Below, in pieces: positions 1 to 36,093 of a DNA stretch of 36,093 nt. Made by a program: the position numbers and the translations under genes. Position 1 is the first letter of the stretch. Each line of letters begins with the position of its first letter. The notes beneath the pieces were generated by a model. That model saw only the letters and a list, made by a program, of their open reading frames with translations, did no database searches and had not been told where the DNA came from. Source of the DNA: Magnetococcales bacterium (GTDB lineage Bacteria > Pseudomonadota > Magnetococcia > Magnetococcales > UBA8363); NCBI GenBank assembly GCA_015660855.1, contig JACSDG010000066.1, positions 1 through 36,093 of the forward strand, in the 5' to 3' direction.

Positions 1-90
1 AACCTTGCAACGCTCGGTTTCGAGTCTGATGAGCTGACACTGCTGCCACTTTCCACATCCCCATCATATGTCAAGCCTCAAAAAACTTGA
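1..90 (+). CDS. C-terminal tail of an unidentified gene (5' truncated by window)
   Basis: Frame 1 is open from the first base to a TGA at 88-90, giving 29 codons with mixed, protein-like composition ending in YVKPQKT. The other two forward frames are closed within the first 36 bases. This is what the end of a gene entering from the left would look like, but 29 codons can be open by chance and no family is recognisable. The next gene on the same strand starts 51 bases later. Confidence 0.35.
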   Translation, partial: NLATLGFESDELTLLPLSTSPSYVKPQKT

Positions 91-141
91 ACATCGAGTT
101 TAATAATTTTATTGAATGTCAACACGCTCTAAGGAGAAAAA

Positions 142-1095
142 ATGGACGCGCTTGAAACCGCCGTCAGCCGATCGAAAATTTTTCAAGATCTGGATTGGCA
201 CATTTTCATGGATGATTTGCGCACCTGCCCGCGTCGGACCGTCACCGAGGGTGAAATCATCATCCGCCCTGGCCAGGAAAACCACTCGGTCTATTTCGTC
301 GTTGATGGATCGTTGTCCATCCATCTGGAAAAACCTAAAAACGACCCCATACGCATCGTCTATTCAGGTGAAACCGTTGGCGAACTCTCCATTATTGCCT
401 CTACCCACTCTTCGGCCTACGTCGTCGGTTTAGAACCCGCCGAGGTGGTCGTCATCGACCAGTCCCTGCTCTGGGAGCTGGTGGAACGTGAACCCAAAAT
501 CGCCCGTAATCTGCTCCTGATCCTTTCCGGTTGGGTCATCTCAAGCAATGTCCATACCGGCCAACAGTTGCGTACCCTGGAGACACTACAGGGACTGGCA
601 CGCATGGATGGACTCACCGGCATTTATAACCGTCGATCCTTTGATGACATGCTGCAACGTTTTCTCAGCCGCAGCCAGCGCACCCAAAAACCCATGGCAA
701 TGGTCATCCTGGATGTCGATCATTTCAAACGTTACAACGATGGCCATGGACATCAAGCCGGAGACCAAGCCCTCATCGCCTTGGCCAACGTGCTCAAGGA
801 TTCCCTGCGCCCTTCCGATTTCGCCGCCCGTTACGGCGGTGAAGAGTTCGCCTTCCTGCTGCCCAGCCCACCCTTTGATGAAGCTATCGCAATCGCCGAA
901 CGGGTGCGACATGCCGTCATGGAGAAAAAAATACTGTCCCAGAATCAAACCCCCCTTCCAGGCATCACGGTCTCCATAGGATTGGCCATGTCCCGTCCCG
1001 ACTCCACCCCGGAAAGCCTGATTGGCATGGCTGATCGCAATCTTTACCGGGCCAAACAGGAAGGACGCAACCGTTGTTGTCACCTCCAAGATTGA
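142..1095 (+). CDS. Cyclic-nucleotide-binding-domain GGDEF protein (probable diguanylate cyclase)
   Basis: The 317-residue protein has two parts. Residues about 15-135 resemble a cNMP-binding (CRP-like) beta-roll, including the sequence GETVGELSII, which matches the phosphate-binding-cassette region of that fold. Residues about 150-315 are a GGDEF domain with DGLTGIYNRRSFD at its start, DVDHFKRYND for metal binding and an intact GGEEF active-site motif near residue 233. Such enzymes make c-di-GMP from two GTP. No membrane segment is seen, so it is probably cytosolic, with its output set by a ligand bound at the N-terminal domain (inference). A strong AAGGAG site ends five bases before the ATG at 142, fixing the start. 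It is followed after 28 bases by a transporter gene on the same strand. Which nucleotide, if any, binds the N-terminal domain cannot be told from sequence. Confidence 0.9.
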   Translation: MDALETAVSRSKIFQDLDWHIFMDDLRTCPRRTVTEGEIIIRPGQENHSVYFVVDGSLSIHLEKPKNDPIRIVYSGETVGELSIIASTHSSAYVVGLEPAEVVVIDQSLLWELVEREPKIARNLLLILSGWVISSNVHTGQQLRTLETLQGLARMDGLTGIYNRRSFDDMLQRFLSRSQRTQKPMAMVILDVDHFKRYNDGHGHQAGDQALIALANVLKDSLRPSDFAARYGGEEFAFLLPSPPFDEAIAIAERVRHAVMEKKILSQNQTPLPGITVSIGLAMSRPDSTPESLIGMADRNLYRAKQEGRNRCCHLQD

Positions 1096-1123
1096 TGGCT
1101 CCCGACAACGCCAGATCGGTCCC

Positions 1124-1981
1124 ATGGTTTTGCTGAAGCCCAGTCGGCTCACGGCTGTTTTGTTGATTCTCCTTGCCGGTGCCGGTTTTTCCGTCATCAC
1201 GGCATTGATCAAACTTCTCAGTGCCAACCTGCACCCTTTCCAGATTGCCTTCCTGCGCACCTTCCTCGGCATGGTATGGTTAATGCCTCTGTTGGCCCGC
1301 CGCCCCATGAGTTTTAGCTTTCTTTCCGACCATTTTCCACTGCATCTGCTGCGCGCCGTATCGGGCATCCTCGCCATGGGGTGCGGTTTCTATGCCCTGT
1401 CCATCCTCCCCCTGGCCCTGGTGACCACCCTCGGATTCACCACCCCCCTGTGGATGATCGGATTGGCCTGGTTTTTTTTGGGTGAGCGTCCCAATTGGCC
1501 GACAAGACTGGCTACCATCAGCGGATTTGCGGGTATTCTGATCATCAATCCACTGATGGCAGACTCCTGGAGTTGGGAAGGAACGACAGCCCTTTGCAGT
1601 CCCTTTTTCGAAGCTGTAGTATTGATCTCCATCAAACGCCTGACCACCACCGAACCCATCCTGAATATCATCGCCACCTATGGGGTTCTTGCATCGTTGT
1701 TCTGGTTGCCGGTGGCGGTGTGGGTGTGGCAGCCTCTCAGCGGTCATGACCTGCTGTTGATGGCCTTTGTTGCCGGAATTGCCACCCTCGGCCAAGCGGC
1801 TACCATAAACGCCTACGCCATGGCTCCGGCCACCGTCGTCAGCCCGTTTCATTATGTGCGGCTGGTTTTTGTCGTCATGATCGGTTTTTTGTTTTTCCAG
1901 GAAATCCCAACCTGGACCACCCTGCTGGGAGCGACGATCATCGTTGGTGGTAACCTGCTCATTGTAAAAAGTAAAGGATGA
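1124..1981 (+). CDS. DMT-superfamily transporter, EamA type
   Basis: The predicted protein of about 285 residues is almost entirely hydrophobic, with about ten membrane helices and the two-fold EamA repeat arrangement typical of drug/metabolite transporters. Features seen include an early AGAGFSVITALIK helix, ALVTTLGFTTPLW in the first repeat and FLGERP before the loop between repeats. The second half mirrors this with PATVVSPFHYVRLVF and FFQEIPTW. It should sit in the inner membrane and move a small metabolite or export a product; the substrate is not predictable. The frame stays open upstream to a TTG at 1022, but that lies inside the preceding GGDEF gene, so the ATG at 1124 is preferred. 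Its stop overlaps the next start by four bases (ATGA), which suggests translational coupling to the DUF4344 protein. Confidence 0.85.
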   Translation: MVLLKPSRLTAVLLILLAGAGFSVITALIKLLSANLHPFQIAFLRTFLGMVWLMPLLARRPMSFSFLSDHFPLHLLRAVSGILAMGCGFYALSILPLALVTTLGFTTPLWMIGLAWFFLGERPNWPTRLATISGFAGILIINPLMADSWSWEGTTALCSPFFEAVVLISIKRLTTTEPILNIIATYGVLASLFWLPVAVWVWQPLSGHDLLLMAFVAGIATLGQAATINAYAMAPATVVSPFHYVRLVFVVMIGFLFFQEIPTWTTLLGATIIVGGNLLIVKSKG

Positions 1982-2808
1982 TACCGTTGCCCGTTTTAAA
2001 CCATCCATTCCCTGCCCCACCCTTTCACCGCATAAACCGATGGGTGCTGATGGCAATCCTTGGACTTGCACTGATGGTCGCCACCCCGGCTCAGGCTGTC
2101 AACGAGCACGGAGGCGGTTTTCTGTTGATCATGGATACCCCTATCAAGGCGCGTTCGACGTGGGCTTGGGAAATGTTAAAACACTCGGGACGCATGGAGT
2201 CGGTGGTCAAAAATCTGCAAGCCAGTTTTTCCCTCCCGCAATCCCTGACCATTCATTTTGGCGATGGCGACGGTCCCGAGTACAATCCGGAGCGGGTGGA
2301 AATCTTTTTGCCCTACGCCTTCGTGGCCAATGTCGCCAGGCTGTTACGCCACGAAACCCAGGCCGACCCCATAAACCTTCCCACCGCAACTCTGGATGTG
2401 GTGGAGTGGGTTTTGTATCACGAGCTGGCACACGCCTTTGTGGACATGTACAACCTGCCGGTTTTGGGCCGGGAGGAGGACGCTGCGGACGCCCTGGCCA
2501 CCCTACTTGCCATCGAACTCGTCGAAGAGGGGGGGCGCATCGCCCTGACCGCTGCCGATCTCCTGACCCAAATCGCCGCCAGCCCGAAAAACTCGACCAA
2601 CGCTTCCTTCTGGGACGAACATTCCATGGACAAGCAACGGTTTACGCAAGTGGTCTGCTGGGTTTATGGCAGCGACACCATCACATTCGCCCCCTTGGCC
2701 AACTCTGGCACCATCCCTCGGCAACGGGCGCAACGCTGCCCCGATGTTTTCGCTCTCATGGCTCAAGGTTGGTGGCGATTGCTGGATCGATATATCAAAC
2801 CGGCTTGA
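1978..2808 (+). CDS. DUF4344-family putative metallopeptidase, exported
   Basis: This 276-residue protein has a basic N-terminus, a hydrophobic stretch (residues about 22-36) and an AQA-V cleavage-like site near residue 40, so it is probably secreted to the periplasm. The sequence HFGDGDGPEYNPE followed by YHELAHAF and LPVLGREEDAADALA matches my memory of the DUF4344 family: an HExxH zinc-binding helix followed by a conserved GREEDAAD segment that would supply a third ligand. The biological substrate is unknown. It starts within the stop codon of the upstream transporter (ATGA overlap), making a small unit with it. A degenerate copy of the composite repeat lies directly after the stop. Confidence 0.85.
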   Translation: MIPLPVLNHPFPAPPFHRINRWVLMAILGLALMVATPAQAVNEHGGGFLLIMDTPIKARSTWAWEMLKHSGRMESVVKNLQASFSLPQSLTIHFGDGDGPEYNPERVEIFLPYAFVANVARLLRHETQADPINLPTATLDVVEWVLYHELAHAFVDMYNLPVLGREEDAADALATLLAIELVEEGGRIALTAADLLTQIAASPKNSTNASFWDEHSMDKQRFTQVVCWVYGSDTITFAPLANSGTIPRQRAQRCPDVFALMAQGWWRLLDRYIKPA

Positions 2809-2834
2809 TCAAAGCCCCACCCTCAGAAAAGCGT

Positions 2835-2967
2835 TCCCGTCTCCCCCTCCTTAATTTTATGGTTGAGACTGTTGCGGGGACCCGGAAAGAATCATCCCCC
2901 TTGTGCTGCGGTTTGGAGGCAGAGCCTCCAAGGTTTAGTTTTTGTCTTTTGCCCAAGGGGCATGATT
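2835..2967 (+). repeat. Degenerate copy of composite GC-rich hairpin repeat
   Basis: This stretch holds decayed versions of the repeat found about ten times in the window: a GTTGCGGGGACCCGG segment, an ATCATCCCCC half-palindrome, a TTTGGAGGCAGAGCCTCCAA hairpin, a TTTTGTCTTTTGCCC linker and a terminal GGGGCATGAT. It lies just downstream of the DUF4344 gene, and several palindromes have lost symmetry, so it appears older than the copies at 31262 or 35909. It may act in transcript ending, but no function is shown. Confidence 0.75.
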
Positions 2968-3001
2968 CCCTTTATGACTATACCCATACCCCGTTTTGGG
3001 T

Positions 3002-3250
3002 GCAAAACAATTTAGTCGGGTGTCCCCGGAATTCGCGCGCGCAAAACAATTTAGTCGGGTGTCCCCGGAATTCGCGCGCGGACGGATCAAAAAAAGGATA
3101 TACTGTCCCCGGATTTGCGGCCACAAGGATATACTGTCCCCGGATTTGCGGCCACCGGTATGGTGTCCCCGGATTTGCACGTGGTCGGTATGGTGTCCCC
3201 GGATTTGCACGCGGAAAATCGGTATGGTGTCCCCGGATTTGCACGCGGAA
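3002..3250 (+). repeat. Tandem block of three TGTCCCC-containing repeat types (2 + 2 + 3 copies)
   Basis: Two perfect 39-base copies (3002-3040 and 3041-3079) contain CAATTTAGTCGGGTGTCCCC. They are followed by two perfect 31-base copies (3094-3124 and 3125-3155) with GGATATACTGTCCCCGG, then by three about 30-base copies (3156, 3186, 3220) with GGTATGGTGTCCCCGG. All seven share the core TGTCCCCGGA. Relatives occur elsewhere in the window as hairpins or single sites (5022-5077, 6680-6743, about 6250-6312). There are no unique spacers between copies, so this is not a CRISPR array. It abuts the stop codon of the AT-rich cassette at 3252. Confidence 0.9.
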
Positions 3251-3251
3251 T

Positions 3252-3623
3252 TCATGGCGCAACGATCCCTAGAAGCTTTTTTATAGATATAACTATACCG
3301 GCTACTGAGCCAATGGCTTTAATAGCATCAAGCAAAGGGAGCAGCATAGTCTTTGCGATAAAAAAATTAGGAGAATCTTTCTCCAATTCTGTTTTTGCTA
3401 ATTTCGCAGCCTCAATTTTTTCACTTTCAACATGAGATTTTTCTAAATTATCTATAAGGCGAGAGATTTCAGCTAGCAACTCTTGAAGTACTGTGTCTAC
3501 GCGATTATTACTATGTTCGCGATTCGAAATCTTGGCATTTTTTCCAACAGCCATGTTCCTAGCAGACAATGTCCCACCAGTCACAATTACACCTTGATTT
3601 TCCTTGTCGGTAGTGCGTGTCAT
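3252..3623 (-). CDS. Unknown small protein with coiled coil and C-terminal hydrophobic segment (cassette gene B)
   Basis: I do not recognise this 123-residue protein. Residues 9-32 form a glycine-rich stretch (GVIVTGG, then AVGKNAKI) that is repeated, with changes, at the C-terminus of the upstream cassette protein. Residues about 40-85 are highly charged and probably helical or coiled coil. Residues about 93-120 are hydrophobic (LLPLLDAIKAIGSVAGIVIS) and could insert in or lie on a membrane. The ATG at 3623 overlaps the TGA of the upstream gene by four bases, so the two are almost certainly translated as a unit. The gene is AT-rich relative to the DUF4344 and lipoprotein genes on either side, suggesting acquisition, and it ends two bases from a tandem repeat block. 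Confidence 0.75.
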   Translation of the reverse strand: MTRTTDKENQGVIVTGGTLSARNMAVGKNAKISNREHSNNRVDTVLQELLAEISRLIDNLEKSHVESEKIEAAKLAKTELEKDSPNFFIAKTMLLPLLDAIKAIGSVAGIVISIKKLLGIVAP

Positions 3624-4978
3624 GATTTGCTACCTCCTCTAACAGCGTTTATTGCATTTTTCGCGATAATAGCTCCCTTTCCGACAGCGAATGAGTCTAC
3701 TTTTACCTCTCCGCCAGATATCATTACACCTTCGTTAACAATCTTTGTTGATGTCTGAAAAAACTGATCGGTTGATATATTATTCTTCTTCAGATATTCG
3801 CGCAAAGCTCCCAAGAATTCGCTTGTTACTAATTTCAACGCTACATCCTTGTCAACTTTTTGGAAGTAGCGCTCGAAAGAAACAGAAGACCACTTTTCAC
3901 GCAACGAGTTTTCCCAGCCATAGTTATATAACCTATTTGACTCCAACTCCTTTTTCCAGCCTTTTTGACGTGCCCAATTGGCAAAAAAGCCACCTTGAAC
4001 GAAACCAAGCACATTAATTACTACAACTATCCAAGAAAATGCTCCTGCAAATATTGACTGGACTAGGCTTTCACCAAACTCCTTGCTTGTTGGCTTCAAA
4101 GGAATCTCATCAATCGCCAAATACTTTTCTTTTATAGGAGGAAGGAGAAAAAACCTTGCCTCGACAAACAAATTGTCTTTAACACTTAAAAATCTATAGT
4201 ACATACTTAGCACCATTTGACCATCCCACATAGGAATCCGCACAACTCTGTAATGACGCTCCCTTTTGTCGCCATTATTTATCTTAGTACTAATATATTG
4301 TGAATCGACACTATCAACAGGCTTAGAAAAGCGACCATTTGGAAGTAAGTGCGCAACCAAATTAACATCTTTCCCATTAATGAATAGTTCATCCGCTATT
4401 TCAATATTATCGAAGCCAATGGATAGCAACCTTTTTCTTAACTGTTCATGCAATTTCGGCGCAGATACTGTTTCAACAGGCTTGTTCTTGTCTTCTGCTT
4501 CTTTTGTATTGATGGTAAAGGACCAACTATCCAAATCAATGCCAGCACCTACAAATGGTGAATATCCACCAGAAATTATGATATTTTTATTATTTATTTT
4601 ATTTTCCTCGCCAGCATCGTCATCATTTTCACCGGACAAAATGCGCCTAGCTTTTTTCTTTGCAGATCGCTTATAAATAAATTCAGAGATTGATGTCAGC
4701 ACCAAGGCCGGTATCAATATTCCCCAGTTATCTTCTGGATCTTCAATAAAAATAAAGAAGGCAATTAAAGCTACTATAAATATAAACACAGACTTACCAG
4801 AATGGCTGCCTTTTGATTCTTCTAGTTCTTGATTTATTCTATTCAAATCAACACTAAACTCTGGAGCTGATGATTTATACGGGTGACCCAACCTCTCTTT
4901 TAAGTCCTCTTTAAAGTCATCTGGATACAAATGCGCTGCACACATCAAGAGCTTAGTAGTTCTAGTCGTAATGGACAC
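3620..4978 (-). CDS. Unknown membrane protein with GGYSPFVGAG motif (cassette gene A)
   Basis: This 452-residue protein has no family I can name. Visible parts are a charged N-terminus, two close membrane segments (about residues 62-79 and 85-102), a soluble region starting with ISGGYSPFVGAG (135-146) and SWSF, a third hydrophobic segment (about 305-328), and a C-terminal glycine-rich motif (416-438, GVMISGG and AVGKGAII) shared with the next gene. I recall similar PFVG-SG/WSF stretches in uncharacterised actinobacterial membrane proteins, but that is from memory. The start is a GTG at 4978 with AAGGAG six bases before it. Base composition is AT-rich. The gene pair is bracketed by copies of a short repeat, which suggests a mobile or exchangeable unit; a defence or effector role is possible but unproven. 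Confidence 0.8.
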   Translation of the reverse strand: MSITTRTTKLLMCAAHLYPDDFKEDLKERLGHPYKSSAPEFSVDLNRINQELEESKGSHSGKSVFIFIVALIAFFIFIEDPEDNWGILIPALVLTSISEFIYKRSAKKKARRILSGENDDDAGEENKINNKNIIISGGYSPFVGAGIDLDSWSFTINTKEAEDKNKPVETVSAPKLHEQLRKRLLSIGFDNIEIADELFINGKDVNLVAHLLPNGRFSKPVDSVDSQYISTKINNGDKRERHYRVVRIPMWDGQMVLSMYYRFLSVKDNLFVEARFFLLPPIKEKYLAIDEIPLKPTSKEFGESLVQSIFAGAFSWIVVVINVLGFVQGGFFANWARQKGWKKELESNRLYNYGWENSLREKWSSVSFERYFQKVDKDVALKLVTSEFLGALREYLKKNNISTDQFFQTSTKIVNEGVMISGGEVKVDSFAVGKGAIIAKNAINAVRGGSKS

Positions 4979-5021
4979 GATATTCTCCTTTCAAATTATC
5001 GTCTGGGGGAATCTGGAATCT

Positions 5022-5077
5022 GGGGACACCATACCGATTAATTTTATAGCCATAAAAAAAATCGGTATGGTGTCCCC
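5022..5077. repeat. Perfect 18-bp inverted repeat with 20-base loop (TGTCCCC family)
   Basis: The arm GGGGACACCATACCGATT at 5022-5039 is matched exactly by its reverse complement at 5060-5077. The right arm, with its A-rich lead, is also a direct copy of the sequence at 3215-3234 on the other side of the cassette. The hairpin sits between the start of cassette gene A and the end of the frameshifted lipoprotein gene, so it could also separate their transcripts. Confidence 0.9.
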
Positions 5078-5092
5078 AAATTTGGATTTTGA

Positions 5093-6216
5093 TCAGTCAA
5101 GATTTTGGGAACGGTGCTGATCCAGAATCTTCTTGGGGTCGGAAAGAGACCCGCCGCCGTCTCCAACCAAATTGAGAGGAGGAGCAACCGCAGCAACAGG
5201 TGGTTTATCTTGAGGTTTGGGAACCTGGATGACCTTCAACTGTATGTAGGCGGTATCCTTCAAGGACTTCAGGTCGGCTTCGGTAATCTTTTCCACGCTT
5301 TTGTAGACACATTCCTGATTTTTCAGATAGGTGTCACGGTTTGAATAACCGAAGGAGGCCAGAGGATTGGTACCTTCTTTCAGACATTCCGAACCTGATT
5401 TGAGAGCAGCCGATGACTTGAAATAGTCATACAGAACGTACTCACTTTCTTCAGGTTTTGTTCCGTCAGGAACGCCATTGGCCAAACCATCCCTGACGAG
5501 AGGATCCTTAGGAAGAACGATGATCTTACCTGTCAACTCGGTGCTGGCGAAGCTTTCCAGCAGGATACGTTCGACGAGGAGGGCATTGGGATCCTCAACC
5601 TGGGGTTTCAGGTAACCCATGAGGGCTGTTCCAATGGAAGCACCCACCACGCCGCCAACGGCATCGGTAGCGGTTTTGAGGATTCCGACAATTCCAGGTG
5701 TTTTGTCGTAGATGCCGGCAATGGTACGCTTAAATTGTCGTGGTGATCCAGGGGTACGAGTCGGTTGGATTCGCTGTTGAATTTGACCTGGGAAGCTTTG
5801 TAATACAATTTAGTCTTTCTGCGCAGAGGATCGTTGTCGCCCAGGGCGTCGACGCGAGTCACAAGCCACAACTCCTTGCCACGAAGATGATCGGCGGGTT
5901 TGACTTCCCTGAGGAGCCGTGAAGTGCCTCCCCTGATTTCATTCCAATCTCTTTCTTCCGGATCGGGTTGTTGCCAATCGTCACCTGCGTGAATCCAGCC
6001 CGGATTGATATTTTCCAGCCAAATGGAAAATTCCATATCTTTGTTGATGAAGATGGGATTGCCTCCGTAGAGTCCGATATCCGAGGCTACGGGGGCATAA
6101 TTTTTATCGGTATCGGCTTTAAGCAACAGTGCCTCGCTGGAGTGCTGTCGAGCACAACCAGCACCCAGGGCGGCGATCAGAGAAAGTAGGATGGTAAATT
6201 TGGTTCTTGTTTTCAT
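5093..6216 (-). pseudogene. Lipoprotein-like gene interrupted by a frameshift
   Basis: The first part starts at ATG 6216, preceded by GAGGGGA, and encodes a signal peptide followed by LGAGC, a plausible though not ideal lipobox. The second part ends at 5093 and reads as a soluble domain with a proline-rich tail (VPKPQDKPPVAAVAPP). Neither half makes sense alone. After about 5740 the first frame runs on into low-quality sequence to 5608, while the protein-like reading (RTIAGIYDKTPGIVGILKTA) continues without a stop in the frame of the second part, upstream of its GTG at 5650. A single-base change between about 5735 and 5765 would join them into one protein of roughly 370 residues. The family is not recognised. 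The shift may be real decay, programmed, or a sequencing error. Confidence 0.7.
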
Positions 6217-6600
6217 AAGCAATCCCCTCAAAGAAAGATGAAAATCAAATTGCGAAATCTAGGGACACCACGCCCATTTCCTTTATGAATCTTGGGACAG
6301 TATATTCATATCCTAACCCCATCTCCACAGTCGGCCCTACATTCAACTCCATCTTGCCAACCCATTTTCCCATCGAACCAAACCTGCCTTAGCAAACACT
6401 ATTAAACATTGGAATTAAACCATTTTAAGTAAGTCCGACTTGTAGAACTCACCGGGTTCCAGCCTAAAGAATTCGGAAAATATTAGCAGAGAAAGAGAAA
6501 AAATCAAGATCAAAATTCGTAGGGTTCGATACAGAACCAGTATCATATATAGGCAGTCTGCACTATATATTTGGAATCTTTGAGTTTTTCAAACGACAAC
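6217..6600. other. AT-rich intergenic stretch with decayed TGTCCC repeat sites
   Basis: No convincing gene is seen. Reverse-complement remnants of two short repeat types occur: GGGACACCACGCCC at about 6262, and GGGACAGTATATTCATATCC at about 6293, which resembles the GGATATACTGTCCC type at 3094-3155. The remainder is AT-rich without clear structure. It lies upstream of the lipoprotein start, so that gene's promoter should be here, but no promoter stands out. Confidence 0.5.
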
Positions 6601-6620
6601 GACCACCCCGAAAGGTGGCC
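6601..6620 (-). terminator. Hairpin downstream of tRNA remnant, terminator-like
   Basis: Read on the minus strand, GGCCACC and GGTGGTC can pair (seven pairs, one G-U) around a six-base loop. It lies about 30 bases past the CCA end of the tRNA-like fragment, where a tRNA terminator would be expected. The T-run after it is weak, so termination strength is doubtful. Confidence 0.35.
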
Positions 6621-6651
6621 GTGACGTGGAAAAAAAACTGGCGAAGAAAAA

Positions 6652-6679
6652 TGGTGGACCCCCCAGGATTCGAACCTGA
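6652..6679 (-). pseudogene. tRNA 3'-end remnant (T arm, acceptor strand and CCA)
   Basis: The minus strand reads CAGGTTCGAATCCTG, a normal T arm with the GTTCGAATC loop, followed by GGGGTCC, an A discriminator and CCA. That is the last third of a tRNA gene. No D arm, anticodon arm or 5' acceptor strand is found upstream; instead the sequence passes directly into a long hairpin of the TGTCCCC repeat family. The U at the position equivalent to 70 and the A discriminator would fit tRNA-Ala, but identity cannot be settled from this fragment. It could be an attachment-site duplicate or the scar of a disrupted tRNA gene. Confidence 0.6.
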
Positions 6680-6743
6680 ATTCTGGGGGCACCCGACTAA
6701 ATTGCTAGAATTTCAAAACAATTTGGTCGGGTGTCCCCAGAAT
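6680..6743. repeat. Long imperfect inverted repeat (TGTCCCC family, 25-base arms)
   Basis: Left arm 6680-6704 and right arm 6719-6743 are reverse complements with two mismatches, around a 14-base loop. The right arm contains CAATTTGGTCGGGTGTCCCC, one base different from the 39-base tandem units at 3002-3079, so this is the palindromic form of that repeat. It directly abuts the tRNA remnant. Confidence 0.85.
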
Positions 6744-6792
6744 GGCCCCAAACGGGGAATTCCGGAATTCGAATTCAGAGCATCATGTTCCT

Positions 6793-7047
6793 TCACGACA
6801 ACACCCACACCCCGTTTTGTTTTATCTCGTCGTACATTGCGTCTGGAGCGAGGTCCAGTTCCCCTGGCCAAGAAACAAACCCATCGACCACACTCAATTG
6901 GCTGAACACCGCTGGCTCCTGCAACTTTTCAAAGACACCACGCAAATGTGATGGCAGCATCCGAACCCTTCCAGTCAGACCATCGGCGAATGTCACCATA
7001 AATTCCAGATGGTCAACCACCCTGGCTTCTACAACATCCCAATACAT
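6793..7047 (-). CDS. DUF2442 family protein
   Basis: The 85-residue protein begins MYWDVVEARVVDHLEF and continues with FADGLTGRVRM, then VFEKLQEPAVFSQ, VDGFVSWPGELDLAPDAMY. The last stretch matches the G-x-V-x-W-P-x-x-x-D-L-x-P-D-x-L/M-Y signature I know for DUF2442. The frame is open upstream to 7065, but a GGAGGAGG site five bases before the ATG at 7047 makes that the better start. It follows a DUF4160 gene by 14 bases; these two small families are very often neighbours and are regarded as toxin-antitoxin-like, though activity is not established. Minus-strand reading continues from the signalling operon upstream. Confidence 0.85.
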   Translation of the reverse strand: MYWDVVEARVVDHLEFMVTFADGLTGRVRMLPSHLRGVFEKLQEPAVFSQLSVVDGFVSWPGELDLAPDAMYDEIKQNGVWVLS

Positions 7048-7061
7048 TTTTGCCTCCTCCA

Positions 7062-7322
7062 TCACCGCAATGGTTCAATAGGAAACGGCTCTTTATGTTG
7101 CTGACACAATTCCCAGCCCCGCAGTAGTTCTTCCTGGTGAAGTTCCGCCCAGTCAAGAACCAGTTCCCGCGCACGGCGTGGCAAGTCCCCCCTGATGACT
7201 TCCAACGCTCGAATGTCAATCAACGACCGAAATTCTCCGTAATGAGCATGAAAATGCGGTGGCGCGTGCTCATCGAAAAACATGCGAATGCAAATCCCAT
7301 AAAAGACACTAATCGTTGGCAT
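7062..7322 (-). CDS. DUF4160 domain protein
   Basis: The 86-residue protein carries the family hallmark FFDEHAPPHFHAHYGE near its start, then GDLPRRARELVLDWAELHQEELLRGWE, which matches the DUF4160 C-terminal helix pair. The ATG at 7322 gives a full-length member. It is paired with the DUF2442 gene just downstream, the usual arrangement of this presumed two-gene module. The 3' end of the upstream cyclase reading frame overlaps its first 103 bases in another frame because that frame has lost its normal stop (see the cyclase entry). The biochemical role of the family is unknown. Confidence 0.88.
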   Translation of the reverse strand: MPTISVFYGICIRMFFDEHAPPHFHAHYGEFRSLIDIRALEVIRGDLPRRARELVLDWAELHQEELLRGWELCQQHKEPFPIEPLR

Positions 7323-8098
7323 ACCACTTTCCTGGCATCAACCTGTTGAACATGATGCCCTGCGGGCAAAAAAACAAAATCAAAACCCTGGGGCTGCGCC
7401 CCTAGATCCCCCTTGGGGGGCAGTAAAATCAAAATCAAAGTCAAAATACACGGAGCACTGTCGATCCCCCGCATGATCAAAGGGGCGCAGACGACCTGGG
7501 ACAGAGCGGTCAGTGAATGTTCCAGGTTCATGTCCTCGATGATCACCACTGGTTCCCCCGGGGCATCAGGATCGAGAAAGGCGCGGTGGCTCTCACTTCC
7601 CAAAAGTCGGTGACGCCTTGAGGTAAGCGAGACAAAATCCATCCCCAACCCCCGAACCTTGGGCCGTTTTTCACGCAGCCACTTCCCGACTTCGGCCAAC
7701 ACGCCAGGATTATCGTGACTGTAAAGGTCAAGACCGCGATGCCGTTGAAAACCGGTACGCAGCAACACCAAATCACACCCCTCCCCCACCACCTCCTGCA
7801 ACGCCGCAACCCCGATCAACTCCCCAGGTCCGACCGTCACATCCACCACGCACGGGCAAGAAAAAACCCATTCGCCGGCAGCAAAATCGGCAACAGAACG
7901 GCCATGATCAAAAAAATGGGCCGGGGCGTCCACATGCGTGCCCCAATGGTTTTCCAGGGTGATGCGAAACACATTGGCGGCATCCCCCCCCCGGATGGAT
8001 TTAACCACCGCCATTTCAGGGCGAGCAAAGGTATCGCCGTAAACTGGAACCACAGAACCCAAAGGGTGAGAAAGCACTATCCAACGAGAACGATCCAT
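7220..8098 (-). CDS. Cyclase-family protein (kynurenine-formamidase-like), C-terminus extended through a repeat
   Basis: Residues 1 to about 215 match the cyclase/arylformamidase family, which are metal-dependent hydrolases. Seen motifs are LSHPLG near the start, the metal-binding HWGTHVDAPAHFF, GCDLVLLRTGF, GLGMDFVSL and a C-terminal APLIMRGIDSAP. Members normally end a few residues after that point. Here the frame instead runs through a composite repeat (LILILLPPKGDLGAQPQG) and then about 100 bases into the DUF4160 gene in the wrong frame, adding roughly 75 residues. The catalytic core looks intact, so the enzyme may still work with a foreign tail. The substrate is uncertain. The start at 8098 lies five bases after the REC-GGDEF stop, so it is probably cotranscribed with it. 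Confidence 0.85.
   Translation of the reverse strand: MDRSRWIVLSHPLGSVVPVYGDTFARPEMAVVKSIRGGDAANVFRITLENHWGTHVDAPAHFFDHGRSVADFAAGEWVFSCPCVVDVTVGPGELIGVAALQEVVGEGCDLVLLRTGFQRHRGLDLYSHDNPGVLAEVGKWLREKRPKVRGLGMDFVSLTSRRHRLLGSESHRAFLDPDAPGEPVVIIEDMNLEHSLTALSQVVCAPLIMRGIDSAPCILTLILILLPPKGDLGAQPQGFDFVFLPAGHHVQQVDARKVVCQRLVSFMGFAFACFSMSTRHRIFMLITENFGR
7348..7446 (-). repeat. Composite GC-rich hairpin repeat, short copy inserted at a gene 3' end
   Basis: The segment holds the GCCCTGCGGGC hairpin, the CTGGGGCTGCGCCCCTAG hairpin, the CCCCCTTGGGGGG hairpin and AAAATCAAAATCAAAGTC linkers. It lacks the CCTTGGAGG and GATGATC boxes seen in complete copies. It lies in the last codons of the cyclase-family gene and is translated as part of its extended frame. 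Confidence 0.9.
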
Positions 8099-8103
8099 GG
8101 CAA

Positions 8104-9036
8104 CTACTCCTGAACAACACCCTCAAGGGTGACATGAGTGAATCGATTACGCCCTCCCTTCTTGGCGACATACAACCTGTCATCGGCGGCTTTCAGCAGG
8201 AACTGCGCATTTTCATCCCGATGGGGCACCATCGTCGCAGCACCAATACTGATAGTTACATGCTCGGCAACGGATGATTTGGCGTGAGGAATGGCCAGAG
8301 ACTGCACCTGATCGCGTAACCGCTCGGCGGCATTGGGAACTCCAGAAGCATCCAGCCCAGGAAACAAGGCAGCAAACTCCTCGCCACCATAACGGGCAAC
8401 AAAATCGGTGACACGCAACAAGGCACCTCGCAACGCCGCAGCAACCGCCTTCAAACAATCATCACCCGCCTGATGGCCGTAATGATCATTGAAAGGTTTG
8501 AAAAAATCCACATCCAACAACATCAACGTCAATGGGGATGAAGCCCTTGCCCCCCGCCGCCATTCCTGGTCAAGCATAGTATCGAACTGGCGGCGGTTGG
8601 CAATTTCGGTCAAGCCGTCCATGGTGGACAACCGCTCCAGGGTATCACGATAGTGTTTGAGTTCCAGATGGTTACGCACCCGTGCACGGATGATGGCGGG
8701 AGATCCGGGTTTGGTAATATAGTCGATGGCTCCCAAGTCAAGCCCGCGCGCCTCATCGTCCTGGGAATCGCGGGCGGTCACGAAAATGACGGGAATTTTT
8801 TTGGTGCGGTCATCCCCCTTGAGCTTTTGGATGGTCTGATACCCATCCATCTGCGGCATCATGATGTCCAACAGTACCAAGTCGGGGTTTTCCTGCAAAG
8901 CGATACGAATGGCCTCTTCGCCCCCCGTAGCCGCGAGGATGCGGTGCTCATCCTGAAAAACGCCCGCCAAAAAGCGAATATTAACCGGAGCATCGTCAAC
9001 AACAAGCAGAGTAGCCTTGGCAACAGGTTGCGTCAC
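8104..9036 (-). CDS. Response regulator with REC and GGDEF domains (PleD-like diguanylate cyclase)
   Basis: Residues about 8-125 form a receiver domain: the acidic pair in VVDDAPVN, the phosphoacceptor aspartate in [13 protein letters not shown] (about residue 58), a VTA switch segment and TKPGSP containing the conserved lysine. Residues about 140-305 are a GGDEF domain with [23 protein letters not shown] and an intact GGEEF near residue 218. Phosphorylation should promote dimerisation and c-di-GMP synthesis. The start overlaps the stop of the upstream hybrid kinase by four bases, making that kinase (through its HPt domain) the obvious phosphodonor; the pairing is inferred from position. Confidence 0.93.
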
Positions 9037-12000
9037 CGCATGTCTCCATCCAAAGAAATATCCCCCACCTGGGTAATCCGCAACAAAGGAACCAAAGCCC
9101 CCTGGAAATCGAACCGCTCCAAATGCCCGACCACCTCCTGCATGACCCGCTCGTGGGGAGATCCCCCAAGAGTGGCCGCCAGCTTTCGCGCTTGATCCTC
9201 TGCCTGGAAATCGGCACTTTTAATCTTTTCCTTGAGTTCGATCATTTCTTTGGCAACATTTTGCCAATTTTTTTCCCCCTCGGTTTGTGGCGCAGCGAGG
9301 AGAGAATCCTTGATCACCAGGGGGCGGGTGGCATCGAGAACCCGGTTGAGGGCGTTTAAAAACGGCTGAAAATGTTCGGAAATTTTTGTCAGAGGTTCTT
9401 TTCCCCCAAGATCGGCCTCCAACTGTTTGGCCGCTTCCCAAAGAGAGGATGCACCAATATTTCCCGCCACCCCCTTGATGGTATGAACGCGGGCCGCCAT
9501 CTGAGCAGGATCGGCCCCGGTCACCATCATCCGGCGAAATTCGGTGGGAGCGTCGGCAAAATCGCGGGCAAAAACCTTGAGCAGATCATTAAACAGGATT
9601 CGATTCCCCCCCAGGCGTTTCAGCCCTTTTTCAACGTCTATACCGTGGATTTCTTGAAGTGGAACACCCTCTGGGGGGTCCCCAGCAGCAATGACCGAAG
9701 ACACCCCAGGATCGGGACTGGGGGGCTGAGATGGAATCCGGTGTCCCAGATAGCGATGCAAACAGGCCATCAAGGCCTCGGTATCCACGGGCTTGGTCAC
9801 ATGATCGTTCATGCCGGCGTCCAAACATTTTTCCCGACTCCCGGCCATGGCGTGGGCGGTCATGGCGATCACAGGCAGTTCCTTGAAGCGGGGATCGCTG
9901 CGCAATTGACGCGTCGCCTCATAACCATCCATGATTGGCATCTGCACATCCATCAACACGGCTGCGAAAGTTTTTTTATCCAAAATGGCCAGGCCCTCCT
10001 GACCATGATTGGCGAGGGTGACGCGAAAACCGGCATTTTCCAAAATTTCCCGCGCCACCTGTTGGTTGATGGTGTTGTCTTCGCAAACAAGGATTTCCAA
10101 GCCATGAAAATTGCATGACCCCATCTCCAGGGGAGCCAACGGCCGGGGACGATCGGGAGAGACCGCACCGAACAGGCCGGTGATGGTGTCGAACAATAAG
10201 GACTGACCCGTCGGTTTGATGAGGAAGGCGTCCACCCCGGCGTTTTGAGCCTGTCGCCACAATTCTTCGCGGCCAAAGGCGGTCAGGAGGATGATGCGGG
10301 GACGATCCTGTGAGCTGTCGTCTCCCGTCGGGCTGAGTCCGGGATCGCTACGGATGGCGCGGGTCGTTTGAATGCCATCCAACCCAGGCATTTTCCAATC
10401 CAGGAGAACCAAACGATAAGGCTGACCAGAAGCCACGGCCTGGGACATTTTATCCAACCCTTCCCGTCCTGAGGCTGCGGTATCGGTTGCAAACGAGAAA
10501 AAATTCAACATTTCGGTCAAAATTTCACGCGAGGTCGCGTTGTCATCGACGACCAGAACGCGCAAACCCTTGAGATAATCAGCAGGAAGGAACGTTTTTT
10601 CACCCTGGAGATCCTGGCGCAGCAACACCGCCTCGAACATAAAACGGCTGCCCGCCCCCGGAGAGCTGTGCACCCGGATTTCTCCCCCCATGAGGGCAAC
10701 GAGACGTTTGCAGATGGCAAGCCCCAAACCGGTCCCACCATATTGGCGCGTCGTGGATTCATCGGCCTGGGAAAACGATTGGAACAGGCGTGGAAGTTGG
10801 TCATCTGCAATACCGATGCCGGTGTCACGAACGGTGAAGGCGATACGAACCTGTTTGTCATGAATATCGACCGGCTCGGCCTTGACTTCAATTTCACCTT
10901 TGGCGGTAAACTTGACGGCGTTGCCCGCCAGATTCAACAAAATTTGTCCCAGACGCAGGGGGTCGCCCACCAAGCTGGTGGGAAGCCTGGAATCGAGGGA
11001 CATAATCAATTCCACATCAGGTTTTTCCACCAGGCGGCTTTCCAGCATGTCGCGCAAATTATTGAGGACATCGTACAAGTTGAAGGGGGTGGCTTCGAGT
11101 TCCAATCGTCCCGCCTCAATTTTTGAAAAATCGAGGATATCGTTGATGATCGCAAGCAGGGAATGGGATGCGGTGCGAATTTTAGTCAGGTAATCTTCCA
11201 TACGCGCCCCAGGTCGGGTTTTGATAGCCAGTTCGGTCAGGCCGACGATGGCATTCATGGGGGTACGGATTTCGTGACTCATGTTGGCCAGGAAGGAACT
11301 TTTAGCCTCATTGGCTTTTTCAGCGGCATTTTTGGCGGTATTGAGTTCCTGGGTACGGGCACGAACCTGTTCTTCCAGGACATTGAGAGAAGATTCATAG
11401 TCTCTGCGGGATTTTTCCCGTTCGGCAACGGTAGCCGCCAACATCAATCCCACCACGGTCATCGCGCTCATGAAGGCATACAGGTTGAGAATGGCGGTAA
11501 CGGCATCTGTGTGAGCGAAAGGTCCCGACCCTTCAAGGGTGTAGGCCAGGGCGATGGCGGTAAACAAAAAGGCAATGGTGATGGCCCCCTGTAGTTTAAA
11601 ATGGCCTCCTGCCCAGATGACCAGGGGAAAACCCATGTAGACCAGGGGCAACGAAGCTTCCAGACTGCCTGGAGTTCCAAACAAAAACCGACCGATCATC
11701 ACAGTCAGGATCAACAGGACCACCCCTTCAGCCATTCTGGCCGGTTTCAGAGGATCGTTGCGCCAAAGGGAAAACGTCAGCACCAAAGGAGCGACCATGA
11801 GAACCCCCATGGCCGTGCCAACCCAATGGAAAAACCAGACGATGACCATTTCTGACAGGTAGGCATCCTGAGAATAAATGCCCCCCCCCGCACCCAAGGC
11901 ACCAAAAACAGAGCTGAAACCCACGGCAAACACGGTAAACTGGATGACTCCAGTGATTTCACCCATGGAATTTTGGAAATGTGCCCGTCGCAACAAGGCC

Positions 12001-12383
12001 CAGGCAACAAAGGATTGCAGAGTATTGCCCATGGTGCCCGCAATAACGGCAGGCCAGGGTTGGGCAGAAACCAAACCGGTCAGGAGGAATGCGGCAAAGA
12101 GACCAGGGAGGATGCGGGGACCACGGAGCAGCATGGCCGCCACCGCCAGCCCCATGACGGGATGGCCGACCAGGGGATGTAAATCTTTCCAGGGGAGGGC
12201 CGACCAAAGTTGGGTCAGCAGGTACACCCCTGCGGCCCACACCACATTCTGCCCCATCCAACCGGTATTGAAAATTTCCGAACCCTCGGAATGGGAAATT
12301 CGCGAATTGACGATGGATGCGCTCAACGGTGATCGATCCCGAAATGGAGTTCGGTCCAGGGCACACGCACCTGGCCGTGCCAC
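9033..12383 (-). CDS. Hybrid sensor histidine kinase: MASE1, HisKA, HATPase, two REC, HPt
   Basis: The reading frame gives up to 1116 residues. Residues about 45-320 are a multi-pass membrane region resembling MASE1. A coiled coil (about 320-360) leads to HisKA with the phosphohistidine in [15 protein letters not shown] (about residue 369) and an HATPase with GNAVKFT, DTGIGI and GGTGLGLAI. Two receiver domains follow: VVDDNATS with [11 protein letters not shown] (about 607-735) and CEDNTINQQ with [11 protein letters not shown] (about 762-885). A C-terminal HPt domain has [11 protein letters not shown] (about residue 964). This is a full phosphorelay in one inner-membrane protein, likely ending on the REC-GGDEF protein it overlaps by four bases. 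The GTG at 12383 gives the longest form; the ATG at 12257, just before the first membrane helix, is an alternative. The sensed signal is unknown. Confidence 0.92.
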
Positions 12384-12530
12384 CCCAGAATAGCCCTTGT
12401 CAGCCCGCTTGGAAACCTTTGTCCCGGATCAAACGGGGTACAATCCATGTTTACCGGGTACGGATGAGATGATACCCTGCTGCGCTTGTCCGTGTTTCCT
12501 TGCCCCCAGGCCGTTCAGGCGGAACCCCAC
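12384..12530. promoter_or_regulatory. Divergent intergenic region between the kinase operon and the STN-like gene
   Basis: The two flanking genes point away from each other, so promoters for both should lie here. No sigma-70-like box pair or operator palindrome stands out. If the kinase starts at the internal ATG (12257), the region is correspondingly longer. Confidence 0.3.
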
Positions 12531-13163
12531 ATGTTGTCCAAGGTCGTCGCCCTTCTGTTTCTCCTGTTCATTGCTGCCGCGTGGCGGATACAAACCGCCG
12601 ACCCGCAGGCGGCCCCCCCCGAGATTACCGCGCCCCTCCCCGATCCCGTCAGCAGGGTGCGCGAAGGGGGAGGAGATGCCGGGACCATCAAACCCCTCAT
12701 CATCGACCACGAAGTCTTCACGATTGTCCTGGACAACATTCCCATCCGTGACCTGCTGTTAACCCTGTTCAGCGGCCTCGACAATTTCAGGTTGGTGTTA
12801 AGCCCCGATCTGGAAGGGGCCGTTTCGTTGAAGGTTTACCGGGTAACCCTGGGCGAAATGTTACGCTCCCTCGTCGATCTGGAAAAAATTACCTATATCT
12901 ACAACGAATCCACCAGAACCCTGACGGTCCTCCCGAAGAGAATACCCGAAAAACGCTCCATCGCCATCCGTCAAAAACACATTCCCAAAAATTTTCTACA
13001 TGATGTCATTGCCAAATTTGGCTTCCAGGAATTGATCCAAAGCGTCGAAGACAAAGACAATGGCATCGTCCTGTTACATGGCAATAAAACCTATATAGAT
13101 CAAGTCGAAAAAATCGTTACGCTGTACGAAAAAATCCGCTGGAACAAAAACGAGGACGAGTAA
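12531..13163 (+). CDS. Exported protein with secretin-N/STN-like domain
   Basis: From the ATG at 12531 the protein has about 210 residues, beginning with a hydrophobic signal or anchor helix (VVALLFLLFIAAAW). A linker leads to a region resembling secretin and TonB short N-terminal domains: IPIRDLLLTLFSGLDNFRLVLSPDLEGAVSLKVYRV is the N0/STN pattern, with a likely second small domain about residues 130-205 ending in the VEKIVTLYEKI helix. It has no secretin pore, so it may be an accessory periplasmic protein of a pilus or secretion system. The frame is open to a TTG at 12486, but the later ATG places the signal helix at the N-terminus. Neither neighbour gives a hint of a secretion locus. Confidence 0.65.
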   Translation: MLSKVVALLFLLFIAAAWRIQTADPQAAPPEITAPLPDPVSRVREGGGDAGTIKPLIIDHEVFTIVLDNIPIRDLLLTLFSGLDNFRLVLSPDLEGAVSLKVYRVTLGEMLRSLVDLEKITYIYNESTRTLTVLPKRIPEKRSIAIRQKHIPKNFLHDVIAKFGFQELIQSVEDKDNGIVLLHGNKTYIDQVEKIVTLYEKIRWNKNEDE

Positions 13164-13331
13164 CGAATGACAAATCCCCAATTCCACGGACGCCACCCCG
13201 TTAAGCCTGGAAAAATCACCGCAATGCCAGTATCCTTGAAGGTATTGCCCTGATACGAAAGGCCGGGGCCGGGTTGTTAGCGTGCAAAAAACACTACCCC
13301 GAACCCAAACCCAGTTGTATGGAGATGCAAA

Positions 13332-14360
13332 GTGACGGCATCCTGGCTGAATCAGCCCATTCTGCCCTGTTCCCTCTCAGCGCAGGCGGCAGCGCGAAAA
13401 CACCTGGAAACCATGGAAAAACCTCTGGGTGCGCTGGGTATTCTGGAAGACACCGTCATTCGCCTGGCGGGTTTGTACGGCAGCCCCGACCCCAATCCCG
13501 ATCCGGCGCGCATCCTACTGTTTGCTTCCGACCACGGCGTTGCTGCCGCCAACGTTTCCCCCCATCCCCAAAGCATGACCGTTTCCATGGTCCAGGGGGC
13601 TTTGCGTGGACAAAGTGCCATCGCCGTCATGGCACGCCACCTGGGCTTGCAGCTGGAGATCATCAACGTCGGTCTGGCCGTCGAACCCTGGGATTCCCGT
13701 GGGTTGATCAACCAGTCGGCCGGCCCCGGAACCTGCGATATCCGCTTCCGGCCTGCCATGGACGAAGAGCAGCTGGCTCTGGCCCTGGCCGCAGGACGTG
13801 ATGCCGTACTTCGAGCCGCAGCCGACGGGATCCGCATGGTGATCGGCGGAGAAATCGGGGTAGGCAAGAGCACCGTCGCCGCTGCGGTGGCGGCGGCTTT
13901 GCTTGGAGTCGCCCCCGAATCGGTCGCGGGACCGGGGTCAGGATTGGATCCCCAGGGGATGGCCAGAAAATCCCAGGTCATCCAACAAGCCCTCGACCTC
14001 CACCTTCCCGGATTGAGCGGCTCTCTTCAGGCCGTCCGACGCTTGGGCGGCTTCGACATCGCGGCACTGGCAGGGGCCTATATTGCCTGCGGACAAACAG
14101 GTATCCCCGCCATGATCGACGGCCTGACCGCATCCACCGCCGCGCTGGTGGCCATCTCCGTGCACCCCTCCTTGAAAGATTGGCTCTTTTTCGGCCATCG
14201 TTCCGCCGAACCGGGACAATTGCCCTTGATCCGCGCCATGGAGGTGACCCCTCTGTTGCATCTGGACATCCGCATGGGCGAAGGGACCGGTGCCACCGCC
14301 GCCTTTGCCATGTTGCGCATGGCTTGCTTCCTACAGAGAGAAATTTCTTTTTTTCGGTAG
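13332..14360 (+). CDS. cobT: Nicotinate-nucleotide--dimethylbenzimidazole phosphoribosyltransferase
   Basis: This 342-residue protein matches CobT in full. The N-terminal KPLGALGILE, the LLFASDHGVAAANVSPHP segment, GEIGVGKST and the C-terminal DIRMGEGTGAT with its catalytic glutamate (about residue 317) are all present, and the length is typical. It transfers ribose phosphate from nicotinate mononucleotide to a lower-ligand base such as dimethylbenzimidazole, making the alpha-ribazole phosphate used in nucleotide-loop assembly of cobalamin. It is cytosolic. The start is a GTG at 13332 with GGAG about eight bases upstream. No other cobamide gene is nearby and I see no cobalamin riboswitch in the 168 bases upstream. 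Two B12-binding-type radical SAM genes lie further along. Confidence 0.95.
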   Translation: MTASWLNQPILPCSLSAQAAARKHLETMEKPLGALGILEDTVIRLAGLYGSPDPNPDPARILLFASDHGVAAANVSPHPQSMTVSMVQGALRGQSAIAVMARHLGLQLEIINVGLAVEPWDSRGLINQSAGPGTCDIRFRPAMDEEQLALALAAGRDAVLRAAADGIRMVIGGEIGVGKSTVAAAVAAALLGVAPESVAGPGSGLDPQGMARKSQVIQQALDLHLPGLSGSLQAVRRLGGFDIAALAGAYIACGQTGIPAMIDGLTASTAALVAISVHPSLKDWLFFGHRSAEPGQLPLIRAMEVTPLLHLDIRMGEGTGATAAFAMLRMACFLQREISFFR

Positions 14361-14444
14361 TTTTTTCCGCTTGCGAAGTTTCACACAAGCGGTGGCAAAT
14401 CTCATGGTGATGGCGAGATGAGGAAGGATCAGGGAGCATGGTCA

Positions 14445-15572
14445 ATGAAGATATCGAGAGTAAAATTAGAAAATTTTAAGCGTTTTAAAAAAATAGAGTT
14501 TTTTGTAAAAAACGAACTTACGCAAGACATCTCGGATCAATTTCTCATTCTCGGTGATAATGGTACGGGAAAAACCACTGTACTACAAGCCATCGCCTTG
14601 ACACTCTCCAGAATCAGCGCGAAAACCGCTAGCATCAGCGATTTTGACTGGCAAGGATGGATTCCAGGTCGCTACAACTATAAAGAATGGGGATCCCCCA
14701 TCGTTGAATTGGATGTTCATTTCAGCATTGACGAAATCGAGGCTACCCAAGAAGCTGCCGACCTTTGGAACAATAACCATAATAATCCAAGAAAAATACC
14801 TTTTATCAAACCGGGCGATGCAAAAGATGTCACGGTTCGGTTGGAAGGAGAACATTACTTTATTGTTGGTGGTAATAGAGCGAATATTTTTCAATTCCGA
14901 GGCAGAACATACGCATCCCATCTCGTAAAGAATAATATCAACAAAGCAAGAGATTTATTTTCAAGACTGCCCGGTGTTTTCTGGTTTGATCAGTACCGAA
15001 ACATGACATCACCCCAGTCCAATATAGATAACAAAAACCACTCCAAGCCTGGGGATGATAACGCTCTACCCCAGTACCACAACAACTACCAGCACCCCAT
15101 TGGCATTTCGCGATTAAGAAAATACCTTAACGAATGGAACCTGCATCCGCATGCCAATGATAGACATAACTGGCTGCGGCAACTTGAAGACAGCTACAAA
15201 AAAGTTTTTCCGGATCGTTCCTTCTCCATTCCAGAACTGATGTACAAAGATGAGATCCAAACGGCAGAAAATTCTTTTTTCTGCCTCTTCGATGGCAATC
15301 GCACCTATGATATTGAAGAAATGTCTGCGGGAGAACAGTCTGTTTTTCCGATTCTGTATGAATTTGTCCAGAAGCAAATCCGAAACTCCGTGGTTCTCGT
15401 CGATGAAATAGACCTCAACCTTCACCCCCCTTTGGCACAAGCACTTCTGGCCGCACTGCCAACCATCGGTCCCAACTGCCAGTTTCTGTTTACCACACAC
15501 TCCGAAGCCGTCTCTTCCATAGCAAGTTCTGAGGAAACCTACCGCTTGCCAGGGGGGCAGTTATGCCTTTAA
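14445..15572 (+). CDS. AAA family ATPase (AAA15/OLD-like), probable ATPase of a two-gene defence system
   Basis: The protein of about 375 residues starts MKISRVKLENFKRFKKIEF, typical of SMC/RecF/OLD-type ATPases. It has a Walker A GDNGTGKTT (residues 37-45), an ABC-type signature MSAGEQSVFP (about 291-300), a Walker B VVLVDEIDLNLHPP (about 315-328) and a final FLFTTHSEAV H-loop region. The ATG at 14445 is chosen over 14418 because AGGGAG lies eight bases before it and it begins the conserved first strand. Its last ten bases overlap the next gene, which looks like a TOPRIM nuclease. That ATPase/TOPRIM pairing in separate genes is the layout of PARIS (AriA/AriB); the OLD family has both parts fused. 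The gene is AT-rich beside cobT, suggesting horizontal gain. Confidence 0.88.
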   Translation: MKISRVKLENFKRFKKIEFFVKNELTQDISDQFLILGDNGTGKTTVLQAIALTLSRISAKTASISDFDWQGWIPGRYNYKEWGSPIVELDVHFSIDEIEATQEAADLWNNNHNNPRKIPFIKPGDAKDVTVRLEGEHYFIVGGNRANIFQFRGRTYASHLVKNNINKARDLFSRLPGVFWFDQYRNMTSPQSNIDNKNHSKPGDDNALPQYHNNYQHPIGISRLRKYLNEWNLHPHANDRHNWLRQLEDSYKKVFPDRSFSIPELMYKDEIQTAENSFFCLFDGNRTYDIEEMSAGEQSVFPILYEFVQKQIRNSVVLVDEIDLNLHPPLAQALLAALPTIGPNCQFLFTTHSEAVSSIASSEETYRLPGGQLCL

Positions 15573-16402
15573 CCACCCTTTTCTGCGAGGGCGGTCCCAG
15601 CAGTCCAGACGCAAGAGTTTTGAGCAAGTTACTTAGTGGTCTGTGCAAAATTGATCCCGTGGGGAGCAAGCACGGCATGGGTCAGAAGATCTTGGCCAAA
15701 CGTGAGACTCCTCAGCACAAAAATACCGTCGCAGGCATTCTGGACGGCGATTTTCTCAAAGAATGGAAACCTCCAGAGGGGAAACCGCAGGTTTGGCAAA
15801 TATCTGAAAATCACCGTATTTTTACTTTAGGGTGGCGATGGGAACGAATTGAGATCGAAAATTACCTGGTAGATCCAATTGTTATAGAAAAAACAATTGG
15901 CAAGGATAGAATCGATCTTATACAATATAAACAAGCCTTGGAACAGGCACGAAATGACATTGCCGCTTATCAGGCGGCTCGAACCGCGTTGAGTGCCAAC
16001 CGCAGGCGATTAAAAATTCTGAAATCTTGCTTTGGTTCCGAAAGGGGGAAAGAAAAACATCACTTTCCCAATGATTTGAGCACTCCCTCATGCGAAGAGG
16101 GAATCAAAAATACTGTCGCCAGCCATAGGGAAGAACAATTTATCAACGAAAAAGATGTGATCGAATCTTTCGGCCATTATCGGAAGGAATGTCTTCCTGA
16201 TGGGATACGATATCAGCATTACCTACACACATTCTCAGGAAAAGATTTATTTTGGGCTATGGACGGATGGCTCAGAAAAAACAGATTCCAAGGTGCCTCA
16301 GAGTTCCGTGAAAAAATTTTGATCGGCATACGTAATACGACCGATGATATCGCCACATGGATACAGGAGTGGGGTGAATTTAAAAAGATGACTCAAGTCT
16401 GA
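15563..16402 (+). CDS. TOPRIM/DUF4435-like putative nuclease, partner of the AAA ATPase
   Basis: This 279-residue protein opens with TTLFCEGGPSSPDARVL, where E9 sits as the first TOPRIM acidic residue after a hydrophobic strand. AGILDGDF follows (D61 and D63, the DxD of TOPRIM), then IEIENYLVDP (residues 96-105), a stretch typical of DUF4435. In PARIS the matching subunit AriB is released from the ATPase on sensing a phage protein and cuts host tRNA; OLD and Gabija nucleases use the same fold. The C-terminal half is charged and not recognisable. It overlaps the ATPase gene by ten bases, so they are coupled. Assignment rests on motif spacing and context, not on close similarity. Confidence 0.7.
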   Translation: MPLTTLFCEGGPSSPDARVLSKLLSGLCKIDPVGSKHGMGQKILAKRETPQHKNTVAGILDGDFLKEWKPPEGKPQVWQISENHRIFTLGWRWERIEIENYLVDPIVIEKTIGKDRIDLIQYKQALEQARNDIAAYQAARTALSANRRRLKILKSCFGSERGKEKHHFPNDLSTPSCEEGIKNTVASHREEQFINEKDVIESFGHYRKECLPDGIRYQHYLHTFSGKDLFWAMDGWLRKNRFQGASEFREKILIGIRNTTDDIATWIQEWGEFKKMTQV

Positions 16403-16514
16403 GCATCAAAACGGGGGCCATGGTCGTTGTTCCTGCATCGGAAAAACAAAAAGCCAAAACAGCGTTTCAAAACCGACTATTCCCCCAACAACCGATAAAC
16501 TTTTTTCTGCCGGC

Positions 16515-18218
16515 ATGTCGCGATCAATCCCCCCCCCCTCCTTCACCGACCAGGCGGAGGCACACAAAAACCAGGGCAATTTTTTTTTGCAGCGGGGGTT
16601 ACTGGACCAAGCCGCCCAGGAATATTTACGCGCCCTGGAATTGCGGCCAGACCATCACATCGCCCTGTCCAATCTGGGGATTGTGCTCCAAGCCCAAGGT
16701 CGGTTGTCTGAAGCCATGGAACGGTTCAACCAAGCATTGGCCCTGGAGCCGCAGTTTACTGCGGCCTTGTCCAATCTGAGCGTGGTACTGCACCGTTTGG
16801 GCCGCTTCGAAGAAGCGGAAACCCGATTGCTCAAAGCCCTTGCCCTGGAACCCGATTATCCCGAAGCCCGCTCCAACCTGGGAAATGTTTATCTGGCCCA
16901 GGGGAGATGGGAAGAGGCGGTAAGGCAATATCAATGGGCCTTGCGACATAAACCCGATTATCCCGATGCCCTGACCAACCTGGGAGTGGCCCTGCAACAC
17001 CAGGGGCATTTGTCCGAATCGGCCCATTGTTTGGAACATGCCTTACGATTGGATCCCCACAGCCATGAAACCTGGACCAACCTGGGGGTCGTGCGACACC
17101 GGCAGGGGAGCTTGGATGCGGCCCTGGCCTGTCTTGCACGGGCACTGCAACTCAAACCGGACCATCCCGAAGCCCTGGCCAATCAGGGCTGCCTTCTGGT
17201 GGAACTGGGAAAATTTACCGAGGCCCTGGCACAATTCACCGAAGCCCTGAAACTTGCCCCCGATTTGGCCGAGGCCCATTTTGCCGAAAGCCTGGTGCTG
17301 TTGCTGTTGGGCGACTTTGCCTCGGGGTGGAAAAAACATGAATGGCGTTGGCGACGTACCGGATTTCGGGGTCATGGCCGCAAAGAACCGTTGTGGGACG
17401 GCCAACCCCTCCACGGTCGTTCCATCCTGTTGCACTGCGAGCAAGGGATGGGAGACAGCATCCAGTTCATCCGCTTTGCCCGTGAAGTCAAAGCCAAAGG
17501 TGGCCATGTGGTGCTCAAGTCTCCCCCCAGTCTGCACCGTTTATTCCAGACCGCTCGGGGTATCGACCTATGGGTGACAGACGACACCCGGATACCCCTA
17601 TGCCAGTTCCAAGCCCCACTGATGAGCCTGCCCCATCTGTTGGGCATCACCCTGGACCATTTCCCCACCCCAATCCCCTACTTAGCCGCCCCCGATCCCT
17701 CCCCCCTCCCCCAGCATGAGACCTGGAAATCAACCCTGAGAGTCGGTCTCGTCTGGCGCGGCAATTCCGCCTTCAGGGATGATTTTAAAAGGTCCATGGA
17801 TCCCACCTTGTTAGAGCCTCTACTGGAGATCCCCGGAATCACGTTCATTGGTTTGCAAGTGTCCCCGCGTCACGGAGACCTGGATGTGTGTAACCGATAC
17901 CCGAACTTTTTTGATGCCAGCGGCCTGTTGACTGATTTTGCCGCAACCGCCGCCGTGGTAGCCAACCTTGACCTGGTCATCGCAGTCGACACGGCGGTAT
18001 TGCACTTGGCCGGGGCATTGGGCCGACCGGCCTGGGCTTTGTTGCCCCAAACACCCGATTGGCGTTGGTTGTTGGGACGTACGGACAGCCCCTGGTATCC
18101 CACGATACAACTGTTCCGCCAAAACCACAGGGGAAACTGGCTGGAGGTCATATCCAGAGTGGCAACCCAATTGCGGACGTGGATGGCCAAGCCGCATGGA
18201 CCCGAATGCAAAACCTGA
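16515..18218 (+). CDS. TPR-repeat protein with C-terminal glycosyltransferase-9-like domain
   Basis: Of 567 residues, about 10-265 are seven to eight tetratricopeptide repeats with the usual pattern (ALSNLGIVL, A-A-x-x-LEPD-x-PEA). Residues about 295-560 resemble the ADP-heptose/GT-B fold seen in TPR-glycosyltransferases: HCEQGMGDSIQFIRFA near the start, VGLVWRGNS in the middle and AVVANLDLVIAVDTAVLHLAGALGRPAWALLP at the nucleotide-sugar side, ending with WYPTIQLFRQ. The likely role is adding sugars to a glycan or a protein, with the repeats holding the acceptor. The ATG at 16515 lacks a strong ribosome site. It opens a forward run of probable glycan genes with the DegT-family gene downstream. 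Confidence 0.85.
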   Translation: MSRSIPPPSFTDQAEAHKNQGNFFLQRGLLDQAAQEYLRALELRPDHHIALSNLGIVLQAQGRLSEAMERFNQALALEPQFTAALSNLSVVLHRLGRFEEAETRLLKALALEPDYPEARSNLGNVYLAQGRWEEAVRQYQWALRHKPDYPDALTNLGVALQHQGHLSESAHCLEHALRLDPHSHETWTNLGVVRHRQGSLDAALACLARALQLKPDHPEALANQGCLLVELGKFTEALAQFTEALKLAPDLAEAHFAESLVLLLLGDFASGWKKHEWRWRRTGFRGHGRKEPLWDGQPLHGRSILLHCEQGMGDSIQFIRFAREVKAKGGHVVLKSPPSLHRLFQTARGIDLWVTDDTRIPLCQFQAPLMSLPHLLGITLDHFPTPIPYLAAPDPSPLPQHETWKSTLRVGLVWRGNSAFRDDFKRSMDPTLLEPLLEIPGITFIGLQVSPRHGDLDVCNRYPNFFDASGLLTDFAATAAVVANLDLVIAVDTAVLHLAGALGRPAWALLPQTPDWRWLLGRTDSPWYPTIQLFRQNHRGNWLEVISRVATQLRTWMAKPHGPECKT

Positions 18219-18277
18219 CAAACAAGCCTGTGGGAACAAAAAAAATCGCCAGAATGTCCCGGATTGTTTGGGGGTTG

Positions 18278-18300
18278 ATTTTGACTTTTTTGCCCGAAGG
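18278..18300 (+). repeat. Short fragment of the composite repeat (linker and GCCCGAAGGG end)
   Basis: The sequence GATTTTGACTTTTTTGCCCG followed by AAGGG matches the outer end of the composite repeat elsewhere (TTTTGCCTGAAGGGCATAAT at 22857). Only this end is present. It lies in the 159-base gap before the aminotransferase gene. Confidence 0.55.
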
Positions 18301-18377
18301 GTCTATCGTTTGTACACTTGGAGGGACGGCCATGATCCTCGTTTCGGCCACAACACTTCAGACAAGGAAGCTTTATT

Positions 18378-19625
18378 ATGTTCAAAGCCTATCCGCGCGC
18401 CTGGGTAGACCTGCATCTTGGCGAAGTTTTCTATGCCCTGGCGCGTCTGCTGCACCCGGCCAGTGCCGCTTCCCGAAAGGGTGTTCCCATTTTTGAGCGC
18501 GCTTTTGCCGATTTTATCGGGGCCAAGGATGCTGTGGCGTTCACCAACTGTCGGAGTGCCCTTTTCTATTCCCTGAAAGCTCTTGATCTGGAACCGGGCA
18601 GCGAAGTGATCCTGCCAGCGTTTACCTTTTGGGTCGATCCTGCGGTGGTCGTCCTGGCCGGGCACAAGCCGGTTTTTGTCGATGTAGAACAAGATTCCCT
18701 GAATATGGATCCCAACCGGATTGAGGCCGCCATAACCCCGAAGACACGGGTGATCATGCCGGCGCATCTCAATGGCCTAGCCCTGGAAATGGATCCCATC
18801 ATGGCGATTGCCAAAAGGCATAAGCTCAGAATTATCGAGGATTGCGCCCGCAGTTGCGGCTCCCGATACAAAGGCAAACGGGTGGGATCTTTCGACATTG
18901 GTGCCTTCAGTTTTGGCTACGGAAAATCGTTCTATGGCTTTGGCGGTGGCATGGCGGTATCCGATGATGCCGCGTTGATTGCCAGAATACGGTCTTTGCA
19001 ACAGGAATCATTCCGGGAAATATCGACCAATGATCTTTATACTGCGGTGATCAAGGGGTGTTTGCTGAAATTTCTCAACACACCGATATTGCATGGCATG
19101 ACTCTTTTCCAGGCGGTCAAGCGTTATGAGTTGCACGGGGATACGCGTTTTGATTCCTGGTTCAAGATTCGCAAGCCCCCGTTGGACAGCATTCCAGACC
19201 TGTTCAAACGGCATATGTTCGACATTCAGGCCAAGTTGGGGTTTCGGCAATTGCGTACCATTGACGCCTCCAACGTCCTGCGCAAAAAACACCTTGAAAG
19301 ATTTAACCAGATTCTTGAAGGGATCCCGGGCTTGCAGTTGCCGATTGCTTCCGGTGAACGGGAACATGTTTGTGTGCACTACGTCATCTGGACTGAGAAA
19401 AAAAGAGCACTTCAGGAATATCTTCTGCATCACGGCATCGATGCCCAGGATGAGTCGTCCCAGGATGTAACCCAGATGGCGCGTTTCAAACCGTTTGCCA
19501 TGGGGAACTATCCCAATGCGGCCAAGCTGGATGGCCGACTTTGCTATTTGCCGGCCTTTCCCTGCCTTAACGAGCACGACATCGATTATATCGGCAATAC
19601 GACAAAAAAATTTTTTAACGCTTGA
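18378..19625 (+). CDS. DegT/DnrJ/EryC1/StrS-family PLP-dependent aminotransferase
   Basis: This 415-residue protein follows the sugar-aminotransferase pattern: FTNCRSALFYSLKAL at the PLP phosphate site, VILPAFTFWVDP, FVDVEQDSLNMDP, an EDCARSCGSRYKGKRVGSFD segment with the cofactor-contacting aspartate at D155, then FSFGYGKSFYGFGGGM with the Schiff-base lysine at K183. Family members transaminate nucleotide-linked keto sugars for surface polysaccharides or glycosylation. Catalytic residues look complete, though EDCARS replaces the more usual EDAAQA. An AAGGAAG site about nine bases before the ATG supports the start. It follows the TPR-glycosyltransferase and is probably part of the same glycan island; the sugar is not predictable. 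Confidence 0.9.
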   Translation: MFKAYPRAWVDLHLGEVFYALARLLHPASAASRKGVPIFERAFADFIGAKDAVAFTNCRSALFYSLKALDLEPGSEVILPAFTFWVDPAVVVLAGHKPVFVDVEQDSLNMDPNRIEAAITPKTRVIMPAHLNGLALEMDPIMAIAKRHKLRIIEDCARSCGSRYKGKRVGSFDIGAFSFGYGKSFYGFGGGMAVSDDAALIARIRSLQQESFREISTNDLYTAVIKGCLLKFLNTPILHGMTLFQAVKRYELHGDTRFDSWFKIRKPPLDSIPDLFKRHMFDIQAKLGFRQLRTIDASNVLRKKHLERFNQILEGIPGLQLPIASGEREHVCVHYVIWTEKKRALQEYLLHHGIDAQDESSQDVTQMARFKPFAMGNYPNAAKLDGRLCYLPAFPCLNEHDIDYIGNTTKKFFNA

Positions 19626-19688
19626 CGTCAAAGGGGGTCTGGGGGCACGGCCCCAGGGTTTTTGTTTTTCTGCTCGAAAGACATCATG
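19624..19688 (+). repeat. Partial, degenerate composite repeat
   Basis: AAAGGGGGTCTGGGGGCACGGCCCCAGGG, TTTTTGTTTTTCTG and CGAAAGACATCATGTC correspond to the second half of the composite repeat with substitutions. It begins at the stop codon of the aminotransferase gene and lies 41 bases before mobA. Confidence 0.75.
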
Positions 19689-19729
19689 TCAAGCGGTTGT
19701 GATCGGTTGTCGAAAGAAAAGTTGGGGGT

Positions 19730-20350
19730 ATGATGGATCCTGTCAGCGCAGTCACCGGCTTGATCCTTGCGGGGGGGGCTGGGCAACGCATGGGTTTGCG
19801 CGACAAAGCCAGTCTTCGCCTCGGAGGCGTTCCCATGCTAGAGCATACTTGGCACCGACTTAAGCCCCAGACCGGCGTTGTCATGTTGGCCGTTCATGAA
19901 GATCCGGTTGCGTTTGCTTTTCTCGGGGAGTGTTCTATCGTTGTCGATGAACGACAACCTCGGCAGGGTCCTCTGGCCGGGTTGGAAGCGGCACTCAAGG
20001 TGATAACGACCGATTGGCTGTTGTCGGTTCCGGTCGATGTACCGTTTTTTCCCTTGAACCTGGCTCAACGTTTTTTTGAGGCTGTGGGAAACACAAGACA
20101 GCCTGCCATTGCCATGAACCGGGGGAGAACTCACCCTGTCGTGGCTCTCTGGCCAAGAGACATTCTGAACAAAATTTCCCAGGCTTTGGATAATAATGAT
20201 CGTGGTCTGAACTATTTTTTACGCCACACCCCCCATTGCGAAGTCGCTTTCCCTGATGACAAAAACGGAGTGGATCCATTCTTCAACATCAATACGCAAC
20301 AAGATCTGGAACAGGCTGAACAATGGTTGATCCATTGGCTTGGAAGATAA
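19730..20350 (+). CDS. mobA: Molybdenum cofactor guanylyltransferase
   Basis: The 206-residue protein has the nucleotidyltransferase signature GLILAGGAGQRMG-x-x-DKA at residues 10-26, then VDERQPRQGPLAGLEAAL, SVPVDVPFFP (metal-binding aspartate region) and the C-terminal FFNINTQQDLEQAEQ, all typical of MobA. It joins GMP to molybdopterin to make the guanine-dinucleotide cofactor used by DMSO-reductase-family enzymes, in the cytosol. Two ATG codons are adjacent at 19730 and 19733; a GGGGG run just upstream serves either. No molybdoenzyme is encoded in the window. Residual doubt is only between MobA and related MocA-type transferases. Confidence 0.9.
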   Translation: MMDPVSAVTGLILAGGAGQRMGLRDKASLRLGGVPMLEHTWHRLKPQTGVVMLAVHEDPVAFAFLGECSIVVDERQPRQGPLAGLEAALKVITTDWLLSVPVDVPFFPLNLAQRFFEAVGNTRQPAIAMNRGRTHPVVALWPRDILNKISQALDNNDRGLNYFLRHTPHCEVAFPDDKNGVDPFFNINTQQDLEQAEQWLIHWLGR

Positions 20351-20357
20351 TTCCAAA

Positions 20358-20435
20358 ATTTACTGTCCCCAAAGGGGGGCTGGGGACGCAGCCCCAGGAT
20401 TCTTGATTTTGTTTCTTTGCCTTAAGGGCATAATA
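20358..20435 (+). repeat. Partial composite repeat with a TACTGTCCCC junction
   Basis: AAAGGGGGGCTGGGGACGCAGCCCCAGGATT, a TTGATTTTGTTTCTTTGCC linker and TTAAGGGCATAAT match the composite repeat. Its left edge reads TACTGTCCCC, the core of the other, shorter repeat family at 3094-3155, so the two families may be fused here. It lies between mobA and the large membrane protein. Confidence 0.75.
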
Positions 20436-20448
20436 TTCTGATATTGGC

Positions 20449-22656
20449 ATGGCGGATATGAATAAAAAATTTGCAAAAATCAGTTCTACTGCATTGAGTT
20501 GTAACTGGCCGCCTCTGGGAACAGGCAGGTTCCAGTCCACCCTGTTTATCCTTGGATTTGTCACGTTTGCATGGTTCATGGTTTATCTTACGGTAGCCCC
20601 ACAAATGGAACGGATGTTTTTTCCGATTAAACCAGACTTTAATATGAATTATCTTTACAGGGCGGTGCAAATGGACGAGTGTTATCTGCAAAATTGTCCG
20701 GCCATGAAAGATATTCGAGAGCAGGCCATTGAAGATATTAGAGAACTGGCAATTCAGGCAAGTCTTCAAAAAGAACAAGGAATGACGACAGGCCCCCTCA
20801 CAAGGCATGAATATATTTCCGGACCTTATTTGGTAACCTACACACATTTATATTCTTTTCTAATGTATTCCATAAAAAATATTCTTTCATGGCCATGGAT
20901 GCAGATAGACTTTGTCTTCCGCATTTTTGGGACGATTTTAATCTCTGTTGGCATTGCATACTGGTTGTTGAAAATATATGGCCCGGTTTCTGCTGGTCTG
21001 GCTTTACCATTTTTAATAGGTCTGGATAATTTTTTGCCGGAACACGGTCTTTCTCTGGTAACTCCTGGCAGTCTGTCCATGGGGACATCCCTATTATTTT
21101 GGGGGATATTGCTTCATCGTCGAGGTCGTGTTGGAGCATGGTTGCTCTTTATGATTTTGATTCAAATGACCTTGCATACTGTTGGGGTGGGTTATACACT
21201 TATAACGTTAGGAATGTTCTTGTTTCTTCAAGGGTGGCCAGTTCAAAGAAAAAGCGTGATTGTTATTTTTCTTGGGGTTGTGCTTGTTTTTCTCTACTAC
21301 GCTTTATTGTTAAATTCAGAGCGACCTCTTGGCTTCAGTGCCCATATCTCGATGATCTCGAAGAACCAATCTTTGGCATCCGTGGATTCCGTGTTTCAAT
21401 TTTCGGATTTTATGGGTTATGTTAACAAGTGGACGCACCTTTTCGGTATCGGCAATATTCTGGCACTTATCGCCATTTCCACCGTACTTACATTGTCCAT
21501 CGCCAAGAAAAATATTGCGTTCCCTGTATCCTTATTTTTACATTCTGGGCTTTTAATTGTTTCAATTTTTTATTCATATTTTACAGAAGGTATTTTTCAA
21601 CGGTATTGGATGGTCATGTCGGTATTTTTAACGGGTGCTTTTGCTTGCTTTTTAGTCATACTCCTGGAATTTGTTCTTACTGCGACGCCATTTATGGGTC
21701 ATTTTAAACAAGATGTACCCTCCAGGCAGAGTTTATCATTTTCTCGAAAGGGTGGAATTACCGTATCCATCATGCTCGCCATGATTCTATTGGCCTACTC
21801 AATAAATTTAGATGTTATAAACGAGAAGATTGGAAGGTATCCGGTATCTGTACGGGCACAAAAATTAGTCATGGAGAAGAACTATCCCTTCGATCCAAAG
21901 CAGCCTTCTTTACTGTTTGATGAAGGTTTTCCATGTAGAAAGGTTCTTTATGTTGATGAAGGAACGCCTTATCTCAATGATGCGCCTACGACGCTGGTGC
22001 ATACTTATTTTATTCATGGGGCCATGAATTGTGGCGCATTGTTATACAGAATGGCCCATAATCCGAACAATCATATGGGACGCGCATACCTGGAAAAATT
22101 CAGAAGTGACATTTCTCACGTAGTCTTTATTAATATGACGCACACAGGCTCTCACCCTGTTTCATTGCGTGATGGAAAGGTTCAATTTGATTTTTATAAA
22201 GAAGTTGGATCTGTGAAATGGCGATTCATGTTGAACAATCCCGGACAGGAAAAAGCGATAGTTAGCCTGAGAGGTATTAAAGATAACGGTCCTTATGGAG
22301 CGGAGTTAGCCCTTTTTGTTCTACAACCGGGATGGAAAGGATGGGTTGGAACGCAGGTTCCCGACAAAGTATTGGGAGAGAGCTTCGGGTTGGTCGTGAA
22401 GAATGGCAGGGATGTGCGGTTGGAGGGGACACGTTTAGGGGAGGAAGGGGGCAGAGACCTTTTGTGGCCATGGGACCAGGGTATTGCGATGAGTTTTACA
22501 AATTATATCAAGGGACCAAGATCTCTCAGAGAAAAGATGCGTCGAACGACGCGATTTACCGTATCAGAGATGGTTCCGGGGTTTCCATTGGAGGGTGTTG
22601 TTATTGGAGATCAGGGTTATAGTGTTTTGGCCGAGATACCGCCGCCACGGCCATAA
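20449..22656 (+). CDS. Large multi-pass membrane protein of unknown function with a soluble C-terminal domain
   Basis: The 735-residue protein is not assigned to a family. A first membrane helix (about residues 28-49) is followed by a soluble loop of about 100 residues with several charged repeats (DIREQAIEDIREL). About nine to ten helices then span residues about 140-460, and a soluble domain of about 270 residues ends the chain. A polytopic membrane core with large soluble loops recalls membrane glycosyltransferases of the GT-C class, and the neighbours (aminotransferase, TPR-glycosyltransferase) would fit, but I see no clear catalytic motif. The ATG at 20449 and the one at 20458 are both possible starts. 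Composition is more AT-rich than mobA. Confidence 0.7.
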   Translation: MADMNKKFAKISSTALSCNWPPLGTGRFQSTLFILGFVTFAWFMVYLTVAPQMERMFFPIKPDFNMNYLYRAVQMDECYLQNCPAMKDIREQAIEDIRELAIQASLQKEQGMTTGPLTRHEYISGPYLVTYTHLYSFLMYSIKNILSWPWMQIDFVFRIFGTILISVGIAYWLLKIYGPVSAGLALPFLIGLDNFLPEHGLSLVTPGSLSMGTSLLFWGILLHRRGRVGAWLLFMILIQMTLHTVGVGYTLITLGMFLFLQGWPVQRKSVIVIFLGVVLVFLYYALLLNSERPLGFSAHISMISKNQSLASVDSVFQFSDFMGYVNKWTHLFGIGNILALIAISTVLTLSIAKKNIAFPVSLFLHSGLLIVSIFYSYFTEGIFQRYWMVMSVFLTGAFACFLVILLEFVLTATPFMGHFKQDVPSRQSLSFSRKGGITVSIMLAMILLAYSINLDVINEKIGRYPVSVRAQKLVMEKNYPFDPKQPSLLFDEGFPCRKVLYVDEGTPYLNDAPTTLVHTYFIHGAMNCGALLYRMAHNPNNHMGRAYLEKFRSDISHVVFINMTHTGSHPVSLRDGKVQFDFYKEVGSVKWRFMLNNPGQEKAIVSLRGIKDNGPYGAELALFVLQPGWKGWVGTQVPDKVLGESFGLVVKNGRDVRLEGTRLGEEGGRDLLWPWDQGIAMSFTNYIKGPRSLREKMRRTTRFTVSEMVPGFPLEGVVIGDQGYSVLAEIPPPRP

Positions 22657-22662
22657 ATCAAG

Positions 22663-22879
22663 GGGTAACCATTCCGTTCCCCCCACTTTTTTTTAGGTTA
22701 GGTTAAAACTATTGCGGGGGTCCGGGGGGGATCATCCCCCCCGGCGGGGTTTGGGGCAGCGCCCCAAGGTTTTTCTTTTGACTTTGACTTTGATTTTGAT
22801 TTTACTGCCCCCCAAGGGGGGTCTAGGGGCGCAGCCCCAGGGTTTTGATTTTGATTTTTTGCCTGAAGGGCATAATGTC
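22663..22879 (+). repeat. Complete composite repeat, left half of an inverted pair
   Basis: From left to right it has the outer GGTAACCATTCCGTTCCCCC box, GTTAAAACTATTGCGGGGGTCC, the GGGGGGATCATCCCCCC palindrome, GGGGCAGCGCCCC, a TTTTGACTTTGACTTTGATT linker, the CCCCCCAAGGGGGG and CTAGGGGCGCAGCCCCAG hairpins and GCCTGAAGGGC. It starts seven bases after the stop of the membrane-protein gene. With the next copy it forms one large inverted repeat between two convergent genes. Confidence 0.92.
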
Positions 22880-22901
22880 TTTATTATCAAGATGCTGAGA
22901 T

Positions 22902-23074
22902 GACATTATGCCCTTCGGGCAAAAAGCAAAGTCAAAAGCAGTGAAGGGAGCTTTTTGTTTAAATTCAAAAACAAAACCTTGGGGCGCTGCCCAAAACCCC
23001 GCCGGGGGGGATGATCCCCCCCGGACCCCCGCAACACTTTTAAAGAAAAAAAGGAGGGGAGACTGAATGGTTAC
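22902..23074 (-). repeat. Composite repeat, right half of an inverted pair (middle boxes replaced)
   Basis: In reverse orientation to the copy at 22663-22879 it keeps the GCCCTTCGGGC hairpin, CCTTGGGGCGCTGCCC, the GGGGGGGATGATCCCCCC palindrome, GGACCCCCGCAA and the outer GACTGAATGGTTAC box. The CCCCCCTTGGGGGG and CTGGGGCTGCGCCCC boxes are missing and are replaced by an unrelated AT-rich stretch. It ends 20 bases from the stop of the radical SAM gene. Confidence 0.9.
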
Positions 23075-23093
23075 GTTTTTCTCAGCATACAGC

Positions 23094-24521
23094 TCACGCA
23101 CTTTTTATTTCAAAGGTCTCCGATTTTAGATCTCCAACGGCAGCGCGCAACTCCGGATAGACCACTTTTTCATTTTCTTGTTCATACTGATACAAATCTT
23201 CATTAAACTCCTTGATGGAAAAATGCGGCTTTCTATCCAACAATGAGTAGTACACATTCATGAAATCCCGGTCATCTGCCAGAAAACAAGAATGATAGGC
23301 ACCGAACGGAGTCTTCTTCAGGGCATTATCCCGTATTGTTTTCAGCGGATATTCCATAACATTGCCCAGATAGATGTGCATGTTGGCGCAGTTGAGCACG
23401 TCACCATAGGGCGTCATGTTGATCATTTCCTTGGTACCAGGACAGCCGAACTGTTTACCATAGTTATAGTTCAGATGGCGCTGGACATAATTGTAAGGCC
23501 TGATCAACTCGTGATAGTCCCGAATCCCCTGCTCATCCAAAAGGACATCGCGCCCTTTAAGGTTGCCAACGCCCTTGGCAAACAACGTATTGATCAGCAA
23601 TTTTTCCCGCTCTGCCAGATCCAGCAACGCCCGATAATGCTCGGTGTATATGTTCTCTCTGTGAACAACGGTATTGATGATCACCTTGATGCCATATTTA
23701 CGACAGAGACGAATCCCCTCCATGACACGATCAAAACTGCCATACCGCAGACGAAAAAGATCATGCATCTCCCGATAACCGGAGTCCAGACTGAAGTTGA
23801 CAGTATCCACACCGAGTTCAGCAGCCCGTTTGGCTCTTTCCTCGTTGAAGTGCCAGCCATTGGTCGAGATGACAAGATGATTGACCTTGCCTTGGCAAGC
23901 CTCCAAGATTTCAGCCCAGTGTTGATTGACGAAAGGCTCCCCACCCTCCAAACCGAACGTGGTGGCACCCAACGCCATGGCCTCCTTGGTGACCCTTGCA
24001 TAATCCTCCGGTACCATCTCCCGACGCACATCACTCTCATCCAGACGGATGCAGAGACAATGGTGACAGCGAAAATTGCAACGGTAGGTTCCGGCGTATT
24101 CAATACCCCGAAGGATATACTTTTTTATTTTAAAAAAGTTGTAAAATTTACCCAATGCAACGTTACGTATCAAACGCATCACGTAGAACCGTTTGCCCCA
24201 ATGGATGCCGTATTTAAAACGTATTTTCCATAGGGTGATAAATTTTTTGAAGGGTTCCTCACTTTTGGTATGGATGATCTTGCGCGCCTTGCTCTGGGCA
24301 TCGGCATCAGCGAGCATTTTGTAAACTTTCTTTTGCTCTTCGGGATTTTTAAAGACGCGTTCGACATCGCCACGCATGGCCTCGATTACGCTGGATGTAA
24401 CCGCAGCGGAGACCGAAGGAGCCAGTGGGTTTTTATCTGCAAGATCCGCGTCAGGAAGAGGCATCGACTGCGGGTTAAGCCTATCACCGGAAACCTTGCC
24501 GGCCGCCGTTGCAGTAGCCAT
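23094..24521 (-). CDS. Radical SAM protein with SPASM-like C-terminal region
   Basis: From ATG 24521 the protein has about 475 residues. After an N-terminal region of about 140 residues rich in charged helices, YRCNFRCHHC supplies the CxxxCxxC cluster ligands (about C148, C152, C155). The (beta/alpha) barrel shows LEGGEPFVN and LVISTNGWHFN. The C-terminal part has CPGTKEMINMTPYGDVLNCANMHIYLGNV, like the auxiliary-cluster domain of SPASM proteins, where GDVLNC is typical. Reaction and substrate are unknown. The ATG at 24536 is possible, but AGGGA eight bases before 24521 supports the later start. It lies 19 bases after another SPASM-type gene and is the last gene of the reverse-strand cluster. 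Confidence 0.87.
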   Translation of the reverse strand: MATATAAGKVSGDRLNPQSMPLPDADLADKNPLAPSVSAAVTSSVIEAMRGDVERVFKNPEEQKKVYKMLADADAQSKARKIIHTKSEEPFKKFITLWKIRFKYGIHWGKRFYVMRLIRNVALGKFYNFFKIKKYILRGIEYAGTYRCNFRCHHCLCIRLDESDVRREMVPEDYARVTKEAMALGATTFGLEGGEPFVNQHWAEILEACQGKVNHLVISTNGWHFNEERAKRAAELGVDTVNFSLDSGYREMHDLFRLRYGSFDRVMEGIRLCRKYGIKVIINTVVHRENIYTEHYRALLDLAEREKLLINTLFAKGVGNLKGRDVLLDEQGIRDYHELIRPYNYVQRHLNYNYGKQFGCPGTKEMINMTPYGDVLNCANMHIYLGNVMEYPLKTIRDNALKKTPFGAYHSCFLADDRDFMNVYYSLLDRKPHFSIKEFNEDLYQYEQENEKVVYPELRAAVGDLKSETFEIKSA

Positions 24522-24540
24522 GATGTAGTCCCTCATTCAA

Positions 24541-25617
24541 TTATCCAACAGTTTTTGACGTAAAACGGCCTTTGCGCAATTTGTTTGCCAGGGCCAGAGC
24601 CAGTCTCTCAAACCTGTAACCTACCATATTGGTGATCGCGTCGGCAAGCGAAAGTCTGATACCGGACGGAATACCCATGATCGGCGGAGTTCCCAGGACG
24701 ATACAGTTTTCACATAAACCGGAGTAACTCAAAAAAGTTCCATCCAGCATGGATCGTCGTAGTTCCATCATGGGCCTGCCGTTCCAAATTTCTTTGAAGC
24801 TGCTGTCCCGCAGATTGCCCAACGCCAACTCATGGTTGGAATCGTAAATACAGGGGAGAACCGTGCCGTTCCATGAAATCACTCCCGTGCTCCAAAGACG
24901 CGAACAGGGTGGATAATAAACAGGGTTGGGACGGAACGAAAACGCGGTGGAATTTTTAAACGAACTCCCCCAGGTGGAAACTTCCCGCACTCGAACTTCA
25001 TCGATCAAATCTTTAAATCGCGCCAAAAACTCCACCTGTTCTTCGGGAGTGCATTCTTCCAATCCCAACATCAGGATTGAAAGCACACAATAGGGTAACT
25101 TTTTCCCTTTTTTCTTTTTTAGCTCAAGAAAATAGAGAATATTGCCCAAAGTTTTTTCAAACTGCGCGCCAACCCGAGCCTTTTCATATTGCCCTTTGTT
25201 AAAACCATCAAAAGCGAAAGAAATGGAGGTCACCCCAGATTCCAACAACATTTCCGCTTTCTTAGGGGTCAACATGGTGGCATTGGTGTTGAGTATCGGT
25301 TTGATCCCCTGGTCTGCCGCATAGCGTGACATTGCAAAAAATTGCGGGTGATACAGAGATTCCCCCGCTACCGCCAACGTGACAGCGGAAGCATAGCCTT
25401 TGATTTCGTCAATTATCTTTTTATATAAATCAAAATCCATGAATCCCTTGTCAACTCTGAGCATGTCCATTCCTGTGGGACACATGACACATTTTAAATT
25501 ACAATTATTGGTGGGTTCCAGCCAAAAATAGGTGGGAAGGTTGGTCAACCGGAACGCCTTTCCATGCAGGTTGCCCAATGCGCGAAGATTATTCTGGAGG
25601 ACCGATAGTTTGTTCAT
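24541..25617 (-). CDS. Radical SAM/SPASM domain protein
   Basis: The protein has about 358 residues. LEPTNNCNLKCVMCP carries the CxxxCxxC motif (C39, C43, C46), followed by VTLAVAGESLYHP, LNTNATML and SISFAFDGF on the barrel. The C-terminal half has the SPASM pattern: CSRLWSTGVISWNGTVLPCIYD, LGNLRDSSFKEIWNG, and a last CENCIVL. It should bind one SAM-cleaving and one or two auxiliary iron-sulfur clusters. Homologues often modify peptides or lipids; no precursor peptide is evident nearby. The ATG at 25617 with GGAG before it is preferred over the GTG at 25623. It sits between a B12-type radical SAM gene and a second SPASM-type gene, all on one strand. Confidence 0.92.
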   Translation of the reverse strand: MNKLSVLQNNLRALGNLHGKAFRLTNLPTYFWLEPTNNCNLKCVMCPTGMDMLRVDKGFMDFDLYKKIIDEIKGYASAVTLAVAGESLYHPQFFAMSRYAADQGIKPILNTNATMLTPKKAEMLLESGVTSISFAFDGFNKGQYEKARVGAQFEKTLGNILYFLELKKKKGKKLPYCVLSILMLGLEECTPEEQVEFLARFKDLIDEVRVREVSTWGSSFKNSTAFSFRPNPVYYPPCSRLWSTGVISWNGTVLPCIYDSNHELALGNLRDSSFKEIWNGRPMMELRRSMLDGTFLSYSGLCENCIVLGTPPIMGIPSGIRLSLADAITNMVGYRFERLALALANKLRKGRFTSKTVG

Positions 25618-25639
25618 ATCCACTCCGATAACAATCGGA

Positions 25640-25804
25640 CATCATGTCCTGCGGGCAAAAAAACAAAATCAAAACCCTGGGGCTGCGCCCCTAGACCCCC
25701 CTTAGGGGGCAGTAAAATCAAAATCAAAGTCAAAAGAAAAACCTTGGAGGCTCCGCCTCCAAACCTCCGCCGGGGGGGATGATCCCCCCCGGACCCCCAC
25801 AATA
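25640..25804 (-). repeat. Composite GC-rich hairpin repeat, near-complete copy
   Basis: It contains GTCCTGCGGGC, the CTGGGGCTGCGCCCCTAG and CCCCCCTTAGGGGG hairpins, AAAATCAAAATCAAAGTC linkers, CCTTGGAGGCTCCGCCTCCAA, and GCCGGGGGGGATGATCCCCC ending at GGACCCCCACAATAG. It fills the gap between two radical SAM genes and supplies the last codons and the TGA of the B12-type one. Confidence 0.93.
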
Positions 25805-27259
25805 GAAAGAAGCCTTTTCTACTTCCATTTTCTCGATCTGTTTCATCTTTTTTCTGCGTCCGATAAGAATGCGAACCCCCAGTCGTACCGTTTTTTTCAA
25901 TTGCAGCCAAGAGCGCATCTGTTTGATTTGCCTAATGATGAAATTGAAGCTCAGATAATACCGAAGCACGGTCCGGTTGTAGTAGTGAAATAGCTGTTTG
26001 CGCGTTAAACCCTTGGGTACGTAGGGGATGCTGTGATAATCGAAACGAGACCAATCCTCAACCTTAAAACCTTCACTCATAGCCTTCCGGTAAAAAGTCG
26101 TCCCTGGAAAAGGGGTTGCCAAAGAAAAGGCCACGGAATATTTGCTCAACGTTTTGGCGAAAGAAAGCGTCCTCTTTAACGATTCTTCTGTTTCTCCAGG
26201 CATGCCCAGAACAAAACCGCAGTAAACTTTTATGCCCACATCATCAAGCATATCCAGTGCCGCTTGAATCATGGCAACGGTGGTCCCCTTGCACATGGAC
26301 AAAAGCATTTCGTCGTCCCCAGACTCAACACCTATAAAAACATTGGTCAGGCCGCTCCGCTTCATGATGACCAGAGTTTCCCGGTCCATGGCGTCGGCAC
26401 GCAGGTTGCACCCCCAGATTAAATCCGGTTTGTTATATGCGATAATTTTACTGGACACATCCCTTGCCCATTGATTGTCAACGTTAAAAGTGGCGTCATT
26501 GATGGCCAACTCGCGCACACCGTGTTTTTCATAAAGAATCTTGATTTCATCGAGGATGCTATCCGGCGAGCGGGTCCGAATTTTTTCGCCGAGGACGACC
26601 CGCGAAGCACAGAAGGTACACTTTCCCATGCAGCCCCGGTTGAACATAATGTTGGCAAAATTTTTCTTGTCTGTCGAAACCGCCCAGTACCTGTCCATGG
26701 GCAGGGAATCCCAATCGGCAAAGGGCATGGCGTCCAAATCCTGGATCATGGGGCTGTGGCCACCATAAAATAAATCACCATTTTCCTTGCGAAAGGCGAT
26801 ACCCTTGATACCATCTAGCGGATGCTGGTTTTTAATCCGCTCGGCAATCTGATGGAGAACATATTCCCCTTCGCCCAAAACGCAGATATCAACGCAGTTG
26901 GCGTGCTGAGTCAAAAGAGATCGGTACTCTTTGGAGGAGGGATGCGGACCCCCAAGTACCGTTTTTATGTTCGAATTGGCCGCTTTGAGTTGCCCTAGAA
27001 AACTGATGATCTGCGGAAGATGGCATGTGTAGACCGTCAAACCCAAAAGGGTGGGATTTATCTTTAAAGCATATCGCAGAATTTCCTCGCGTTTCATTCC
27101 TTCGGCGTGAGCATCGCACAGAATGGTCTTCCATCCTTTTGACTTTAAAAAACTGGAAATAACCGCCAGTCCGTAAGGCTGGGCCAAGCTGTCGCAGTTG
27201 TCCGGGTCATCCAGATCATGCGGCAGGTTCAGTAGCAGAATGCTCGGATCAAAGTTCAT
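25730..27259 (-). CDS. B12-binding-type radical SAM protein, C-terminus reading into a repeat
   Basis: The 509-residue frame starts with a cobalamin-binding-like Rossmann domain (residues about 1-145: ILLLNLPHD, YGLAVISSFLKSKGW, GLTVYTCHL, VLGGPHPS, CVLGEGEYV). A radical SAM core follows with NRGCMGKCTFCASR (CxxxCxxC near residue 206-213), AINDATFNVD and GVESGDDEML. Such proteins often use methylcobalamin for methyl transfer to unreactive carbons, but the N-terminal domain lacks a clear DxHxxG and may not bind B12. The last about 25 residues (CGGPGGIIPPGGGLEAEPPR) are encoded by the composite repeat, which provides the stop. The start overlaps the stop of the flippase-like gene by four bases (ATGA). 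Confidence 0.88.
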   Translation of the reverse strand: MNFDPSILLLNLPHDLDDPDNCDSLAQPYGLAVISSFLKSKGWKTILCDAHAEGMKREEILRYALKINPTLLGLTVYTCHLPQIISFLGQLKAANSNIKTVLGGPHPSSKEYRSLLTQHANCVDICVLGEGEYVLHQIAERIKNQHPLDGIKGIAFRKENGDLFYGGHSPMIQDLDAMPFADWDSLPMDRYWAVSTDKKNFANIMFNRGCMGKCTFCASRVVLGEKIRTRSPDSILDEIKILYEKHGVRELAINDATFNVDNQWARDVSSKIIAYNKPDLIWGCNLRADAMDRETLVIMKRSGLTNVFIGVESGDDEMLLSMCKGTTVAMIQAALDMLDDVGIKVYCGFVLGMPGETEESLKRTLSFAKTLSKYSVAFSLATPFPGTTFYRKAMSEGFKVEDWSRFDYHSIPYVPKGLTRKQLFHYYNRTVLRYYLSFNFIIRQIKQMRSWLQLKKTVRLGVRILIGRRKKMKQIEKMEVEKASFYCGGPGGIIPPGGGLEAEPPRFFF

Positions 27260-28258
27260 GGCGTCTGGCCATCTCTGACGGTTCCATAAGCAACTTGGGC
27301 TCGATAGTACAGGTAACTGGAAAAGGTTACGAAAGAAAGTGCTCCCAGAGAAAGAATCCTTTCCAAAATTAAAAAATTACCAATATCATTCTTATCAACT
27401 CCAAACGAAAATAAAAAAAAGAACCAGCCCGCATCAGAAGCCCCAATACCGCCAAAAGTGACACCTAAGAGCAAAATTATCTGGATCATGGGCGTTCCGA
27501 AAAAAATATGCCAATAGGAAAAATCTATGCCTATGGCGACCATCACGATATAAATCCTGGCTGATATGATTGAATATTTGATTATGGAATTAAAGTATAG
27601 CCACAAACATGTTTTATTTGGGGGAGGAGGCAGGTTAAACAAGGCCTGTGCAGACGCAAATCTTTCCCGCAAAACAGGAAATATGGAAAGAAATCTCGCC
27701 AACAGAACAAGAACGCCATTGATCCATTGGAATATACTTCGTTTTGATCGCAGTGTAAGCATGACCACAGCGAGAACGATAAATAAATACAGTATCCTCG
27801 TCATGGCGACGCTCGTAAGTTTAAAGAAAAATAAAAATGATGGGCCAATAATGGTTATCAGTATGATAAGATCGAAAACCTGCTCTTGATAGACCGATTG
27901 CAAACTGGTGGCGGTCGGTACGTTGAACTACCTGTGGAATGACACTGTTGGACAATAAACCGATGGCACAATAATAAAAATAATACCCTGCCGCAGGATA
28001 AATACAGATATTAAGACTTCTAAGAATGATCTGCCATTTGATACTTGTCAAGCCGACGATTCCCACTGTCGTTATCACCATGAAAAATATATAGATCGGT
28101 TGGGTTTGGATCATTGCCTGCCATACGGAATCGATGGTAATGCCGGTGCTGTAGAGAACGGAAACGAACAACACAATCCCCAGAAGAGAAAGAAGGGTCT
28201 TGGTCGATGATGAACCATCGGTGGACGTGTAACAATTGTTCATAGTGCAGGACGCCAT
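27256..28258 (-). pseudogene. Flippase-like (lysylphosphatidylglycerol synthase TM-type) membrane protein, frameshifted
   Basis: Two overlapping reading frames make one likely protein. The first (28258 down to about 27925) has membrane helices and reaches YCAIGLLSNSVIPQVV, the position where this family normally continues with a glycine-rich, charged loop. The second (from about 27925 to 27256) continues with helices including VYQEQVFDLIILI, FGGIGASDAGWFFFLF and a final helix, which matches the second half of UPF0104/AglD-type proteins; the family's FGGIG-x-x-E/D step is visible. A frame change near 27905-27935 separates them. These proteins are linked to moving or attaching lipid-linked groups. 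It may be a broken gene or a sequencing error. It overlaps the B12-type radical SAM start by four bases. Confidence 0.65.
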
Positions 28259-28310
28259 TATTAAATCAAACGGATGAATGTCGGTCAGGCTTTGATTCTT
28301 GTTTCTGCCG

Positions 28311-28410
28311 CTGGTGTAACCATTCAGTCCCCCCTTTTTTTTAAGGTTGAAATTGTTGTGGGGGTTAAAGAGGGGATCATCCCCCCCTTAACCCCCACAA
28401 TAATTTAAAA
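28311..28410 (+). repeat. Composite repeat derivative with a long hairpin
   Basis: It keeps the outer GTAACCATTCAGTCCCCCC box, AAGGTTGAAATTGTTG and a symmetric block in which GTGGGGGTTAAAGAGGGG pairs with CCCCCCCTTAACCCCCAC across ATCAT. The inner AAAATC linkers and the GCGCCCC hairpins are absent. It lies between the flippase-like gene and a methyltransferase gene on the reverse strand and could end transcription either way. Confidence 0.85.
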
Positions 28411-28458
28411 CTGCATATCCCAAGATGGTTGCGGTTAAACACCATGGACAAATAAGGG

Positions 28459-29415
28459 TCAAGACCCAAATTTACCAATGTACCACAGATCGAAGGCCGA
28501 TAATTCCTCCGTTGAAAAATTCTGAAATTGCCTGTCAATATGGATTTTTTTATTTTTTATCAGATCCATGGCCCTTTCGTCGAAAGTTTCATTGAAGGCA
28601 AGGGTCTTCAATCCTTTCGACTCAAATAATCGCTTATATTCTATAGTCCTAAGTCGATTGTGAAAATTGAATTTGTTGCCAGAAATCCGCAGCCACTCCA
28701 ATTCACAAAATTGGAGAAAGTTGATCGTACTGATGGAGGAATCCCCGCACGGTTCGCTTGGGTGGTTGGTATAGTGATCCGATACGTTGACATAATGAAT
28801 GAAAATACCATCTTTTGTCAAGACCCTTCTTGCCTCTAAACACATTGAAGCAATCACGTCCTCTGGAACATGTTCCAACACACTGGTAGAGTAATGAATA
28901 TCTATAGAGTCATCTTCCATGGCCAGTTGTGTGGCATCACATGGCGCAATATATTGAATTCCTGTTATTCGGAATATTTCACTTAAACTTCTTTCACATT
29001 CGGTAATAGACACGATGCGTTTTTTCAGATCCAAATCAGACGCACGGGCACCAAACGCTTTTTGGACAAATTCTTCATTTTTCAAACGATCAATGGCTGC
29101 AAGTGCAACTTCTTCTCGAAGAAAACGGTTCAAATCCGATGTGATAATTTTGTTTGCACCCAAAAGCCATATGCCAATTGGCATACTGATGGACCGACCT
29201 GTCCCTAACTCAAAAAATGTTTTTCCTGAAAAGTCAGGGTGATACTTTTCTATATACTCTACAAACTGAAGGCTCCGCTGATAATCGGTCACAGGATTCA
29301 TGTAAGGAACGTAACCACCTCCATACTTCATAACAAGATGGTAAACAAAATCAGACAGCCCCATGGGAAGCGAGGCGACCACATTTTGCAAAAAAGCTTT
29401 ATGTTTCCAATACAT
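28459..29415 (-). CDS. SAM-dependent methyltransferase (class I)
   Basis: The 318-residue protein has motif I FFELGTGRSIS at about residues 67-77, the acidic end of strand 2 in IITSDLNRFL, and a later motif DDSIDIHYSTSVLEHVPED, followed by EARRVLTKDGIFIHYVNVSDH, all typical of class I methyltransferases. The N-terminal about 60 residues and the C-terminal about 80 residues are specific to this protein and give no substrate hint. An AAGGT-containing stretch precedes the ATG. It is one of three different methyltransferases in a row on this strand, AT-rich compared with the forward genes near 17 kb. Confidence 0.87.
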   Translation of the reverse strand: MYWKHKAFLQNVVASLPMGLSDFVYHLVMKYGGGYVPYMNPVTDYQRSLQFVEYIEKYHPDFSGKTFFELGTGRSISMPIGIWLLGANKIITSDLNRFLREEVALAAIDRLKNEEFVQKAFGARASDLDLKKRIVSITECERSLSEIFRITGIQYIAPCDATQLAMEDDSIDIHYSTSVLEHVPEDVIASMCLEARRVLTKDGIFIHYVNVSDHYTNHPSEPCGDSSISTINFLQFCELEWLRISGNKFNFHNRLRTIEYKRLFESKGLKTLAFNETFDERAMDLIKNKKIHIDRQFQNFSTEELSAFDLWYIGKFGS

Positions 29416-29467
29416 TTTTTTCTACCTTGCTCCCACCAATTCACGTGACTGCGAATGCGGCAACGGA

Positions 29468-30268
29468 TTATGATTCAGAAATCCTTTTTTTCGCAAAGCC
29501 GTAAAACGCAGACATTAAACGATAAGCTATAAAATACATGGACTTTTTTATCATCCCCAATTCTTCGGGAATGCCATCCTCCTTGTAGATGGGAACGCTT
29601 GCACTGGTTTTTATGTCGAACCCGTTCTCCTTCAGGAGCGCATGGACATCGTGGGGCCGAAAATGATGCGGATGGTTTTTATCGAACAGCTTGATAAGGG
29701 GTATGATCGGCCCAGCGAAACCTGAAACGGTATGTACCGAAAACAGCAGGACTCCTCCATCCTTGAGTACGCGGCGAATCTCTCCCAAAAATACGTGACA
29801 ATCTTCGACATGGTCGATGGTGTTTGTGGTTACCACCAGATCACACGATTGGTCGGGAATCGGAATGTTTTCTCCCACGGCTTGAAGCCGGACGGCATGT
29901 TGCGGGATATGGTTTGAAATTGTGAACTGTTGATAAAAATCCATCAGTGGATCCATAACAACCAGCTCATCGGGCAGTGCGTGCGGGTCCATACGGGCAA
30001 TGGCCGAAAAAAAACCGAAAGGCCCAGAACCAATCTCTAGCGTTGCCTTGTCCTTGAAAAAACTAGGTTCAATACCCCAATGATCCAAAAATGCACGAAA
30101 ATTTTTTACGGGATCCGGATCGTAGGGCGTCTGGGTAATCTTGTGTTTCCAAAATGCCTTTTCCCTTTCCTGGAACTTGATCCAAGCCGGGTTGGACTCA
30201 GACCTTCCCTTGGAAAGATACACTTTTCCATGTTTTTCCAGTCGAACAATGCCTTGTATCATGGACAT
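29468..30268 (-). CDS. SAM-dependent methyltransferase (class I, Methyltransf_11-like)
   Basis: The 266-residue protein shows motif I TLEIGSGPFGFFS (about residues 75-87), LVVMDPLMDFY at the ribose-binding acidic position, then IPIPDQSCDLVVTTNTIDHVED and EIRRVLKDGGVLLFSVHT, the standard order for Methyltransf_11 enzymes. A PHHFRPHDVHALLKENGF segment near the C-terminus is common in methyltransferases of surface-polysaccharide clusters. The ATG at 30268 is used; a second ATG two codons on is equally possible. It lies 52 bases before the next methyltransferase gene on the same strand and is probably cotranscribed with it. Confidence 0.88.
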   Translation of the reverse strand: MSMIQGIVRLEKHGKVYLSKGRSESNPAWIKFQEREKAFWKHKITQTPYDPDPVKNFRAFLDHWGIEPSFFKDKATLEIGSGPFGFFSAIARMDPHALPDELVVMDPLMDFYQQFTISNHIPQHAVRLQAVGENIPIPDQSCDLVVTTNTIDHVEDCHVFLGEIRRVLKDGGVLLFSVHTVSGFAGPIIPLIKLFDKNHPHHFRPHDVHALLKENGFDIKTSASVPIYKEDGIPEELGMIKKSMYFIAYRLMSAFYGFAKKRISES

Positions 30269-30471
30269 ATCATTTTTCTCTGACTTGTTCTATCACGTAC
30301 AGGCCTCAATCCTCGTTTCGGCCACGAATTGCTCATGAAAATCGAAAAACTGTAAAAAAAATAAGTCGTCTGGGAAATCTTTTCCCAAGGGTTCTCATTT
30401 TAAACTAAAAGCTTCCATACCTCTGTGTCGTGGCTAAAACGAAGATCAAGATACCATGGCGGCATCATCAT

Positions 30472-31218
30472 TCAATACATATACAGCATTCCGAACATAC
30501 ATAACGGGCGAAACATATGTAACTGACCGATCAGCCTGGATTCTATGAGCATCAAAGCCTTGAACAAGCGCGACAGATAGAAATATTTGAGAAGATAAAA
30601 AATGGGAAGAAACACATAAAAACCCGCAATCCGCTCTATCCTAAAATTTTTATCTTCAATGTTGCTCAGATCCCTGAAGGTCACATAGGAATGCCCCATA
30701 AACCGTTCCACTTTCAAAATATTTCGAAAAAAAAGAATGTACGGACTCGATCCCAAAACCTCAAGCAGAATCATTTTGCCTCCTGGTTTGAGAACGCTGC
30801 GAATTTCCTGGACAACCTTTTCAATATCAACATGCATGCACACATGTTGTATATAAACAAAATCAAATGCGTTATCTATGAAACCAAGGTGGTGCAAATC
30901 CATCCAGCACGGATGGTAGTTCGGCGAACGCCGCAAGACGGCTTCGGGAAAGGCGATGTTGATGACCGTAACATCGGCTCCACCCTGGATGAAACGCTCG
31001 GTCTCGGCTTTTGTTTCCGGCCCTACGATCAATATTTTTTTACCCCGAATAACTGTACCAGTTTTGGAGAAAAAGGCCAGCAGATACTCCTGACACGGTA
31101 CGCTCCACGCCGTCCGGTCATAGGTGTTGACACTCTTATCTGCCTCGCTTTTGTTATCCAGTTCAAAATATTGTTTCTTGTATTTCTCTCGAGAATACTT
31201 GCTTAGATTTGAAGTCAT
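30472..31218 (-). CDS. SAM-dependent methyltransferase (class I), divergent
   Basis: This 248-residue protein has a weaker motif I, KKILIVGPETKAET at about residues 60-73, where the usual GxGxG is reduced to GPETK. VTVINIAFPE, FIDNAFDFVYIQHVCMHVD and EIRSVLKPGGKMILLEVLGSS follow in the order of a class I fold. The C-terminal about 70 residues are hydrophobic and basic (FLPIFYLLKYFYLS) and may lie on the membrane, hinting at a lipid or lipid-linked substrate (inference). A GGAGGT site lies about 12 bases before the ATG. The altered motif I leaves some doubt about activity. Confidence 0.75.
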   Translation of the reverse strand: MTSNLSKYSREKYKKQYFELDNKSEADKSVNTYDRTAWSVPCQEYLLAFFSKTGTVIRGKKILIVGPETKAETERFIQGGADVTVINIAFPEAVLRRSPNYHPCWMDLHHLGFIDNAFDFVYIQHVCMHVDIEKVVQEIRSVLKPGGKMILLEVLGSSPYILFFRNILKVERFMGHSYVTFRDLSNIEDKNFRIERIAGFYVFLPIFYLLKYFYLSRLFKALMLIESRLIGQLHMFRPLCMFGMLYMY

Positions 31219-31261
31219 AATGAAAATAACACCTCCATCCTTTTGTCAAACGCAGAACGGC

Positions 31262-31478
31262 GCATGATGCCCTTCAGGCAAAAGAATCAAAATCAAAACC
31301 CTGGGGCTGCGCCCCTAGACCCCCCTTGGGGGGCAGTAAAATCAAAGTCAAAATCAAAGTCAAAAGAAGAACCTTGGAGGCTCCGCCTCCAAACCTCCGC
31401 TGGGGGGAGAACCTCCCCCCAGACCCCCGCAATAGTTTCAACCTGTTAAAGAAAGAGAGGGGGGACTGAACGGTTACC
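31262..31478 (-). repeat. Composite GC-rich hairpin repeat, complete copy
   Basis: This is one of the fullest copies, and can serve as the type sequence. In order it has ATGATGCCCTTCAGGC, the CTGGGGCTGCGCCCCTAG hairpin, CCCCCCTTGGGGGG, AAAATCAAAGTC linkers, CCTTGGAGGCTCCGCCTCCAA, a TGGGGGGAGAACCTCCCCCC palindrome, GACCCCCGCAATAG and the outer GGGACTGAACGGTTACC. It lies between a B12-type radical SAM gene and a methyltransferase gene, directly after the former's stop. Confidence 0.95.
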
Positions 31479-31493
31479 AATCGCCTGCCTTTC

Positions 31494-32945
31494 CTACACG
31501 CCAAAAATTCGGTTGTTGATCATGGCCGTCCGGACGGCCTCAAAATAGCTTGTATAGGATCGTTGCGTCTTCTGCTTGTAGACACCCCGCAGCAACACCA
31601 TGGGCCGGAACAACATAAGCTTGAACACCCACCAATAGAAGGCGGGGTAGCGCAATAAGTTGAAATTGGCGTTTCTCTTGGCCAATGACAGATATGTGTT
31701 GCGATAACGCATAATTTCATCGTAGGGAACCGACGAATGGAACTCGCTCTGGTTTTCCGTAAGAGAAAAAGTCAGCTCCTCCAGGGCCTTTTTATCGTCC
31801 TCATTAAAATATTCGGTGCCGGGCATGGGCATAAAATAATTGACCGTGGTAAAGGAAGGTTGGACCTCTTTTAAAAAGGCCTCAGTGGCCATCAGGTCTT
31901 CCAGGTTTTCCTCCGGAAAACCCACCACCAGAAAAATATAGGAGAATATACCCGCATTTTCCACTTTATTGACGGCATCCTTCATGGTTTGCAGTTGGGT
32001 GCGCTTGTCCATGATGTCGAGCATGCGCTGGGAACCCGATTCGACGCCAATGGCGATCTGTAGGAATCCCGCCTTTTTCATCAGGGTCAGGGTTTCGGGA
32101 CTGCCCACCCGGTCGGCACGGGCCTGGGCGTAAAATTTAAGCTTGATGCCCTCCTTAAGAATACGCTCGCAAAACGCATCGACCCGGTCATCGCGATAGT
32201 AGAAAAGGTCGTCCAAAAATACCATGCCGTCAATATGCCAAGTCTCCATCTGCCATTTAATCTCGGCAATAATGTGATCGATGGATCGCTCCCGGTAGCG
32301 GACACGGATGGGATCGGTGCAAAAACGGCAAGTGTAAGGACAACCACGACTGGCCATCATAAAGCCGGTTTTGATAAAATGGCCGGGGATGCCTCCAAGG
32401 CGAATGTTGGCATAGTGGTCAAAATCCACCAGATCCAAGGCTGGAAATTTTAGATTGTCCAGGGACAGGAGCGGGGCTGAGGTCGTCCGGTACACCTGCC
32501 CGTCGCGCAAAAAACCGATCCCATTGACCTCCTCAAGGATCCTGTCGGATTGAGTCAAGGTATCCAGAAGATCCACCATGGGGGTTTCCCCCTCGCCGAA
32601 AATGACGTAATCCACTCCGTTTTCCAGATAAAAATCTGGCTTAAAATTGGGATCTTTGCCACCGCAAACGATCACTTTATCGTGGGTTTCCTTGCGAATC
32701 CTTTGGATAATATCTTTGGCAACCCGACGATTCCAACTGATGACGCCCAGACCGATAAAATCGGGATCGTATGCGTGAAACTTTTTCCAGACAGATTTGT
32801 TCTGGCCCGGGAAAAAATCCTCATCGATAAATTCAAAAATTCTCACCTCATAGCCCGCATCACGCACATAGGCGGCGATGTAGAGCAGCCCAAGGGCCGG
32901 TCGCCATCCTTTTCGCGGATTAATCAGGAGAACCTTTTTTTTCAT
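31494..32945 (-). CDS. B12-binding-type radical SAM protein
   Basis: The 483-residue protein begins with a Rossmann-like domain (VLLINPRKGWRPALGLLYIAAYVRDAGYEV, FIGLGVISWNRRVAKDII, VIVCGGKDPNF, YVIFGEGE) of the cobalamin-binding type, then a radical SAM core with MASRGCPYTCRFCTDP (CxxxCxxC near residues 200-207), MVFLDDLFYYRDDR and AIGVESGSQRMLDIMDK. The C-terminal about 130 residues carry aromatic-rich helices. It resembles the BchE/HpnJ/P-methylase-like group, which act on porphyrins, hopanoids and other lipids; I cannot assign one. Its ATG directly follows the TAA of the upstream SPASM gene with no gap, so they are translationally coupled. Confidence 0.92.
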   Translation of the reverse strand: MKKKVLLINPRKGWRPALGLLYIAAYVRDAGYEVRIFEFIDEDFFPGQNKSVWKKFHAYDPDFIGLGVISWNRRVAKDIIQRIRKETHDKVIVCGGKDPNFKPDFYLENGVDYVIFGEGETPMVDLLDTLTQSDRILEEVNGIGFLRDGQVYRTTSAPLLSLDNLKFPALDLVDFDHYANIRLGGIPGHFIKTGFMMASRGCPYTCRFCTDPIRVRYRERSIDHIIAEIKWQMETWHIDGMVFLDDLFYYRDDRVDAFCERILKEGIKLKFYAQARADRVGSPETLTLMKKAGFLQIAIGVESGSQRMLDIMDKRTQLQTMKDAVNKVENAGIFSYIFLVVGFPEENLEDLMATEAFLKEVQPSFTTVNYFMPMPGTEYFNEDDKKALEELTFSLTENQSEFHSSVPYDEIMRYRNTYLSLAKRNANFNLLRYPAFYWWVFKLMLFRPMVLLRGVYKQKTQRSYTSYFEAVRTAMINNRIFGV

Positions 32946-34004
32946 TTACACAACCTGTTTCAAACGCAGAAAGTCACATTTGCGACAGTAGGAAAACTTT
33001 TCCTGGTGGCTTCTAAGATAGTTAAATTTTTCACCGTGCCAAATCTCGTCAAGGCCCTGTTTCAGAAGGTTGCCCACCACCTGCTCTTCGTCCAGGCAGC
33101 AGGGATGAACATTGCCGTTGACGTTGACATAAATAAAATCTTGAAAACGGTAACACCAGTCATCCAGGCCGAGCATTGGCTTCAAATGACGATAAGCAAA
33201 CCCGGCCAACCCATCAAAAACCTGGTCCTGAAGGCAATCGATGCGAACGCCAAGTTCCTTGCGTAGCCGGTCAAACTCACGGAAAATCCCCTTTTCCTCC
33301 GCGACTGTGGGGCGGGACATCTCCGCCACAAAACGAAGATCGACACGTACAACATTCACCCGGTCACAGCCGTTCGCGGCACTCCAGCGAATAATATCGT
33401 ACACATCCTCAATCTTGTCCTTGAAAAGTATCGGCTGCAAAACAATCCTCGGCTTGTCTTTACCCTTTTTATTGCGGGTGTCGATCAGTTCCTTGATGTT
33501 TTTCAGCCCTCGCACATTGTCATGCCCCATCTCAGGGGAATCCTTGACGCTTTCCACCGAAAACGAAATGCTATCCAGTCCAGAATCGGCCACCCGTTCG
33601 ATCATCCCCATTTTTCCAAGCAGCAGGGCATTGGATGTCAATTGAACCTTGAAACCTTTGTTCTTGCAATAACGAATGGCGTCAAACAGCCTCGGGTGGG
33701 TCAACGATTCGCCCATGCCCGCCAATGCAACCTGCTCACAGCCTTCCAACTGATCGACAATATGGGTAAAATCGTCCCACTCCATATGGCGGCGGTCAAC
33801 GTCGATATAGTTGCGAATGCACATGGTACATGAAAGATTACAGTGGTTGGTCAGAGAAATCTGAACAAACCGGGGCCGATCCTCCGGCACATGGCGCATT
33901 TTACGCAGGACAATGGGAATAATCTTCATTTCTTCAAATAACGACATGGGCTCAACAGTCCAGAGTCTGCGGTATCCCGCAATAATAGCCGTGTTGCTGT
34001 TCAA
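32946..34004 (-). CDS. Radical SAM/SPASM domain protein
   Basis: Up to 352 residues. ISLTNHCNLSCTMCIRN holds CxxxCxxC near residues 54-61, then VALAGMGESLTHP, VQLTSNALLL and ISFSVESV on the barrel. The C-terminal SPASM region has WCYRFQDFIYVNVNGNVHPCC, VVGNLLKQGLDEIWHG and a last CRKC. It should bind auxiliary clusters in addition to the SAM cluster. The frame opens at a TTG (34004) that adjoins a repeat and has no ribosome site; the ATG codons at 33947 and 33929 (the latter after GAAGAA) are better candidates for the true start. It is the first gene of the coupled pair with the B12-type protein. Confidence 0.9.
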   Translation of the reverse strand: MNSNTAIIAGYRRLWTVEPMSLFEEMKIIPIVLRKMRHVPEDRPRFVQISLTNHCNLSCTMCIRNYIDVDRRHMEWDDFTHIVDQLEGCEQVALAGMGESLTHPRLFDAIRYCKNKGFKVQLTSNALLLGKMGMIERVADSGLDSISFSVESVKDSPEMGHDNVRGLKNIKELIDTRNKKGKDKPRIVLQPILFKDKIEDVYDIIRWSAANGCDRVNVVRVDLRFVAEMSRPTVAEEKGIFREFDRLRKELGVRIDCLQDQVFDGLAGFAYRHLKPMLGLDDWCYRFQDFIYVNVNGNVHPCCLDEEQVVGNLLKQGLDEIWHGEKFNYLRSHQEKFSYCRKCDFLRLKQVV

Positions 34005-34013
34005 AAGTTTGGA

Positions 34014-34113
34014 ACATCATGCCCGGCGGGCATAAAGTCAAAATCAAAACCTTGGGGCGTTGCCCCAAACCCCACCGGGGGGGATGATCCCCCCCGGACC
34101 CCCGCAAAAATTT
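34014..34113 (-). repeat. Composite repeat, short copy lacking inner boxes
   Basis: ATCATGCCCGGCGGGCAT, an AAAGTCAAAATCAAAACC linker, TTGGGGCGTTGCCCCAA, GGGGGGATGATCCCCCC and GGACCCCCGCAAAAATTTTT are present in the usual order; the CCCCCCTTGGGGGG and CCTTGGAGG boxes are missing. It fills the gap between the cytochrome gene and the SPASM gene, just past the cytochrome stop codon. Confidence 0.9.
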
Positions 34114-34120
34114 TTCTCAG

Positions 34121-35350
34121 CTACAGATTCAGTTCCGTGCGTGAAACCAAGACCGGTTGTTTGGCCTCGGGGGGCAACTCGGCATCAAACTGCTTGACAA
34201 TGGGGGGCAACAGCAAACTGTAGCTCAACTCTGCCCTGACTTTGGCAACTCCCTCCACGGGGATGTCATAATCCAACTGCCGTTCCTCGCCCGGTTTCAA
34301 ACGGCTGTCCTCTTTGATCTTCTTGGCATTTGGAGGGGCTGTGGGCTGGTCATTCTCATCCACCAGCTTAAGCATCAGCACCGCCTTGGAATCCTGTTCC
34401 ATGGGGTTGGTATCAAAATTTTTCCAAATCACCTCCCCCTTGGCATCCAGCGCAGACACACGCAACACCACAACCCGGAACGGGGCACCTGTGGGATAAT
34501 TGTGGGGCAGAAGATTTTTAAGCTTCACACTGACCTTCCCCCCCGTTGTGGACTTCTCCCCCGTTAAACTCACCAAAATTCCCCGTTTCAACATGGCCGG
34601 ATTGTGCCCGCCAGCCATGGAGTGATCGGTAAAACCATTGACGGTAGGCATGTGACAGGACTGGCACGTCACAGTGTTGCCACTCTGTACCAACTCCGGA
34701 CCGGTGGAACATACCGGTACCCCGTTGGGGTTATTGTTCTTTTCGTGACAACCAAGACATACATCCGACGTTTTGAAAAGTTTGGCATTGCCCTGGTGCG
34801 GAAATGAATTGATCGCTGTTTCACCAGCGGCCGATCCAGGCGAATGAACCATTTTCTTGCCGGAAAAGGCACCGTTGGGACCTTGAAGATGGGTCTCGGA
34901 AAAGGTATAGGCATCCGTCCCCATGTTCATCTTTTCCCCTTCCTTACCTTGGACCCCGTTAAAACTCACCATGGTATGACAACTGACGCACGAAACCCCA
35001 TCCCCATAGGACTCCATGGCATCCAGTTTGGTTTTCCCATCCCTGGCCGCATTCGGCGCGTGACACTTCAAACAGGCCGGATAGCCCCCGGTAACCTTGT
35101 GTTTAACATCCTCCAGGGTGGGATCACCCACCTGGGCGTTGTAGAGCACTTTGTGAATGGGATCCTTGAGTGCCGAACTTTGCGCGTGCATGGATCCAGC
35201 CCACTGCTGATACAAATCCTTGTGGCATTCGCCACACGCGCTCGCAGGAATAAGATGCAAGGGCGGTTTTTTAATCTCCGCCGATGCGCTGACCGCCCAT
35301 CCCACAAAAAGACTGAACAGCAAAAACATTCGCAGAAAATATGATGTCAT
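34121..35350 (-). CDS. Pentaheme c-type cytochrome (cytochrome c554-like), periplasmic
   Basis: From ATG 35350 the protein has 409 residues, with a signal peptide cut after SASA (residue about 24). Five CxxCH heme sites start at residues 39 (CGECH), 93 (CLKCH), 121 (CVSCH), 198 (CLGCH) and 229 (CQSCH). The spacing, with HSP and HSM histidines between, resembles the cytochrome c554/multiheme family. Residues about 255-409 have no heme and look beta-rich (LPHNYPTGAPFRVVVLRVSA), a C-terminal domain seen in some of these proteins. It should carry electrons in the periplasm; the redox partner is unknown. The frame extends to 35491, but an AAAGGA site and the signal peptide favour 35350. It stands alone on its strand. 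Confidence 0.9.
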   Translation of the reverse strand: MTSYFLRMFLLFSLFVGWAVSASAEIKKPPLHLIPASACGECHKDLYQQWAGSMHAQSSALKDPIHKVLYNAQVGDPTLEDVKHKVTGGYPACLKCHAPNAARDGKTKLDAMESYGDGVSCVSCHTMVSFNGVQGKEGEKMNMGTDAYTFSETHLQGPNGAFSGKKMVHSPGSAAGETAINSFPHQGNAKLFKTSDVCLGCHEKNNNPNGVPVCSTGPELVQSGNTVTCQSCHMPTVNGFTDHSMAGGHNPAMLKRGILVSLTGEKSTTGGKVSVKLKNLLPHNYPTGAPFRVVVLRVSALDAKGEVIWKNFDTNPMEQDSKAVLMLKLVDENDQPTAPPNAKKIKEDSRLKPGEERQLDYDIPVEGVAKVRAELSYSLLLPPIVKQFDAELPPEAKQPVLVSRTELNL

Positions 35351-35513
35351 GGTAAAAATCCTTTGCCCGTCCGGTTGCGTTTGAATGTCGCCTACGATCC
35401 ACCCCAAATCAGGGCTTAACCCAATGGCCTCCTTCCCCCCAAACACCTCCCGCCTCATAAACTGGCCAAACAACCGCAAAAAGTCTACCATACTTGCGGC
35501 AGTTCATGATAAA

Positions 35514-35624
35514 ATGCACCCTGCGGGTTCAATCTGTCATGTTCGCCTGATCGATCCCGTTTGGCAAGAAAAAATCCACGTCCAAGCCTTTGCAGCCGAT
35601 CCAGCCACGAGAGATGAAACATGA
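35514..35624 (+). CDS. Possible very small gene (36 residues) upstream of and overlapping the next
   Basis: An ATG at 35514 opens a 36-codon frame reading MHPAGSICHVRLIDPVWQEK and ending in TRDET; its TGA overlaps the next ATG by four bases, a pattern typical of coupled genes. The peptide looks protein-like, but there is no clear ribosome site and the frame is also open further upstream. No family is recognised. It may equally be leader sequence for the next gene. Confidence 0.3.
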   Translation: MHPAGSICHVRLIDPVWQEKIHVQAFAADPATRDET

Positions 35625-35827
35625 CCTGCGGAATTGATGATATTCTCGGTAAATCAAGCAAATCGATCAACGATGCCATCCAAAAACTTATCCAGGAACT
35701 GGACGCCGACTTCGACTTAAATCTAGCGCATGAAACCATCATGACCTCGCCCCAGGTGCGGCAATTGCAAGGAGAACTGGGAACATTCGCCGTCTGGTTG
35801 GTCCATGGCCGCCAGAAAAAAGAGTAA
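35621..35827 (+). CDS. Small hypothetical protein (68 residues)
   Basis: The ATG at 35621 follows GAGAGATG at a suitable distance and overlaps an upstream stop (ATGA). The 68-residue protein is acidic, starts MTCGIDDILGKSSKSI, is mostly predicted helix with DADFDLNLAHETIM in the middle, and ends with a basic GRQKKE. I do not recognise a family, and there is no membrane or signal segment. It is divergent from the cytochrome gene; the only other feature nearby is the composite repeat downstream. Confidence 0.5.
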   Translation: MTCGIDDILGKSSKSINDAIQKLIQELDADFDLNLAHETIMTSPQVRQLQGELGTFAVWLVHGRQKKE

Positions 35828-35908
35828 ATCAGCACCGCCCCAACCTGCTCGGTCTCGCCGCCTGGAAAGCAAGGGGGGGATGCCCTATATGCGCTAACAT
35901 AGACCTTT

Positions 35909-36093
35909 GAACATGATGCCCTTCGGGCAAAGAAACAAAATCAAAACCCTGGGGCTGCGCCCCTAGACCCCCCTTGGGGGGCAGTAAAATCAAAATCAAA
36001 ATCAAAGTCAAAATCAAAAGAAAAACCTTGTGGGCTGCTGCCTCCAAACCTCCGCCGGGGGGGATGATCCCCCCCGGACCCCCGCAAAAATTT
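35909..36093 (-). repeat. Composite GC-rich hairpin repeat, near-complete copy cut by the window end
   Basis: All main boxes are present in the same order as at 31262: ATGATGCCCTTCGGGC, CTGGGGCTGCGCCCCTAG, CCCCCCTTGGGGGG, three AAAATC-type linkers, CCTTGTGGGCTGCTGCCTCC (a variant of the CCTTGGAGG box), the GGGGGGGATGATCCCCCC palindrome and GGACCCCCGCAAAAATTT. The outer GGTTACC box would lie beyond the window. It follows the small gene at 35621. Confidence 0.93.

Follow-up and report, generated by a model that had tools for sequence, protein, structure and literature searches.

In the PARIS system, a hexamer of AriA was reported to hold AriB, which is released by a phage protein such as Ocr and then cleaves tRNA-Lys (PMC12409363, PMC9122126, PMC11455837). 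The published detection rule for PARIS sets minimum scores of 32 bits (AAA_15) or 27 bits (AAA_21) for the ATPase and of 27 bits against DUF4435 (PF14491) for an adjacent gene (PMC9122126). Previous studies also reported OLD class 1, Gabija, AbiL, and MADS as systems in which an OLD/ABC ATPase is associated with a TOPRIM nuclease (PMC10568477, PMC12409363). In our study, a pair of genes, here called A and B, was analyzed in a window of 36,093 nucleotides (contig JACSDG010000066.1) from the 4.5 Mb assembly of a Magnetococcales bacterium (G000). By the published rule the pair is not a member of PARIS. Gene A scored 62.6 bits against AAA_15 (PF13175) and 73.3 bits against AAA_21 (PF13304), both over the Pfam cut-off and over the thresholds of the rule, whereas gene B gave no DUF4435 match.

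Gene A was located on the forward strand at 14445..15572 (ATG at 14445, stop codon at 15570-15572) and encoded a 375-aa ABC/OLD-type ATPase. Gene B followed on the same strand at 15563..16402 (ATG at 15563, stop codon at 16400-16402) and encoded a predicted AriB/DUF4435-like TOPRIM nuclease of 279 aa. The start of B and the stop of A were found to share 10 bp, ATGCCTTTAA (15563..15572, +), and the ten-base overlap noted in the first-pass annotation was confirmed. The overlap was exactly 10 bp in each of the 27 other loci in which A was complete and also in L016 (G044), where its length was read from the coordinates, making 28 whole-A loci besides the window. A Shine-Dalgarno-like G run for B (GGGGGG, 15552..15557, +) was read from the sequence within the last codons of A. 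A G-rich run was present at this position in the 31 junctions compared, where it was located in the GG codons of A, and the C-terminus of A was GGxxCL* throughout. Relatives of A directly preceded B in the related loci, and the pairwise distances in A and in B were correlated (r = 0.90). A and B are a fixed pair whose translation is probably coupled.

We infer that the pair serves in defence. A and B probably constitute an anti-phage module of two genes that moves horizontally and combines an ABC ATPase with a TOPRIM nuclease (PARIS-like, "class 4 OLD"). A, as an OLD/PtuA-type ABC ATPase, would most likely form oligomers, bind B, and hold it in an inactive state. B would be a TOPRIM nuclease of the two-metal, AriB/DUF4435 type; on release it would most likely act as an RNase, halting translation. 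By analogy with PARIS, A would sense a signal encoded or induced by the phage, whereupon B would be released or activated and the infection aborted.

The ATPase motifs of gene A were intact. The Walker A motif GDNGTGKT (residues 37-44; 14553..14576, +) contained invariant G37, D38, N39, G40, G42, K43, and T44, followed by the ABC signature MSAGEQS (293-299; 15321..15341, +) with invariant M293, S294, G296, and E297. The Walker B motif VVLVDEID (316-323; 15390..15413, +) contained invariant D320, D323, and the catalytic E321, and the H-loop residue H352 (15498-15500, +) was likewise invariant. These residues were compared in the 29 members of the A-family alignment, and the Walker and signature motifs already ascribed to the ATPase were thus present with an invariant core.

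The best PADLOC profile for A was that of PtuA (1.8e-27), which covered residues 1-368 of 375; the AbiLi and mad3 profiles were also matched. The AriA profile PDLC04164 was absent from the best 25 PADLOC matches of the window A, and likewise from those of L048 and L054. This profile was the best one for the longer AriA-type ATPases of L061, L065, and L067 (1e-29 to 1e-34), whereas the window-type ATPases fitted best to the PtuA profile PDLC00271. The best solved relatives of the A-family profile (A4) were the retron I-A/PtuA ATPases, down to 3e-23, as against 1e-5 for the solved AriA and a weak 5.5e-6 for the OLD-family ATPase 6p74. The Foldseek matches listed for the predicted model of A were likewise PtuA/retron ATPases. 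Judged by these profiles, A is closer to the PtuA (Septu/retron) ATPases than to canonical AriA, so that the geometry of the complex and the trigger need not be PARIS-like.

The resemblance speaks for a different reading, in which the pair would be a Septu-like module whose effector has been swapped, with B in place of the HNH nuclease PtuB and with PtuA-like stoichiometry and triggers. The profile and fold of A are indeed closest to those of PtuA, as in the Septu and retron I-A effectors. However, A scored 82.6 bits against the NCBIfam PtuA model, far under its equivalog cut-off of 500, and the mean pLDDT of its model was 63. The partner gene differed as well, since B contained TOPRIM motifs and no HNH family match was found in it in Pfam, PADLOC, or NCBIfam, and no reverse transcriptase gene, as in retron I-A, was present beside the window pair. 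In addition, the ATPases of two pairs with DUF4435-like nucleases (L104 and L064, described below) behaved like the window A and also scored well on PtuA profiles. The PtuA likeness may therefore reflect a profile generic for short ABC ATPases and not Septu descent, and we consider the swapped-effector reading unlikely.

In gene B, the predicted TOPRIM glutamate E9 (15587..15589, +) was invariant in the 30 members of the B-family alignment (A3) and aligned with the glutamate of DUF4435 domains. In the predicted TOPRIM DxD, D61-G-D63 (15743..15751, +), D61 was invariant and D63 was conserved in 29 of the 30 members, substituted by Y in L051; the motif aligned with the DxD of relatives. The WRWERIEIENYL motif (15833..15868, +), which holds the IENYL of the DUF4435 type, contained W91, W93, E94, R95, E97, E99, N100, Y101, and L102, all invariant in the 30 members. 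E9, D61, D63, and IENYL, the residues picked out in the first-pass annotation, were thus all present. A further GKD motif (residues 226-228; 16238..16246, +) was found in the C-terminal part, with K227 and D228 invariant in the 30 members. It is common to the sister nucleases described below as GKD, GKE, or GK, and aligned to GK(E)IL in A8 and A10.

Direct searches of B against Pfam, NCBIfam, and PDB sequences returned nothing. DUF4435 was not matched at E values up to 1 in Pfam by B or by any of the nine members of an early B alignment (A1), nor was a DUF4435 match found in the window's own genome. In PADLOC, the only matches of the window B at E values up to 1 were AriB (0.001) and AriAB (0.0038), and all nine members of A1 matched AriAB (best 2e-7). 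Profile-profile comparison of B was run with hhalign. It joined B to its DUF4435/AriB kin with probabilities of 97.1% over 251 columns (sister group A8), 96.8% (sister group A9), 97.1% (TOPRIM halves of ATPase-DUF4435 fusions), and 96.7% (mixed DUF4435 set A5); in the last of these, the E, D, D, and EN motifs aligned with the invariant E23, D73, D75, and E106. Controls reached at most 2.6% when the columns were shuffled (300 trials) and 0.4% when reversed. However, no significant match was obtained when B was compared only with a few two-gene AriB-type proteins (9.7%, and 0.9% in another comparison), and the link of B therefore rests on the sister families and the fused ATPase-DUF4435 proteins. 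A search of A9 against PDB found no AriB, and this negative is little informative, as the AriB-type L065 found none either when used as the query.

When a sister-family HMM was run against 1000 sequences, of which 998 were shuffles of B, the window B was recovered with an E value of 2.8e-12; the HMM also recovered the other B members. The aligned residues, 5-246, included the C-terminal GKD. The C-terminal half of B, earlier called unrecognisable, is therefore recognisable, its SGKD motif having been found once the sister families were used. The AlphaFold2 model of B built from nine sequences had a mean pLDDT of 73.1, with residues 37-51, 62-83, and 151-168 below 50. In this model, which scores poorly just after D61, the TOPRIM fold was not recovered, and no Foldseek match was found at E values up to 0.001. 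The sequence-profile evidence argues strongly that B joins the DUF4435/AriB-type TOPRIM nucleases.

A search with A3 revealed other ATPase-linked nucleases in the Magnetococcales. These sister pairs (L104; L064, L094, L095, L097, L103, and L105; L062, L063, L098, L099, L107, and L109) came from Magnetococcales genomes and a single further genome from the phylum. Like the window pair, they had the same gene order, similar sizes, and E, DxD, EN, and GK motifs. Their junctions differed from the 10-bp overlap of the window type, with a 4-bp overlap in L104 and short gaps in L062, L063, and L064. The sister nucleases matched PADLOC AriAB in 13 of 13 cases, AriB in 8 of 13 (best 1.2e-11), and Pfam DUF4435 in 7 of 13. 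The ATPases of the sister pairs ranged from 344 to 389 aa, and the 375 aa of A, which had been regarded as short, are therefore a usual size in the wider group. The closest sister pair (L104/L110, G033:C101) consisted of an ATPase sharing 36% identity with A and a TOPRIM-like protein of 287 aa; for B, identity with this sister was 14-24% across groups. The genome of this pair (G033) also carried a window-type pair, on C89.

The TOPRIM domains of OLD and Gabija have DNA as their substrate, and the weak match of A4 to 6p74 points in the same direction. The pair might accordingly be read as one in which A activates B on DNA rather than sequestering an RNase. Three observations speak against this. 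B resembles DUF4435/AriB proteins, whose characterised member is a tRNase (PMC12409363). The ATPase and TOPRIM of the window are on separate chains, unlike the fused chain of OLD class 1 and GajA. No helicase (GajB) gene was found beside the window pair, which is flanked by cobT and a TPR gene. We regard the DNA-cleaving mode as improbable, and release of an RNase from A is retained in the PARIS-like reading.

The distribution of the family was patchy. Intact B was found in 9 of 48 Magnetococcia genomes, and the same nine carried A; together with the constant overlap, this exceeds a chance pairing. Scanning named genomes yielded 34 loci, of which 30 had a full-length B match. The labels were Magnetococcales, Desulfobacterota/Deltaproteobacteria, Gammaproteobacteria, Acidobacteriota, Aminicenantes, Lentisphaeria, Chloroflexi, and Cyanobacteria (MAGs or isolates), and the taxon labels of MAGs may be wrong where the contigs are short. 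In the tree, in which several branches are weak, the Desulfobacterota and Gammaproteobacteria members were spread over more than one position. No relatives of B were found in plasmids, phages, or IMG/VR contigs. A preceded full-length B wherever the upstream DNA was complete, with the exception of L035, which kept only the last codons of A. In this Aminicenantes contig B was kept (5960-6813) behind a tandem-repeat-like stretch (5401-5682), from a deletion or a chimeric assembly.

Decay of the pair was also observed. Among the 48 Magnetococcia genomes, G036 and G047 contained decayed pieces only. In the remnant of G036, deletions had brought together the opening codons of A, its last 42 codons, and the initial ~52 codons of B; that of G047 consisted of frameshifted pieces of B. 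Truncated copies were found in Calothrix, Rhizonema, and Dulcicalothrix, and the B of L050 (6001-6843) contained a stop codon. The degraded copies of filamentous cyanobacteria (L057, L058, L059, and L060, around 6001, and L050) showed internal deletions, fused ends, or a stop codon; some of these genomes held a fuller copy elsewhere. Patchy gain, loss, and decay of this kind is the pattern that would be expected of a defence module.

In the window, the pair lay in an additional segment (14361..16514) that separates cobT from the TPR gene. The two flanking genes adjoin in the same-genus genomes G043 and G044, where the gap between the matches was 74 and 56 bp, respectively, with no pair in between, as against ~2.15 kb holding A and B in the window. 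The GC content was 43.6% in A and 44.4% in B, compared with 62.8% in cobT and 58.2% in the downstream gene, in agreement with the AT-richness reported in the first-pass annotation. The pair, which it described as standing alone, is not alone in kind, as its gene order recurs in the sister pairs. These data support the view that the window pair is an AT-rich extra cassette at an otherwise closed site, which behaves as transferable. The window also contained another AT-rich ORF pair (3252-4978, minus strand; 123 and 452 aa), with 38-39% GC in surroundings of 55%. A gene run at 23094-34004 (minus strand) included radical-SAM-like and methyltransferase-like proteins, as judged by eye from the translations.

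Most neighbours of the pair were ordinary genes, and most loci, the window included, were not in an evident defence island as far as the neighbours examined are concerned. In three loci (L048, L040, and L033) the pair was found behind a type I specificity gene. L048 (JAABRU010000014.1, 204-12818) contained a type I methyltransferase gene, a specificity gene, and a YhcG-type PDDEXK nuclease gene, followed by A and B, and the pair had 4-bp overlaps with its neighbours on either side. The gene next after B was conserved, uncharacterised, and common to the three loci, and further downstream genes were shared in pairs. Downstream of the pair, the operons of L048, L040 (2914-11535), and L033 (1-5164) encoded conserved proteins of 348-469 aa, of 388-481 aa, and, in L040 and L033 only, of 441-768 aa; L048 also encoded a 1217-aa protein with a P-loop-like motif. 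Among those downstream genes for which Pfam was searched, only the 768-aa protein of L040 gave matches (Mrr_N, EVE, and DUF7669). The conserved gene after B gave no match in a search of 398 genomes from the phylum of the window, which was run without a positive control. A BREX identity of these operons was considered and dropped, as the PglZ matches in those genomes were on contigs of other sizes. In L055 (a Desulfobacterales MAG), a second pair of an ATPase (344 aa) and an AriB-like nuclease (283 aa) was observed at 9249-11138, 2.4 kb downstream of the window-type pair.

The three operons possibly represent an undescribed modification-linked defence system. BREX and BREX-related operons were reported to have taken up OLD-ABC and TOPRIM modules as backup effectors (PMC12839542), and the type I-linked loci fit this theme. 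It is possible, as a tentative proposal, that a PtuA-type sensor ATPase has been combined with an AriB-like TOPRIM effector, with a trigger and an RNA (or DNA) target other than those of PARIS. Behind type I specificity genes, such a pair would act as a built-in suicide backup, comparable to the PrrC arrangement. A non-defence ATPase-nuclease pair, acting in RNA processing or genome maintenance, would suit most loci, which showed no evident defence genes among the neighbours examined, and has a parallel in Cran1, an archaeal OLD-family ATPase with a non-defence role (PMC12796447), but is very unlikely in view of the patchy distribution, the two decayed remnants and broken cyanobacterial copies, the extra cassette, whose site is closed in related genomes, and the placement behind type I specificity genes.

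The PARIS-like anti-phage module thus remains our preferred reading. The subfamily, about 30 loci in several phyla, escapes the DUF4435 threshold, and the PADLOC AriB/AriAB models detect it only weakly; censuses of PARIS-like systems would therefore undercount. Its compact proteins, invariant residues, and fixed overlapping start make the trigger and the target testable. It also offers a chance to see one ATPase scaffold combined with HNH or TOPRIM effectors.

Compared with AbiL and with mad3 of MADS, the pair shares the combination of an OLD/ABC ATPase with a TOPRIM nuclease, and A matches the AbiLi and mad3 profiles, whereas B gave no AbiL or mad profile match at E values up to 1 in PADLOC. 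Compared with PARIS, including fused AriAB, the pair shares the order of an ABC ATPase followed by a TOPRIM nuclease, the catalytic E and DxD with the IEN motif, and the strong match to fused ATPase-DUF4435 domains. By hhalign and motif conservation, B is homologous to the DUF4435/AriB TOPRIM proteins with their catalytic residues. The differences are that B misses DUF4435 and that A, with 375 aa against 464 aa in the solved AriA, is fitted better by PtuA profiles than by PDLC04164 and is not a canonical AriA-type ATPase. The fixed 10-bp overlap and the WxWERxEIENYL and YxAARxxL motifs peculiar to B also set the pair apart. The first description of the locus, as a PARIS/OLD-type pair divergent from known members, therefore stands for the layout, the DUF4435-like TOPRIM nuclease, and the cassette behaviour, but not for the published PARIS rule or for the ATPase, which is nearer to PtuA than to AriA. 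The pair defines a coherent and widely scattered subfamily, which is new as a subfamily and not as a principle.
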